Below, piece after piece: positions 1-57,057 of a DNA stretch of 57,057 bases. The stretch's first letter is position 1; each line of letters opens with the position of its first letter. The notes below the pieces were generated by a model. The model saw only the letters and a program-made list of their open reading frames with translations. It made no database searches and was not told the origin of the DNA. A program made the position numbers and the translations under genes. Location of the stretch: positions 1 through 57,057 of IMG/VR virus record IMGVR_UViG_3300037502_003469; one strand, 5' to 3'. This DNA is from a virus.

Positions 1-398
1 CCTGTAGTTCCTTGAACTCCAGTTTCGCCCTGTACTCCTGTAGTTCCTTGAACTCCAGTTTCGCCCTGTACTCCTGTGGCTCCCTGAACCCCAGTTTCGC
101 CCTGTACTCCTGTGGCTCCTTGAACCCCAGTTTCGCCTTGGACACCTGTTGTTCCCTGAACCCCAGTTTCGCCCTGAACTCCAGTTTCACCTTGGACACC
201 TGTATTTCCTTGAACACCAGTTTGTCCTTGGACTCCTGTTGTTCCCTGAATACCTGTTAAACCTACTGGACCTTGTATTCCTCTTGCACCAGTTACACCC
301 TGAACTCCTGTATTTCCTTGGACACCTGTGGCTCCTTGGACTCCAGTTTCACCTTGGACTCCAGTTTCTCCCTGAACTCCCTGAACACCTGTCGAACC
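1..398 (-). repeat. Collagen Gly-X-Y repeat block 4, continues past the left edge
   Basis: Collagen repeats resume after the beta-sandwich-like module and continue out of the window in the same frame. Confidence 0.85.
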
Positions 399-3300
399 TA
401 AATAACCATCAACTTTTGTAATTACAAATTCAACCTGACTTACATTTGCGTTTGTTACACCATCGTCAGCTTTAACCTCAAATCGAACAACCCCTGATTG
501 GTTTAAATCAAGAACCGCTATTCCTTTTGCTGTAGGAGTTAAGGTAAAAACGGCATCGGTTCCAGAAATCAAATTACCATTAAAAGTAATTTGATAGTAA
601 AGAGAGTTTCCTGTTCCGAAAGAACCTGTGGAAACCCAAGCAATGTTATAGTAACCCTCAACTAAATTGATCTCGGTAGCGTCAACTCCTCTACTTATAA
701 CAGAATCGTCGCTTTCTACGTAAATGTTATCAAAAGAAACCGGCGTATATTGATCTGTTATGTTTGTAAAAGATGATCTGTATTGTGCTGTAGCTAAAGG
801 AACACCTGAAAGACCAGTGGCTCCCTGAACTCCTGTATTCCCTTGAATACCTGTCGTTCCTTGGACTCCAGTTTCTCCCTGTACGCCCTGTACACCAGTT
901 TCACCTTGGACTCCTGTAGCCCCCTGAACTCCAGTTTCTCCCTGTACTCCAGTTTCACCTTGGATTCCTTGAACTCCTGTGGCTCCTTGAACGCCAGTTT
1001 CTCCTTGGATACCCTGAACACCAGTTTCACCTTGGACACCCTGAACACCAGTTTCACCTTGGACACCCTGTACTCCGGTTTCACCTTGGATACCTTGAAC
1101 ACCAGTTTCACCTTGGACACCAGTTTCACCGTTAATTCCTGCTATACCAGTTTCACCTTGGATACCCTGAACACCAGTTTCACCTTGGACACCTTGAACG
1201 CCAGTTTCACCGTTAATTCCTGCTATACCAGTTTCACCTTGGACACCTTGAACGCCAGTTTCACCGTTAATTCCTGCTATACCTGTTTCACCTTGGACAC
1301 CAGTTTCTCCGTTAATTCCTGCTATACCTGTTTCACCTTGTACCCCAGTTTCTCCGTTAATTCCGGCTATACCAGTTTCACCTTGGATACCAGTTCCTCC
1401 AGAGGTTCCATCTAATCCTGTGGCTCCTTGAACACCTGTGGCTCCTTGGACTCCAGTTTCTCCCTGAACTCCAGTTTCTCCCTGAACTCCCTGAACACCT
1501 GTGGCTCCTTGGACTCCAGTTTCACCTTGGACTCCAGTTTCTCCCTGAACTCCCTGAACACCTGTGGCTCCTTGGACTCCAGTTTCTCCCTGAACTCCCG
1601 TCATTCCTTGTAAAGCTTGTGAACCTGTAATTAAATTATTTGAAATTTGAAGAAGAACGTCATTATTTGTTGAATCAGAAATTTTAAAAGCACCTGATTC
1701 AGAAGATAGTTTAATATCACCGATAAAAATAGAGTTACCTGATAAGTGTAAATCTCTAAATCTTAACCCAGTGGCTCCTAAATCCTGAGTAGCATCTGTT
1801 TTTGGTAAAACATCTCCATTATCATTTATAAATAACTTTGAATTTTGAACTTCCCCGCTTGTTCCATTAAATCTAGCAACTGATTCATCTTCAGAATCAA
1901 TTAATGGGATTCCGCCTGCTCCAGTGGCTCCTTGTGCTCCAGTTTGACCTTGGATACCTTGAACTCCAGTAGCCCCTACTCCAGTTACCCCTTGAACGCC
2001 TGTTTCGCCCTTGATACCTGTAACTCCTATAGGTCCTTGTAAACCTATAGCTCCAGTAGCTCCTTGAACACCAGTATTTCCCTGAATCCCTGTTTCACCT
2101 TGGATACCTGTTCCTCCAGAGGTTCCAGCGATACCTGTTTCACCTTGGATACCTTGAACTCCAGTTTCACCTTGGATACCTTGAACTCCAGTTTCACCCT
2201 GAACACCTGTGGCTCCTAAACCTCCAGTAACACCTACGGCTCCTACAGCCCCTTGAAGATTTACTACCCAAGAAGAGTAAGTTCCATCACCTTGGGCATA
2301 AGTAACATTTAAGGATAATTCTCCTGTTTCAGAGTCATAACTGATTACTTCTCCGTGGAAATGATTTTCTAAATCATAAGAGACTGCACACGATTGAGAA
2401 ATTGTATATGCTAACCCTGTAGCTACGGTTAAGTTTACTGTTTGTCCTACGGTAGGAATAGCAATAGTATCGACACTCGAAGTCTGATAACGATCACCTA
2501 AACCTGTAACACCTTGAACGCCTGTGGCTCCTTGTACCCCTGTTTCACCTATAACACCTTGGATACCTTGGATACCTTGGATACCTTGGACACCTGTGGC
2601 TCCCTGAACTCCAGTTTCACCTTGGACACCTGTTTCCCCTTGGACACCTGTTTCCCCTTGGACACCTGTGGCTCCCTGAACCCCAGTTTCACCTTGGACT
2701 CCTGTTTCGCCCTGAACTCCGGTATTTCCTTGGACTCCAGTTTCACCCTGTACACCAGTGGCTCCCTGAACTCCTGTTTCGCCTTGAACTCCTGTTTCGC
2801 CTTGTACACCAGTGGCTCCTTGAACCCCAGTTTCACCTTGGACTCCTGTTTCGCCTTGAACTCCTGTGGCTCCCTGAACCCCAGTTTCACCCTGTACACC
2901 AGTGGCTCCTTGGACCCCAGTTTCACCTTGGACTCCTGTTTCGCCTTGTACACCAGTGGCTCCCTGAACCCCTGTTTCGCCTTGGACTCCTGTTTCGCCC
3001 TGAACTCCTGTGGCTCCTTGAACTCCAGTTTCACCCTGTACACCTGTGGCTCCCTGAACTCCTGTTTCGCCTTGAACTCCTGTTTCGCCTTGAACTCCTG
3101 TGGCTCCCTGAACCCCAGTTTCACCCTGTACACCAATGGCTCCCTGAACTCCTGTTTCGCCTTGAACGCCTGTGGCTCCCTGAACTCCTGTATTTCCTTG
3201 AACTCCTGTGGCTCCCTGAACCCCAGTTTCACCTTGGACTCCTGTTTCGCCTTGAACGCCTGTGGCTCCCTGAACCCCAGTTTCGCCCTGTACTCCTGTT

Positions 3301-4385
3301 GTTCCTTGAACCCCTGTTGTTCCTTGAACCCCTGTTGTTCCCTGAACACCAGTTTCGCCTTGAACTCCTGTATTTCCTTGAACGCCTGTGGCTCCTTGAA
3401 CTCCAGTTTCACCCTGTACACCAGTGGCTCCCTGAACTCCTGTTTCGCCTTGGACTCCAGTAGCTCCCTGAACTCCCGTTTCACCCTGTACACCAGTGGC
3501 TCCCTGAACCCCAGTTTCACCTTGGACTCCCGTAGCTCCCTGAACTCCAGTTTCACCCTGTACACCAGTGGCTCCCTGAACTCCTGTAGCTCCTTGAACT
3601 CCAGTTTCACCCTGTACACCAGTGGCTCCCTGAACTCCTGTTTCGCCTTGGACTCCCGTAGCTCCTTGAACTCCTGTTTCGCCTTGGACTCCCGTAGCTC
3701 CTTGAACTCCCGTTTCGCCCTGAACTCCTGTAGCTCCTTGAACTCCTGTAGCTCCTTGAACTCCTGTTTCTCCCTGAACTCCTGTTGTTCCAATTGGTCC
3801 AGTTTGACCCTGATTACCCATTATACCTTGCTGACCAGTTATCCCTTGGACTCCAGTGTTACCTTGAACTCCTGTAAACCCACTTGGACCTGTCTGCCCT
3901 TGGATACCTTGAATACCTCTTTCTCCTAAAGGACCTTGAATACCTGTTGGACCTTGTGTTCCAACACCAGTTGCCCCTGAAATTCCAGCAATACCTGTAG
4001 AACCTTGAATACCTGTATTTCCCTGTACCCCTGTTTCACCTTGTACCCCAGTAGTTCCGACAATACCTGTTGGACCTTCTACACCTTGGACTCCTGTTGC
4101 CCCTTGTGCTCCGACACCAGTCTGCCCTTGGATACCTTCAACCCCTGTCGAACCTTGTAGTCCAGCAACCCCAGTGGCTCCTTGAACTCCTGTCAAACCT
4201 TGTGCAGGCTGAATAGTCGCAAAAGAAGGTTTCCACTCCATTGTTTGAGCATCATAAAAAAAGAAAGTATCCAAATCGTTTACGTACCGAACTTCCTTGT
4301 CTTGTGGATTCACAACAGACAAAAGTTCAGCATAAGTTTGGACAGCATTTGTAATCGCACCAGCTAATAAATCTTGAAATGACAT
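1..4385 (-). CDS. Giant collagen-like tail fibre protein, C-terminus beyond window
   Basis: One uninterrupted frame starts at ATG 4385 and stays open for 1461 codons to the left edge, so the C-terminus is missing. Residues 1-62 are a non-repetitive N-terminal part (begins [15 protein letters not shown]), presumably the virion attachment end. The rest is mostly Gly-X-Y collagen repeat, dominated by [12 protein letters not shown] hexapeptides with very little proline. Three non-collagen modules interrupt it: near 2240-2504 ([10 protein letters not shown]... to [10 protein letters not shown], a type I recognise from phage collagen-like fibres), near 1612-1922 ([14 protein letters not shown]..., tail-fibre-like) and near 400-820 (a beta-sandwich-like domain with [14 protein letters not shown], perhaps TNF/C1q-like). 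It probably forms a long trimeric fibre. The gene is divergent from two glycosyltransferase genes. Repeats and frame are seen; trimer and fibre roles are inferred. Confidence 0.9.
822..1611 (-). repeat. Collagen Gly-X-Y repeat block 3
   Basis: Collagen repeats that include a distinct longer-order repeat at about 1120-1390, in which GIAGINGET alternates with GIQGET. This sub-block is not shared with block 1. Confidence 0.85.
1923..2239 (-). repeat. Collagen Gly-X-Y repeat block 2
   Basis: Short collagen block between two non-collagen modules of the fibre gene. It has less regular triplets, including an Ala/Val-rich stretch ([14 protein letters not shown]). Confidence 0.8.
2505..4199 (-). repeat. 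Collagen Gly-X-Y repeat block 1 (largest)
   Basis: About 565 codons of Gly-X-Y with an 18-bp dominant period (GVQ GxT). The unit is more degenerate near 4199-3780 ([25 protein letters not shown]) and almost homogeneous between 3780 and 2600, which suggests recent tandem amplification there. Confidence 0.9.
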
Positions 4386-4558
4386 TTATTCTTCCTAAGC
4401 AATTCAGGTTTAAAGGTTATATTTTTTTATTAAATATCCATCTTTTAATTATATTGACATTTTACGGTAATTGTCGAAAATTTAATCACAATGTTTTTTA
4501 AAAAACAAATTAAAAATTCAACATCACTCTTTAAAAATAATATAAAAGGATTACCCTT
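4386..4558. promoter_or_regulatory. Divergent intergenic region with a possible plus-strand promoter
   Basis: A 173-bp AT-rich gap separates the leftward collagen gene from the rightward glycosyltransferase gene, so both need a promoter here. On the plus strand a perfect TTGACA lies at 4454-4459, but no convincing -10 box stands 17 bases downstream. A Shine-Dalgarno-like AAAGGA sits just upstream of ATG 4559. Confidence 0.35.
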
Positions 4559-6037
4559 ATGACAACGCTAACACTTTGCATGATTGTAAAAAATGAAGAA
4601 GAAGTTATTGAGCGTTGTTTAAATTCTATTGAAAAAGTCTGCGATGAAATCATTATTGCTGATACAGGCTCTACTGATAGAACATTAGAAATCGTCAGTA
4701 GATATTCTAAAGTAAAAGTAGTTCACTTTGATTGGATTAATGACTTTTCAGCAGCTAGAAATTACTCATTTAGCCATGCGACCAAAGATTTAATACTATG
4801 GTTAGACGCAGACGACGTTATTAAACCAAAAGATTTAAAAATATTAAATTCTATAAAAGATAAAAGTATTAACGAATTACCTGATTGCTACATCGCCAAA
4901 TATCAGTACGCTCATGATGATTTAGATAATGTTACGGTATCTTTATCAAGGGAAAGAATTTTTAAAAGATCAGCGAACCCAGTTTGGATGTATAGAATTC
5001 ATGAATGTGTTCCTCTTTCAGGATTCAAAAAAATAGAAAATATTGATTTTGAAGTGCATCATTATAAAACTCAAAAACAAATAGTTAGAGCGGAAGGTAG
5101 AAATTTAAAGATTTTAAAAGAATGTTGCGAAAATCCGCAAACGAGATGCTCAAGATATGAATTCTATTACGGAAAAGAATTGGCAGATCACGGTAAATGG
5201 GATGAAGCAATAAAATGGTTAAAATCTTATTTAGATCATTGGGATTATTATGAAGATGCTTATTTCGCTACATATAAATTAGCAGAAATTGAGTTTAACA
5301 AAAAAGATTACGACAAATCCGCACATTATTGCTTTGATGCTTTAAAATTAGATCAAAGGCGTGCTGATTTATTTTGTTTCTTGGGTTTAATCTATATAAA
5401 TAAACAAAGATGGGATTTAGCTAAATTTTGGTATAGCACCGCTCTAATTATGCCTTACCCGACAGATAGTTTAGGCTTTTTTAACATGACGTATCACACA
5501 TTTACTCCACATTTCCAACTAAGTTATGTTTATTCAATGTTAAAAGATTGGAAAAAAGCTCTTGAACATATAGAAGAAGCTTTAAAATTTAGACCTACAG
5601 ATAAAAATGCACTATTTAACAAAGAAGTTATACAAAATAATATATGCCCTCCAACTAAAAAACCTAAAAAAGTAGCAATATACATACCTTTTGTTTATGA
5701 CGAGAATAACCCGAATATTAGACTTAGAAAAGTCAATGTTCAAAAAGCATTGAAGAAAAACGGATTTGATTCTGAAATTGTCACTAAATTTGAAAAGCTT
5801 GATTATTTTGATTACGTATTTTCACATTCCCCGTTTTCATCCCAAGAATTGAGAAAATTAAAGTCAAACGGTAAAATAATCGCTATTGATATGGCTGAAG
5901 GCATTTTTGACGAAAATTTTCTAAAATCATTGAAAGAGTATAATTTAGTTTTTTGTTCTAGTTCAAAATTGCAAAACGTAGCTAAAAATTATAATCTGAA
6001 CTCTGTTCATCTGTCAGATAGCTTTGAGGGAAATTAA
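4559..6037 (+). CDS. GT2 glycosyltransferase with TPR-like region and half of a GT-B domain
   Basis: Residues 1-90 are a GT-A fold family 2 glycosyltransferase domain: ADTGSTDRT at 34-42 (nucleotide-sugar loop), DFSAARN at 62-68 and WLDADD at 81-86 (metal-binding DxD). Residues about 175-350 look like TPR helices (YFATYKLAEIEF, ADLFCFLGLIYINKQRW). From about 372 to the end a Rossmann-like segment begins (KKVAIYIPFVYDENNP) that resembles the N-terminal half of a GT-B enzyme and stops abruptly. The matching C-terminal half opens the next gene in another frame. It should transfer sugar from a nucleotide-sugar donor in the cytoplasm; acceptor unknown, possibly the neighbouring collagen-like fibre. 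Confidence 0.85.
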   Translation: MTTLTLCMIVKNEEEVIERCLNSIEKVCDEIIIADTGSTDRTLEIVSRYSKVKVVHFDWINDFSAARNYSFSHATKDLILWLDADDVIKPKDLKILNSIKDKSINELPDCYIAKYQYAHDDLDNVTVSLSRERIFKRSANPVWMYRIHECVPLSGFKKIENIDFEVHHYKTQKQIVRAEGRNLKILKECCENPQTRCSRYEFYYGKELADHGKWDEAIKWLKSYLDHWDYYEDAYFATYKLAEIEFNKKDYDKSAHYCFDALKLDQRRADLFCFLGLIYINKQRWDLAKFWYSTALIMPYPTDSLGFFNMTYHTFTPHFQLSYVYSMLKDWKKALEHIEEALKFRPTDKNALFNKEVIQNNICPPTKKPKKVAIYIPFVYDENNPNIRLRKVNVQKALKKNGFDSEIVTKFEKLDYFDYVFSHSPFSSQELRKLKSNGKIIAIDMAEGIFDENFLKSLKEYNLVFCSSSKLQNVAKNYNLNSVHLSDSFEGN

Positions 6038-6038
6038 A

Positions 6039-8375
6039 ATGGTAACAGTAGGATATTGTGCAATGGGAGGCGGAATTTACGCCGCTCAACAATTAAGACC
6101 TTTAATTGAATCATTAGGAATGAAGTTGTTCATAATTACTGAATGGGATGAAGCAGACATCCCTTGGAATAAAGATACCTATCTCCAAGAGCTTGCCAAA
6201 TTTGATATTCTTATTTGTCCTATAGATCATTATAAATTTCCATACAAAGGAAATAACAAGCTTTCTCAATATATGTACTTGAAAAAGCCTGTGATAGCTT
6301 CTCCTCTACAAAGCTATAAAGAAATTGTTACAAATGGTGAGAATGGTTTCATTGCTGATAAATTGGAAGATTGGGTTAAATACCTAACGCTTTTACGTGA
6401 CAACCAAGATTTAAGAAATTCAATTGGTGAAAAAGCTTTTGAAACAGTAAAACATAATTTTTCTCCTTCTTTTTTGTCTGAAAAAATGTATGAATGTTTT
6501 AAAGAAGTAGAAAATACAATTGATATTATTATTCCAAATTATAACAACAAAAAATATCTTTTAAAAACTTTAGAGTCTTTAAAAGAAAATACCAAAAATA
6601 GCTTTGTGGTACACGTTGTAGATTCTAGTACGGAAGATGTTTCCGAAGTTTCAAATTACCTAGCTTCTTCTGGTATGAGATACAGTTTCAAAAAATTTAA
6701 TGAAAGAACTTGTTTTAGTAAGCAAGTCAATTGGGGAATCGAAAATTCAAGCAATAACCTTATTTTGATTGGAAACAATGATTTGCTTTTTACTAAAAAT
6801 TGGGATGAACCTTTAGTTTCTTTTTTAAAAGATAACCCTAACACAATGGTTGGACCTTTATCTAATTGTGACAAGTATTGGCTACATAATCATAACCTTA
6901 TTACCAATAAAGGTTTAAGCCTTGAACCCGGAATACATTCGATTGAGGACTTTGATATTGACGACTTTTATTTTTCTCAAAACAATTTTAAAAAAGATGA
7001 AAGATTCCAGCGAGAAAAGTTAGCTTTTTATTGCACGATGTTTAACCGTAAACTTGTTAGCAAAATAGGAATACTAGACCCTGAATATGTGAATGGAGGA
7101 GAGGATTTCGATTATTGCTATCGTGCAAAAAAGGCTGGGTGGAATTTTTATACAATACACCAATCTTTTGTATTTCATTTTGGCGGAAAAACTCGAAAAG
7201 TTAATGAAAATGAGAATTATAATAGGCATCACGAAGAAGATGTTTTTAACAACACTAGATTAAAAAAGAAGTTAGGTAAATCTGTTTTAGCTTTTTACCT
7301 TGGAGCAGGGTGGGAAAAATGGGATGAAACTAACTTAATTCAAGGTGGAATAGGAGGCTCAGAAACGGCAGCTATTTGGATGGCTAGAGAACTTTCTAAA
7401 TTTGGATACCAAGTTAAACTTTTTGCAGACCCAAAAACCGAACACATGGATTCTAGTGGAGATGATGTAGAATATATTCATTGGAGCAAGTGGGAAAATT
7501 TCGCTAAAACTACCTTCATTGATTTCTTAATATCCTCAAGAACTGTAGCACCTTTTCACAATTTAATTCACGCTTATAAGAAATTTGTTTGGGTTCATGA
7601 TGTATTTATTAATCCTGATAGAAATCACAATGTATTTGTAAACGATGTTACAAATTACTTATGTTTATCAGAATGGCATAAAAATTATTTGAATTATCAC
7701 CACAGCATACCGCTTGAAAAAATACACATAACTGCTAACGGTATTGATGAAACACGTTATCAAAAAGATTTTGAACGTAACGCATCTCAAATATTTTATT
7801 CTTCTAGCCCTGACAGAGGTTTAGACACTCTTCTTTATTGTGCAGATTTTATAAAAGATTATGTTCCAAATTTTAAAGTGGTTGTAGCTTATGGATTTAA
7901 TAATTGGGAAAAGGCTGTCAGATTCAGAAATAACCCTTCCGAAGTTGAAGCAATGGAAAATTTAAAAAAACAGCTACAAAAACCTTATGTCGAATATGTA
8001 GGAAGAGTAGATCAAAAGAAACTCGCTGAAATTCAGCTTCAAAGTAGTGGTTGGTTTTACCCTACAAAATTCCATGAAACTTTTTGTATCACCGCTGCCG
8101 AAGCAGGGTGGAGCGGTAATCCTATTATCGCCTCTAAACACGCAGGAATTATATCTACTGTAAAAGAAGGCGGATTGCTTTTGGAAGGTGACGCTTACTC
8201 TAAAGAATACAGAGAAAGATTTATTAATGAGTGCGTTGATATGCTTGTTAATAAAAAGAAGAATAGAGATTGGGGTGAAATGGCTAAAGAAAGAATGAAG
8301 AGATTTACATGGAAAGCTGTCGCTTTACAATGGCATAGAATGTTTCAAGAAGGAGTGTTTACTGAGATTCAATGA
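6039..8375 (+). CDS. Multidomain glycosyltransferase (GT-B half, GT2, GT4)
   Basis: I chose ATG 6039, preceded by GAGGG at 6026-6030, over an upstream TTG at 6024. This gives 778 residues. Residues 1-150 resemble the C-terminal half of a GT4-type GT-B enzyme (LSQYMYLKKPVIAS, NGENGFIADKLEDW). Residues about 160-410 form a GT2 domain (IDIIIPNYNN, GNNDLLF, NGGEDFDYCYRAKKAG). Residues about 420-778 form a nearly complete GT4 enzyme (GGIGGSETAAIWMARELSK, HITANGIDETRY, SSSPDRGLDTLL, ETFCITAAEAGWSG). The upstream stop lies one base before this ATG, so the pair should be translationally coupled. Catalytic families are well supported; substrates are not. Confidence 0.87.
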   Translation: MVTVGYCAMGGGIYAAQQLRPLIESLGMKLFIITEWDEADIPWNKDTYLQELAKFDILICPIDHYKFPYKGNNKLSQYMYLKKPVIASPLQSYKEIVTNGENGFIADKLEDWVKYLTLLRDNQDLRNSIGEKAFETVKHNFSPSFLSEKMYECFKEVENTIDIIIPNYNNKKYLLKTLESLKENTKNSFVVHVVDSSTEDVSEVSNYLASSGMRYSFKKFNERTCFSKQVNWGIENSSNNLILIGNNDLLFTKNWDEPLVSFLKDNPNTMVGPLSNCDKYWLHNHNLITNKGLSLEPGIHSIEDFDIDDFYFSQNNFKKDERFQREKLAFYCTMFNRKLVSKIGILDPEYVNGGEDFDYCYRAKKAGWNFYTIHQSFVFHFGGKTRKVNENENYNRHHEEDVFNNTRLKKKLGKSVLAFYLGAGWEKWDETNLIQGGIGGSETAAIWMARELSKFGYQVKLFADPKTEHMDSSGDDVEYIHWSKWENFAKTTFIDFLISSRTVAPFHNLIHAYKKFVWVHDVFINPDRNHNVFVNDVTNYLCLSEWHKNYLNYHHSIPLEKIHITANGIDETRYQKDFERNASQIFYSSSPDRGLDTLLYCADFIKDYVPNFKVVVAYGFNNWEKAVRFRNNPSEVEAMENLKKQLQKPYVEYVGRVDQKKLAEIQLQSSGWFYPTKFHETFCITAAEAGWSGNPIIASKHAGIISTVKEGGLLLEGDAYSKEYRERFINECVDMLVNKKKNRDWGEMAKERMKRFTWKAVALQWHRMFQEGVFTEIQ

Positions 8376-8523
8376 TCTCTTTAACACACCTATATTTTTC
8401 AGCTTTAAAAATTTTTTTATTGTCTTTGCCGAATTTTTCGCAAGTTTCTCTGAAAGCAAAATGATATGGGTAATCTATGGTATTATTATTCTCAATAACG
8501 AAGTAAAGAATCCAAATAATCAC
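8359..8523 (-). CDS. Possible small protein, 54 residues, GTG start
   Basis: A short frame begins at GTG 8523, sharing bases with the TGA of the gene above it (GTGA overlap, as at many boundaries here), and ends at TAA 8359. The product starts with a hydrophobic run (VIIWILYFVIE) and continues with a charged tail (CEKFGKDNKKIFKAEKYRC). It overlaps the 3' end of the convergent glycosyltransferase gene by 17 bases. No family recognised; it could be a chance frame. Confidence 0.4.
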   Translation of the reverse strand: MIIWILYFVIENNNTIDYPYHFAFRETCEKFGKDNKKIFKAEKYRCVKEIIESQ

Positions 8524-8906
8524 TTTTTAGTAATTTTAATTTTTTGATTGTCATAGGAAACTTCGTAATTGTCTCCGACTTCTTTTTTTAAAGAATTTAA
8601 AGCTTTAATTTTACTTGAGCCTCCTAAGTCGATAGCAACTTCTAAAGAACCGTCTAAATGATTCTTTTTAGGTTCTCCCATGAAATGAAATTTACCATCT
8701 CCAAAACCTTCATTGAATCCCTTAGAAAACCACTTTTTTAGACTATAAACATTTGAGTCATCGTTGAAAGTCATTTTTTTATTATGACCTTGAAACATAG
8801 GGTCGCTTTTTGTCTTTTTTGTCTTAGGGTGCTCTTTCTTATACTGTTCATAAGAAATGGCTAATTTTTTCTCTAATTCTGCTATTTTTTCTTTAATCTT
8901 TTTCAT
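8520..8906 (-). CDS. Hypothetical protein with helical Lys-rich leader
   Basis: A 128-residue basic protein of unknown function. It opens with MKKIKEKIAELEKKLA, a short amphipathic helix that recurs in variant form at the N-terminus of several small proteins of this window (for example those starting at 9503 and 51286). A Lys-rich linker follows, then a probable globular domain (VYSLKKWFSKGFNEGFGDG) and a C-terminal beta-like part (NYEVSYDNQKIKITKK). It begins 3 bases after its upstream neighbour stops, so they are probably cotranscribed. Confidence 0.75.
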   Translation of the reverse strand: MKKIKEKIAELEKKLAISYEQYKKEHPKTKKTKSDPMFQGHNKKMTFNDDSNVYSLKKWFSKGFNEGFGDGKFHFMGEPKKNHLDGSLEVAIDLGGSSKIKALNSLKKEVGDNYEVSYDNQKIKITKK

Positions 8907-8909
8907 AAT

Positions 8910-9503
8910 TTAATCCAATGCACAATAACGGTGATATTTAATTCCCTCGTCTCCCATTGCAGACACGATTTCATTAAAGTCCATATTTTTTATTTTTGCT
9001 TGATTGTCTTTAACCCAGCGATAAAAAACTTTAATGTCAGCTTTTCCACCCTTAATGGCAGGAATACAAGTTTCTTCATTTATATCAGAACGATCTCTCA
9101 CTCTGAAAGAGTCGTAATCAGCTTGAATGAAAACATCTTTACCTTGAATAGAGATTGGTTTGAAACCTGCCGGTGAAATTTCAATACCTTTATGCTTTCT
9201 TTCATAAAGTTTAATGTTGTCATCTTTCTCTAAGTATTTTTTTGCAATTTTTAATGCAGAATCAAAAGACTTAGCTTTTTCTAACTCTTCCATTAAGTCC
9301 GGTTCATTATTTGATCTGTTTAGATCATATAAAACAAAGCTATCCACCATCTTTCCACGTTTGCCTGCGTTTGTTAAATCCCAAACAGCAACGTCTCTAT
9401 CATAGCGGTGAATTCTTATTGAGCCTACTTCAACACTCTCCCCACGGGATATGCTGGCTAACTTGTGTTGAAGATGAATGATTTGTTCTTTTAAATTTTG
9501 CAT
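8910..9503 (-). CDS. Hypothetical protein with helical leader
   Basis: A 197-residue protein of unknown function. The N-terminus (MQNLKEQIIHLQHKLASI) matches the leader pattern of other small proteins here, and the body is a mixed alpha/beta sequence (VEVGSIRIHRYDRDVAVWDL, KVFYRWVKDNQAKIKNMDF). I recognise no catalytic motif. It is the first gene after a strong stem-loop at 9516-9546 and is followed immediately by the 8520-8906 gene. It may be a virion-associated protein if the leader is a targeting peptide; this is inference. Confidence 0.75.
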   Translation of the reverse strand: MQNLKEQIIHLQHKLASISRGESVEVGSIRIHRYDRDVAVWDLTNAGKRGKMVDSFVLYDLNRSNNEPDLMEELEKAKSFDSALKIAKKYLEKDDNIKLYERKHKGIEISPAGFKPISIQGKDVFIQADYDSFRVRDRSDINEETCIPAIKGGKADIKVFYRWVKDNQAKIKNMDFNEIVSAMGDEGIKYHRYCALD

Positions 9504-9515
9504 AATGTTTTATAA

Positions 9516-9546
9516 AGTACGCACCAAAGTTATTTCGATGCGTACT
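9516..9546 (-). terminator. Stem-loop between structural gene and downstream pair
   Basis: AGTACGCA (9516-9523) pairs perfectly with TGCGTACT (9539-9546) across a 15-base loop. It lies just below the stop of the 9554-10132 gene. The downstream minus-strand side is AU-rich rather than a clean U run, so termination may be partial. Confidence 0.5.
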
Positions 9547-9553
9547 GTTTTAA

Positions 9554-10132
9554 TTAGAAAGTTAAACGCCAAGTGATTGTAAGTGTTGCTGTGTTTGGCT
9601 TATTGATTACAGGAAATGTTCTGTAATTAATCAAAGTTCCTGTATTAGGAGTAAGTGTTGCATCTCCTCCAACTAGACCCATCTCAAGAAGAGAGCCTAC
9701 AGCTTCCGATTCATTGAAGAAAGTAGTAAGATCAATGACATTTGTAGGAGTAGCTGAAACATTTAAACCGCTAATGAAATTTACACTTTGGAAAGTTTTT
9801 CTAGTCAATTCATTATTAAGCTGAGTTTGAGCGGCTGTTGCAGGGGGTGGATTTAATACGTCCCAACCACCTCCACCTAATCCTACCGCAAGAGCGAAAG
9901 CCCCATGTGCAGGTTCAGTGTTATCTTTCATCAAACGAGCTAGTAAAACAGAGGCAGCATTTGTGATAATGTTTTTTCCTAAGTCTCTTTGCTCAACTCG
10001 CCCATCATTGTAATTTAAAGTCGCAAATAAGTGACCTTCAAGACCAAATCTGGCTTTTTCTACTTCTCTCATTCCAAATCCTGTTTGACTAGATTCAGTC
10101 GGTAAATTAAATTTTTGTTCCATAGGTTTCAT
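9554..10132 (-). CDS. Probable phage tail/baseplate structural protein
   Basis: A 192-residue protein. ATG 10132 has GGGAGAG upstream; a second Met three codons on is possible. The order of conserved-looking blocks (NAASVLLARLMKDN, FALAVGLGGG, a Pro-rich linker, ELTRKTFQSVNFISG, NVIDLTTFFNESEAVG, LLEMGLVGG) resembles a phage structural family found next to tail-fibre or baseplate genes. The sequence is compact and beta-rich, without signal peptide or membrane segment. It follows the baseplate genes with a 37-bp gap. The exact role is unknown; tail-tip or fibre-attachment is the best guess. Confidence 0.6.
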   Translation of the reverse strand: MKPMEQKFNLPTESSQTGFGMREVEKARFGLEGHLFATLNYNDGRVEQRDLGKNIITNAASVLLARLMKDNTEPAHGAFALAVGLGGGGWDVLNPPPATAAQTQLNNELTRKTFQSVNFISGLNVSATPTNVIDLTTFFNESEAVGSLLEMGLVGGDATLTPNTGTLINYRTFPVINKPNTATLTITWRLTF

Positions 10133-10169
10133 ATTAAAACTCTCCCATTTAGGTAATTATATTAAAGTA

Positions 10170-13100
10170 TTAACTAATGAGCGAAAAATTATCACTTAAA
10201 TTTCCGCTTGGCTCAAACCACTCATCAAAATCATTCCCGTTCTCATCAAACTCTCTTAACTTTTCTGATATTTCGGCAAAATTGTATCCCGAATTAGTTA
10301 AATCAAATTTAGTAGCTAAGTAGTCTAAAGTATTCAGTTCAGCGTCCGAAGTATTATAAGTTGTAATTTCCCCATCACTCATTTTCATTTGTTTTAAGTC
10401 TTCAATTATTTTAGGTATTTTATCTAAGAACACAGGGTTTAAATTGTTTAAATATAAATCTTGGATTGGAGGGAATACTTCTGATAACCCTCCGCCTTGA
10501 CCCATGTTTATTCCGTAACCAGAAGGAGGAATCATGGCAAAAATAGGTGCGAAACTTGCTAGGAAGTAAGGATAGAGAACTACATCACCTCGAATAAAAC
10601 CGTCTTCAAAGTTTACAATCGTAGTTATCAAGTCTTCTTTTACGTAATCTTCATCTGGTTGCGGTATGTTCTCATTAAATCCTCCGCTCTGACCCATCGC
10701 AATACTATATCCAGACGGGGCGATCATATCGTAAATAGGTGCGAAACTTGCTAGGAAGTAAGGGAATAATACTACATGTCCGTGTATAAAACCATCTGCG
10801 AACCGTCCTGAAATAGCTGTGCTTGTAGTGTCTGTGATATTTCCTGTTGCGTTATAATTATCTAAATCATTAAGACCTACGTTAAGTTGATCTAGTACGC
10901 CACTTACAGGGAAAAGTTCTTTATTATCCAAAATATTAATATTGAAAGATAAAATGTCATTGAAAGCACTAATAGGTTCTTCTAATGCTAAAAGACCATA
11001 ATTAAATTGAGTAAGACTTTCTTCAGGAGGGTCAAAAATTTCAAATAAAGTTTGTTCAAAATCTCTTATGTACTCAAAATAAGCCAAGTAATCTGAGATA
11101 TATGAATCACATGTAGTTCCGGGGCGACTTCTTATTATACTGTGACCGTCAGTAGAGTTTAAATTTGATCTTTTGTCATTTAAACAAAATCTTGCGACAA
11201 AAAAATCATCAAAATCATTTAAAGCGTAGTCAAGTCTATACTCATCATCTACCTCAAATTTTGGAAATGGAGGCAAATAAGATTCTGGGGAATTATCATT
11301 CAGAACATTTTCATTTGTGTGAAAATATCTATCTACTTTGGTTTGATAATCAAGCTCTAACCAATTTATCATCTGGTGAAAACCTGACGGAGTTTCAACA
11401 AATTTTTCCACAGGTTCTTCTATCTGAGTATCATGCAAATCTATTCTCGAATAACTTACATCAAAACCTGTTCTCGGAACATAAAGAACAAATCGGTTAA
11501 GAACAAATCCTGTATTATTTGTCGATAAAATTTCATCAACACTTGGTTTAATGCCTGAATATGATTCCTGACTCGAATTATTAGCAAAATCAAAAAATAA
11601 ATCTAACCCATCTTCACACATAGGTTTCAATCTATCTGTAACAGTTCCATAACAAGTAGCCTCTATTTCTAAATCAGCATAAATTTTACGAGTTCCATTA
11701 CTTGATACTTGATGAGCCGTTGTCCCACCAACAATATTGTAAATTAAACTGTTAAGTTTACTAAAAGGGTCATTTAGTTTAAAAACTGATCTGCTATCAT
11801 CTGGATTGATTAAAGTCTTTTCTTGTTTTAAAATGAAAATAGGAACACCGTAATTCAAATTATAAATAGGCTGTTCATCATATTTGTCAGATTTAAAAAC
11901 AGTATAATCGTTTAACTTATCCCTTGCTGTCCCTAATCTATTAAACGCTAAAGTTGAAATGTCGTTTAGAAGAGATGAATTTAACCCATCGTATCCAGAA
12001 TACCTATAGTCGCAATTTACTGGAGTTTTGTCCGGAATTTCAATTGTAGGCGACCATATAACAGAAGAATATCTGAATGTAGGAAGAGTGTCGTTATATG
12101 GGTCAAATTGGGATAAAACCGTATTTGGATTGTTAAGGGTAAAGTATTCAAAATGTCTTCTTAAATATGTATAAGAGACTGAAACTGAAGCACCTTCAGG
12201 AATAAGGTCTAATGTTTTTATTATACCTTTCAAAGCATTAACAGATTCCACAATAACAGGGGAACCGTTAATTAGGACTGTTACTTGATTTACACTTTCT
12301 AAAATTCCATTTGAACCATTTCCAAGTGGACCAAATCTAGTATGTAAAGTGTTTTGATCTACTATAAATGCTGGCTCATTTACAATACTTTTTTCTGTAG
12401 AAGAAAAACAATTGTCTCTTAAATCCTCGTAACCATAATTAAATATTTTTATATTGAAGACATCACAGATTTGAGTATCTTTTGTCTTTTGAGTTACTTC
12501 AAACCCATCTGTGGTAATTAATGGCAAATTTGTAACAGGGTCTATTACAAATATACAAGCTCCACCCCATCCTTGAGAATCCTCTTGAAACACAAATCTT
12601 GTATTTAAAGCTGTGTGAGCAGGCTTAATTAAATCAGTTAAAAAATTTATAGATGACTGAAGTTGAACTACATCTAAGCTTGAATTTTCAACGAAAATGG
12701 AAACTAAAAATGTGTGAGAAAGAGGTACTGTGTCAGTCACTCCATCGGCTTCTCTTCCACCAAGGAATAACTCTTCCAGTTCTACTCTTGCTTGATTTTC
12801 TGAGGCTAATTCTAAGGCAGCTATAATAGAACGCTTAGTAGCTCCATTGAAATAAGCTTTAATTAAAGCTAACAAGAAATTTTTAACAGCTACATCATCT
12901 TTATTTGCAAAAGGGAAAGCTTGATTAAAAAATAAATAAGATTCTAAATTTTGAAATAAAAATTCTGGACGAGTTGTTGTAAAAATTAAATCATTGTAAA
13001 CGTCTTCAGCGTTAGTAATAACTCTAGCAGCTTCAAAGCAAAGTGATTTTAATTGAACTGCAAAAACAGAAAAAGAGTTCGATGATACATACGTTGAACC

Positions 13101-13202
13101 CATTGTAGATAACAATGAGTTTAACATTAAATTAGCTTTTTCAACAATTATTTGTCTAGTAAGCTTTGAATCTTCGACACCTCTATTATTGTAAAAACCC
13201 AT
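10170..13202 (-). CDS. Large baseplate-region structural protein with internal duplication
   Basis: A 1010-residue protein directly downstream of the gpJ-like gene (3 bases between), so probably a baseplate wedge or peripheral component. The N-terminal part is helical; around residue 195 (NFLTDLIKPAHTALNTRFVF) it looks like tail-protein-I type sequences. At about 270-350 is a copy of a beta module also seen in the sheath (VTVLINGSPVIVESV ... GASVSVSYTYLRR). Residues about 800-900 hold two copies of a 64-residue unit containing PYFLASFAPI and PSGY.I.MGQ.GG. No enzymatic motif is visible. Structural role inferred from position and size. Confidence 0.65.
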   Translation of the reverse strand: MGFYNNRGVEDSKLTRQIIVEKANLMLNSLLSTMGSTYVSSNSFSVFAVQLKSLCFEAARVITNAEDVYNDLIFTTTRPEFLFQNLESYLFFNQAFPFANKDDVAVKNFLLALIKAYFNGATKRSIIAALELASENQARVELEELFLGGREADGVTDTVPLSHTFLVSIFVENSSLDVVQLQSSINFLTDLIKPAHTALNTRFVFQEDSQGWGGACIFVIDPVTNLPLITTDGFEVTQKTKDTQICDVFNIKIFNYGYEDLRDNCFSSTEKSIVNEPAFIVDQNTLHTRFGPLGNGSNGILESVNQVTVLINGSPVIVESVNALKGIIKTLDLIPEGASVSVSYTYLRRHFEYFTLNNPNTVLSQFDPYNDTLPTFRYSSVIWSPTIEIPDKTPVNCDYRYSGYDGLNSSLLNDISTLAFNRLGTARDKLNDYTVFKSDKYDEQPIYNLNYGVPIFILKQEKTLINPDDSRSVFKLNDPFSKLNSLIYNIVGGTTAHQVSSNGTRKIYADLEIEATCYGTVTDRLKPMCEDGLDLFFDFANNSSQESYSGIKPSVDEILSTNNTGFVLNRFVLYVPRTGFDVSYSRIDLHDTQIEEPVEKFVETPSGFHQMINWLELDYQTKVDRYFHTNENVLNDNSPESYLPPFPKFEVDDEYRLDYALNDFDDFFVARFCLNDKRSNLNSTDGHSIIRSRPGTTCDSYISDYLAYFEYIRDFEQTLFEIFDPPEESLTQFNYGLLALEEPISAFNDILSFNINILDNKELFPVSGVLDQLNVGLNDLDNYNATGNITDTTSTAISGRFADGFIHGHVVLFPYFLASFAPIYDMIAPSGYSIAMGQSGGFNENIPQPDEDYVKEDLITTIVNFEDGFIRGDVVLYPYFLASFAPIFAMIPPSGYGINMGQGGGLSEVFPPIQDLYLNNLNPVFLDKIPKIIEDLKQMKMSDGEITTYNTSDAELNTLDYLATKFDLTNSGYNFAEISEKLREFDENGNDFDEWFEPSGNLSDNFSLIS
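10483..10805 (-). repeat. Internal tandem duplication in baseplate-region gene
   Basis: Two units offset by 192 bp (64 codons). A 31-bp stretch is identical at 10541-10571 and 10733-10763, and the flanking sequence is similar. Proteins share DGFI.G.VVL.PYFLASFAPI and PSGY.I.MGQ.GG. Confidence 0.85.
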
Positions 13203-13205
13203 TAC

Positions 13206-16200
13206 TTACCCTGAAATTGTTAAGCCGTTATTAGCATAAGTTATATTTAAAGTTCCTATTTGACCGTATTCCACAGAAGACAAAATAATGTCTTTTGCAC
13301 CTGTCTCACCTATAGCTAGATAAGTAACTGTATATTTATTAGCATTTGGATTGTTTCCATTTCTAGTAGAAACTATGATTGTACCATCTGCCGAAATATA
13401 ACCTGCTCCAGCTTCATTAGAAACTTCCACGTCAGTTTTTTTCATGTTTAGTAAAAAGTCGTTTTCAAAAATTCCCCTGAACTCGTTTTCAGGTCCCCCA
13501 TTCTCAAGAGTTTTTGATGCTAATTTTTGAATACTGCGATAAGAAGTTACTGAACCAACTTGATAAATTTCAAATTGAGGGTTTGCTAAAACTTCTCTAA
13601 TAACTTGTGTTACGTCAGTTTTTACCATTTTTGAAGCAGGGACAACGACATAATCCACACCATTAGTATTTTCCATAATACTAATAATATCAGATTGATA
13701 AATATTTTGACCTAACTTGGTATTTGCTAAAAAATTTCCAATATTTGTTCTTATGTTTCTATCTACACGTATAGTATCTGCACCGCTTTCTAGCACAACA
13801 GTAATATCCATATCAATAAATGTAGGTTGAGCTGCTTTGATAACAACGTCTGCCGTTAAGTGTCTCATTTCATCAATAACTTCTTGGACTTCTGTTAAAA
13901 TATCATTTACTTGATATTCAACAGTCATGATTTCTCCAGCTTCGTAAGAAAGATATACAATAGAACCATCGGGAATATTTCCATTAGTAGTTCTTTTTAT
14001 TTGAGGCGGAGTTCTATTGTCGCCCGGAATAATTTCATAGTCTAAGTTCAAAACGTATAAAACATTTGATACATCTTTCACTTCAAGAGTAGTTAAATCC
14101 ACATCCACTTGACTCAAAGCTTGAGGAAAAATACCTACCAAAACTAAAGGTTCCCCTGCGATCACTTCTTTTTGTGCATTAGGAATCCCGTTTGCAAAAT
14201 TAAATCTTATTTCATCCCTAGCTGAAGTCGATCTACCAAGTAATAACGGGTCATCTTGTCTTATTAACGTATAGTTTTCTGGAGATAGTTCTCCTGATTT
14301 ACTACCTGTAACGCTCAGAATTTTTTCTACAGGCTGTGTTAAAAATCTAACATTATCAGATTTTCTGTATATGTAGGTTACTCTAATCACATCTGTAATA
14401 GATAAACCGATTAACTGATTTGTTTCTAAAGATTCATCTAAATCTATTAAATTGCCGTCGTTTGATATTGCTATATTTGTTAAATCATAAACATTATTTT
14501 TAGTAACATTTCTTACTTCAATAACTTGGAAAATAGGGTATTCAGGAGAAACGTCTGAGTTTGTAGCTCTAAACTGCATGAAAGGTCTGGATTGAATGTA
14601 AAATAATTCATTTTGAATTTTTCTATAAGAAAATCCAAAAGATTCTGTTACAGTCCTATTTTGAATACCTTGAACATAAATATCTACTTTCCCATAAGTA
14701 TGGATTTCTCTCAAAGGGTCTAAATCTCTCTGCATTAATGGGTCTTTTGCCTTAATAATCTTGGCTCTTGTAACACCTTTAATACCTATAGTGTTTGAAA
14801 AATACCCAGCTTCGGTTCCAGAATCAACTGATAAAAAAGCTAACAATGATCTAGTTGCTAACGAACTGTTAGACTCCCTGTCTTGACCAAATTCAGTAGG
14901 AACAGAATTAACTATTCCAAAAATTGAATCAAAACCGCTAACGGCTGTGACTATTTTACCAGCGTCAACATTTCCCAAATCTCCTGAATCCAAGGCTCTT
15001 ATATTTAATTTGAACTCGTATCTTTGACTCGTAGGATTGTAGTATCTCGATAATTCGGATAATCTTAATGTGAATCCTGAAAGGACTTCAAAACGTATTG
15101 ACGGTACTCTGTTTATATTATCAGGCAATGTTTCACATATTGACCCCGCTTGAACAATACTATCTTTTTCTGGAATTCTTTTAGTGTAAACAGTTATTTC
15201 TCCAGTTGCTTGACTTGCAGGCAATCTAGTCTTATTGACATTACTTGCTAATTTGTCAAAAGCGGCATCAATTAAATCTTGAACTAAAGATGCTTGATCT
15301 TCTGGAATTAAAATAGCCTGCCTCAATGAATTTTTTTCAGGAGTTGTTAAAACAGGAGAAGAAGAACCTGTATTGTTAGGGTCATCAAAAGACAGCAAAG
15401 TTGAAAAAGATTGTGCTGTATTCATGAACCTTAAAATTGTAAACATTCGAGAAAAAAGAGTGGATGCAGGGTCAACAAAAGTGTCCCTGAGAACTGTTCC
15501 GGGCTTTACGTCTAAGGTGGAATCTGCTTGTAATATTTGGTCAATTATAGAAACTCTGAAATCACCTTCTGTTCTTTGATCTATTTGCTTGATCTGTGTA
15601 TCTATAACAACAGGTTTAGCAGCTAACTCTTCACTATATGAAGATTCAACTAATTGTTTATTTATAGGGTCAAAGAAAACGCTTGTAACCACGTAATGAT
15701 TTTTTTCTGTGATAGGTTTTATACCTAAAGCCTGAGTTTGTCTGTTATGTGTATAAGATATGTAACTTATTCTTTCTACTTTTTGTTGTGTAACAGTGGT
15801 AACAATATTTCCGACTTGAGTTACTTCTTCATTTAGAGTGGTTTTATTGTCTTCAAAATAATCAACAATATTAACAGGAGATTGGTTTAGAAGAGTAAAT
15901 CCAGTCGAGCCTCCACCTATGTCTTCAGCCCCATAAAAGTTAAATCCTATGAAATCTGCGTTTTGAGAAGAAGGAACACTGATTTTAATGCTATCTCTTT
16001 GCTGTCTTATTTTTATCCCATTAGGAACAATATCTTCAAAATCTGTAATCAAATTAGAGTCATATATAACAGCTAAAAAATCAGCCCCACTAAACGCAGA
16101 ACCTTTTACTGATTGAACAACAAATTTATTTTCACCTTCTAAAAGATTGGCAGAATAGCTCCACCCTCCAAACCCATTGAGAGTAACTCCACCACTTGAT

Positions 16201-16325
16201 TGATTAACAATGATTGAATCAATTCCTATGTCATAAGTTCCTGAAATTGTTATATTTTGTATATTCGTACTAAATGAAGGCTCAGAAGTAGGAAATGTAA
16301 TATTTGGTGTATTTAATGTACTCAT
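13206..16325 (-). CDS. Baseplate J-like wedge protein
   Basis: A 1039-residue protein of the gpJ/gp47/XkdT baseplate family. Residues 1-230 look like Ig/fibronectin-type beta domains (TISGTYDIGIDSIIVNQSSG). The J-type core follows: DSTLDVKPGTVLRDTFVDPA near 270, GEITVYTKRIPEKDSIVQAG, ALDSGDLGNVDAGKIVTAVS, the FGQDRESNSSLATRSLLAF loop and AGYFSNTIGIKGVTRAKII. The family joins baseplate wedges and triggers sheath contraction. It is much longer than simple gpJ proteins because of the N-terminal domains and a C-terminal extension (YVVVPASKMVKTDVTQVI). Its ATG overlaps the stop of the gp25-like gene, the usual partner. Confidence 0.87.
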   Translation of the reverse strand: MSTLNTPNITFPTSEPSFSTNIQNITISGTYDIGIDSIIVNQSSGGVTLNGFGGWSYSANLLEGENKFVVQSVKGSAFSGADFLAVIYDSNLITDFEDIVPNGIKIRQQRDSIKISVPSSQNADFIGFNFYGAEDIGGGSTGFTLLNQSPVNIVDYFEDNKTTLNEEVTQVGNIVTTVTQQKVERISYISYTHNRQTQALGIKPITEKNHYVVTSVFFDPINKQLVESSYSEELAAKPVVIDTQIKQIDQRTEGDFRVSIIDQILQADSTLDVKPGTVLRDTFVDPASTLFSRMFTILRFMNTAQSFSTLLSFDDPNNTGSSSPVLTTPEKNSLRQAILIPEDQASLVQDLIDAAFDKLASNVNKTRLPASQATGEITVYTKRIPEKDSIVQAGSICETLPDNINRVPSIRFEVLSGFTLRLSELSRYYNPTSQRYEFKLNIRALDSGDLGNVDAGKIVTAVSGFDSIFGIVNSVPTEFGQDRESNSSLATRSLLAFLSVDSGTEAGYFSNTIGIKGVTRAKIIKAKDPLMQRDLDPLREIHTYGKVDIYVQGIQNRTVTESFGFSYRKIQNELFYIQSRPFMQFRATNSDVSPEYPIFQVIEVRNVTKNNVYDLTNIAISNDGNLIDLDESLETNQLIGLSITDVIRVTYIYRKSDNVRFLTQPVEKILSVTGSKSGELSPENYTLIRQDDPLLLGRSTSARDEIRFNFANGIPNAQKEVIAGEPLVLVGIFPQALSQVDVDLTTLEVKDVSNVLYVLNLDYEIIPGDNRTPPQIKRTTNGNIPDGSIVYLSYEAGEIMTVEYQVNDILTEVQEVIDEMRHLTADVVIKAAQPTFIDMDITVVLESGADTIRVDRNIRTNIGNFLANTKLGQNIYQSDIISIMENTNGVDYVVVPASKMVKTDVTQVIREVLANPQFEIYQVGSVTSYRSIQKLASKTLENGGPENEFRGIFENDFLLNMKKTDVEVSNEAGAGYISADGTIIVSTRNGNNPNANKYTVTYLAIGETGAKDIILSSVEYGQIGTLNITYANNGLTISG

Positions 16326-17089
16326 ATTTTCAATTTATCCTGAATTTGGGCATACAGCTTCATCTGGTTGTTTTTATCAATAACCCTTCTAACATCTCTA
16401 ATGTTTCCGGCTCTATTACGAAAAATTATTGATATTTCAACGAGAGTTGGATTTGTAAGGTCAGGTTGACTTACATCTATACTTATTAATTGCTCTATTC
16501 TTTCTTCATCTGATACTTCTTGAAACGATGCTTGTTGATCTTGCAAGTCTTTTAAATTTTGCAATAAAGATTCGACATCTTGAGCCATTAACAGTTTTAA
16601 ATTATCAATATTGGTTATTTTACCACCGATTAAAGCATCTAATACTGTTCCATACCAAGGATAATATGTATTTGTTCCTCGAATGGTTAATGTACCCTTA
16701 ACAACATCTTGGAGGAGTTTTTCCTCTTTGGTTATAAGAACAAGCCTCCCTAGTTCATCAACAGCGTAATCAAAATAATAAGAAAGACCTTCGCATTTAG
16801 GACAGTCAGTTAAAGAGGTCGTGTAGCTTAATTCAAAAAAATCATCCGTGCTTTTTTGCTTTTTCTTTAATTCAATTTTTTTCCGACTAGAATTTTTATT
16901 TTCTAATACCTTAAACCCAAATTCAGGACTGTTTTCCAAAATAACAAAACCGTTTCTTTTAATTTGTAAACTTTTACTTACAGCTAAATCTCTGATTATG
17001 TTTATAGTTCGTTTATCACTTTCAACAAAAGCTATATCTTCTACTATTTTATGATCGCAAATCCTTTCTACTTTTATTTCCCTGCTCAT
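16322..17089 (-). CDS. gp25-like baseplate wedge protein with Cys motif
   Basis: A 255-residue protein. Residues about 110-155 carry the gp25/XkdS-type signature: a strand with DELGRLVLITKEEKLLQDVV, then the TYYPWYGTVLDALIGG loop. Before it a CPKC pair (96-99) lies next to a YYFDYAVDE segment; in related phage proteins I remember a similar short Cys motif, which may bind metal only if a second pair exists elsewhere, and I do not see one here. The product would form part of the baseplate ring with the gpJ-like protein, whose start overlaps its stop by 4 bases. The N-terminal 90 residues are Lys-rich and unassigned. Confidence 0.72.
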   Translation of the reverse strand: MSREIKVERICDHKIVEDIAFVESDKRTINIIRDLAVSKSLQIKRNGFVILENSPEFGFKVLENKNSSRKKIELKKKQKSTDDFFELSYTTSLTDCPKCEGLSYYFDYAVDELGRLVLITKEEKLLQDVVKGTLTIRGTNTYYPWYGTVLDALIGGKITNIDNLKLLMAQDVESLLQNLKDLQDQQASFQEVSDEERIEQLISIDVSQPDLTNPTLVEISIIFRNRAGNIRDVRRVIDKNNQMKLYAQIQDKLKI

Positions 17090-17094
17090 AAATT

Positions 17095-17562
17095 TTAACC
17101 TTTAACAAATAGTAAATAAGGTTTAGAAGCTTGTGCTTCTGAGCTTATATTTTTAATATCTAAAACTAAATCTTCTGCTACTTGAAATGCTCCATTTCCC
17201 AAACATGATGTGATTGTGACTGATACATTTCTATTATTATTAGTATTCAAAATTAACTTTGTACCAGAGTCAAAATTCCAAAAATAATTAGCCAAAAATA
17301 TTGCGTTTTTATTTGTATTAGAATTTTGATTAATTTTATCAGGTTCTATTTTTTTACCGTGGACAGCTAAAACTAAAAAATAGTAATTATTACCGTCAAT
17401 TTTTAAGCCAAAATTGGTATCATATACTTTTTGTAATTCTCTTTGAAGTGATTGATATTCCGCTTGCAATATATTAGGAAAATTTTCTTGATTCGATACC
17501 TGAGACTTTAATTTATCCCATAAGCTATTTGTAATTTTACCGGTCGTATTAAAAAAAGACAT
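17095..17562 (-). CDS. Hypothetical baseplate-region protein
   Basis: A 155-residue protein of unknown function between a helical protein and the gp25-like gene, 5 bases upstream of the latter. The first half is helical (SLWDKLKSQVSNQENFPNIL, EYQSLQRELQKVYDTNFG) and the second half beta-rich and Asn-rich (TKLILNTNNNRNVSVTITS). No signal peptide or catalytic motif. Its tight packing in the operon suggests a small baseplate component. Confidence 0.65.
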   Translation of the reverse strand: MSFFNTTGKITNSLWDKLKSQVSNQENFPNILQAEYQSLQRELQKVYDTNFGLKIDGNNYYFLVLAVHGKKIEPDKINQNSNTNKNAIFLANYFWNFDSGTKLILNTNNNRNVSVTITSCLGNGAFQVAEDLVLDIKNISSEAQASKPYLLFVKG

Positions 17563-18005
17563 TAAACATCCCTCAAATCATTTTTTAATTCTCTTAAAGC
17601 TCTTAATTGAAAACTTTTTTGCTCTATTAAATAATAAGCTTTTTTTATTTTATACTCTAATTTTTCATCCCTTCTTAAATGAGACTGCCAAGGTTTTAAA
17701 AGTGAATCAATAATAGAGGCTGTTTTTGTACTATCGAATTTATGTGATTCAAAATAAGATAAATCTTCATTGACTACAGGAGCCTTTATGTATTTTGACA
17801 AAGCGTAATCTACGTCAGCTTTTCCGTATATAGAGCCTAATATACCTTCGGCTCTTTGCAATCTTGATAAAAAGCTTTTAAGATTGTCTATTTCCGTTTG
17901 TAGTGAATCAATTTGAAGATCAATATTTTTGTATCTTATATTAAGATAATTTTCTAACTGGTCTATTTCTCCTACGGAAGGATGTCCTAAAAATTTAAAA
18001 CTCAT
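17562..18005 (-). CDS. Helical baseplate-region protein
   Basis: I place the start at ATG 18005 (MSFKFLGHPS), whose ATGA overlaps the stop of the 797-residue gene; an upstream in-frame start at 18074 would lie inside that gene. The 147 residues are largely coiled-coil (IDLQIDSLQTEIDNLKSFLS, KIKKAYYLIEQKSFQLRALR). The stop codon shares a base with the next start, so it is translationally coupled both ways. Probably a structural or assembly component of the baseplate; no family recognised. Confidence 0.68.
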   Translation of the reverse strand: MSFKFLGHPSVGEIDQLENYLNIRYKNIDLQIDSLQTEIDNLKSFLSRLQRAEGILGSIYGKADVDYALSKYIKAPVVNEDLSYFESHKFDSTKTASIIDSLLKPWQSHLRRDEKLEYKIKKAYYLIEQKSFQLRALRELKNDLRDV

Positions 18006-20395
18006 AAAATAGAATGAAGCAAAGGCGTTACCGCAGTAGCATCTGCTCCTCCTGTTAAGAATACAAGACCGCAAGCAAAGTCATCAACAGAACTGATAAT
18101 TTCTGCCCCCTCTGGAAATGTGGCATTGTACATTGTTTCTGCAAAGGCTGTTGAACCCATGACTATTGGTATTCTAAGTGCATAAAGATTGGGAAGACTG
18201 ATTCTGAAACTTCTTAAAAGGTTTGTTAAGTCCTCTATTCTTTTTAAAAAGTCTTGAAGAACTTTTATTTTTATTGAAATCAAGTCAATAAAATCCACTA
18301 ACGCTTTTACTCCTGTTTCCAGTGAAGATATAAGACCATTTGCTAGACTTTCAATTAATTCAGCAACATCATAAATAACAGGAATAAAATCTTTAACCGC
18401 ATACCTATTCCAGTTTGGAGGTTCAGCAGCTATAACAGACATGCAAACACCTTTTTGAAATCCTAAAGCTGTATTATCCTCATTAAAAATTATTTTAGAT
18501 GCTTTTGTTCCAGAAACATCTTGAATCATTATTCTTCCATCTGTAATAGAAAATCTGACATTCGGATTGTTACATTGAGATTCTAAATCTAAAATTACAT
18601 TTTCAGCATCCACTGGTATAAAACCTCCGGGCAATATTATTTGCCTAATTCCGTCTTGAGTGAAGTATTCAAACTGAAGACCTTGATTTGAAGTACCTGA
18701 AAATACATTATTGAAATCTGCTATGATTGCATCTGAAGAGTTTGGCAAACTCGATGTACTCGATATGTCCCGTCTGAGTAAAGTTCCATAAGAGTTTTGG
18801 AAAATTTCGTTAGTTTCAGCTATTAAGTTTTTTCTATTAGGTCTAAGATTTATTTGGAAATTTTCATCACCTACATTAAAATTTAAAAAATTATTATCTA
18901 AATTTATGAAAAAGGGTTCTCTTTTAGAACTAACACAATAAGCCCTCTGTGAATTAGGAGCAACATCTAATTTAGGAGTTAATCTTATTTCATTAGATTT
19001 TGCAAAAATAGTCTCACCATCCTCACTTGTAATAAGAACTCTATAATAATAAGTTTTTCCATTTTCTATTCTTGTAGATGGTGTAGGGGTTATTTTTTTA
19101 GTGTACCAACTAGGAAACCCAGCATTGAAGTTATTGGATAAAAGCTGAACCTCTACAGTAGATTGTACATAAGACCATGCTTCAACTCTTGAACCTAGAG
19201 GAACAGGCTGGCTTAGAGTTACTACACCTTCTTCAAATCTTTGAACATATAGATCACCCTCATTTCCTGAATTAGGTATAGATATTCCATTTATTCTAAA
19301 GTCAATCCAATTATTTCCTATATACTTTGATTTAAAATCTGAGCCTGCGGAAGTGTCTGAGATACTTGTTTTTATTTGATCTAACGTGCTAAATTTTGTT
19401 CTCAAATTACCAGAGAATAGAAAATATTTAGCAGCTTCAGTGTCATATAAATTAAATTGAGAAGGTCCTAAATTATTTCCCAATAAAAATTCAGCACTTA
19501 CTACGGAACCAAATCTTACATTCGCCCTTTCACTTAAATCTATTTTAACAAGTTGTGGGCTAAGAACATCTTCAGACAATGATTTGTCAATTATAGCTAA
19601 TTGCTTAGGTCTAATTAGAACATCTAACGCACTAAATGTTTCTGCATAAATTGTTTCATAAGTTGTTTCTTCTGTATAAGTAGATGAGTTCTTTTTAGCT
19701 TCTGGTAGTGTTTGTTGATTGCTTGTTTGATTAGAAGAAGGAGACTCTTTTACAGGAACTCCTCCAGATACTTCTGATCTTTGAATAACATATCTAAAAG
19801 AGCTAAATAAATTTCCGGGCAAATCTGCGGTTTCAAACATCACTAAATTCACATTGTTTCCAGAAACTCCGTAAATTACAGGAGGAACAAATAAAGACTG
19901 ATAAATATTTTTGAAGCCTCTTGCAATCAAAGCTAACAAATTAATACAGTCCATTAAATTGCCAGAAGTCGCCACTAAAACAGTTCCGCCTACTGGAGTG
20001 TTTGTATTATAAATAGGTCTTTGTGGGTCAGAAGCATCAAAAAAGGAATTATAAGCCTTGTCTAAAAAACCTTGAAATCCTCCTCTAACAGAGTTTACAA
20101 AATTTTGTGTATTTGATGTATCAGGTCCAACAATTAGTATATGAATTCCAGCATTAGCCAAACTTCTTATAAATGAAGTTATTTCTTCAACTAGAGCTTT
20201 TGTTACAGCTAAAAGTAAAGAACTTGCATCTATGATAAAAACTCTAATGATTTTTAAAATACTTTGTATTATTGATAAAATTGTTTGTAATGGAGAAAGG
20301 GTAGCCTCAATACTGCTAGCAGCATTTTCCAAAGGTTCAATATAGCTTTCAAATAAAGTTCCCCGAATTCCGGTTTCCCATTGAATGTTTGCCAT
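18002..20395 (-). CDS. Large structural protein with hydrophobic helices and FN3-like region
   Basis: A 797-residue protein. Residues 25-95 contain long amphipathic or hydrophobic helices (LQTILSIIQSILKIIRVFII); the C-terminal third has another set (LANGLISSLETGVKALVDFI). The middle contains a fibronectin-III-like segment (RIENGKTYYYRVLITSEDGE) after a Ser/Thr-rich linker near residue 225-245. There is no N-terminal signal peptide, so the helices are more likely packing or membrane-interacting elements of the virion. It sits among baseplate genes, upstream of the coupled helical protein. The role is inferred only from context. Confidence 0.62.
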   Translation of the reverse strand: MANIQWETGIRGTLFESYIEPLENAASSIEATLSPLQTILSIIQSILKIIRVFIIDASSLLLAVTKALVEEITSFIRSLANAGIHILIVGPDTSNTQNFVNSVRGGFQGFLDKAYNSFFDASDPQRPIYNTNTPVGGTVLVATSGNLMDCINLLALIARGFKNIYQSLFVPPVIYGVSGNNVNLVMFETADLPGNLFSSFRYVIQRSEVSGGVPVKESPSSNQTSNQQTLPEAKKNSSTYTEETTYETIYAETFSALDVLIRPKQLAIIDKSLSEDVLSPQLVKIDLSERANVRFGSVVSAEFLLGNNLGPSQFNLYDTEAAKYFLFSGNLRTKFSTLDQIKTSISDTSAGSDFKSKYIGNNWIDFRINGISIPNSGNEGDLYVQRFEEGVVTLSQPVPLGSRVEAWSYVQSTVEVQLLSNNFNAGFPSWYTKKITPTPSTRIENGKTYYYRVLITSEDGETIFAKSNEIRLTPKLDVAPNSQRAYCVSSKREPFFINLDNNFLNFNVGDENFQINLRPNRKNLIAETNEIFQNSYGTLLRRDISSTSSLPNSSDAIIADFNNVFSGTSNQGLQFEYFTQDGIRQIILPGGFIPVDAENVILDLESQCNNPNVRFSITDGRIMIQDVSGTKASKIIFNEDNTALGFQKGVCMSVIAAEPPNWNRYAVKDFIPVIYDVAELIESLANGLISSLETGVKALVDFIDLISIKIKVLQDFLKRIEDLTNLLRSFRISLPNLYALRIPIVMGSTAFAETMYNATFPEGAEIISSVDDFACGLVFLTGGADATAVTPLLHSIL

Positions 20396-20572
20396 TTACT
20401 TCCTTGTTGTTTCTAATGTATTTTTTATATTTTCTGCTTTTTCTTTTTGCCTTTCTAATTCTTTTTGAATTACCCATGAGGCTTGATACAAAATAGCTTC
20501 TAATTTATTGTAGATGTTTGGTAATTTTTGTTCTTTCCATTCAATTTTTGGTAATTTTTGTTCATCACTCAT
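20396..20572 (-). CDS. Small Lys/Glu-rich helical protein, 58 residues
   Basis: A complete short gene from ATG 20572 to TAA 20396. It fits exactly between the fibre gene (2 bases upstream) and the 797-residue gene, whose ATG begins at the very next base. The N-terminus contains a repeated phrase (EQKLPKI, EQKLPNI) followed by a helix (NKLEAILYQASWVIQKELER). The perfect spacing on both sides is strong evidence that it is real. Function unknown; possibly a small baseplate or fibre-assembly factor. Confidence 0.72.
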   Translation of the reverse strand: MSDEQKLPKIEWKEQKLPNIYNKLEAILYQASWVIQKELERQKEKAENIKNTLETTRK

Positions 20573-20574
20573 AA

Positions 20575-23500
20575 TTAATTCTCTATAAAAAGTATTCTTA
20601 TGTAACCCTCTTCTAAGACAACTAGCGGGTCTGAAGGAACAAATAATATGCCGTCTTTTCCTACAGTATAGCTAAATGATTCTTCCCCGACATCTACGAA
20701 AACACCATATACATTTGTTCCGTTTTTTACAGGCATATTTATTAAATGACCTGTGGAATAAAACTCTTCACCTACACCAAAACTTTCCATGAGATTAGAA
20801 TACACAAAAACTACCATTCTATACTGATAAGGTGATAAGTTTACACCGTGTTTTAAAGAAGAAAATTGAGTTCCTTTTTGAGCAGGTATCAGACCAGAAT
20901 CAAATAGTATTTTACCACTAGAATTAAAAATAACTTGCTTTAAAGATTGATTAGAATTTAATTTTTCAATGTAAGCACAATTGGCAACTGAATAGTTTTT
21001 TTGAATAGGGTTTTTTAAAATTAGTTTTGTAGATTCATACTTATCAAAACCTTCATTAACTATATCTAATATTTCAATTTTTTCACTTTGGAATGAAAAG
21101 TCTGAATTAGGGTCATCAAAATTATAAGTAGCTTCTATAGGTGAAAAATTATCTAGGACTGTAGTTTGTCCCAAGTAACCAGAAGGGTTTGATGCTAATG
21201 ATTGTTGACCTGAACCGGAATCAGGATACTGGAATTCATTGAAAGTGTAATAATTGATTCTTATTCTTCCATCTGCTCCATCCCCTCCTATTATTCCTTC
21301 TAAAGTCTCCGCAGATTCTCCTTTTCCTCCTGCTCCGCCGCCCCCAGCGGAAGCAAAACTATTAATCGCACCTACTCCAGAAGAACCTCCGTTTCCTGAA
21401 ATTCCTCCTAAGCCGTGGCTGCCTCCAATACAATCAAATATAGGAGTATTTATCGAGCGAGAATTTACAAATATTGTTCCACCTGCACCTGCTCCTCCAC
21501 CTCCACCTGCTCCACCGCCTCCACCTGCTCCTGCTCCGCCGATAGATTGTGCCGATAGCGGTGATGAACTACCTGAAACAAATCCATTGCCTCCATTTCC
21601 ACCGTTACCGCCATTTCCACCGTTACCGCCATTTTGACCGTTAGACAAAATTACAGGATTGTTAATTGCATTAACTTGAAGAAAAACTATACCCCCACCA
21701 TTTCCCCCAACAGCATTTCCCTCACTACCGTTTTGACCTAGTGTAGAACCTCCTCCACCACTTCCTCCCGAACCCGGAGTATTACTGGAAACTCCGCCAG
21801 AAAGAAAACCTGAACCTCCATTTCCACCTTTGCCAGCAGCTCCGCCGCCGCCCCCAAAATATAACTGAGATAGCTCAGGAATCCCTATGGATTGACCTCC
21901 TAAACCTGCTAGGGAAGATGTCCCACTATTTATAGAACCTGAAGAACCTGAAGCATTTAATCCTCCTCCTAAACCAAATCCAAATGAGCCTCCATTTTGA
22001 CCGTTAGTAGGAATTTGTGAAACTAAAGTGGCGGAATCTCCTATTGCTCCATCTGTGCTTGAACCTACAGGAGTTAATCCGTTTATAGAAGTTGCTCCTC
22101 CTCCACCGCCTCCTGCACCAGAGGCAGACCCTCTTTTTCCTATGTCTCCCACGGTAGCATACCCACCGCCTGCTCCGGCACCTCCACCCATAGCACCAGA
22201 ACCTCCACCTCTTCCACCTGTAACTTGAAAGCCATTATTTGAAAAAGACAGAGGTAATTCGGAATCTAATCCGTTATTTCCATCTAAGCCACCTCCACCT
22301 CCACAGTCTTGAGAGATGTTTGTTTTCTGGTTTAATTCACCAAATAAAAAACCTTCTCCTTTGCCTCCAGATAAATTGGCTCCACGGTATCCTTTTCCAG
22401 TTACATCAATTTTTGAATCTAAGGGAGAGTTATCCCCCATAAATTCAACTGTCCCTGTGGCAAAAAAAGATAAAATACCTCCTCCATCTACAGGACTGTA
22501 TGGACTACAAGTAAGAGTTGAATTGTTTAAAGTTACGTTTCTAAATTGAGGTACGGTCATGATGAAAACATGATTGTTTTCACCATAAAAAGAATTACTT
22601 ACTCCTAAATGTCTATTTAATATGAGGTTTTCTTCAACTTCGATAGAATTAGAGGCAGAGGATTTAACTTTTAAAAAATCATACTGACCTATTTGAGAAG
22701 AATCAGATAAATTATTCACTTGAGCAGTAAAAATTATAATGACATCACCTTCCTGAACTTCAATGTCATCACCTGAGTAATTTATTACAGTTTGATTTTT
22801 TAATATATTATTTGAAACTTTTCTTTTTCGGCTATAAGTAACTCCATTTATATCTTCATTAATGTTAAATTCTCCTGAATTTAACACTAGATCACCATGG
22901 CGACCATCACCAAAATTAATATCTGTTCCAAATTTTAAAAGACCTTTTTGAATGTCTATGGAAACTTCTCTGTTTTCAGGTACAAAACTAAGATCAGTTA
23001 AATCTCTAGCTATAAATTTTGTATAATTTTTATGAATTAAAAAATCTAAACTGTCGTGATATAAAGTAATACCGTCAGCACTACCATATAGCTTATTACC
23101 TAAAGAAGGTGTTTGAGTTAAATCATCTCCGAGTGTATAATCAACACTTTCAACCCAGTTTGTCCCATCTGATTTTTTTAAGACTTTAGCAGAAGATGGT
23201 TCAGAAGAGGGTCTTATTGAATAAGAGTTTTGACCTAAACTAAATAGCCCTTCTTCAACTACGCTTGAAATATCAGAGGAACTTTTTATTTTTAGTTTTT
23301 CACCTACTCGATATTTAACGTCATTAGTTGGAACAAAAATTTCTGTTTGACCTTCTGTAATATTGTCCAAAATATAATTTCTAAAAGACCTTGAGTTATT
23401 TTTACTAAAGACTTTTCTTGTGGAAATTTTTCGGTAACTGTATTTTCCTCTAAAATCAAATAAGTCAAGTTCTGAAATTTCATCAATTTCTACACCATTT

Positions 23501-23970
23501 GAAGATTTTAATATTACTATCCAAATCAAAGAATTTTCATCTAAAATTTTTAAAGAACCTTCCTGATTGTCCTCTCTTCCATTTTTTACAGCTTCTAAAA
23601 CTTCAACGTAAGTTCCTTCTACGCCATAATTAATTCTAATTTCATCATCTTGATTCAAATAAATATGACAGGCTACTGCTTTCCCTGTGCTAGGTATATT
23701 TGGAATAAAGCTAGAGAATGATGCGTAATCTCCACTAATATTACCATTTTCTAAATCTATAAAAGTGCTTCCAAAAGTCGCTTCCCCGTTTGAATTTCTT
23801 GGAAATTTAGAAACTACTTGACTGCCTTTCAGATAAGTAAATTTAGTTGTCCCAGCAACTTTACAAATACTAGGAAGTAAGCAGACAGTTTTTGGACTAT
23901 TTTTAAATAATAATAGTCTTGCGTCTTCTAATGAGTTATTTTTTCCGTTCAATATTTTTAAATTAGCCAT
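20575..23970 (-). CDS. Tail fibre/adhesin with polyglycine-rich domain
   Basis: A 1131-residue protein. It starts MANLKILNGKNNS, nearly the same as the next two genes upstream, so the N-terminal ~200 residues are a shared attachment module. Residues about 505-895 are extremely glycine-rich (GGGGGLDGNN, GGRGGGSGAMGGGAGAGGG, GGNGGNGGNGGNG), the pattern of polyglycine-II sandwiches in some phage adhesins such as T-even-type gp38. A C-terminal domain of about 200 residues resembles the C-termini of the two paralogues. It is the best candidate for the receptor-binding tip. Composition and paralogy are visible; adhesin function is inferred. Confidence 0.78.
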   Translation of the reverse strand: MANLKILNGKNNSLEDARLLLFKNSPKTVCLLPSICKVAGTTKFTYLKGSQVVSKFPRNSNGEATFGSTFIDLENGNISGDYASFSSFIPNIPSTGKAVACHIYLNQDDEIRINYGVEGTYVEVLEAVKNGREDNQEGSLKILDENSLIWIVILKSSNGVEIDEISELDLFDFRGKYSYRKISTRKVFSKNNSRSFRNYILDNITEGQTEIFVPTNDVKYRVGEKLKIKSSSDISSVVEEGLFSLGQNSYSIRPSSEPSSAKVLKKSDGTNWVESVDYTLGDDLTQTPSLGNKLYGSADGITLYHDSLDFLIHKNYTKFIARDLTDLSFVPENREVSIDIQKGLLKFGTDINFGDGRHGDLVLNSGEFNINEDINGVTYSRKRKVSNNILKNQTVINYSGDDIEVQEGDVIIIFTAQVNNLSDSSQIGQYDFLKVKSSASNSIEVEENLILNRHLGVSNSFYGENNHVFIMTVPQFRNVTLNNSTLTCSPYSPVDGGGILSFFATGTVEFMGDNSPLDSKIDVTGKGYRGANLSGGKGEGFLFGELNQKTNISQDCGGGGGLDGNNGLDSELPLSFSNNGFQVTGGRGGGSGAMGGGAGAGGGYATVGDIGKRGSASGAGGGGGGATSINGLTPVGSSTDGAIGDSATLVSQIPTNGQNGGSFGFGLGGGLNASGSSGSINSGTSSLAGLGGQSIGIPELSQLYFGGGGGAAGKGGNGGSGFLSGGVSSNTPGSGGSGGGGSTLGQNGSEGNAVGGNGGGIVFLQVNAINNPVILSNGQNGGNGGNGGNGGNGGNGFVSGSSSPLSAQSIGGAGAGGGGGAGGGGGAGAGGTIFVNSRSINTPIFDCIGGSHGLGGISGNGGSSGVGAINSFASAGGGGAGGKGESAETLEGIIGGDGADGRIRINYYTFNEFQYPDSGSGQQSLASNPSGYLGQTTVLDNFSPIEATYNFDDPNSDFSFQSEKIEILDIVNEGFDKYESTKLILKNPIQKNYSVANCAYIEKLNSNQSLKQVIFNSSGKILFDSGLIPAQKGTQFSSLKHGVNLSPYQYRMVVFVYSNLMESFGVGEEFYSTGHLINMPVKNGTNVYGVFVDVGEESFSYTVGKDGILFVPSDPLVVLEEGYIRILFIEN

Positions 23971-23973
23971 AAT

Positions 23974-25113
23974 TTATGCTCTACTTAGTACAATTCTTAT
24001 AAAACCTGTTGTTCTTAAACTGTTTGTTTCAAAATCAAAAAATATTCCACTGGAACCTATTTCGTATGAAAATGTTCCTAGTCCTCCAGTATCAGGGTCA
24101 ATCCAAATACCTATTTGTGTAGCTCCTGAAGCGTAACCATGAGGTATAATCCTAACATCACTATCTGAACCTGTAGGACTGTAGTAAACTATAGGGTTCC
24201 CACTAAAAGATTTATTTTCAGGGTGAGCAAAATTTCCATTAGTTCCAGATGAAACAAAAATCCAACCTGTATCATAAGGCTGATTTTCTGAATATGATAA
24301 AAAAGAAGTTTTAAATTCTGTAACATTTATTTTAATTATTCTTGCAGCCTCACCAACTGTAAAATTTCCAACAACCGTAGGGGTGAAAAACACTTCATCA
24401 AATAGCTCACCCTTAACAACATTAGTAACTGTAAGAAAATCACCTTCTCCTGTTCCTACTGGAAACTCTTCTTGAGTTCCATCTAAAAGTTTTTGAACTT
24501 TTATTAAATCACCTATTTCACATACCGTTTTATCTACTTTAACTGAATTTTCTCCATCAAAAACATCCACGATTAATGTTTCAAAATGAACTATGTCAGT
24601 TTCAGTAAAAATATCATTAACAGAATTTAAAAATTTAAAGCTAGGAGATTCTACAAACAAATCATCTTCATTTATAATATTTAAAATACTGCCAGCCGAT
24701 GATAATATTACAGAAAAAATCTTTATAGCTCCATATACTTTGTTTCCACAAACATCATGTTCGTTATCTATAAAGCCTTGTAATACTTCTTCTCTTGTTG
24801 AAAAATCTAATAAACTATACCTAACTTCAATCGTTTTATTTCTTGTATAATAAACTTGAGCCAACCTAAAATTATTACTGGAAGGTATTATGTTTACAAA
24901 AGACGAGTCATTTATTGTCCCATTTTCAAAATCAATTGTTATTTTTGTTTTTTCAAAATTAACAGAAGATGGAAAATTTGATTGAACAGCACTCTCATAA
25001 AATATTCGGTCATTGGTATAAATATTAATTTTTTTATCTTCTATAAAACATTGAATAGGTTTTTCTTTACCTGAAAAATTGTTTTCAATATTTTGTAATT
25101 TTATGTTTGCCAT
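23974..25113 (-). CDS. Tail fibre-like paralogue 2
   Basis: A 379-residue protein beginning MANIKLQNIENNFSG. Shared features with its neighbours are the N-terminal phrase, an early block ending near VNIIPSSNNFRLAQVYY and a C-terminal YDTGWIFVSS/FIRIVLSRA region. It lacks the glycine-rich insert. The gap to the polyglycine paralogue is 3 bases, and its ATG overlaps the stop of the upstream paralogue. Probably a fibre or collar-type protein occupying a related site on the tail. Confidence 0.68.
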   Translation of the reverse strand: MANIKLQNIENNFSGKEKPIQCFIEDKKINIYTNDRIFYESAVQSNFPSSVNFEKTKITIDFENGTINDSSFVNIIPSSNNFRLAQVYYTRNKTIEVRYSLLDFSTREEVLQGFIDNEHDVCGNKVYGAIKIFSVILSSAGSILNIINEDDLFVESPSFKFLNSVNDIFTETDIVHFETLIVDVFDGENSVKVDKTVCEIGDLIKVQKLLDGTQEEFPVGTGEGDFLTVTNVVKGELFDEVFFTPTVVGNFTVGEAARIIKINVTEFKTSFLSYSENQPYDTGWIFVSSGTNGNFAHPENKSFSGNPIVYYSPTGSDSDVRIIPHGYASGATQIGIWIDPDTGGLGTFSYEIGSSGIFFDFETNSLRTTGFIRIVLSRA

Positions 25114-26249
25114 TAATTTAACACCGCTACCGCTCTGTAGTATCCACTACTGACAGAACTAAGTACGTCTCCAGATGAATCTAAAATGTGATATAGTGAA
25201 TTATTTCCAAATTTTAGAGTCACGTTATCAAAATTCATTTTTATATTGACCCCATAGGTTTGACTTAAACCTGTGTCTGCATATTGAGTTAATAGTCTCG
25301 CACCTTCCATACTTTCTACTGAATTGAAATAAATTAAAAAATGATAGGTAAAAATATTTAGGTTCAAATTATGCACTATATTGACTGTTTGAGATGTTGA
25401 AGATGCTACCCATCCAGAATCATATAAAATTTTACTTTTAGATTCCAAAGCCTGTCTTAAATTACTATATTCATTAATTCTAACTCTAGGTAAATCCGAC
25501 AAATCATAAGCGTTTTGAAGATTAGAAGAAAATGTAATTATGTCAGAAAGTGGCGATCTTTTTTGAATATTTTCAACTACTAAATTTTCTGAATTAGTTT
25601 TGGAAAATAATGTTATTGAATCACCTGCTTGTAAATTTGTATTTCTAATATTTATTTGGTTTTGTTCATCTAAAGCAGACTCACTCAAATATTCTAAAAA
25701 TTGTATTCGATATTCTTCATTATTGTCATTTGTAAACTGTAAGGTTTCAGTATCTAACCCAAGTACAAGATCAGGTCTTAAATCATGAAATGTTTCAATC
25801 GTATATCCTGAACCTCTATTAACGATTAAAACACAGTATAGAGGCATATTATAAGATTTAGAGAAATTAAAAGAATTAAAATCAATGGTAGCAAGTTCTA
25901 TAGTTTTGACACTTTCATAAGCAACGCTTAATAAATCCTGTGTATTTATTGAAATAATGGCTATGACCCCTTCCCCAGAGGACATACTAGGTATTAAAAA
26001 ATCAGAAGAAATTTCATCTCCATCAATTACACCTGTACTAAAATCTAATGAAGTTATTAAATCTTGATATTCATTTAGAGAGCTTCTTGGGAATTTAGAT
26101 ATAATGTCTCCAACATAACCAAATTCAACCCTTGAATTTCTAACATATCTTGAAGGATGCAAATAAAAAAAAGAGCCTTCAGAATAACCTAAAAACCGTG
26201 TGTCAACTTTTGATGAATTTTGTCTATTCTGTATTTTTAAATTAGCCAT
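25113..26249 (-). CDS. Tail fibre-like paralogue 3
   Basis: A 378-residue protein beginning MANLKIQNRQNSSKV, paralogous to the two downstream genes. It shares the motif GDIISKFPRSS (compare SQVVSKFPRNS in the polyglycine protein), a mid-protein FLIPSMSSGEGV block and a C-terminal ILYDSGWVASS strand. No insert domain. Three tandem genes with one module imply duplication followed by divergence, common for proteins under host-range selection. Precise location on the virion is unknown. Confidence 0.68.
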   Translation of the reverse strand: MANLKIQNRQNSSKVDTRFLGYSEGSFFYLHPSRYVRNSRVEFGYVGDIISKFPRSSLNEYQDLITSLDFSTGVIDGDEISSDFLIPSMSSGEGVIAIISINTQDLLSVAYESVKTIELATIDFNSFNFSKSYNMPLYCVLIVNRGSGYTIETFHDLRPDLVLGLDTETLQFTNDNNEEYRIQFLEYLSESALDEQNQINIRNTNLQAGDSITLFSKTNSENLVVENIQKRSPLSDIITFSSNLQNAYDLSDLPRVRINEYSNLRQALESKSKILYDSGWVASSTSQTVNIVHNLNLNIFTYHFLIYFNSVESMEGARLLTQYADTGLSQTYGVNIKMNFDNVTLKFGNNSLYHILDSSGDVLSSVSSGYYRAVAVLN

Positions 26250-26728
26250 TATTTTTTACTCATATATTTTTTGAATTCACTTTTTAATTTTTTACGAAAA
26301 TCTTTTTTTAAATCTTCTATACCCTTTTCAAAAAACTTTGTTTTAGGAAGTCCGGGGTGAGTCCAACTTCCTTTTTTCCTCATGGATTTTTTACTAGCCC
26401 ATCTAAAAACAACCTCTCCAGTGTTCTTATCTTTAATAGGTATGGGACGGGTCGCCTTTTGCAAGTATTTCATTTTATGCTTTCTTACTCCATAGTTATG
26501 ATAGGAGCCGATAGCGTTTAAATGAAAAGTTATACTGCTTTTACCTATAGTAAAAGATACACTTTTTCTGATAGAATTACCGTTTTTACCGTAATTCTTT
26601 TGATGCTCTCGAATTTTTTTCAGCCCTGCCCTTCCTAAATTATATTTAAGACGGCGTGTCAGTAGTCTGTCTAACTTCTTTTTTAAGACAGATTTACTCA
26701 ATAAGGGTTTGATATAAACCTTTAGCAT
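26249..26728 (-). CDS. Basic virion protein, possibly HK97 gp10-like
   Basis: A 159-residue, very Lys/Arg-rich protein. I use ATG 26728; an in-frame TTG lies just before it. The middle (YHNYGVRKHKMKYLQ ... RPIPIKDKNTGEVVFRW ... GSWTHPGLPKTKFFEKG) resembles the HK97 gp10-type or minor tail completion family, which acts at the head-tail or tail-terminator interface. Its stop shares the last base of the next gene's start. It lies just downstream of the sheath terminator, in the fibre operon. Assignment is tentative. Confidence 0.55.
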   Translation of the reverse strand: MLKVYIKPLLSKSVLKKKLDRLLTRRLKYNLGRAGLKKIREHQKNYGKNGNSIRKSVSFTIGKSSITFHLNAIGSYHNYGVRKHKMKYLQKATRPIPIKDKNTGEVVFRWASKKSMRKKGSWTHPGLPKTKFFEKGIEDLKKDFRKKLKSEFKKYMSKK

Positions 26729-26773
26729 CAATACAACAAATTATTAGAAAATAAGTCTGAAATTTAAAAGGAA

Positions 26774-26802
26774 ACGAGAGGGAAGTTTATCTCCCCTCTC
26801 GT
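26774..26802 (-). terminator. Terminator after tail sheath gene
   Basis: A perfect 9-bp stem: ACGAGAGGG (26774-26782) and CCCTCTCGT (26794-26802) with an 11-base loop. On the minus strand it is followed by TTTCCTTTT. It lies 7 bases after the sheath stop, so it should end or attenuate the sheath transcript before the fibre genes. Confidence 0.8.
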
Positions 26803-26808
26803 ATAATT

Positions 26809-29562
26809 TTAGAGGCTAGTTCGGATAGTGTAGTTTACTTGAATCCAATTTAATGGGAAAACAGGAGAGTAAAACGCTACAACGTCTGCTACAGTAGGGT
26901 CACTCGCTCTAGGAGTAGCCTTGATTCCTGTATAGGCAGTTACAATTTCACCTTGAATTAGTGCTTTAAACATATTCGCTAAAGAAATCTCAATATCTGT
27001 TATGCGAGTAGGTAAGAATTTTTCTGCAATAAAAGGGTCAAGAATTGACCTTGTTTGTTGCTGAACATAATCTTTAATAAACACTATAGAAGGCTCTCTG
27101 GTAAGTACGTTGCTCATATCTGTAGTTACAGCCTGTCTAATTTGAATAGCTGCTTGATTTTCTGTAAGAACCGTTAAACCTGCCGTTGCAGATTGATTGG
27201 CTGAAACAGCATCAAGTTTTCTAAACAAGCGACGGAACCCTACCATACTCTTACGTGTTAGCGGAGTAGCAACATCGAAAGAAGGGTTACAAGCTAATCC
27301 TGCTAAAGCTGCTGCTAAAAAGCTTCCATCAACTGCGGTTTCAACTTCACGACCTAATGCGTCAGTTAAAGCTACGATAGCTCCGTCTGGATATACTCCT
27401 ATTAAACGCTCAGTTCTCAAAGCCTTTGAAAAGTCTTGAGCAGATTCAGGAGTAGTTCCGATTGCGTAACCAAAAACTCCTGTTCTTTCAAGTGCGTATC
27501 TTGTACTTGAAACTTTCTCAACATGCTTTTTCATGTATTGAATAACAGGTTTGCTTGTTGTCAAACAAACCATAATGTTTGGTCTTACGTCTCCATCCAT
27601 AGGGTTTTCTAATGAATCCATAGCTGCAAAATAATCAGAATCATTTGCCTGTAATCCGTCAGAACCCTTTTTAACTTGGACGAGAGCTACCGCAGGAGCA
27701 CCGTTAAGGAACGCTAAGTTACTTGCTAAAGTTAATCTGTTCTCAACATTTAATTCACCAAAGTTGCTTATAACATCTCTGAAATTTAAGTAAACATTTG
27801 GCTTGAAATCAGCTTTAGCATATTCAAGAGAAACGTAATAAGAATCTCCAATGGCAGGCTCACTTCCACCTTTGTTATAAGTATTAACAATAGCAGTATT
27901 TCCTACACCTACCCCAGTAGAATTGGAAACAATTAAGTTAATTCCGGGTATTGATTTTGTTGGATTTGAATCTGTTTTAAATGTTTGAGAACACTCAATC
28001 ATTAAAAAGTCACCAGACTGATAACTAAATGTCGAAGGACTTAAAACAGTAAATCGTAAACCTGTTTTTGAATCAATGTAAGTTTGATCTAAATAACCAG
28101 TACCGTTTGAACCAGAAGCTCCTAAAGATGATGTAACAGCATACGTATTACTATCCGTAAAAGTCAGAGTCACAGTCTCTTCAAGTGATGCTTTTGGTAT
28201 TGTTAAAGTATCTTCTACATCGCCCGGAAAACTGATACCTTCGATGCTAAAATTAGCACCTGCTACCATTGAACCAGTAATGTCGAAATTAGCATCAAAA
28301 AGTTGTCCAAAATTATCAGAAGATATTTCGTAATCTCCTGCGGTAGCACCAACAGAAGAAACTTTATTTGTGATTGTGAAAGAGTCGTCTGTTAAATTGT
28401 TGTAATAAAAAGACGCATATACTTTCATTCCTGTAGAAGGTGCATTTTTAAGAGTTACTGTTCTAGTTCCTCCTACAAGTTGTGCAACCGAAACAGGTCC
28501 AGCAGCTTTAGCAGAAGCTACTGAATTACCAACGTACACTTGGATTTTAGTAATATCGTCTGTTACTTTTGCTAAACCTGTACCATCTGTAGGAAAAAAC
28601 TCAAGTTGAAAAACCTTATTAGTCCCATTGGATGAGCCAGCACACTGTCTAAAAAAAGCACGATTATCTACTAGAATACCTTGGATTTGAGTATCGTCAA
28701 AAGCTTCACCTGATTCTAATTCACCTATTCCTACACTTACTGAGCTTCCCCATTGAATTTTATTTCCAGATTCTATAACGAAGTCAGAACCTAAAAAGTA
28801 ATCTTGTTTATTTGGGGTATTACCTACTGCATTTATTTTGCTTAAAGTAATGTCTTGTGGAAGGAAATCAAAAGTATCCTGCCAAGTGTTTGTATAGTAA
28901 GTTAAAAGAACTGTATCTTCTTCTTCAGGAGCACTTGAAAGAGTTACCAATCCAAGCTCACCATCAACAGAAGAAATTACTACAGATGAACCATTTACAG
29001 TAGCAGACAATCTTGAAGGGTCAGTTGTTGAAATCCCTCCGTTATTTCCAGAAACAATTCTAGGAAAATTAACTTTGAAAGTTTTATTCAAACCGTCTGC
29101 TTGTGAACTAACATCATCGTCTGTAATTTTTGTATCTTTTCGAGAAAAGAAATACGAAACTCTGACTGTTGAGCCAAGAGGAGGGATAGTTCCTAAAGTT
29201 ACTTGTCCCAATTCCCCATTAAGATTTATAATAGAAGTAGGCTCACCATCAACAGTTACGGAAATTGCATTTGGGTCATTTGTTACAAAAGCGTTTCCGT
29301 TTCCATCAACAACAGGGAAATGAACTACGTTAAAAGTTCTGTTAGTTCCTGTAAATTGATTCGATACGTCTTCACCAACCATTCTAATATCAGAAGTTGC
29401 AGAAGAACCTCTAATAATTTCAAAATTGGTTAGTTTTAAAGTTTCTGCCCCAACTCCAATAAAAACAGGTAATCTTAAACCTGCAATGATACTCGGAACT
29501 GAAGTATCTGTTAATGTCTGAACATAAACGCCCGGAGGGGCGTAAGTGCTAAAAATTGCCAT
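26809..29562 (-). CDS. Contractile tail sheath protein
   Basis: A 917-residue protein. The start MAIFSTYAPPGVYVQTLTDT is typical of sheath N-termini. The C-terminal ~250 residues fit the sheath domain: LTENQAAIQIRQAVTTDM, FIKDYVQQQTRSILDPFIAE, VTAYTGIKATPRASDPTV and the final VNYTIRTSL strand that links subunits. It is longer than T4 gp18 (about 660 residues). The excess includes three copies of a beta module at about 65-138, 150-224 and 307-388 (NRTF..V.FP, DP..I..TVDG, GS.V.VSY). It has a strong GGAGG ribosome site, a 90-bp leader and its own terminator, consistent with high expression. Confidence 0.92.
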   Translation of the reverse strand: MAIFSTYAPPGVYVQTLTDTSVPSIIAGLRLPVFIGVGAETLKLTNFEIIRGSSATSDIRMVGEDVSNQFTGTNRTFNVVHFPVVDGNGNAFVTNDPNAISVTVDGEPTSIINLNGELGQVTLGTIPPLGSTVRVSYFFSRKDTKITDDDVSSQADGLNKTFKVNFPRIVSGNNGGISTTDPSRLSATVNGSSVVISSVDGELGLVTLSSAPEEEDTVLLTYYTNTWQDTFDFLPQDITLSKINAVGNTPNKQDYFLGSDFVIESGNKIQWGSSVSVGIGELESGEAFDDTQIQGILVDNRAFFRQCAGSSNGTNKVFQLEFFPTDGTGLAKVTDDITKIQVYVGNSVASAKAAGPVSVAQLVGGTRTVTLKNAPSTGMKVYASFYYNNLTDDSFTITNKVSSVGATAGDYEISSDNFGQLFDANFDITGSMVAGANFSIEGISFPGDVEDTLTIPKASLEETVTLTFTDSNTYAVTSSLGASGSNGTGYLDQTYIDSKTGLRFTVLSPSTFSYQSGDFLMIECSQTFKTDSNPTKSIPGINLIVSNSTGVGVGNTAIVNTYNKGGSEPAIGDSYYVSLEYAKADFKPNVYLNFRDVISNFGELNVENRLTLASNLAFLNGAPAVALVQVKKGSDGLQANDSDYFAAMDSLENPMDGDVRPNIMVCLTTSKPVIQYMKKHVEKVSSTRYALERTGVFGYAIGTTPESAQDFSKALRTERLIGVYPDGAIVALTDALGREVETAVDGSFLAAALAGLACNPSFDVATPLTRKSMVGFRRLFRKLDAVSANQSATAGLTVLTENQAAIQIRQAVTTDMSNVLTREPSIVFIKDYVQQQTRSILDPFIAEKFLPTRITDIEISLANMFKALIQGEIVTAYTGIKATPRASDPTVADVVAFYSPVFPLNWIQVNYTIRTSL

Positions 29563-29652
29563 GAAAAATCCTCCAAAAAAGAATTAACTTTATCTATATT
29601 TCACTAAAAAAATTCTACATTATTAATATAAATAATTTGGGAGGAATATTCT
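29563..29652 (-). promoter_or_regulatory. Leader region of the sheath gene
   Basis: A 90-bp AT-rich gap upstream of the sheath, larger than most gaps in this operon. It ends with GGAGG about 6 bases before the ATG. With the terminator at 26774 this suggests the sheath is an independent transcription unit, but I cannot point to a definite promoter. Confidence 0.35.
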
Positions 29653-30060
29653 CTAAGGCTTTTCTTTTTTTTCTTGCTTTGAGAATTCCGAATAGAGAGT
29701 TTTTCGTTCTTCAATTCTCTCTTTATTTACTGTTTTATATTCATAGTTTATTTTTCCAGATTCATCTTTTTTTATCTCTGATTTAATTGCTTGATTTCCC
29801 GATTCTTTTCTTATTTTATCTTTTTGTTTTTTTCGATCATTAATATCTTCCCATCTCTTTTCTGCTTCTGCACCGATAAGTCTATCTACAGTATCTCTTG
29901 AAGTACCTGATCTCATAACATTAATAGGGCTAAAAACTCTCCTAGTATTTTCTATATTTGAGCATTTTGGACAATTTGACTGAGGTCCAGCTTCATCCAT
30001 TTTTTTAAATTCTTCAAAATGGTAATTACAATCCTCACAGTAATATTCATACGTTGGCAT
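29653..30060 (-). CDS. FmdB-type zinc ribbon protein
   Basis: A 135-residue protein. Residues 1-35 match the FmdB-type zinc ribbon: MPTYEYYCEDC, then CPKC, giving four Cys ligands at 8, 11, 30 and 33. The rest is a charged helical tail (AEAEKRWEDINDRKKQKDKI). FmdB ribbons are small regulatory or accessory zinc proteins in bacteria; phage copies are of unknown function. The position between the tail-completion-like gene and the sheath suggests a role in sheath expression or tail assembly, but this is inference. Confidence 0.75.
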   Translation of the reverse strand: MPTYEYYCEDCNYHFEEFKKMDEAGPQSNCPKCSNIENTRRVFSPINVMRSGTSRDTVDRLIGAEAEKRWEDINDRKKQKDKIRKESGNQAIKSEIKKDESGKINYEYKTVNKERIEERKTLYSEFSKQEKKEKP

Positions 30061-30070
30061 AATTAAATCC

Positions 30071-31411
30071 TCATCTCAAACTTTCTGTTTTAGGTATAAA
30101 GTCCACTTGGTATTTTTGTAAACTTTCCAATAATTCTATGTGAATGTCTAAAAATTTTATTTTTGGAAGGAGAGGAGCATAGAATCTCCAATCACTATTA
30201 AAATTAATATCTATGCCTGCCATGTAATACACAGTATCAGTGTTTTCATCATATAAATCTTCAGATTCCCCGTTCAAGGATACATTTGTTATCATTAAAC
30301 CCTGTGAATCAAATACAGGTTTCAAGTGACCAAAAATTTTAACAGCTAACAAATCTGCGATAATTTCTCTTTGAATAGGGTCACGGCTATATATATCCAT
30401 CGAAAGACTTGTTTCAAAATGCCCTCCATATTCTTGAGCAGCATCTTCCCTTTTATCAGTTACAATAACTACCTGTTTATCTCCTACTTCCACCCAATTA
30501 CTTATGGCTACAACAACTCCAGATAATGCCTGACACAAGGTTTGTTTTTGTATATCAACAGGTCCAATAGAATTACTTTGATACCGATAAAAAACCCGAT
30601 AATTAGCACCTTTGATTAAAGTTGTGCCATTAGTATCGTCAGGATTAATTAACCACGTAATCAACCCTGTATCCAAATTAACATTATAATGAATACCTTC
30701 TCGTAAAACGGTTCTATCATTTTCAAAAATTTCAAAAGTTTTTTGTCGTATAGGAAAATGAGGTAACTGATATGATATTTCATTACCTTTGGCTTCTTTT
30801 ATTACAATTTCATCAAAATTTAACAAAGTATCAATCATTATTTTGTTTGGTTCAACAACTTCAAAATAATAAAGCCCTGCTTGAACTAAATTTCTTCTAT
30901 GGTATTCCACAACAAGTTTGCTTCCTATCGCAGGAGCATAATTCAACACTACTTGTTTTTCTTTTAAGTCTATTACTGGTATAGGATTTCCATTTACATA
31001 AGCCAAAATCTGTTTTGGGCTTGTAGCTAAATCAAGATTACCCTCACCCGAAGTAGGTTGAAAATTTAGTTGAAAAATTCTTTTACTACCGTCAATTTGA
31101 GAAGATAGATCATCCATTTCGTATTTTGTTATGTTTGCAGAATCTTCTCTAACCCAGTCAAAAATCAAACTTTTTTTACCTTTCAGAGAAGCTGTAAAAC
31201 AATGACTCACTACTGTACCGATAAAGTTATCGGAAGATATGGGCATGGAGTTGCCTGAAACATTTTTCACAACAACTCCATACTGAGGTCTTTCATCATA
31301 CGGAAATTTATCAGAAACTTTAAATTTAGAAAGTCCGGGGTATTCTGAGAAAATACCTTTCAGTTCTTCGACAACACGTCTTTTAATTTCTCTTGAGAGA
31401 AAATAATACAC
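30071..31411 (-). CDS. Tail-completion/neck-type structural protein, GTG start
   Basis: A 446-residue protein starting at GTG 31411 behind GGGG. The N-terminal region is helical (SREIKRRVVEELKGIFSEY). Residues about 100-172 are one copy of the beta module present three times in the sheath (SSQIDGSKRIFQLNFQPTSG ... GSKLVVEYHRR). The C-terminal half is mixed alpha/beta (GHFETSLSMDIYSRDPIQRE). The neighbours are an actin-like ATPase and the sheath, so a tail-terminator, neck or sheath-capping role is plausible; no defined family recognised. Confidence 0.62.
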   Translation of the reverse strand: MYYFLSREIKRRVVEELKGIFSEYPGLSKFKVSDKFPYDERPQYGVVVKNVSGNSMPISSDNFIGTVVSHCFTASLKGKKSLIFDWVREDSANITKYEMDDLSSQIDGSKRIFQLNFQPTSGEGNLDLATSPKQILAYVNGNPIPVIDLKEKQVVLNYAPAIGSKLVVEYHRRNLVQAGLYYFEVVEPNKIMIDTLLNFDEIVIKEAKGNEISYQLPHFPIRQKTFEIFENDRTVLREGIHYNVNLDTGLITWLINPDDTNGTTLIKGANYRVFYRYQSNSIGPVDIQKQTLCQALSGVVVAISNWVEVGDKQVVIVTDKREDAAQEYGGHFETSLSMDIYSRDPIQREIIADLLAVKIFGHLKPVFDSQGLMITNVSLNGESEDLYDENTDTVYYMAGIDINFNSDWRFYAPLLPKIKFLDIHIELLESLQKYQVDFIPKTESLR

Positions 31412-31420
31412 TTTTACCCC

Positions 31421-32467
31421 TTACTCGTGGTTTTGTGCCATGATTAAAAGCCCTCTGGAAACTGCAAATAGAGGATTCTTGGCGTGTCTTATGTCTGTTA
31501 CTGAAAAAGGGAAACCTTTTAATTTTTGAACTTCTTGTCTTACAACTTCCATAAAGTTGATTGGTAGAGAAGTTCCTCCACCAATAACTACAGGAACAGA
31601 TTCAGGGAGATCAATTTGAGCCATTACGTTCTGACTTTTAATTTTTTCTACAAAGTTAGTTAAAGCATAACGAATTAAGGTTTTATAATAAATTGCGATT
31701 GCTTCCTGCTCTCGACCTTTAGGATTTAATAAATCAACACCTTTTTCTTTTACAGCACAAATTTTTGCAGGAGATAGACCTGTTGCTTTGGCGGCTGACT
31801 CATCCACATAATCACCACTTCTAGCAACCGCCATGGTAATTAAAGGAATGGATTTATATGAAAGAGAAGCGTTTACCATTCCTGCACCAAATGACATTGC
31901 AAAACCACTGAACATTGTGTCAGCACACTCTGAATATACAATTGCTTGAGCTTCATTCGCAGGGCAGGCTTGCCAACCTAAAGATTCAACCATTTGACCC
32001 ATAATCATTTCATGATAAGTAACGTCCATATCAGCATCAATGGGAGCAGCAGGCACAGAATAATAACAAGGCGTTCCTGCCACAGGAGCTTCACCAAGAA
32101 CATGTCTAAACAAATGTTTGATTACTTTTTGAGCTTCAATTTCTTGCGGAGAAATTGTTCCTTTACTGAGAGGTCTTCTTAAAGGTTGATTAAATATATT
32201 TGCAATATTTGCAGCATCATCTCCGACAATAATAACTCTATCACCTTCTTCAATGTATGAAATATTTGATAGCTTCAACATCTGTTTTTGCTCTACAGCT
32301 AGTGACACGAAAGCATCCCTAACCCGTAAACTTTTAACTTCATTATTATTTTCATCCAAATGAGAAGCAATGATTGTTCCTGTTCCTATATCTAAACCTT
32401 TACAAAGGTATTTAGGGTCTTTTTGTTTCGGACTTGCTGGTATTTCTTGGTTTTCTAACTGTTCCAT
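31421..32467 (-). CDS. Actin/HSP70-superfamily ATPase
   Basis: A 348-residue protein with the nucleotide-binding motifs of the actin/MreB/FtsA superfamily: phosphate-1 DIGTG (26-30), connect-1-like NEAQAI (171-176), phosphate-2 SFGAGMVN (192-199), a GDYVDES segment (218-224) and the adenosine motif IGGGTSL (295-301). The length suits an actin-fold core preceded by about 20 linker residues. It should bind and hydrolyse ATP and may form filaments or act as a chaperone. Phage actins are known for DNA segregation or positioning, but this gene lies within the tail operon, between a coiled-coil protein and tail-completion gene, 9 bases from each. Confidence 0.8.
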   Translation of the reverse strand: MEQLENQEIPASPKQKDPKYLCKGLDIGTGTIIASHLDENNNEVKSLRVRDAFVSLAVEQKQMLKLSNISYIEEGDRVIIVGDDAANIANIFNQPLRRPLSKGTISPQEIEAQKVIKHLFRHVLGEAPVAGTPCYYSVPAAPIDADMDVTYHEMIMGQMVESLGWQACPANEAQAIVYSECADTMFSGFAMSFGAGMVNASLSYKSIPLITMAVARSGDYVDESAAKATGLSPAKICAVKEKGVDLLNPKGREQEAIAIYYKTLIRYALTNFVEKIKSQNVMAQIDLPESVPVVIGGGTSLPINFMEVVRQEVQKLKGFPFSVTDIRHAKNPLFAVSRGLLIMAQNHE

Positions 32468-32476
32468 TTATATCTC

Positions 32477-33301
32477 CTATTTTTTCATTTGATTTTTTAA
32501 TTTTTTCAATGCTGCTAACGCATCATCTACGCTTCCTGACTGTGTTTGTTGAGTTACAATTTTAGAATCTTTAACATTCAAATCCTCTACTTTAGGAACA
32601 TATTTTTCTTCAAAGTCTTGTATTCTAAAACCCTCACTTTGATTTTCAATTCTTCCTGTTCCTGAGTTATTATAGATAACTTGCGTCTTTGTGTTTTCTA
32701 AAGTCTTCTGAATTTGTGAAAGAAGCTCTACAGTTTTTTGAGATTCTTGAGGCTGTTGAGACAAACTTAAACTTCTAATTTCTTGTAAAAGAGCAGTAAA
32801 TAATTGAGAGTTATCTGTTTTGTTGATCTGCTCAACTATTTGTTTTTGCTGTTCTTGTAAGGCAGACAAAGCTTGATAAAACGGAGACATATCAATCTTA
32901 ACATCTTCTTTTTTAACTTCTTTGTTTTCCTTAACTTCTTGTTTTAAAGAATCATAAGATTGCTGTACACTTCGTAAAAATATAGCCTGCTTTTCTAAAA
33001 CCTGATTTAAAACGGCAGGGTCGATTCCAGAGACTTCTTTTACTATTTCTCTACTAGATGGATTAACAATTTCATTTTGACGCTGAACATTATTTTTTTC
33101 CGTCATTTTTTTTGCTTCAAGAGTATTGTAAAGCAGAGCTTTTCTGTCGGCAGAAATCACCCACTTATTTTTCAAAGCAAATTTAAAATTTGGGTTAGCC
33201 GTTTGCCAGTCAGCCAAATTTACGGTTTCTCCGAAATTTAACCTAATTCCTAAGCCATCAATTACAACGTAGGGTTTTACATTACCTTTAAATAGTGCCA
33301 T
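32477..33301 (-). CDS. Coiled-coil structural or assembly protein
   Basis: A 274-residue protein. Residues 1-60 are a small globular part (YVVIDGLGIRLNFGETVNL, KFALKNKWVIS). From about 95 to 215 heptad-like helices predominate (DPAVLNQVLEKQAIFLRSVQ, LSALQEQQKQIVEQINKTDN). The C-terminus is helical and charged (DDALAALKKLKNQMKK). It is the first minus-strand gene after the strand switch at 33302, so a promoter should lie just upstream. An assembly partner for the adjacent ATPase or a neck component are possible; no family recognised. Confidence 0.65.
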   Translation of the reverse strand: MALFKGNVKPYVVIDGLGIRLNFGETVNLADWQTANPNFKFALKNKWVISADRKALLYNTLEAKKMTEKNNVQRQNEIVNPSSREIVKEVSGIDPAVLNQVLEKQAIFLRSVQQSYDSLKQEVKENKEVKKEDVKIDMSPFYQALSALQEQQKQIVEQINKTDNSQLFTALLQEIRSLSLSQQPQESQKTVELLSQIQKTLENTKTQVIYNNSGTGRIENQSEGFRIQDFEEKYVPKVEDLNVKDSKIVTQQTQSGSVDDALAALKKLKNQMKK

Positions 33302-33367
33302 TCTTAACTCATTTGGGAAAAGTTACATATAATACATTGTAGTTGTAAATTATTGAAAGGAGTCATT
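33302..33367. promoter_or_regulatory. Divergent promoter region
   Basis: A 66-bp gap between diverging genes. It contains TATAAT on the plus strand within CATATAATAC, whose reverse reads TATTAT, so one AT box could serve either direction. No clear -35 box. AAAGGAG precedes the plus-strand ATG 33368. Confidence 0.35.
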
Positions 33368-33667
33368 ATGCAAGAATTAACAAAAGAAGTTAAAGTTTTG
33401 GTTATAGATAACCTCGGTATCGTTATGGGAAATATCACCGTAAAAGATGACATGTACATTGTCACAAACCCGTTATTTTTAAGCCCAAGTCAAAACGGTA
33501 TCGCTATGCAAAATAACCCTCTGTTTGAAGATGAATTAACAGTATCTAAGCAATACGTAGTAGCTGTATCGAATCCTAAAATTGATGTAATTGAAAAATA
33601 TGAAGCTTACAGAACCCAAAAATCCACAGGGATTATCATGCCTCCTAAGTCTAAACTTCAACTTTAA
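33368..33667 (+). CDS. Hypothetical small beta-rich protein
   Basis: A 99-residue protein starting at ATG 33368 with AAAGGAG upstream (preferred over a TTG at 33353 that precedes the ribosome site). The sequence alternates short strands (VKVLVIDNLGIVMGNITVKD, KQYVVAVSNPKIDVI), suggesting a small beta-barrel; an Sm-like fold is conceivable but weakly supported. First gene of the plus-strand island, 8 bases before the next. Confidence 0.68.
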   Translation: MQELTKEVKVLVIDNLGIVMGNITVKDDMYIVTNPLFLSPSQNGIAMQNNPLFEDELTVSKQYVVAVSNPKIDVIEKYEAYRTQKSTGIIMPPKSKLQL

Positions 33668-33675
33668 GGTTTTTT

Positions 33676-34131
33676 ATGTCTTTTAATTTATATGAAATGT
33701 TTCAAAAATATGGAGTAGCTCACTTACAGCCTTGGGAGGCTTACAGACTAGAGAATAACCTGTTAGTCAAAATTGACCCCTCTTCTGACACAAAATACCC
33801 TTTTAACGTAGGCGATAATTTTGAATTTGTTTCATACAATATGTACAAAGCAGGGCATCCTTTATTTGTTCACAATCTTTCATCAAGCGTTATGGAGTCA
33901 TTTCAAATTAATGTGAAAAATTTTGATGAAAATAGTAATCCAGATTACATTTTATACAAATCTAAAATTGTTGAAAAAGTGGATTTAATTAAAGTTATTG
34001 ATTTAGATAATCCAAAATTTGATTTTGATTTGTTAGCCTTTACTTTGAATGGTCTTCCATTATTTTCAGAATTAATAGCTTTTATGTTTAAAGAAATTTC
34101 AACTGCAAAAAACAGAGGTTTTCATGCTTAA
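33676..34131 (+). CDS. Hypothetical protein
   Basis: A 151-residue soluble protein (MSFNLYEMFQKYGVAHLQPW) of unknown function. It is mixed alpha/beta and slightly acidic, with no membrane segment or known motif. Its stop overlaps the start of the exonuclease gene by 8 bases, so both are probably coupled and cotranscribed with the preceding small gene. Confidence 0.65.
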   Translation: MSFNLYEMFQKYGVAHLQPWEAYRLENNLLVKIDPSSDTKYPFNVGDNFEFVSYNMYKAGHPLFVHNLSSSVMESFQINVKNFDENSNPDYILYKSKIVEKVDLIKVIDLDNPKFDFDLLAFTLNGLPLFSELIAFMFKEISTAKNRGFHA

Positions 34132-34750
34132 TAAAAAGTATTATTTTTTCCATGACACTGAAACAGGTGGATTAGACAACGGATTACATAAATTATTAGA
34201 ACTAGGTTCCGCTATCTATGACGAGGATGGTAACGAATTAGAACATTTTCAAGAGTTTTTAAATCCTCTTGAGGAAAATTATAAAAAAGTCACACTATAT
34301 GCTTTAAAAGTTAATAACTGTTTTTCACGAAGAGGTGACATGCCTTATGAAGATAGTCTTTCAGTAGCTAGAAGATATGCTGAGTGGTGTGTTTCAGTTG
34401 TAAAAAAATATAACCCTGTTTTAGTGGGACAAAATATTAATTTTGATGTGGGTTTCACAAATGAGTTTATGAGCGAGCACGGATTTCTTGGCTGGGGCGA
34501 ACTCTTTTCTTATCACCGTGTAGATACGTGTGTTCTAGGTTATCAACTAATAGATTCTGGTATAGTACAGGCAAAAAGCCCCTCCCTAAAAAATTTGAGC
34601 GATTTTTTTCAAATCGAAAATCCTTGTGCTCACGGAGCATTAGAGGATGCGAGGACTACCGCAAAAGTTTACTTTAGGATGAAGAACATTTTCAAAGAGT
34701 TTAAGCAGTTAAAAGATGAAAAAAGTATCAATAATAACTCCAACTTATAA
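34124..34750 (+). CDS. DEDDh-type 3'-5' exonuclease (DnaQ/RNase T-like)
   Basis: A 208-residue protein with all three exonuclease motifs: ExoI HDTETGG (catalytic D11, E13), ExoII GQNINFDVGF (D108) and ExoIII HGALEDA (H170, D175). The histidine defines the DEDDh subclass, which degrades single-stranded DNA or RNA 3' to 5' with two metal ions. It is a stand-alone domain without polymerase, like RNase T, exonuclease X or DnaQ epsilon. It overlaps the downstream glycosyltransferase gene by 35 bases, unusually long for this window. The role in the phage (nucleotide recycling, RNA processing, repair) is unknown. Confidence 0.85.
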   Translation: MLNKKYYFFHDTETGGLDNGLHKLLELGSAIYDEDGNELEHFQEFLNPLEENYKKVTLYALKVNNCFSRRGDMPYEDSLSVARRYAEWCVSVVKKYNPVLVGQNINFDVGFTNEFMSEHGFLGWGELFSYHRVDTCVLGYQLIDSGIVQAKSPSLKNLSDFFQIENPCAHGALEDARTTAKVYFRMKNIFKEFKQLKDEKSINNNSNL

Positions 34751-36953
34751 CGGATTAAATGTTTTAAAAACATGCGTTCAGTCAATACAGACACATTTAA
34801 GTTCTATTGATTGGGAATGGATTATTGGAGAAAACAGTTCTTCTGACGGCTCTTTAGAGTGGTTACAGTCTCTCAAAGACTCCAGAATAAAAATTATTGA
34901 GAGAACTAATGAAGGTAACTTCAGTAGTATGAATAATTATCTAGCAGGGCAAGCAAGTGGTAAATATTTATTATTTTTAAATAATGATACTGAAGCTACA
35001 GATGATTTTTTAACCCCAATGTTAAACCTCATAGAAAATGATGATTCAGTTGGCATAGTTGGAGCTAATCTTTTCTACCCAAATGGAGAACTTCAACACG
35101 GTGGGGTTTTAATTGATAAAAATCTATCACCTGTAAATATAAGTGACCCTTTGTATAGAAATATTAAAACTCTCAATAAACAAACACACTTAAAAACTAG
35201 GGAATATCAGTCTGTTACAGGAGCATGTCTCTTAATTAGAGCAAAAGACTTTGAAGATGTTTGGGGTTTTGATGCTAACTATAATTGGGCTTACGAAGAT
35301 GTTGACCTGTGTTTAAAAATTAAATATCACAAGATGAAAAAAATCGTTGGTTGCTCACATTCCAATTTAAGACATTACGAAAGTTATTCCAAGGCTAATC
35401 CTAATTTGCCTAAAAATTTTGAATTTTTTAAAACTAGATGGAAGCACGTTATAAAATCAGACGTATCCGATTTTTCACATGATATAAATTCCTATGCTAA
35501 AAATTCTAAAATTTATGAAATGACTTTTGTTGTATGTACTCACGATATAGCTCTTTTAAACGAATGTTTGATCTCGTCACTTTTGAAGCAAGTAAACCAA
35601 AATTTTGATCTCAAAGTTATATACAATTTTGATAATAGATATTCGTCAGTGAAAGCATTGAACAAAGGTATTAGAGATTCCAAAACAGATTTTGTGATTT
35701 GTACGCATCATGATGTCATTTATAACAAAAAATGGACTCAAGATTTTTTGCGAGAAATTTCAAAGTATCAAGGTTTCGGAGTTGCAGGTCTAGCAGGGGT
35801 GAAGTGGCTTAGAACCCCTATTCATAAAGGCGTTCCAGTAGAACCTAAAGAAAAAATTTGGGTTCATTGCTATGGAGAAATAACATACCCTTACGAAGGA
35901 AAAGATCATAAATACGGTCAATTTTCAGAAGGTATAGTTGATGTAGTAGATGAGCTTTGTATAATAATCCGAAAGAGTAACGAGATATATTTTGATGAAT
36001 ATACCTTATCAGATTTTCATTTTTATGGACCAGATATATCCTTAATTTCAAAAAATAAAGGAATGTTCAACGCAGTCATTAATTGCCCAGCTTACCATAA
36101 AAGTGATGGTACATCTTCAACTAAAAACGGGCTGGATAGGTATTGGCAAGAGTTCAAGAAAGTACATGACAAATGGAAAAATATATTTCCAACAGTTGTT
36201 ACAACAACAGGATATTGGCATAAAGGTAGCACACATACTTTTATAAAAATAAAAGAAACTAAAAATAAAAACACAACTCCAGTACAATCAATTAATTTAG
36301 AAGCTGATACGACTCAAAGATTTGAAATTAAAAATTATAGAAAAGATTACCCAATAGTATGGTTTTTAAACGATGAGAAAATTTCTCATTCAGGACATTT
36401 TTATATTTTTTCAAGCAAGAATAAAGGAATATACCGTCTTTCGTGTAATTTTGTAGATAACAACGGAAATAACTCTTATCAAGAATGGTTGATTCAAGTT
36501 ACTGAAAAAGAAGACAATCAAGTTATACTTGGGATGCAACAAAATTTTCACACACATAACTTTGGAGAAATTTTTGGAAATAAAAAAATATCTCAGGAAG
36601 TTTTCATAGATTCTCCGAACCTATGTAGAATAGATTTATTTTTAGGCACTTTTTCCAGAAAAAATTATTGTAATTTATTTTTGTCTATAACAAATTCTTT
36701 AAGCGGAGATTTGCTACGTTTCTCTTCAGTAGGCTGTGACAATATACAGGATAACGACTGGTTTAGTTTTTATTTTAATCCTATAGACGTACAAGGTAAA
36801 AAAATATTCATAAATATAGAGTGTAAAAATGGCTCGTTCGGTAATTCTATTACAGCCTATTTTGTAAACCATACATTCAACTTCGGCTCTTTATATTTTA
36901 ACAACAAAAAAATAAACGGATGTCTGAGTTTCAGACTGTTTTTCAAGAAATGA
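34716..36953 (+). CDS. Tandem GT2 glycosyltransferase with beta-rich C-terminus
   Basis: A 745-residue protein. Residues 1-230 are a family 2 domain: SIITPTYNG, GENSSSDGS, FLNNDTEA (DxD) and the acceptor region GFDANYNWAYEDVDLCLKI. Residues about 265-490 form a second GT-A-like domain (FVVCTHDIALLNECLISS, FVICTHHDVIYNKKW, YTLSDFHFYGPDISLI). Residues about 515-600 look like an Ig-type domain (YPIVWFLNDEKISHSGHFYI), followed by a beta-rich end that could bind carbohydrate. Its start lies 35 bases inside the exonuclease gene. It probably builds or attaches a short glycan; whether it targets virion proteins, phage DNA or host surface is unknown. Confidence 0.84.
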   Translation: MKKVSIITPTYNGLNVLKTCVQSIQTHLSSIDWEWIIGENSSSDGSLEWLQSLKDSRIKIIERTNEGNFSSMNNYLAGQASGKYLLFLNNDTEATDDFLTPMLNLIENDDSVGIVGANLFYPNGELQHGGVLIDKNLSPVNISDPLYRNIKTLNKQTHLKTREYQSVTGACLLIRAKDFEDVWGFDANYNWAYEDVDLCLKIKYHKMKKIVGCSHSNLRHYESYSKANPNLPKNFEFFKTRWKHVIKSDVSDFSHDINSYAKNSKIYEMTFVVCTHDIALLNECLISSLLKQVNQNFDLKVIYNFDNRYSSVKALNKGIRDSKTDFVICTHHDVIYNKKWTQDFLREISKYQGFGVAGLAGVKWLRTPIHKGVPVEPKEKIWVHCYGEITYPYEGKDHKYGQFSEGIVDVVDELCIIIRKSNEIYFDEYTLSDFHFYGPDISLISKNKGMFNAVINCPAYHKSDGTSSTKNGLDRYWQEFKKVHDKWKNIFPTVVTTTGYWHKGSTHTFIKIKETKNKNTTPVQSINLEADTTQRFEIKNYRKDYPIVWFLNDEKISHSGHFYIFSSKNKGIYRLSCNFVDNNGNNSYQEWLIQVTEKEDNQVILGMQQNFHTHNFGEIFGNKKISQEVFIDSPNLCRIDLFLGTFSRKNYCNLFLSITNSLSGDLLRFSSVGCDNIQDNDWFSFYFNPIDVQGKKIFINIECKNGSFGNSITAYFVNHTFNFGSLYFNNKKINGCLSFRLFFKK

Positions 36954-37134
36954 CATTTTCTTACATTACACAATTACCCACATATAACGCTATGCTTAAT
37001 TCAAAAGTTAGAAGGTGTTAGACTAATTACTTACTATAAAGATTGATTAAAGCGATTATTTTCCTTACACTTTTTCCACACAATTTTAGTTTTTGGTAAT
37101 CTTTCAGAAGAGATTGCTGAGATTGGAGATAAAC
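36954..37134 (+). other. Noncoding stretch, nothing defined
   Basis: A 181-bp AT-rich gap after the glycosyltransferase gene. I see no ORF, strong hairpin or convincing promoter. A TTGGAG element just before ATG 37135 is the ribosome site of the next gene. Confidence 0.4.
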
Positions 37135-37353
37135 ATGGAAGTAATAACTTTTTCAAATTTTGCAAAAAGCAAGTACAAGAGAAAACTCGCAGTATGTAAT
37201 ACTTATCAAGAGTTACATGGGAAACAGCTTCAAAAATGGTGTAATAGATGCACTAAAAAAAATACATCCAGTTGCCCGTTAGAAGCGACCACAGGGTTTC
37301 AAGCACAAGTAATTAAATTATATCCTAAAAAGATAACTGTAGCTTCTTGTTAG
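37135..37353 (+). CDS. Small Cys-rich protein
   Basis: A 72-residue basic protein starting at ATG 37135 with a GGAG site; an upstream in-frame start at 37093 is less likely. Cysteines at CNTYQELHG, WCNRCTKK and SSCPL could form a small zinc site. The stop TAG abuts the stop of the convergent minus-strand gene with no gap. Function unknown. Confidence 0.62.
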   Translation: MEVITFSNFAKSKYKRKLAVCNTYQELHGKQLQKWCNRCTKKNTSSCPLEATTGFQAQVIKLYPKKITVASC

Positions 37354-37761
37354 CTACTTCTCGTACTCAGATGAAGCATACCAACAGTCAGGTCTTAGAC
37401 CTATTTCAAAATTCTCAATCGCTGTACAGTAAGCCTTTTTGACATCTTCCGCATCTGTCAGTTCATCCATATCATTAATACACAAAGCTCCTTGGAAATA
37501 GGTATCCATTCTACATTGAGCGTTAGGGTGATTATGATTTGTTTTAACTACTTTACGTGTATCAGGTTTACTAAAAAATACTTCAGCGTTTCCAGACAAA
37601 GAGCCTAAAAGTCGAGCTAAGGATTTCCCAGCTAAAGCCGCTCTAAAACAGATAGCTCTATGTTTAAAGGTTTTATGAACTAATCTGCATTGATTTTTTG
37701 CAAACAACTCTTCTTCGTCGGTTATCTCTTTTCTGTTTGAGATAAAAATTTTCTCAGGCAT
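37354..37761 (-). CDS. C-terminal part of split secreted metallopeptidase
   Basis: This 135-residue frame probably continues the metallopeptidase fragment upstream. It overlaps that fragment by 40 bases in the -1 frame. After the shift the sequence reads sensibly (EITDEEELFAKNQCRLVHK), with cysteines (FKHRAICFRAAL, NAQCRMDTYFQGALC, GLRPDCWYA) suitable for disulfides in an exported protein. I recall bacterial secreted peptidases with an HExxH half followed by such a Cys-rich half. The nominal start at 37761 may not be used on its own. Either a frameshift mutation, a sequence error or a programmed -1 shift. Confidence 0.6.
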   Translation of the reverse strand: MPEKIFISNRKEITDEEELFAKNQCRLVHKTFKHRAICFRAALAGKSLARLLGSLSGNAEVFFSKPDTRKVVKTNHNHPNAQCRMDTYFQGALCINDMDELTDAEDVKKAYCTAIENFEIGLRPDCWYASSEYEK

Positions 37762-38201
37762 TTTGTCGTAGCATAATAATCAGATTGACCTTCATTTGAT
37801 GCCCACGAGATACCATTAAAGGCAGGCTTTCTCGGTGCTCCTGCTATATGATGACCAATTTCATGACATATAACAGCACGAAAACCATCAAGAGTGGTTT
37901 CTTTATGCCTCGCTAAACCTCCGTACATGCTCACTTTCCAGACTTTACCGACTTGTTGAGCAAAAGCATTTACTGTACCATCTTGCCATTTAGCATCAAT
38001 TACTAATTCAGAGTCATAATTATTTTTAAAAATAGGAGAGTAGATATTTTTCATGTCTTCTACAGCTTTTAAAAAATCTTCCTCTGTTATTGTTGAGGAA
38101 GTTTTAACATAACTTGGAATGTAGAGATCATTTTTTGGTAAATCGGCTTTTACTGAAGTAATAAAAAAAGAAAAAACTATAAATATCAATATATTTTTCA
38201 A
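37722..38201 (-). CDS. N-terminal part of split secreted zinc metallopeptidase
   Basis: A 159-residue frame starting at TTG 38201 with GGAG five bases upstream. Residues 1-19 form a signal peptide (KNILIFIVFSFFITSVKA). The zinc motif ICHEIGHHIAG has HEIGH at 113-117, with a downstream Glu in SNEGQSDYY (137), as expected of gluzincins. The frame ends soon after at TTKCLRKFLSQTEKR. The product would act outside the cytoplasm, perhaps on cell-wall or surface proteins during lysis or in the superinfected host. The missing C-terminal half is in the next frame. Confidence 0.75.
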   Translation of the reverse strand: MKNILIFIVFSFFITSVKADLPKNDLYIPSYVKTSSTITEEDFLKAVEDMKNIYSPIFKNNYDSELVIDAKWQDGTVNAFAQQVGKVWKVSMYGGLARHKETTLDGFRAVICHEIGHHIAGAPRKPAFNGISWASNEGQSDYYATTKCLRKFLSQTEKR

Positions 38202-38222
38202 GAAAACTCCAAATTTATATTT

Positions 38223-38245
38223 AGCCTGCCGATAATCGACAGGCT
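38223..38245 (-). terminator. Stem-loop upstream of metallopeptidase gene
   Basis: AGCCTGCCGAT and ATCGACAGGCT form a near-perfect inverted repeat. On the minus-strand RNA the single mismatch becomes a G-U pair. It lies between the duplicated small genes and the metallopeptidase start, but lacks a U run, so it may be an attenuator or processing site rather than a true terminator. Confidence 0.45.
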
Positions 38246-38253
38246 TATTTTAA

Positions 38254-38520
38254 TTAAAGATCGTTTGCATAATCTCTTTCTTCATCAAGAGCTTTTGCTA
38301 ATTGACCGCTAGTAGAAAAATAATTTTTTGTATATTTTGCTTTTCCTACAGGAAGACGAATACCTGAAGGCATTTTTTCATCTGTGTAAAATTTAAAGCC
38401 ATCAATTTCATACTCGTATAGTTTTGAAGAAGCAGCAACTTTATCTGACTCTACTCCAAAAACTTCTAGTTCGTAAGCAAGCTCACGAATCTCACTTGCA
38501 ATTTTTTCAAATTTATTCAT
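38254..38520 (-). CDS. Small virion-type protein, copy A of tandem duplicate
   Basis: An 88-residue protein. The N-terminal helix MNKFEKIASEIRELAYEL belongs to the leader type found on several small proteins here. After it comes a conserved block SSKLYEYEIDGFKFY, then a block with KMPSGIRLPVGKA, almost identical to the next gene upstream. The tail ends with DEERDYANDL. Copies overlap by 8 bases (start of A inside end of B). Function unknown. Confidence 0.72.
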   Translation of the reverse strand: MNKFEKIASEIRELAYELEVFGVESDKVAASSKLYEYEIDGFKFYTDEKMPSGIRLPVGKAKYTKNYFSTSGQLAKALDEERDYANDL

Positions 38521-38752
38521 TTGATTCTCCTTTATTTGATTCTTCTAAAGATTTTGATAGTTCACCAGTTGTATTGAAAAAGTTTTTAGTAAATTCAGCT
38601 TTACCTACAGGTAATCTAATACCTGAAGGCATTTTTTCTGAACTATAAAATTTAAAGCCTTCTATTTCATATTCATATAATTTTGAAGCAGATGAATATT
38701 TATCTAACTTATCCGCAATATCGTTAATTTTTTTTGCTAATTTTTTAAACAT
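38513..38752 (-). CDS. Small virion-type protein, copy B of tandem duplicate
   Basis: A 79-residue paralogue of the downstream gene, sharing SASKLYEYEI.GFKFY, EKMPSGIRLPVGKA and F.T.G.L.K.L.E. The N-terminal helix (MFKKLAKKINDIADKLDKY) has diverged but keeps the amphipathic pattern. One base separates it from the FN3-like gene upstream. The duplication is recent enough to be obvious yet has diverged in the tails, which suggests two retained roles. Confidence 0.72.
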   Translation of the reverse strand: MFKKLAKKINDIADKLDKYSSASKLYEYEIEGFKFYSSEKMPSGIRLPVGKAEFTKNFFNTTGELSKSLEESNKGESNE

Positions 38753-38753
38753 C

Positions 38754-39404
38754 TTAATTTCCTGTTACAAATATTTCAACAGTCATAGAAGTAGCAGGAG
38801 AGGCTATTGCCCCAGACGTGATAAAAATTTTTGAAATTAAAAGAGATTGTTTCGGTAATTCAAAAACACTTCCAGATTTTATAGTTGTCGCATCATTGGC
38901 TATTGAATTAAATTTCAATGAAACATCTGCCCCAATTGGAGAAACTCTCAAATAGTTTGCATTTCTTCCAAGCAGTCTTGAAATATCCAAATCTGCTTCT
39001 TCTGAAGACCCAAGAGTTAATATAAAATTTTTATATACTGGAGAATTGTTATCAGTAAGTCTGTTATTTATAACATCATCTAAAGAATCTACTGAAACTG
39101 CTAAAGATTCTTCTATATCAGTCTCATCTCCATTAGAATCAATTCCAGTGATTTTAAAAAAATAAGGAGCAGATGCTCCAGAAGAACCTGTTAGTGATAT
39201 GGAAGTACGAGATACTTTTGCCAGCACATTGCCCGGAGTAAACGGGTGAGCTTTATTTGGAATATTGTATTCTACAATAGAATATTCTCCATCAAAAGAA
39301 GAACTTCCGTAGAGATTAAATTTAATAAAATCATTGTCTTGGGCAAACCAATTTAACATGATTTCTTGAGAATTTACATTAAAGACATTTATTTCTGGTA
39401 ACAT
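38754..39404 (-). CDS. FN3-like structural protein
   Basis: A 216-residue protein. Residues 1-115 read as a fibronectin-III-like domain (INVFNVNSQEIMLNWFAQDN, FFKITGIDSNGDETDI). Residues 120-216 are a second beta domain (DISRLLGRNANYLRVSPIGA, SKIFITSGAIASPATSMTVE). It probably decorates neck or capsid surface, as Ig/FN3 domains often do in phage. Position within the neck gene cluster agrees. Precise location unknown. Confidence 0.65.
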   Translation of the reverse strand: MLPEINVFNVNSQEIMLNWFAQDNDFIKFNLYGSSSFDGEYSIVEYNIPNKAHPFTPGNVLAKVSRTSISLTGSSGASAPYFFKITGIDSNGDETDIEESLAVSVDSLDDVINNRLTDNNSPVYKNFILTLGSSEEADLDISRLLGRNANYLRVSPIGADVSLKFNSIANDATTIKSGSVFELPKQSLLISKIFITSGAIASPATSMTVEIFVTGN

Positions 39405-39427
39405 ATAAACCTACTTAAATTATTTAA

Positions 39428-39679
39428 TTATTCGTAATCTGAATCACTATCTTCTTCATCTTCAGACTCATAATCTTCATCTTCTTCATATTCTGAATCT
39501 AAAATTTCATTAAAACATTTAATAAGCTCTTTGTGAGAAAAGGCTAGTTCATTGGCGTTTTCCTCAAAAGAACTCTTTAACTCATCATCTTCTACTTCTG
39601 ACAACAGATCATAATAATTACTGATAAGTTCTTGTTGATTTTCCAATATTTCTAACAACAAGTTTTCTAATTCTTTCAT
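39428..39679 (-). CDS. Small acidic helical protein
   Basis: I place the start at ATG 39679 (MKELENLLLEILENQQ), whose ATGA overlaps the stop of the SWIM-type gene; an upstream alternative start at 39727 lies inside that gene. The 83 residues are a long helix ending in an acidic tail (EYEEDEDYESEDEEDSDSDYE minus its last residue is all Asp/Glu/Ser/Tyr). Possibly a chaperone or DNA-mimic-like protein, but there is no direct evidence. Confidence 0.65.
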   Translation of the reverse strand: MKELENLLLEILENQQELISNYYDLLSEVEDDELKSSFEENANELAFSHKELIKCFNEILDSEYEEDEDYESEDEEDSDSDYE

Positions 39680-40542
39680 GAACGCCTTTTTGTTTTTAGA
39701 TAAATCTCTTTTATTAAAGGAACACAATTAGCCACATGTTTACATATAAGATGCCGTTTACCTCTTATTGTAGGAGCTTCCCCATTTCCCATTTGCCTTT
39801 CGTTATAATCTTTTTTTAAGCTATTCCAATCACAGCCATAAAATTGCCAAAACTCACAAGAGCAAGAAATTAAAACTTTCGAGCTAACGGCTTTTTTCTG
39901 ATTACCTTTAGGCAAAAATTTAAGCTTTACTATATGACCTGTAGGATTAGACCAAGCCTCCCCACAAATAACATGAAAGTCATATCTGAAAATTTTGTTT
40001 CTTATCTTTTTAGGAGAAGCACTACAACTTCCCTTGTATTTTAAAGAAAATTTGCTAGTAGCATCAAACAATTCATCCAAAGTCCAAGCTACTTTAACAT
40101 TTTCGTTTAAATCTAATTCAACTGGATTTTTTTCAAGCCTGTACTCTGCGATTATTGATCTAGCTATTTTTTCAATGTATGGGTCTGGAGTAGTTTGAAC
40201 CTCAATACCGCTATCCCAATTTCCTGAAAAAATATCTTCCTTAATCTCTTCTTTATTTTGCTCAGAAGAAGGATTTAGATCACTTAAATAAGCTTTTCTA
40301 GGAGGAGTATTTGGTTTTTCTGAATCTAAAGACATGTTAGGAAATTGAGCTTCTGTTTCTGGGTCGATTTGGTTTTTTTGCTCTAACAATTTCTCGTATT
40401 CGCCCGGAATATCTGAAAGCCCCGGTTTGTTAAAATAAGGAACTAGAAGTTTCTCAGAAGGTTGCAAAACCGAGTCGCCCGGTTTTGCCATCTCTTCTGG
40501 AGTTCTAAAATCATAAATATTATCGTAACCCTTTATCGCCAT
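39676..40542 (-). CDS. SWIM-type zinc finger protein
   Basis: A 288-residue protein. The C-terminal region has the SWIM-like pattern CSC (227-229) followed by CKH (267-269), with an aromatic FWQFYGCDW stretch between; the intervening segment is longer than in bacterial SWIM domains. Similar phage proteins, as I remember them, keep this C-C-x-CKH arrangement. The N-terminal 100 residues are Pro/Glu-rich and probably flexible. SWIM domains bind DNA or protein. It lies in the neck cluster, and its start overlaps the end of the next gene upstream by 23 bases. Confidence 0.62.
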   Translation of the reverse strand: MAIKGYDNIYDFRTPEEMAKPGDSVLQPSEKLLVPYFNKPGLSDIPGEYEKLLEQKNQIDPETEAQFPNMSLDSEKPNTPPRKAYLSDLNPSSEQNKEEIKEDIFSGNWDSGIEVQTTPDPYIEKIARSIIAEYRLEKNPVELDLNENVKVAWTLDELFDATSKFSLKYKGSCSASPKKIRNKIFRYDFHVICGEAWSNPTGHIVKLKFLPKGNQKKAVSSKVLISCSCEFWQFYGCDWNSLKKDYNERQMGNGEAPTIRGKRHLICKHVANCVPLIKEIYLKTKRRS

Positions 40543-41311
40543 CTATTTCTGCCAATTTTTCTTCTGCTTTACGTTTAATAGAGCCAGACTCTTTACTAAT
40601 AATCTGTTTGATTACTGCACTATCGGAAGAATTTTTAATAAACGTGGCTTTTTTCTTCGCATTTAAGCTAGACCAGTTTTTTAAAGGGTCTTTGGAAGCA
40701 GTCATTTCTGAGTCAACTAAGCTTTTAACTTCAATAGCGTCATCTTGGGAATCTTTCTTGATTACCTTTGGAACAAATTGATCTTTAGCTATTTCTAATT
40801 TTTTAGTTTGACCTTCCATCAAATTTTCATAAAAAGATTTTGGGTGTTCATCTTCAACAACTGCGTTTTTAGTTACCTTGGCAACCTCAACCCCTTCTGT
40901 TTCTTGAATGATAGGTCTTTCTACTTTTTTATCTTTTTTAACGTCTGTTTGTTTTTCATCTACTGTAGATTTGACAATTCTTTTATCCACTTTTTTCATC
41001 TCAGTATCTTCAAGAAATTGACCATTTCCAGAAGAACCTCTGATTTGCATTAATCTAGCTTCTTTGGCTTTTTTTGCTCTTTCAGAAGCAGATTCTTGTG
41101 GGATTGAAGCATCTTCTTCCGCTTTACCTAAAGATGTTACCTGTGCAGGGCTTAGTATTCCTGCCCGAATCGCAGACATCAATGAAGGGGCTTTTTTATC
41201 CTCCCCTCTAAATTCGGCTTTTACTCCGTCAAATTTGATTCGTTCGTCTTTCTGAACGTACTGATCTAGTTCACCTGAATAAAATGATTTTGTGGCAATG
41301 TATTCACGCAT
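40520..41311 (-). CDS. Hypothetical Lys/Glu-rich protein of neck cluster
   Basis: A 263-residue protein. The first 65 residues are a compact domain (REYIATKSFYSGELDQYVQK, SAIRAGILSPAQVTSLGK). A long charged region of low complexity follows (KEARLMQIRGSSGNG, KKVDKRIVKSTVDEK). The C-terminus may be helical (SGSIKRKAEEKLAEIDGD). I recognise no family. The N-terminal domain looks like a small virion-binding module; the rest is probably an extended linker. Confidence 0.6.
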   Translation of the reverse strand: MREYIATKSFYSGELDQYVQKDERIKFDGVKAEFRGEDKKAPSLMSAIRAGILSPAQVTSLGKAEEDASIPQESASERAKKAKEARLMQIRGSSGNGQFLEDTEMKKVDKRIVKSTVDEKQTDVKKDKKVERPIIQETEGVEVAKVTKNAVVEDEHPKSFYENLMEGQTKKLEIAKDQFVPKVIKKDSQDDAIEVKSLVDSEMTASKDPLKNWSSLNAKKKATFIKNSSDSAVIKQIISKESGSIKRKAEEKLAEIDGDKGLR

Positions 41312-41360
41312 AAAATTAACTCCTTAAAAGTCTTGATTTATTATAGTCAAACTTAAAAGG

Positions 41361-42593
41361 TTAAACTCTATTGGAAGAAATAAAATTTCTTCTATTCTGC
41401 ACACCTTGGGAAGAAAATGGTCCTAGTGCTGCCGATACGCCTATTCCATATTTAGGTTGTTGGATACCCTTAACGATCTTGACTCCAAAATCTTTATAAC
41501 GCTCCACAGAAGTTTGATATTCTTGTTCAAATTTGTCAGACATACCTTGATATTTAGAAGACTTATCAATCTGTAAAGAAATTCCACCAATACTGTAATC
41601 AAACTCGTCGTGAATCCAGTTAATGCTTAATGCAGATAGAGCTAAAGAAGCAGCTTTAACCGTTACGATAGTTTGAAGAAAATTTGGTAAACTTGTTAAT
41701 GTATGTTGTTCTATAGGAGGAGCCATATTTACAGCATCAACAGCCATTAATAAATATTCGTATAACTCCTCATCTGTCCAAATAAATCCGAAAGTCTCCG
41801 TGTAGTTCTGAATAACTTTTTCATGTTCAGGAGGAACAAATCTATAGTTTCTGTCTGGGTTATTATCACGAAGTAAAAATCTTAATCTTCTTACCATTGT
41901 TCTTTCATTTTCATTATAAATGCTATTAACAATAGTTGATGGATTAACTACCGCAAATTCTTGTACTACGTTTCTTGCAGGATTCCCTTCATCATCAATA
42001 AAAGTCCAGCGAATAGAGTAATCGCCTACTGGAGCGTTTTGAGGAACTGTATAATTTGCATAGTATTTCCCTGTAGAAAGCCTTACAGGTTGGTTTTTTA
42101 AACCGCCTACTAAAATGTCCAGACCTGTAGTCCTATCGAATACAGCATAATAAATTTCTTTTGGGTCAAATGGATTATTGCGTTCATTTAAGACTTGAAT
42201 ATACAATTCTTGCGGTCCAAGGATTTGTCCGGGGTAATAAGCTACACCCCCAGTATTTGCAAGAAACTGAAGTGGCGTTGATTTTCTAACGATAGAAAAC
42301 CTTTGGTTTACTTGCTCCCTATTCCCACTTTCTACTAAGCGTATATCCCACTGAATTTCGTACTCACCGAGATTTTCCCCCTCATCCATTCTAACATTTA
42401 CCCAATAGTAACCTACAGAGTCTCTAGTAGGTATCTGATTTAAAGAACCTCCTACAAGAACGGGAGTGCTTCCTGATCTATCGTAAATAGTGTAGGTGAT
42501 AGAAAAAGGGTCAATTAAATTTCCTTCGTTATCTCTAACAAAAATATTTAGATCGTTTTTAGTAAGTTGTTGACCTCTTTCAAAAACTACCAC
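41361..42593 (-). CDS. Head-tail connector-like protein with two Ig-like domains
   Basis: A 410-residue protein starting at GTG 42593 with GGAG upstream. Two homologous Ig-like domains of about 95 residues occupy roughly 1-102 and 118-215; both contain a phrase like VLVGGSLNQ/ILVGGLKNQ and GEYEIQW/GDYSIRW. Residues about 230-385 are helical (VRRLRFLLRDNN, WTDEELYEYLLMAVDAVN, AASLALSALSINW, SDKFEQEYQTSVERYKDFG), like a gp6-type or adaptor connector. The helical part probably sits in the neck, with Ig domains on the surface. Function inferred from fold pattern and neighbours. Confidence 0.68.
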   Translation of the reverse strand: MVVFERGQQLTKNDLNIFVRDNEGNLIDPFSITYTIYDRSGSTPVLVGGSLNQIPTRDSVGYYWVNVRMDEGENLGEYEIQWDIRLVESGNREQVNQRFSIVRKSTPLQFLANTGGVAYYPGQILGPQELYIQVLNERNNPFDPKEIYYAVFDRTTGLDILVGGLKNQPVRLSTGKYYANYTVPQNAPVGDYSIRWTFIDDEGNPARNVVQEFAVVNPSTIVNSIYNENERTMVRRLRFLLRDNNPDRNYRFVPPEHEKVIQNYTETFGFIWTDEELYEYLLMAVDAVNMAPPIEQHTLTSLPNFLQTIVTVKAASLALSALSINWIHDEFDYSIGGISLQIDKSSKYQGMSDKFEQEYQTSVERYKDFGVKIVKGIQQPKYGIGVSAALGPFSSQGVQNRRNFISSNRV

Positions 42594-42602
42594 AGTATCT
42601 CC

Positions 42603-43202
42603 TTAGCTAACGAAATTAACGGATGCAAAAGTTTGTTTTTTAACTACTTTAAATTCTTTTATTATCTTAGAATTTTCAAGTTCTACCAAAAGAAAATAAG
42701 TTTCATTAGGAATAAAAAATTCTGAGTCTAAGTACAGTGAAACTGCATAAAGACCATCGAATATTGAGGAGAGTTCTATTCCTCCCAAGTAATCATTTTT
42801 TGATAAATCTTCACCAAAATAAATACCTTCAGAAAACCCTAAAGGAATGTTAGGTGAAACGATTAAATTTGATTGACTACCTTCCAGTAGGCTTTGAATT
42901 TTAACTCTTCCTTTATCCTCTACTGACGTAAAGTCAAAATTAGGGTAGATTTGAGAGTTTATAAAATTGGTGACATCTAAGGCTGTTTGATAGTTTTTAT
43001 CAAATATAACTGTTTCCTCATTACCTCCGCTAACAGATAAAGTAATTGAGGTATTTTCTAAATCAGCAAAAGGTTCCAAATCACTTAACACATACGCTGG
43101 TTTAGGTTCAACTATATTGAATATTTTAATTTGATTAGAGGTTACTAATTCGTTAGATTCAAAAACAAAATCTGCGTAATCCCCTATATTAAAAATTTTC
43201 AT
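42603..43202 (-). CDS. Neck/capsid-region structural protein
   Basis: A 199-residue protein (MKIFNIGDYADFVFESNELV). Predominantly beta-rich, with Asp/Ser loops (FDGLYAVSLYLDSEFFIPNE). It lies 9 bases upstream of the connector-like gene. No catalytic motif and no recognised family. A neck or capsid accessory role is inferred from position. Confidence 0.6.
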   Translation of the reverse strand: MKIFNIGDYADFVFESNELVTSNQIKIFNIVEPKPAYVLSDLEPFADLENTSITLSVSGGNEETVIFDKNYQTALDVTNFINSQIYPNFDFTSVEDKGRVKIQSLLEGSQSNLIVSPNIPLGFSEGIYFGEDLSKNDYLGGIELSSIFDGLYAVSLYLDSEFFIPNETYFLLVELENSKIIKEFKVVKKQTFASVNFVS

Positions 43203-43249
43203 TTTCTTTCCTTAATAAAATTTCTCAAGAAAAGAAAATTATTTGTGGA

Positions 43250-43486
43250 TTAAGCAGACATTACTTGATGTGTTAAAGACTTCAAATTTTTTATTGAAGC
43301 AGCATAAGGTTGAGCCTTAACTTTCGCTTCTCCATTAAAATACTGAAGTTTCAAATCATCTAGCAAAGGCTGATATTCAAAGATAAAAAATACTCTGTTT
43401 CCAGTCTTTTCTGTTCTTTTCAAAGTACACCCTGCCGTTTGAAGATAAGCAGCAAAGTATAAATCAGATGTTTTATATTCATTCAT
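43250..43486 (-). CDS. DUF5659-like small protein
   Basis: A 78-residue protein. The pattern YKTSDLYFAAYLQTAGC, a strand NRVFFIFEY, QYFNG and IKNLKSLTHQ resembles the DUF5659 family, small proteins common in phages with unknown function. It is preceded by a strong stem-loop at 43508-43531, so it may be transcribed separately from the upstream gene. Confidence 0.62.
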   Translation of the reverse strand: MNEYKTSDLYFAAYLQTAGCTLKRTEKTGNRVFFIFEYQPLLDDLKLQYFNGEAKVKAQPYAASIKNLKSLTHQVMSA

Positions 43487-43507
43487 TTTTAAATCTCTTT
43501 TAAATTT

Positions 43508-43531
43508 GAGTCGGAGATTATTCTCCGACTC
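43508..43531 (-). terminator. Strong hairpin below the 43544-43822 gene
   Basis: A perfect 10-bp stem, GAGTCGGAGA (43508-43517) with TCTCCGACTC (43522-43531), and a 4-base loop. It lies 12 bases after the stop at 43544. The minus-strand downstream sequence is AU-rich (AAATTTAAAAG) but not a pure U run. Confidence 0.7.
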
Positions 43532-43543
43532 ATTTAATTAAAT

Positions 43544-43822
43544 TTATTCTGGGTCAGAAATTTCAATAAGTCCCATAACAACGAACTTATCAAGAGCACC
43601 GCCAGAAGCGACTGCTAAAAGATACTGAGACGTTTCTTCTACGATAATAGAGTTGCCTGAAGCAAGGTACTGATCTTGACCTGCTTGACCAACCGCTACG
43701 CCTCCACCTAATCCGTTTCTTTTTTCAAGAAAACCAAGATAAATAGGTGATGTAAAAGGACCTACTTGAAATCCTCCGCTCGCAGATGTAACTTCTCCAG
43801 TGTGTGTTAAAACCTTAGCCAT
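43544..43822 (-). CDS. Small glycine-rich virion protein
   Basis: A 92-residue protein from ATG 43822 (MAKVLTHTGEVTSASGG); an upstream in-frame start lies well inside the preceding gene. The sequence is Gly/Ala/Val-rich (NGLGGGVAVGQAGQDQY, SQYLLAVASGGALDKF) and beta-like, similar in texture to the decoration candidates near the capsid gene. Its position, a private hairpin terminator, and small size suggest an abundant virion protein, perhaps a tail-tube or capsid accessory. Not recognised. Confidence 0.62.
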   Translation of the reverse strand: MAKVLTHTGEVTSASGGFQVGPFTSPIYLGFLEKRNGLGGGVAVGQAGQDQYLASGNSIIVEETSQYLLAVASGGALDKFVVMGLIEISDPE

Positions 43823-44132
43823 TTTTTCCCCCTTTAAGGATTTGTTTATTTCTTTGATACCATCCAACAATTTCTTGTATATCTATCAACGCATTTGCAA
43901 TAAATACTAAGTAATCTACATGGTTTATCGACTTAACTTGATTCGCTTTAGCCAAATACATATTAAGACGAGCTAACATCTTTTTAATACTCGGCAATTC
44001 TTGATTCTCTAAAACATCTACTGTTTTTTTCAGTTTTGACATTTCTGACAACAAAGCTTTCGCCAAGGCAGGCTGAACCAAATTTTTTGGTCGCCACTCC
44101 CCTCCTTGAAAATCTTTAAGCAGATCGTCCAT
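43815..44132 (-). CDS. Helical protein at head-neck boundary
   Basis: A 105-residue, mostly helical protein from ATG 44132 with AGGG upstream (an in-frame GTG at 44156 has poorer context). The sequence QPALAKALLSEMSKLKKTVD and a C-terminal helix pair suggest a coiled-coil. It overlaps the next gene by 8 bases. First minus-strand gene after the homing-type island, so a promoter should lie between 44133 and 44274. Function unknown. Confidence 0.62.
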   Translation of the reverse strand: MDDLLKDFQGGEWRPKNLVQPALAKALLSEMSKLKKTVDVLENQELPSIKKMLARLNMYLAKANQVKSINHVDYLVFIANALIDIQEIVGWYQRNKQILKGGKNG

Positions 44133-44209
44133 GATTACCCTATGTAAAAGATTCACTTATTATGAAAAAATAAAGGTTTATTAGATGAATAGTTGCTAAA
44201 ATAATTAAA

Positions 44210-44238
44210 TTGACATGAAAATACCATAATGTTAATAA
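44210..44238 (+). promoter_or_regulatory. Sigma70-like promoter for the plus-strand island
   Basis: TTGACA at 44210-44215 followed after 17 bases by TAATAA at 44233-44238, 37 bases before ATG 44275. A second AT-rich box (TATAAT at about 44250) is nearby. This is the best sigma70-like promoter I see and suggests transcription by host RNA polymerase. Confidence 0.5.
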
Positions 44239-44274
44239 ATTCAATATAATACCAACATTAAAATATAAATTACT

Positions 44275-45099
44275 ATGAAATGCCACCAAAGAATTATTAG
44301 AGAGCAAAGGTTAGAAACTGATTTAGCTAATCTAAATTTTGACTCTAGTAATTTAAAAGCCTCAGACTTTTCTTTGAATCAAGAAATTTTAAATTCAGAA
44401 ATTATAGATTTTATAAAAACTTATGAATGGTTAGGAAATATAGGAACAAAACCTAAATGGGTTTTTACAGCAAGGTATAATAATTTACTCGGCGGAGTGG
44501 TTTTAATAAATGAGCCTAGCTCATATTCAAATGTTTTGGGTAAAGATACCAAAAAATATGAGGCTTTAATTCAGCGAGGTGCTTGTGCTTCGTGGACTCC
44601 TAAAAATCTCGGAAGCAGGTTAATCATGTTCTCGTGTAAAGAAATGGTTAAAATCACACCTAAAAGAGCTTTCGTAGCTTATGCTGATTCTTCCGCCAAT
44701 GAAGTTGGAACAATATACCAAGCTTGCAATTTTGATTATCTAGGGTGTAATTTTGGAACAAAAAACATGCTGATTCACCCTGACTTTAAAAAAGGTGCTC
44801 CATTTTCAAAGCAGTCTCTTTATCGAACATCCACTTTAAAAAAATGGGCGAAAGAGAATAATGTCAAAATAGAACCGAGTTGGATAAAAGAAAACGGTTT
44901 TAAAGACCTTTCTAAAATACCGCAAGATGTAAATAAAGCATGGAAAAATTGGATTAACAATATCGTAAAAGAATCAGAAAAAATACAAATATCACCTAAA
45001 GGAAAATACATTCTTGTTTTAGGCTCTAGTAAAAAAGATTCTTTGAAATTAAACAGCCTTAAAAATTATACACCTTTACCTTACCCTAAAAGATCATGA
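44275..45099 (+). CDS. Mom-like GNAT-type DNA modification candidate
   Basis: A 274-residue protein. Key blocks recall the Mom/GNAT type: KWVFTARYNNLLGGVVLINE, RGACASWTPKNLGSRLIMF and FVAYADSSANEVGTIYQACNF. In phage Mu, Mom modifies adenine in phage DNA to block restriction. Whether this protein modifies DNA is not shown here. It opens a compact plus-strand triple (4-base ATGA overlap with the next gene) with a zinc-ribbon protein and a PD-(D/E)XK nuclease. The context could mean a homing element or a modification/restriction-evasion pair. Confidence 0.65.
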   Translation: MKCHQRIIREQRLETDLANLNFDSSNLKASDFSLNQEILNSEIIDFIKTYEWLGNIGTKPKWVFTARYNNLLGGVVLINEPSSYSNVLGKDTKKYEALIQRGACASWTPKNLGSRLIMFSCKEMVKITPKRAFVAYADSSANEVGTIYQACNFDYLGCNFGTKNMLIHPDFKKGAPFSKQSLYRTSTLKKWAKENNVKIEPSWIKENGFKDLSKIPQDVNKAWKNWINNIVKESEKIQISPKGKYILVLGSSKKDSLKLNSLKNYTPLPYPKRS

Positions 45100-45587
45100 A
45101 AAGAAAAAGTCTAATCGGAGAAAGGTTTGGCTCAATGATCGTGATAGACCAATTAGAAAACGATAAGAAAAACCGTAATTGGCTTGTTATGTGTGACTGT
45201 GGAACTATCTGTGAAAAAAATACGTATTTGTTAAAATATACAAAATCTTGTGGATGTTTAAGAACAAAAGTTTTATCTAGCCGAAGAAAAATTCAAGAGA
45301 ATCAAAAATTTGGTTTTTTAACTACACAAAAAATATCTCGCAGAGGTTATTGGACATGCTTATGTTTTTGCGGAACTGTAGTTGATGTGAGAAGCCAGTA
45401 TCTTATTAAAGGGACCACTAAAAGCTGTGGTTGTATGTCTTCTCAACTTAGAAATGATTCATACTATAAGAATAAGCCCACAAATATAAATATTAAAAAG
45501 CTTAAATACATCCAAGAAAAGTATTACCCGAATTTAACTGTTGAAGAGGTGCTATTAAAGCTTAAAGGAGGTCTTGATGTCTCCTGA
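45096..45587 (+). CDS. Double zinc-ribbon DNA-binding protein
   Basis: A 163-residue protein with two similar modules. Each has a GxRFG/GFL start, a C.CG pair and a SCGC motif: LVMCDCGTICEKN...KSCGCLR, and CLCFCGTVVDVR...KSCGCMS. This arrangement is typical of the small zinc/AP2-type DNA-binding modules in phage homing endonucleases. It overlaps both neighbours, so it is probably cotranslated with the downstream nuclease and could supply DNA recognition. Confidence 0.72.
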   Translation: MKRKSLIGERFGSMIVIDQLENDKKNRNWLVMCDCGTICEKNTYLLKYTKSCGCLRTKVLSSRRKIQENQKFGFLTTQKISRRGYWTCLCFCGTVVDVRSQYLIKGTTKSCGCMSSQLRNDSYYKNKPTNINIKKLKYIQEKYYPNLTVEEVLLKLKGGLDVS

Positions 45588-47409
45588 AGAAACCCAAATC
45601 TTACTTAATTATGCACATGGAAAGATTTCCAAAGAAGAAGCTATGATTGTATTAGGTTACAAGAAAGCAGCCTTTAACTCCCGTATGCGTTCTTTAGGAT
45701 TTAGTTCTGAAAGCCACTACTTTCCTCGAACTTCTTTTAAACCCCTTATTCCAAAAAATGATAAAGAATACTGGGAAAATATTCATGATGATTACAAGTC
45801 AGGTGAAAGCATTGAATCTATTTCTTCTAAACTCGGTATCAAGCCTAATACTATAAAAGACAGATTTAATCTTTTTAACCTAGAGATACGCACGGAATCC
45901 GAAAATAGAAAGTTAGCAATTGAAAAAATGCGATCTACTACAAAGAAATTGTATGGAGTTGAATACGCTCAACAATCAAATGAAATTAAAAAAGCTACTC
46001 AGATAACAGTAAAAGAAAAATATGGTGTCGATAATGTCGCTCAATCCGTAGATTCAAGATTTAAAATTTCTCAAAGTGTTTCTGCTACATCTGAAGAGGC
46101 TCTTGTAAAAAGAAAAGAGACAAACCTATGTCGCTATGGTTTTAATTTTGCTCAACAAGACCCTGAAGTAAAACAGAAAATATTAAACACAAATATTGAA
46201 AGATATGGAACTGCTCACGCAGCATCTTCAACTTCAATTCGTTCAAAAATTAAAAATACCAATAAAGCTCGGTATGGAAGTGAGTCACCTCTTTCAAATC
46301 AAGAAGTTATACAAAAAAGAGTCGCTACCGTTACTGATAAGAAATATGCAGAGGTGTTAAAGACTCTTGATTTTTTTAATTATGTTTTACTCGACGAATA
46401 CAGAGGAATATTTACCAAAGACGGTTTTACTAAAGGTTACAAGCAATACAAAATAAAACATTTAGATTGCGGATTAGAATTTTATGATGACCTTTATTTG
46501 ACTCCAAGGTGTCGAAAATGCTTTCCTCTTGTAGGTAATAAAAGAGGACAACTTGAAATAGTATTAGCTTCATATATTGAGTCAATTGGATTCAATGTTA
46601 AGTGTAATACTAAAGACGTTATTAAAAACCCATCAACAGGTAAATGGTTTGAGATAGATATTTATATTGAAGATAAAAAATTAGCTTTTGAAATTGATAG
46701 CCTATACCACCACAGCACCCACTCTTTACAATGGGGTAAGCCTGTTGAAAAAAACTACCACTTAAATAAAACACAAGCCGCAACCAAGGAAGGGATAAGG
46801 TTAATTCATCTTTGGGAAGACTGGAGTCTTTTAAAAATACAATCAGTTATTAAATCAGAGTTAGGAATATTAGATAAGAAAAACGCTAGGTCATTAAAGA
46901 TAAAAGAAACGGACTGTTCTAAGTTTTTTGATGAAACACATGTTTATGGTAAAGCTCAAGCAATAGCTCAATTTGCCTTAGTGAATGAAAAAGATGAAAT
47001 ACAATGTGCAATGAGTTTTCGTAATCATCCAGAAGGATTAGAGATAAGTAGGTTCTCTTCTCAATTAGGAACATCGGTTAGAGGCGGTTTTTCAAGGCTT
47101 TTAAAACACGCTATGAAGACTCTTAAATGGCATACAATAATTTCATACTGCGATAGAGACTTATCTCCTGTAGCAGAAAACACAGTGTATTTTAAAAACG
47201 GGTTTGAGTTAGTAGAAGATACAGGACCGAGATTATTCTACACAAATTTTCGCAGACGTTGGTCAAGAGAAGCATTTCAAAAACATAAAATTAAATCATT
47301 TTTTCCAGAATCATTTAATAGCAATTTAACCGCAGATCAAATTCTATCGTCTAAAGGAATTTATTCAATATGGAATTCTGGAAATTGGAAATTTAAAATC
47401 ACAAAATAA
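45577..47409 (+). CDS. Homing-type endonuclease, PD-(D/E)XK core with C-terminal GNAT-like domain
   Basis: I use ATG 45577, placed right after AAAGGAGG; a TTG at 45574 is less likely. Residues 1-110 contain helix-turn-helix-like parts. Residues about 110-270 hold five repeats with a YG motif (LYGVEYAQQS, KYGVDNVAQS, RYGFNFAQQD, RYGTAHAASS, RYGSESPLSN) seen in phage homing nucleases. The nuclease core follows: FEIDIYIEDKKLAFEIDSLY, then YHLNKTQAATKEGIRLIHLW (PD-(D/E)XK, Vsr-like). The C-terminal part (FALVNEKDEIQCAMSFRNH, ISYCDRDLSPVAENTVYFKN) looks related to the Mom/GNAT-like protein two genes back. It likely cleaves a capsid-neck target to spread. Confidence 0.8.
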   Translation: MSPEETQILLNYAHGKISKEEAMIVLGYKKAAFNSRMRSLGFSSESHYFPRTSFKPLIPKNDKEYWENIHDDYKSGESIESISSKLGIKPNTIKDRFNLFNLEIRTESENRKLAIEKMRSTTKKLYGVEYAQQSNEIKKATQITVKEKYGVDNVAQSVDSRFKISQSVSATSEEALVKRKETNLCRYGFNFAQQDPEVKQKILNTNIERYGTAHAASSTSIRSKIKNTNKARYGSESPLSNQEVIQKRVATVTDKKYAEVLKTLDFFNYVLLDEYRGIFTKDGFTKGYKQYKIKHLDCGLEFYDDLYLTPRCRKCFPLVGNKRGQLEIVLASYIESIGFNVKCNTKDVIKNPSTGKWFEIDIYIEDKKLAFEIDSLYHHSTHSLQWGKPVEKNYHLNKTQAATKEGIRLIHLWEDWSLLKIQSVIKSELGILDKKNARSLKIKETDCSKFFDETHVYGKAQAIAQFALVNEKDEIQCAMSFRNHPEGLEISRFSSQLGTSVRGGFSRLLKHAMKTLKWHTIISYCDRDLSPVAENTVYFKNGFELVEDTGPRLFYTNFRRRWSREAFQKHKIKSFFPESFNSNLTADQILSSKGIYSIWNSGNWKFKITK

Positions 47410-47413
47410 AAAA

Positions 47414-47433
47414 GGCGACCATTTCTGATCGCC
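47414..47433 (-). terminator. Rho-independent terminator of the major capsid gene
   Basis: GGCGA (47414-47418) pairs with TCGCC (47429-47433). On the minus strand it is followed directly by TTTTTTATTTT. It lies 25 bases after the capsid stop and 4 bases after the convergent nuclease stop, so it may serve both directions weakly. Confidence 0.8.
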
Positions 47434-47458
47434 CTTCACTAGATTCACAAAAAATTGA

Positions 47459-48328
47459 TTATCGAGTAAGAACAAGTCTTGAAAGACCGGCAGGGTTATG
47501 AGCACCAATTCCGATATTTTCAAAGATTGAGAAACCGATAGTTCTTGCTTTCGGATCATCCGCAGAAAGAACAGTAAGTTCAGTTCTTACAGGAATACGT
47601 CCAAACATTTCTGCTTCACAGCAAGTATAAACGTAGTTTACTGGAACACGACGAGAAACAAGAATTTGAGCACCCCAAAGGTATGCAAGAAGACCTGTTT
47701 TAAGTAATGTTTGCTGAGTTTCGATGTCGAGAACGTCGCGACCCCATTTACGAATATCTGTATAGTCTTTAGCGTTTGCGAAAATTTTAGCAACACGAAG
47801 ATCGTGACGCTCAACGTCTGCAAAAGAGTCAGCCATAACAGAAGCAGTTAGAGGAGCTACAACTGGAATATCAGGGTTAGTGATACCATCGTCAGTAGCC
47901 GCACCTGCGATTGCGTTCATGATTTCAAATACACGACCATCTTCTTCAGCTTGAATTTCAGCTTTAGCAAGGTCTTGAGCACGTTCGATTAGATCGAAGC
48001 GACGCTCCTTGATCTGCGTCAGAGGAATTTCTGGGTTAGAAGCAATCTCGAAAAGAGGGAAAATAACACGCTTAGGCTTTTGGATAGCAAGAATGTTTTC
48101 ACCTTCTTCACCGATAATATAGGCAGTAGCCTTTGGGTCTTTATCGTAGATTGGTAGTGCTCCATCTGGTAATGCTTCAACTAGGAATGTTTTACGTCCA
48201 ATTGAAGTGTAATCACGACGGAAACGAAGTGGTTGCACCATAGAGGCTGCTAATTTAGCTCTACCTGCTGCGGTTTTAATCAGTTCGCTGATTACTTTTT
48301 GTTTTGTTGCGTTATCTGCTGGTTTCAT
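47459..48328 (-). CDS. Major capsid protein (HK97-fold type)
   Basis: A 289-residue protein. The start (residues 16-45, with AAGRAKLAASMVQPLRF) and the block GRKTFLVEALPDGALPIYDK match a large family of phage major capsid proteins with the HK97 fold. Other segments: PLFEIASNPEIPLTQIKERR, WGRDVLDIETQQTLL and the C-terminal RTIGFSIFENIGIGAHNPAG. It is flanked by scaffold/decoration genes upstream and a strong terminator downstream. A 5' hairpin and clear GGAG ribosome site agree with high expression. The short N-terminus may be trimmed by the prohead protease; no cut site is certain. Confidence 0.82.
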   Translation of the reverse strand: MKPADNATKQKVISELIKTAAGRAKLAASMVQPLRFRRDYTSIGRKTFLVEALPDGALPIYDKDPKATAYIIGEEGENILAIQKPKRVIFPLFEIASNPEIPLTQIKERRFDLIERAQDLAKAEIQAEEDGRVFEIMNAIAGAATDDGITNPDIPVVAPLTASVMADSFADVERHDLRVAKIFANAKDYTDIRKWGRDVLDIETQQTLLKTGLLAYLWGAQILVSRRVPVNYVYTCCEAEMFGRIPVRTELTVLSADDPKARTIGFSIFENIGIGAHNPAGLSRLVLTR

Positions 48329-48357
48329 TGTTAAAAACTCCTTTTTCAGTACCTTTC

Positions 48358-48374
48358 GTGGAATTTTCGTCCAC
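48358..48374 (-). promoter_or_regulatory. Hairpin in the leader of the major capsid gene
   Basis: GTGGA (48358-48362) and TCCAC (48370-48374) form a 5-bp hairpin about 30 bases upstream of the capsid ATG, before a GGAG site. It might stabilise the mRNA; the short stem makes this uncertain. Confidence 0.35.
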
Positions 48375-48402
48375 TAGCACCTACTTAATAATTGTTAAAA
48401 AA

Positions 48403-48852
48403 TTAAAGTCTCATTTGTACGATTGCTAAATCGCCATCTTTACCAATAAGTAGCCCTACAACTGGTGCTGTAGAAACTCCCTTAACTTTTAACTTACCGC
48501 CTGCACCACAAACAAGCTCAGAGCCGATTGCAGCAGCACTTAAAGATACGAATTGGTCAGTTTTAAAAACTGCACCTGCACCTGCGATAAGTGATACAGT
48601 TACTCCACCGCCAGCGGAACCAACTGCTCCGTTTACCTGCGAATCAAGTAATCCTGTAGATTGATAAGATGGGACGTATCCCTGTACTTGGAAAATACCT
48701 ACTGGGGCAGCTTCATTGTCTGCACCAATAACTAATTCTCCTGACGTGTTCACAGCCGCCACTTTCCCTGCTTCGATAAGAGTCTTATCTACCGCTGAGT
48801 TAAGTTTTAGAACTGTGGGACGCTTTACTGCGTGTAAAAGTTCAAAAGCCAT
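48403..48852 (-). CDS. Capsid decoration-type protein
   Basis: A 149-residue Gly/Ala/Val-rich protein (MAFELLHAVKRPTVLKLNSA). It has alternating short beta strands and glycine turns (AVGSAGGGVTVSLIAGAGAV, SELVCGAGGKLKVKGVSTAP), like head decoration or capsid fibre-binding proteins placed next to the capsid gene. Position between the capsid gene and a second similar protein supports a role as surface decoration protein. The exact family is not recognised. Confidence 0.62.
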   Translation of the reverse strand: MAFELLHAVKRPTVLKLNSAVDKTLIEAGKVAAVNTSGELVIGADNEAAPVGIFQVQGYVPSYQSTGLLDSQVNGAVGSAGGGVTVSLIAGAGAVFKTDQFVSLSAAAIGSELVCGAGGKLKVKGVSTAPVVGLLIGKDGDLAIVQMRL

Positions 48853-48907
48853 TGTTAAATCCTCCTAGACTGTAATTAAAAATTTATTAGTCTGTTATTG
48901 TTAAAAA

Positions 48908-49438
48908 TTAAATACGTAATTCAAATTTCATAATCATGTTGGAACCCGTTGGAGCACTTGTTACAATTCCAATTAGTGTTGCACCATTTGGAACTGTCCC
49001 TCCTGCTAATCCAGCAGCGGTCGTCAACAATCCATTTTGCGAGCTATAAAGTTTATCCCCTACTTGTGGTAAAGATATTGGATTACCACTCACATCACAG
49101 GTTTCAAAAATATCCACTTCGTAAACACCCATACCACTTACATAAGGACAAATTCCTGAAGCGGCGGCTGGTGAGTTTTCAAAAGGATTTCCCGCAGCGT
49201 TGTTCATAAAAATTCCAACGACAGCATCGTTGGAGGCGGCAGCACCCGCAGGTCCGATAATATCTGACCCAACCGCTGCCGCCACAGAACCGCCTAGAAC
49301 TCCTGCAATGTCTCTGTAAGGGAGAAGAGTAGTGTTGTTGGCAAGTTGTAAATTTCCACTTGAATTACTTTTCGTAAAAGCAGAGTTATTCAACTTTCCT
49401 AAACTTACTCTATGACCGACGTACAATAATGTTAGCAT
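48908..49438 (-). CDS. Second decoration-type or capsid structural protein
   Basis: A 176-residue protein of similar texture: Gly/Ala-rich with small strands (GGSVAAAVGSDIIGPAGAAA, VYEVDIFETCDVSGNPISLP, NGATLIGIVTSAPTGSNMIM). It lies directly upstream of the first decoration-like gene and just after the scaffold-like gene. Probably a virion head protein; no defined family recognised. Confidence 0.6.
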   Translation of the reverse strand: MLTLLYVGHRVSLGKLNNSAFTKSNSSGNLQLANNTTLLPYRDIAGVLGGSVAAAVGSDIIGPAGAAASNDAVVGIFMNNAAGNPFENSPAAASGICPYVSGMGVYEVDIFETCDVSGNPISLPQVGDKLYSSQNGLLTTAAGLAGGTVPNGATLIGIVTSAPTGSNMIMKFELRI

Positions 49439-49463
49439 CTGCTATCTCCCTTTATCAGATCAA

Positions 49464-50732
49464 TTACTTAAATAGGTGAGAAACATCTGGTGGACAATCC
49501 CACAGGTTAGATAAATCTTCAGCACTATTTACAGAGCTAATTTTTAATCCACCTTTCAGAGTTTTAGCACCTTTTTTAGGAGCCTTTGAAGCTGTTTTAG
49601 AAGCTTGTTTTTCTTCTTTATCTTCTTGAGCTTCCCCACCGAAAGCGTCTTCATAAGCTTCTTTAGCATCTTTCATATCAGGAGACATGAAAAGGTCTTC
49701 AAGAGCTTCGTCTTTTTCAGACGGAATCATGTCAACTTCTTCCATAGAAAGTTCTTCTTCGTCTTCCATAGCTTCTTCTTCAGATTCTACTTCTTCTTCC
49801 ATAGCCTCTTCTTCAGATTCTACTTCGTCTTCCATAGCTTCTTCAGGCTGAACTTCTTCAAGGGCTTCTTCTTTATCGTCAACTTCAGCCATAAGCTTTT
49901 TAGCAGCCGCTAAGTGACGAAGGGCAGCTTCTTTCTTCTCTTCAAGGCTCATTTCTTCGTGAGCTTCTTCAGACAATTCAGCTTCCTCTGCACCTTCTTC
50001 ATGAAGTTGTTTCATTTTTTCAGCATTTTCTTTAAGTGCTGGCGGAAGCTCTCCTGCAAGAATTTTTTTAGCTTTAGCAAGGATTTGCTTTGCTTCTTCT
50101 TTTTTAGCTTCAGCTTCTTCTTCTGCACCGATTTCTTCTTCATACTCAGCGGCAGCTACAAGAGCCGATGCTTTTTTAACAAGAACAGAGGCAGCTTTTT
50201 CAGCTTGATTCATTTCTTCTTCGTCTTCACAAGCTTCTTCTTCAAGAGCTTCTTCTTTTTCGCCTTCTTCTGCTTCAGCAATTAAAGAGCGAACTTTAGC
50301 GAGAAGAGAACGAGCTTCTTTCATTACTTCTTCTTGATCTTCTTCTTGAGCTTCGTCTTCTTTTACTTCTTCCATCTCAGCAATACGTTTAAGTGTTGCT
50401 TCGATAGAGCGATCAGAAAGTTCCATAAGGTCAAATCCTTGAGCCTCAAGAGTTTCTTCTGAAGCTGTAGGGAAAAGAGCGGAAGCAATGTGAACGCATT
50501 TTAGTGCTTTTTCACGAAGTTCACGAGCAACTTTAACAGAAGCTTTAACAGAAGATTCAGCAGCGTGGTTAGTTTCTTCACGCTTATCATCTTCCCAATG
50601 TTTTTTATCGTAAGTAGTCTCAGCCCATGAATCAGGGTCCCCGTTTGTATATTTTTCAACAGGTGGATTCTCTTTTTCACGTCCTAGTGTGAAAGGGTCT
50701 GCTTTCTTTAATCTTGTAAGTCTGTTTCTCAT
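49464..50732 (-). CDS. Acidic scaffold-like protein
   Basis: A 422-residue, strongly acidic protein. It contains four amphipathic helical repeats (LLAKVRSLIAEAEE, LVKKASALVAAAEYEE, ILAKAKKILAGE, HLAAAKKLMAEVDD) and a tandem 11-residue repeat at about 49750-49850 (EEAMEDEVES, EEEAMEEEVES, EEEAMEDEEEL). The Lys-rich C-terminus (TASKAPKKGAKTLKGG) may bind the capsid interior. Composition and place between capsid genes and prohead protease fit a scaffolding or internal head protein that the protease digests. Scaffolds are hard to recognise by sequence, so this is inferred. Confidence 0.68.
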   Translation of the reverse strand: MRNRLTRLKKADPFTLGREKENPPVEKYTNGDPDSWAETTYDKKHWEDDKREETNHAAESSVKASVKVARELREKALKCVHIASALFPTASEETLEAQGFDLMELSDRSIEATLKRIAEMEEVKEDEAQEEDQEEVMKEARSLLAKVRSLIAEAEEGEKEEALEEEACEDEEEMNQAEKAASVLVKKASALVAAAEYEEEIGAEEEAEAKKEEAKQILAKAKKILAGELPPALKENAEKMKQLHEEGAEEAELSEEAHEEMSLEEKKEAALRHLAAAKKLMAEVDDKEEALEEVQPEEAMEDEVESEEEAMEEEVESEEEAMEDEEELSMEEVDMIPSEKDEALEDLFMSPDMKDAKEAYEDAFGGEAQEDKEEKQASKTASKAPKKGAKTLKGGLKISSVNSAEDLSNLWDCPPDVSHLFK

Positions 50733-50768
50733 TTTGTTTCCTCCAAAGAGATTAATTTAAAAATTTAT

Positions 50769-51047
50769 TTATACTTTATTCTTAATTTTTTTCTTAGTTT
50801 GTTGCTTAGAAGCTTTCTTTGCAGCAACAGCCTCTTTTATTATTGTAGCAATATGCTCTCTGCTTTCATCGTCAACGTCTAAATTTTCTACTAAAATATC
50901 AGTTGATGCTAAACTTCCCATAATATTTGAAGCAATTCTTCTAAGTTTTATACCTGTAGAAAAATCATTAGAATCAAGAAAATCGTCAGCTATTTCTTCT
51001 ATACTCCCAACCAATCTTTTTAAGTAGTCACTATTGAGTTTTTTCAA
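50769..51047 (-). CDS. Small head-region protein with helical leader
   Basis: A 92-residue protein starting at TTG 51047 with AAGGA upstream. The N-terminal helix (KKLNSDYLKRLVGSIEEIAD) resembles leader sequences of other small proteins here; the C-terminus is Lys-rich (AVAAKKASKQQTKKKIKNKV). It could be an internal head protein. No family recognised. Confidence 0.6.
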   Translation of the reverse strand: MKKLNSDYLKRLVGSIEEIADDFLDSNDFSTGIKLRRIASNIMGSLASTDILVENLDVDDESREHIATIIKEAVAAKKASKQQTKKKIKNKV

Positions 51048-51055
51048 GATATTCC

Positions 51056-51286
51056 TTATAGCCTTCTATGATGAATTTTCTTCCTTCTATTTTTCAAAAA
51101 AGTCTTAAACTTTTTCCTATAGTGCTTCATTCTACGTTTTATCTCAGATTTATTTCTGCGATAATACTTTCGGCTTTTAGTTTTTCTAGGACCACGTAAT
51201 TTACGCTGTCTTTTAAATCTAGGTTTATACGCTATCCGCTCTAAACGGACTTCTAATTCAGCGATTATCGTCCTTAAATTTTTCAC
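51056..51286 (-). CDS. Protamine-like basic protein with capsid-targeting-like leader
   Basis: A 76-residue protein starting at GTG 51286. The first ~18 residues (KNLRTIIAELEVRLERIA) are a helical leader like those of other small proteins here. The remainder is almost pure Arg/Lys/aromatic (KPRFKRQRKLRGPRKTKS, RRNKSEIKRRMKHYRKK), a composition expected of a DNA-condensing protein. It overlaps the C-terminus of the prohead protease gene by 29 bases and precedes the scaffold-like gene. The best guess is an internal head protein packed with DNA and trimmed by the protease; not proven. Confidence 0.65.
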   Translation of the reverse strand: MKNLRTIIAELEVRLERIAYKPRFKRQRKLRGPRKTKSRKYYRRNKSEIKRRMKHYRKKFKTFLKNRRKKIHHRRL

Positions 51287-53099
51287 GTATAAACTTAGCC
51301 CTTGCTAAAATACTGTTAATTACTGCATTATCGGAAATACCGTTACTTGCAATAAAGTTTAAAAAACTATCAAAACTACTTAAATTTTCGCTAGAAGCTT
51401 TTCTAAGAATATTGTAGTGACTTTTCTTGAGACTTTTTGGATTTAATTGAAAAGTATCTACAAATTCAAAAAAATCTATAAGATCACGAGAACTATGTGC
51501 CAATTTAACAATATTTTTGTTATTTTCATAAGCTTCAACCATTTTAAAAATTGAGGCTAATTTAGCTTTTGAAAAGCCAGTTTTAGGTTGATATATCTCA
51601 ATAAAAGCTTTCACTAGATTGTCGTTAGTATTCCAACCTTGATTCAATTTGTCTGAATCTGAGAAATCTGGTGTTTTTGTTGTTATAGAGTCAGATAGCT
51701 CTTTTTGCAGTTCGTCAATAACTTGCTGACGAATTTCTTTTTTAACTTTATTTATAACCCCGTCAAAAGAATCTTCTTCTGGTTGAGCTTGCTCTGGTTG
51801 AGCTTGTTCTGGTTGAGCTTGTTCTGGTTGAGCTTGTTCTGGTTGAGCTTGTTCTGGTTGAGCTTGCTCTGGTTGAGCTTGTTCTGGTTGAGCTTGCTCT
51901 GGTTGAGCTTGCTCTGGTTGAGCTTGCTCTGGTTGAGCTTGATCTGGTTGAGCTTGATCTGGTTGAGCTTGTTCTGGTTGAGCTTGTTCTGGTTGAGCTT
52001 GTTCTGGTTGAGCTTGCTCTGGTTGAGCTTGCTCTGGTTGAGCTTGCTCTGGTTGAGCTTGCTCTGGTTGAGCTTGCTCTGGTTGAGCTTGTTCTGGTTG
52101 AGCTTGTTCTGGTTGAGCTTGCTCTGGTTGAGCTTGCTCTGGTTGAGCTTGCTCTGGTTGAGCTTGCTCTGGTTGAACTTGCTCTGGTTGAGCTTGTTCT
52201 GGTTGAGCTTGTTCTGGTTTAACTAAATCTTCCTCATCTTTACTTGGAAAATCCATAGGGTCTTCAACAGCTTTACGAAGAGACGCTGCTTTTAAGTAAG
52301 CATCTAAACTATTTTCTTCTACTTTTTTAAGAACATAAGAAGCTTCTATTTTATTTGCTACTTCTACATTTTCTAAAGAATCTTTTGGAAATAAAATATT
52401 TCTCATTACAGCACCTTTAAAGGCTGGATTAGCAACCCAAGATGCTTCAATAAATACGTTAGAATCTTTTTCGTCACGATGACCGCAAAGTTCGGCAATT
52501 ATTCTCTTTACTCCGTTTTCATCAACGAAATAAGAATTTTTCATATATCTTATATGGTCACATAATTCAGTTTCGTCGGCAGCTTTGTTGCCACATGCGG
52601 AACAAATTGAATATTTGATTGAGCATCCCATAGAAAGAGTGGAAATATTTCCACCTTCAATTGATGCGACTAACTCTCTATGTTTTCTTTCAGTGGCTAC
52701 GAGAATATCAATATAAACAGAATTATTATTTGAAACACTTCTGGCAACAGCGTCTATAATTCTACCTTTTGATAAAGCTGGAATTTGAACGTGTTCTAAA
52801 TAATTGTAAGCCCCAATAAATGTTGGATAAGATGCCATTAAAAGCTGTCTTTCCCAACAATCTCCATTTTGATTAACGTATTGAGAGCAATCAGGTTTTA
52901 TATAATAATCATTATCTTCCACATCCACAGAAGCTACGATTGTAGCGTGCGTAAGTAGATATTTTTCTGGAGAAAAGTCTTCAAGTATGGAAGAAACCGG
53001 AACTCGGACTGCCGTGGCAGCGGCTCGCATACTATTCCAAGCTTTTGGCTCTAAATTCGGATTTCTTACTATAGCGTCAGCGTATTTTAAAAAAGCCAT
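51258..53099 (-). CDS. Prohead protease with zinc knuckle and PEQAQ repeat extension
   Basis: A 613-residue protein. Residues 1-240 are a prohead protease-type domain: KYLLTHATIVASVDVED, NGDCWERQLLMASYPTF, IDILVATERKHRELVASIEG, then TLSMGC with the probable nucleophilic Ser, and FIEASWVANPAFKGAV. A Cys/His insert (CSACGNKAADETELCDH) could bind zinc. After residue about 290 come 29 copies of PEQAQ (two PDQAQ, one PEQVQ). The last ~170 residues are helical (INKVKKEIRQQVIDELQKEL), possibly scaffold-like. Prohead proteases mature capsids by cutting scaffold and capsid proteins. The repeat probably forms a flexible linker and is prone to copy-number change. Confidence 0.83.
   Translation of the reverse strand: MAFLKYADAIVRNPNLEPKAWNSMRAAATAVRVPVSSILEDFSPEKYLLTHATIVASVDVEDNDYYIKPDCSQYVNQNGDCWERQLLMASYPTFIGAYNYLEHVQIPALSKGRIIDAVARSVSNNNSVYIDILVATERKHRELVASIEGGNISTLSMGCSIKYSICSACGNKAADETELCDHIRYMKNSYFVDENGVKRIIAELCGHRDEKDSNVFIEASWVANPAFKGAVMRNILFPKDSLENVEVANKIEASYVLKKVEENSLDAYLKAASLRKAVEDPMDFPSKDEEDLVKPEQAQPEQAQPEQVQPEQAQPEQAQPEQAQPEQAQPEQAQPEQAQPEQAQPEQAQPEQAQPEQAQPEQAQPEQAQPEQAQPEQAQPDQAQPDQAQPEQAQPEQAQPEQAQPEQAQPEQAQPEQAQPEQAQPEQAQPEQAQPEQAQPEEDSFDGVINKVKKEIRQQVIDELQKELSDSITTKTPDFSDSDKLNQGWNTNDNLVKAFIEIYQPKTGFSKAKLASIFKMVEAYENNKNIVKLAHSSRDLIDFFEFVDTFQLNPKSLKKSHYNILRKASSENLSSFDSFLNFIASNGISDNAVINSILARAKFIREKFKDDNR
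51783..52217 (-). repeat. 29 tandem copies of a 15-bp repeat inside the protease gene
   Basis: 435 bp = 29 x 15 bp, each encoding PEQAQ (minus strand CCAGAGCAAGCTCAA and synonymous forms). Units differ mostly at the Glu codon (GAA/GAG); there are two PDQAQ and one PEQVQ variants. Length is a multiple of 3 per unit, so copy-number changes keep the frame. Confidence 0.95.
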
Positions 53100-53453
53100 T
53101 TAATACCTATTGTTTTCAGATTCAGAATCATCATCAAAATCAGAGTCTTCAAAATCTTCACTGTCGTCGTAATTATCTTGTAAAACTTCTTCTGCTACTT
53201 GAACAAAAGCATCTGCCGAAGGCATCGAAGTTCCTACATTTTCTGTGTCTTTCATAAGACCAAAAATAACTAAGTCTATAAATCTTGCAAAAATTTCTTC
53301 TAAATCCTCGTCTTGAACTCCAATTCCTATCTTTTTTTGTAGAACATCTTTAGAGTTTTTAAGAAGTGCATAGCCGACAGGTACTTTAAGAACCATGTAA
53401 GCTTTTTTTTGCATGATATTATTGGCTATTTTTTGAGCTTTTTTGTTATCCAT
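53100..53453 (-). CDS. Small protein with acidic tail
   Basis: A 117-residue protein. The N-terminus is a short basic helix (MDNKKAQKIANNIMQKKAYM), the middle is helical (LEEIFARFIDLVIFGLMKD) and the end is strongly acidic (DDSEDFEDSDFDDDSESE). Its start overlaps the upstream gene stop by 8 bases and its stop abuts the protease start. No family recognised; a head-assembly factor is plausible from the position. Confidence 0.6.
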   Translation of the reverse strand: MDNKKAQKIANNIMQKKAYMVLKVPVGYALLKNSKDVLQKKIGIGVQDEDLEEIFARFIDLVIFGLMKDTENVGTSMPSADAFVQVAEEVLQDNYDDSEDFEDSDFDDDSESENNRY

Positions 53454-54216
53454 TTATTTGCTCCAGCACTTCATTTATGACTTCATTTCTTATTTTAAAA
53501 TAATCTGGTAAATCAGAAGAAATCTTTTTTGAAAAATCTTTCACACAAGTTGAATAAAAATTAAAAAAATCTACATCTTGAAAAGCTACTTTAAGAAAAT
53601 CGCAAAATTGATCTTTTGATACATTTGAAGCTAGTTTAGAATCAAAGATAATTTCAACTAAACCATTTCCAATATTTATAAATTTCATATTTTCAAAGGT
53701 ATCATTTAGAAAAGAAGCCAATTTTGGTGCTATGAAGCTTTCCATTTCCTCGAAAGATTGAATTTTATCGTCAGCAATCGAATCGAAAACCATTACTACT
53801 ACTTCATTTTCATCTTCTTGAGGTAAATTAAGTGCTAAAATTTCAGGTTCTTTCAAAATGTCAGTGGCAAGGTCGTTACCAACTTCAAAAACTTCGTCTT
53901 CTAATAGTTCTGGTTCAGGTAGCGAACAGTCAGGAGGAGCGACTAATTTGAATAAATCGCTTACCTTAAAGACCAATTCTTGTTTAGAAGCAGCTAAGTT
54001 ACGAACTGTTTTTACAACATCGCCAACATTTTTTGAATCTACCAGTACGTCAGCACTACTTGTCCAAATCTCGCCCTTATCATTTACATAAATATGTTTT
54101 GGAAGACCGAACTTATTTTCAATGCAAAGAAGATTGTCTTCTAATAGATCACACTTGAATCTAGCATCCAAAGAGTTAGTTACTTTGTTTAAATCAATAG
54201 CAATTTTATTCTTCAT
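53446..54216 (-). CDS. Hypothetical head-region protein
   Basis: A 256-residue protein (MKNKIAIDLNKVTNSLDARF). It has an N-terminal alpha/beta part, a Pro/Glu-rich middle (PPDCSLPEPELLEDEVFE) and a C-terminal helical region (NEVVVMVFDSIADDKIQSFE). No recognised motif. It overlaps the next gene downstream and the upstream stop by 11 bases, so it is tightly coupled. Perhaps a capsid-assembly or virion component. Confidence 0.6.
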   Translation of the reverse strand: MKNKIAIDLNKVTNSLDARFKCDLLEDNLLCIENKFGLPKHIYVNDKGEIWTSSADVLVDSKNVGDVVKTVRNLAASKQELVFKVSDLFKLVAPPDCSLPEPELLEDEVFEVGNDLATDILKEPEILALNLPQEDENEVVVMVFDSIADDKIQSFEEMESFIAPKLASFLNDTFENMKFINIGNGLVEIIFDSKLASNVSKDQFCDFLKVAFQDVDFFNFYSTCVKDFSKKISSDLPDYFKIRNEVINEVLEQING

Positions 54217-54724
54217 AAACAGATAAAACCAATTCTTTTAGTAAGCTATCCCCAACGCTCTTGGCATACTTACTACTCATCTTTAAATAACATTGTAGTT
54301 CGTTCAGATTAGCTTTTTTCATACTAAGTATATTTTCAACTAAAACTGAAGTAGCGTTGACATGTCTTGATGCTATTTTATCAGCTAAAGACTCTAAGTG
54401 TTTTTTTGGTCTTTTAGGGAGAGAAGTGCCGTAATTTTTTTCACTATCTCTATTCTCCCAACTGTCGTAAGAAGTATCAAATCCCACGCTAGTTGGATGA
54501 AGAGTTGGCGAAACTTTGTAGATTTCTTCAGGTGACTCTAATTCATTTCCGTAAGTCCACTGAACTCTAATTTTGCAAGATTTTGGTAAAATGTGTGTCA
54601 CTATACCAACAATCTGGCTTTCATTGTTTCGAGTCAATTTCTTTACATGATCTCCAATTTTATAATCTAAAACTGAAGTCTGAAAAGGAAAAAGAGCTAC
54701 TGAAGATTTTTTAGATTTGCTCAC
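54206..54724 (-). CDS. SH3-like head-region protein
   Basis: I place the start at GTG 54724 (VSKSKKSSVALFPFQTSV) because GGGAGAG lies just upstream and this avoids a 77-base overlap with the 54744-55466 gene; an alternative start at 54820 adds 32 residues. The section YKIGDHVKKLTRNNESQIVG plus VTHILPKSCKIRVQWTYGNE resembles a small SH3/KOW-type barrel. The rest is helical (ENILSMKKANLNELQCYLKM). It may bind nucleic acid or virion proteins; function unknown. Confidence 0.65.
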   Translation of the reverse strand: MSKSKKSSVALFPFQTSVLDYKIGDHVKKLTRNNESQIVGIVTHILPKSCKIRVQWTYGNELESPEEIYKVSPTLHPTSVGFDTSYDSWENRDSEKNYGTSLPKRPKKHLESLADKIASRHVNATSVLVENILSMKKANLNELQCYLKMSSKYAKSVGDSLLKELVLSVYEE

Positions 54725-54743
54725 AGCACTCTCCCTAAAATTA

Positions 54744-55466
54744 TTACTTTCTTCTCGCAGCAAGTTTTTTAGCGTCAAGCTTGCTTGCTTTTTTATTTGG
54801 GTCAAACTCACCTTTGTCATGAGCTTCAGACATTACGTTTTGACCATAGTTATGAAATTCTTTCATATAGTCTTCATCTTTGTCATGCTCATGGGTTGCA
54901 GGGTCTTGACCGAAATCTTTCATGTATTTTTCATCTTTGTCATGCTCTAGTGCTTTTGCCTGTTTTGCTTGAACTTCAAGCTCATCTGACACTTGGTCTA
55001 GGGCATACTCAAGATTAAATCCTACTTTTGCTTCCAGTTTACCTTCAGCTACAAGATTGCGAATTTCGTTTGCAATCTTATCAAGTCTGTCAGTATAATA
55101 CTTTGCAGTACGTTTCATGTTTACTCCTCCAGTTTTTGACTGATTCATTAAATTTAAAATTTTAAAATAGTTTACCGAATTAATCTTACCGTCATACTTA
55201 CCGTCTGCTAATGTTTTAATAGCCACCTCTACGGCAGATTGCTTGGCAACCTCTACATTATAATTCATTAGCTCTTTATCTAAGATAGTAGAGGCGTGTT
55301 TTGCTATTACTAAAAGATCATCATCGCTTACGTGAGAAGGGTTTGTGTAAGGTTCTCTTTCTTCACGTTTGTCACCAGAGTCTAAAATTTTATGTTTATG
55401 AAAATAGTCTGCACCACTTTCATAAGCCATTTTTTTAAAAATTTTTTCTGCAATATCTTTTTTCAT
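54744..55466 (-). CDS. Head-region protein with possible internal start
   Basis: A 240-residue protein. The full-length product begins MKKDIAEKIFKKMAYESGAD. An in-frame ATG at 55118 is preceded by GGAGGAG and would give a separate 124-residue protein beginning MKRTAKYYTDRLDKIANEIR, similar to the leader of other small proteins here. The C-terminal part has a repeated unit (EHDKDEKYMKDFGQDPATH, EHDKDEDYMKEFHNYGQ). So the gene may encode two products, or derive from a fusion of two genes. Function unknown. Confidence 0.65.
   Translation of the reverse strand: MKKDIAEKIFKKMAYESGADYFHKHKILDSGDKREEREPYTNPSHVSDDDLLVIAKHASTILDKELMNYNVEVAKQSAVEVAIKTLADGKYDGKINSVNYFKILNLMNQSKTGGVNMKRTAKYYTDRLDKIANEIRNLVAEGKLEAKVGFNLEYALDQVSDELEVQAKQAKALEHDKDEKYMKDFGQDPATHEHDKDEDYMKEFHNYGQNVMSEAHDKGEFDPNKKASKLDAKKLAARRK
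55118..55140 (-). promoter_or_regulatory. Strong internal ribosome binding site
   Basis: GGAGGAGTAAAC precedes the in-frame ATG 55118 on the minus strand, the strongest Shine-Dalgarno sequence in this part of the window, yet it is inside a longer open frame. Confidence 0.6.
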
Positions 55467-55502
55467 AATAAAACCTTCTAAACATAAAAAATCATTAAAT
55501 AA

Positions 55503-56024
55503 TTACAATTCGTTTAAAATATACCAAGACCAAAATTCTTGTACATGGTAAGGGGCTACCCCTCTCATGTAAGCTGAAAACCCATCCGCTTCTGGTTCTC
55601 CTGAAGTTTTTGGTTCCATATTGAATAATTTATAATAGAAAGATTTTTCTCTTTCTGTCATAAAATGGGTCAAGTAATGCCCAATTTCATGATAAAAAAG
55701 ACTATCAAAACGATTTTTTTCAAAATTGACTTCTTTATCATCCAAAAATCTTTCAATGTTATACCAAATGCACTTTTCTTTAGGTCTGCACAAACCAAGA
55801 ATACCTTCTCTATCAGCACATTCTTCCAAGGTTTCTTGAGAGCATAAATGTAAATTGCAACCATACATAACTTTCTTAACTTTTGATGGAAGCTTGTTAT
55901 ATAAGGAATTAATGCGTTGAGAAAATATAATATAGTAAGGTAATGAGAACTCGTCACACTTTAGATTAGGTTGTGCGACATTCATCCAATGAGCGGCTAT
56001 TTTTAATGCTGCCTTTTGGCTCAT
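55503..56024 (-). CDS. HEIGH zinc metallopeptidase-like protein
   Basis: A 173-residue protein with HEIGH at 112-116 in LFYHEIGHYLTHF and, about 26 residues later, GEPEADGFSAYM, where E143 or E145 could be the third zinc ligand. This suits a gluzincin-type catalytic centre. Five cysteines lie in residues 56-85. There is no signal peptide, so it should act in the cytoplasm or inside the virion. It starts with an ATGA overlap on the upstream gene. Either a functional protease involved in head maturation or host take-over, or an inactive structural relative; not distinguishable here. Confidence 0.7.
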   Translation of the reverse strand: MSQKAALKIAAHWMNVAQPNLKCDEFSLPYYIIFSQRINSLYNKLPSKVKKVMYGCNLHLCSQETLEECADREGILGLCRPKEKCIWYNIERFLDDKEVNFEKNRFDSLFYHEIGHYLTHFMTEREKSFYYKLFNMEPKTSGEPEADGFSAYMRGVAPYHVQEFWSWYILNEL

Positions 56025-56656
56025 TTATTAGCCTTCTTTTTTACAAATTCGTAAATTGAAGATACTTTATTTAAGTCAGATTCTTCCAAATGATCGTCTT
56101 TTGCATCTTCTTTCGCCTCTTCTTTCATTTCAGCTACTTCAAATTTGCTAGTCCAATGTTTCCCTCTAGTTTCATCATACAAAGTATCAATCACTAAAGA
56201 GATGTTTTCTACTGTGCTATACAAACGAGAACGGATTTCAGAAATATCCATCACGAAACCCCTTCCACCTAATTTTCCGTCAGGAGAAATGTCTATGGAT
56301 TTTAAACCTGCAAAATCTGAAAGGGCTTGAGATAAGAACTTAATACAAACATCAAGTTTAGCTTCAACTTTTAATAGTTGTTCTAAATTTTCTTTTTTAG
56401 GTTCCCAACCATCCATTAATCTTCCAGTTGAAGCAGATTCTTCTTTGGAAGCTTTAGCTTTTTGTTCATTCTTTTTTTTATAAACAGAAGTTCCACCCAT
56501 ATCGTCTCTTCTTTGTATTTTTTCTTTTTGTAAATCAGGGTCACGTACTGGAGCATGATCTCTTCTTAAATCATGCCTCGGAGGTCTTTCAAGCGTTGTT
56601 TCATAACGACGCTTTTCAATATCTGTATCTGATTGACTCTGATTTGCTTTTTTCAT
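56021..56656 (-). CDS. Charged hypothetical protein
   Basis: A 211-residue protein. The first 85 residues are highly charged and probably disordered (RRYETTLERPPRHDLRRDHA, KKKNEQKAKASKEESASTG). The central part is helical (KKENLEQLLKVEAKLDVCIK, SEIRSRLYSTVENISLVIDT), followed by an acidic stretch (EMKEEAKEDAKDDHLEESD). ATGA overlap with the propeller gene upstream and with the peptidase downstream. No family recognised; likely virion assembly. Confidence 0.6.
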   Translation of the reverse strand: MKKANQSQSDTDIEKRRYETTLERPPRHDLRRDHAPVRDPDLQKEKIQRRDDMGGTSVYKKKNEQKAKASKEESASTGRLMDGWEPKKENLEQLLKVEAKLDVCIKFLSQALSDFAGLKSIDISPDGKLGGRGFVMDISEIRSRLYSTVENISLVIDTLYDETRGKHWTSKFEVAEMKEEAKEDAKDDHLEESDLNKVSSIYEFVKKKANK

Positions 56657-57057
56657 AAACCTCTTAATGATGTCATGACTCGATTTCCCGTTCCTGTATT
56701 ACTTACTGCTACAAATAATCCTTTGCCAAAGGCTATAGCTTCCCATTGATTATCAACTGGAGATGTTCTAAATGACCAATCAATACCATTTGTAGAAATC
56801 ATTATTCTTGTATTAAGATCACCTGTGTTAGAAACCGCAACAAAAACACCATTACCAAATGTGACACTACTCCATAAATTAAATTTTGCAGTATTTCCAT
56901 TTCCGGGCGTGGTTCGGTTTGTCCATGTTATTCCATCTGTAGATGTTGTTACACACTGATCTAATCCAACCCCAGCAGCAGTTCCTCTAACAACTACGAA
57001 AATACCATTACCATAAGCAATGGATGTAAAATACTCCCCATTCTGAGTACCGAAAGC
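56653..57057 (-). CDS. Beta-propeller-like protein, N-terminus beyond window
   Basis: The last 134 codons of a gene entering from the right edge, in frame with TGA 56655. It has repeated blades of the form FTSIAYGNGIFVVVRG ... STDGITWTNR, WSSVTFGNGVFVAVSN ... STNGIDWSFR, and WEAIAFGKGLFVAVSNTG. This is the pattern of phage beta-propeller repeats (GNG-FVAVS, STDG-W). Such proteins act as fibres, decoration or sugar-binding modules. The number of blades is unknown because the start is missing. Stop and downstream start overlap (ATGA). Confidence 0.75.
   Translation of the reverse strand, partial: AFGTQNGEYFTSIAYGNGIFVVVRGTAAGVGLDQCVTTSTDGITWTNRTTPGNGNTAKFNLWSSVTFGNGVFVAVSNTGDLNTRIMISTNGIDWSFRTSPVDNQWEAIAFGKGLFVAVSNTGTGNRVMTSLRGL

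Follow-up and report, generated by a model that had tools for sequence, protein, structure and literature searches.

A gene standing among the virion-assembly genes of an uncultured virus encodes a volactin-family protein modelled with an actin fold, and the coiled-coil protein encoded directly upstream of it ends in a short tail that recurs in proteins encoded beside the volactins of archaea and some bacteria. The window, by which we mean the whole stretch of DNA analysed here (57,057 nucleotides, IMG/VR record IMGVR_UViG_3300037502_003469), is probably a fragment of a larger genome. A 99% identical actin gene is present on a 356-kb contig (L005), so the source is most likely a huge phage; the carriers of phage volactin are very large, uncultured bacterial viruses. 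On balance we lean towards an explanation in which a volactin filament would be coupled to virion cargo by a swapped adaptor, the filament, its binding and its cargo each being a prediction. Phage cytoskeletal filaments with adaptors are known, and the new and unexpected element is an adaptor tail common to phages and archaea. Together with the volactin identity and a Ser substitution in the active site, this tail goes beyond an earlier sequence-only reading of the DNA, which had proposed an actin-like ATPase encoded inside a tail operon.

Volactin family membership and fold

The 348-aa open reading frame at 31421-32467 (minus strand) starts with an ATG preceded by TAGGAGATATAA, has a ribosome-binding site, TAGGAGATATAAATGG, and is separated from each neighbour by 9 bases, as the sequence-only reading had described. 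Assignment of the product to the actin superfamily, also proposed there, is borne out by profile and model alike. The Pfam match is PF25216 (Volactin; E=3.3e-70, 237.6 bits against a cut-off of 35), with residues 23-344 aligned to profile positions 3-321 of 321, that is, over the full length. The AlphaFold2 model (pLDDT 93.3, pTM 0.90) has an actin fold, and its best structural match is the MamK filament (Z 29.0 over 294 residues, 21% identity); MreB also matches (Z 26.4, about 13-17% identity), and BeeR and crenactin appeared among the top PDB matches on a second look. The full-length profile match and the actin-fold model both speak against a tubulin fold of the PhuZ type. When PF25216 was run on 14 named genomes as a control, three responded (E. 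coli, T. maritima and H. volcanii), one of them above the cut-off, presumably H. volcanii. Comparison with the H. volcanii protein HVO_2015 was made at the family level through PF25216 rather than through the HVO_2015 sequence. A search of a viral structure library with the model returned no close relative, Hsp70 being the commonest named match within the best 20. In PHROG searches the window actin gave weak matches only, led by a partition protein (E 0.02), and the actin of another phage (L010) fell into no family.

Active-site motifs

The sequence-only reading had found all nucleotide-binding motifs present, which holds for the phosphate-1 Asp, the catalytic Glu and the adenosine-loop GG (Table 1). 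The exception is the phosphate-2 motif: in a profile alignment to E. coli MreB, Ser192 falls on the phosphate-2 Asp, so that the window actin shares the fold of MamK and MreB but carries Ser where MreB has Asp. In the same alignment E172 is paired with a Glu that we take to be the catalytic one, and D26, which lies outside it, is presumably the phosphate-1 Asp by its motif. S192, G194, G196 and N199 are invariant in 63/63 aligned phage, archaeal and bacterial members, a set biased towards the Ser by the pattern used in the scans that supplied it. Loss of catalytic residues relative to ParM or MreB had been named beforehand as a finding that would tell against the protein; the departure concerns phosphate-2 only, and it is family-wide. 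Since the same Ser also occurs in the motif of 80/80 genome loci (the best 80 of 297, from a set biased towards Ser by a scan pattern that contained it, in the IMG/VR and genome scans alike), it can be read as a family trait, and as such it is alone no argument against polymerisation. With Asp replaced by Ser, hydrolysis may be slow or different.

Linkage to virion-assembly genes

A tie between the actin-like protein and virion-assembly genes is strongly supported. In the window, the genes for the tail sheath, baseplate wedge, major head protein and head maturation protease share its strand (Table 1), which puts the gene in a morphogenesis region and agrees with its earlier placement in a tail operon.

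Table 1. Features of the window discussed in the text
Feature	Position	Strand	Evidence
Volactin-family actin-like protein, 348 aa	31421..32467	-	PF25216 E=3.3e-70; pLDDT 93.3; MamK Z 29; ribosome-binding site
Phosphate-1 motif D26-I-G-T29	32381..32392	-	D26, G28, T29 invariant in 63/63
Catalytic Glu E172	31952..31954	-	Invariant 63/63; aligned to a Glu of E. coli MreB
Phosphate-2 motif S192-F-G-A-G-M-V-N199, Ser replacing canonical Asp	31871..31894	-	E. coli MreB alignment
Adenosine-loop G297-G298	31574..31579	-	Invariant 63/63; aligned to GGG of MreB
Proposed adaptor, 274 aa: N-terminal domain, coiled coil, low-confidence linker, C-terminal helix	32477..33301	-	38-homologue alignment; model
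Adaptor N-terminal domain, residues 1-53	33143..33301	-	pLDDT about 95
C-terminal adaptor tail SVDDALAALKKLKNQMKK, residues 257-274, helix 258-273	32480..32533	-	
Conserved 446-aa neighbour, possibly a tail terminator	30071..31411	-	C-terminal profile match in 64/82 loci
FmdB-type zinc-ribbon protein, position conserved	29653..30060	-	PF09723 1.7e-12; 64/82 loci
Tail sheath protein	26809..29562	-	phrog_2839 E=5e-35; C-terminal profile in 58/82 loci
160-aa protein, weak neck/tail-completion match	26249..26731	-	phrog_5 E=0.26; phrog_2819 (unknown function) 2.6e-4
Baseplate wedge	13206-16325	same strand as actin	
Major head protein	47459-48328	same strand as actin	
Head maturation protease	51258-53099	same strand as actin	

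Across 82 actin-anchored phage loci the common order is the 160-aa neck-like gene, the coiled-coil gene, the actin gene, the 446-aa gene (usually directly downstream of the actin), the zinc-ribbon gene and the sheath gene; the 160-aa gene stands upstream of the adaptor in many other phages and after the sheath in the window. The IMG/VR loci anchored on the actin come from the best 80 of 489 stretches. Counting the loci in which a sheath was seen or the DNA runs on for at least 9 kb downstream, 77 in all, a sheath lies downstream on the same strand in 58 and is absent from the stretch covered in 19. An invariable location in a replication region of homologous phages, raised in the sequence-only reading as the opposing case, is therefore not what these loci display. 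When loci were anchored on the sheath instead (best 80 of 350, found with a profile itself built from sheaths adjoining actins, in a set that shares contigs with the first and, like it, contains near copies), the actin was present in 47 of the 48 viral loci that extend at least 3 kb upstream, against 1 of the 32 that extend less far. The single one of the 48 without actin, L210, carries an ORF of 86 aa in which the adaptor head is recognised (E 0.004) but the tail is missing; no other such ORF occurs in either set, and this correlated absence is one case on a partial contig. In four contigs the C-terminal domain of the sheath is about 12-25 kb from the actin, two of these having it on the opposite strand; the domain was not found in 7 of the 27 contigs searched whole, six of those seven being shorter than 210 kb.

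Domain-restricted profiles were used for these counts because the first neighbourhood labels cross-hit between the sheath (26809-29562) and the 446-aa protein (30071-31411), whose full-length profiles match each other, apparently via a beta-rich domain repeated in both. The 446-aa protein has a single PHROG match better than 0.1 (phrog_11431, 7e-6, residues 90-177), which sits in the part that cross-hits the sheath profile and leaves the earlier label of a tail-completion-like gene without support. Elsewhere in the window, a homing-endonuclease-like gene (45574-47409; phrog_3339, 5.5e-81) adjoins the major head protein gene, two glycosyltransferase-like genes are recognised by PHROG matches at 4559-8375, and a Mom-like DNA modification protein is encoded at 44275-45099 (phrog_1384, 7.5e-17).

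A candidate adaptor encoded upstream of the actin

In the AlphaFold2 model of the 274-aa coiled-coil neighbour, the head (residues 1-53) is predicted with confidence and residues 258-273 form a C-terminal helix; the linker has helical stretches but low confidence. Its counterparts in other phages diverge (11-36% identity to that of the window) yet share the N-terminal domain and the C-terminal tail, for which the consensus is roughly V-x-D-A-x-x-A-L-[KR]-x-L-[KR]-K, after P-x-F-I-P-S. A 15-column tail matrix built from 24 phage tails matched the C-terminus of a protein encoded upstream of the actin in 71 of 82 phage loci, a count that includes the training loci. The other 7,437 ORFs of these loci, a background that includes spurious frames, gave no score of 20 or more at any position and none of 14 or more within the 30 C-terminal residues. 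Profiles built from 38 of the scored phage proteins recover six of the 11 loci that the matrix missed and find the tail in 77/82 loci and the head in 76/82. The five loci without the tail are four that are cut off upstream and LR756511, a divergent phage of 595 kb that has the actin without adaptor tail or sheath. In the 71 matrix loci the adaptor and actin genes are at most 300 bases apart in 39 and 385-2,520 bases apart, with other genes between, in 32. The tail matrix detected no actin fused to an adaptor-type tail (best scores below 10).

For the head, no Pfam family was common to more than three of the 38 homologues, and the best Foldseek matches were ribosomal protein L9 and YqbF at E 0.2-0.3; structural matches on a second look were likewise weak (best Z 4.3; YqbF 3.7), and the head was given no fold on this basis. 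By a hydropathy count, the 71 phage adaptors have at most one membrane-like segment each, two of them a borderline one.

The adaptor tail recurs beside cellular volactins

Tails resembling those of the phages were noticed by eye in archaea before any profile existed, and the matrix and profile were then built from phage tails alone. Run on 79 genome loci, leaving out the phage-like L084, the phage-only tail profile matched 41 ORFs at E<=0.1, and 41/41 lie within 3 kb of a volactin gene on its strand, against a background (again with spurious frames) of 1,482 near same-strand ORFs and 6,968 others; both E<=0.1 and 3 kb were picked after earlier tail-profile results had been inspected. At looser cut-offs the profile finds 46 near and 1 far (E<=1), and 52 near and 6 far (E<=5). 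The p-value of this test, 6e-32, is inflated by redundant lineages: because most of the 41 matches are haloarchaeal and the cut-offs were set afterwards, they represent few independent events. With L084 included, 42 of 80 genome loci have a tail match at E<=0.1 and 38 have none.

Among the matches are the gene that precedes volactin in haloarchaea, whose product often bears the tail twice, a gene in Anaerolineae (L119, E 0.03) and a gene following a second volactin in four Omnitrophota loci (L086, L089, L090, L157). Partners in Archaeoglobi and several bacteria match weakly, and the resemblance in Thermoplasmatales, Magnetococcales and Neomarinimicrobiota was seen mainly by eye. Pfam assigns the haloarchaeal (L094) and Archaeoglobi (L109) partners to DUF7139, but not the Thermoplasmatales partner (L099) or the bacterial partners scanned; the tail matches in other genomes are chiefly DUF7139, a haloarchaeal membrane protein. 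In the genome loci, the hydropathy count gives at least three membrane-like segments for the products of 54 of the 74 genes that lie upstream of volactin. The adaptor-head profile, run on the 80 genome loci, found no cellular gene below E=1, only the phage-like L084; phage and cellular partners therefore appear to share the tail alone.

The DUF7139 genes beside the haloarchaeal and Archaeoglobi volactins (L094:8943-9878 and L109:9248-9997) encode candidate membrane anchors; no paper on DUF7139 was found in the open literature, preprints being outside the scope of that search. In Omnitrophota, L086 (9164-13121) and similar loci (L088-L091, L157) have two consecutive volactin-family genes. The second volactin of L086 has a long N-terminal extension (PF25216, 245 bits), and the tail-bearing gene after the pair gives a weak match in L091.

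Proposed mechanism and its alternatives

Huge phages share a volactin-type actin with archaea and some bacteria, and its origin is probably cellular. During infection the phage actin would most probably bind ATP and assemble into dynamic filaments. Its dedicated adaptor would be the coiled-coil product of the gene directly upstream, with the C-terminal helix (VDDALAALKKLKK) docking on the filament and the folded N-terminal domain and coiled coil holding cargo. Haloarchaeal DUF7139, a membrane protein whose tail is of the same kind, would tether volactin to the membrane. In the phage partner a soluble, phage-specific head takes the place of the DUF7139 membrane part, which, given the shared tail, suggests that its cargo is a different one. 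Since neck-like and sheath genes adjoin the pair, the likeliest cargo is a part of the virion, be it neck, tail or capsid, and the filament's task in assembly would be to collect, position or transport such parts. More tentatively, and with rather less confidence than doubt, we suggest that uncultured huge phages run an actin cargo system in which archaeal-type filaments would catch necks, tails or capsids through an adaptor helix serving as a general volactin-binding signal, common to the haloarchaeal membrane anchors.

The sequence-only reading had taken the gene's placement to suggest an assembly chaperone, a virion component or transport of tails and capsids, without preferring one of the three. 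The tie to virion-assembly genes (58/77 and 47/48) sustains the premise. What was found for the adaptor makes a filament that has a cargo adaptor more likely than a chaperone acting alone, and the shared tail would bear, indirectly, on the filament side of the adaptor only. The 32477-33301 product, which that reading had singled out for an interaction test, is on this evidence the right candidate partner. Insertions of passenger genes (morons) are common in phages, and the actin gene might sit among tail genes by chance; given that 47 of the 48 sheath loci that reach 3 kb or more upstream carry the actin, and that the phage actins fall in one clade and are mostly 41-48% identical to that of the window, such an accident is very improbable, and the linkage counts led us to reject it. 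The protein could also serve virion assembly as a factor or component that forms no cytoskeletal filaments, for example as a nucleotide-driven chaperone or clamp that acts on neck or sheath and has the adaptor as its docking partner. Its position among head and tail genes would suit this role, as would the phosphate-2 Ser of 63/63 aligned members and the existence of actin-fold chaperones such as Hsp70, the commonest name in the best 20 viral-library matches. We nevertheless regard it as unlikely, for the closest family makes dynamic filaments in vivo (accessible text of PMC10869688), proteins encoded beside cellular volactins carry the same tail, a filament subunit (MamK) is the top structural match, and the sheath is unseen downstream in 19/77 loci, whereas the adaptor tail is found in 77/82.

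A DNA-positioning system like AlpAC or ParMRC, in which the adaptor head would bind phage DNA and the filament would move or anchor the genome, receives a low probability from us. According to the accessible text of PMC4446434, AlpA of the Corynebacterium prophage CGP3 binds DNA, AlpC is a DNA-positioning actin and the alpAC genes are early. As in that pair, a phage actin here has an adaptor gene directly before it, and the candidate adaptor at 32477-33301 adjoins the actin at 9 bases, as in a ParMRC or AlpAC cassette; the head also weakly resembles the N-terminal domain of ribosomal protein L9. However, the L9 match is weak (E 0.2), no repeat array was found in 31000-34300 of the window, only 51 bases precede the ORF divergent from the adaptor-actin pair, and the pair is located with structural genes. 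The likeness to AlpC-AlpA noted here is one of gene layout.

Relation to known filament systems

A filament with a virion-cargo adaptor, the explanation we favour, can be set beside what is described for cells and for other phages. According to the accessible text of PMC10869688, H. volcanii volactin has a role in cell shape, and its filaments are dynamic and contact the membrane at their tips; an adjoining membrane protein bearing the shared tail would explain this tip anchoring. The window actin belongs to the same family (HVO_2015, PF25216) over its whole length (237.6 bits) and is 35-38% identical to the haloarchaeal volactins of the loci kept, which have the same S-F-G-A-G-M-x-N motif and the same kind of neighbour tail. 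The difference lies in the surroundings, since the phage gene stands among virion genes next to a soluble coiled-coil protein, whereas the haloarchaeal neighbour is the membrane protein DUF7139. PhuZ, a phage-encoded filament along which capsids move in nucleus-forming jumbo phages (accessible part of PMC13282480), is a tubulin, in contrast to the actin of the volactin phages, and offers a possible functional parallel only. Tubulin was not found in 27/27 volactin contigs, which leaves room for an actin in a PhuZ-like role.

Neither a phage volactin-adaptor system nor the volactin family in phages was found described in the open literature searched, from which preprints were excluded. If the proposal is true, this is an actin system of virion assembly, unlike the PhuZ tubulin and the DNA-positioning AlpC as these are presented in the accessible portions of their reports. 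One plug would then fit exchangeable sockets in phage and cell, which would make the system the actin equivalent of capsid transport by PhuZ; the tail signal would also account for the attachment of archaeal volactin, a recently described cell-shape actin, to the membrane. The shared tail thus amounts to a concrete prediction of what volactin filaments bind at the membrane, which can be tested in Haloferax without any phage.

Distribution and phylogeny

Phage volactin is widespread among uncultured phages, with 489 stretches confirmed in a profile scan of IMG/VR, the best 80 of which gave 79 loci. Near copies are present in the phage set, and 56 of 82 actins remain at 90% identity. The contigs reach 619 kb, and each of the 27 searched whole (54-619 kb) has a single copy. 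Against 50,697 phage records, tblastn with three queries matched two, both metagenomic. Among species genomes 297 stretches were confirmed, and the best 80 that were kept come mostly from haloarchaea and Archaeoglobaceae, and also from Omnitrophota and other bacteria.

In a tree of 79 rows, unrooted and built from the volactin family without outgroup actins, the phage sequences form one clade (support 99/93) next to archaeal and bacterial members. Of the 53 rows labelled phage, 52 belong to it, as does L085; the LR756511 actin falls outside on a long branch. In this unrooted tree a move of the gene from cells to phages seems likely. L085 (126-1142) is on a 9-kb contig labelled Thermoplasmata archaeon, which may be viral. 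In another huge phage (L220:1373-3646), the actin gene is split by an intein-like insert just before a conserved GDWID motif.
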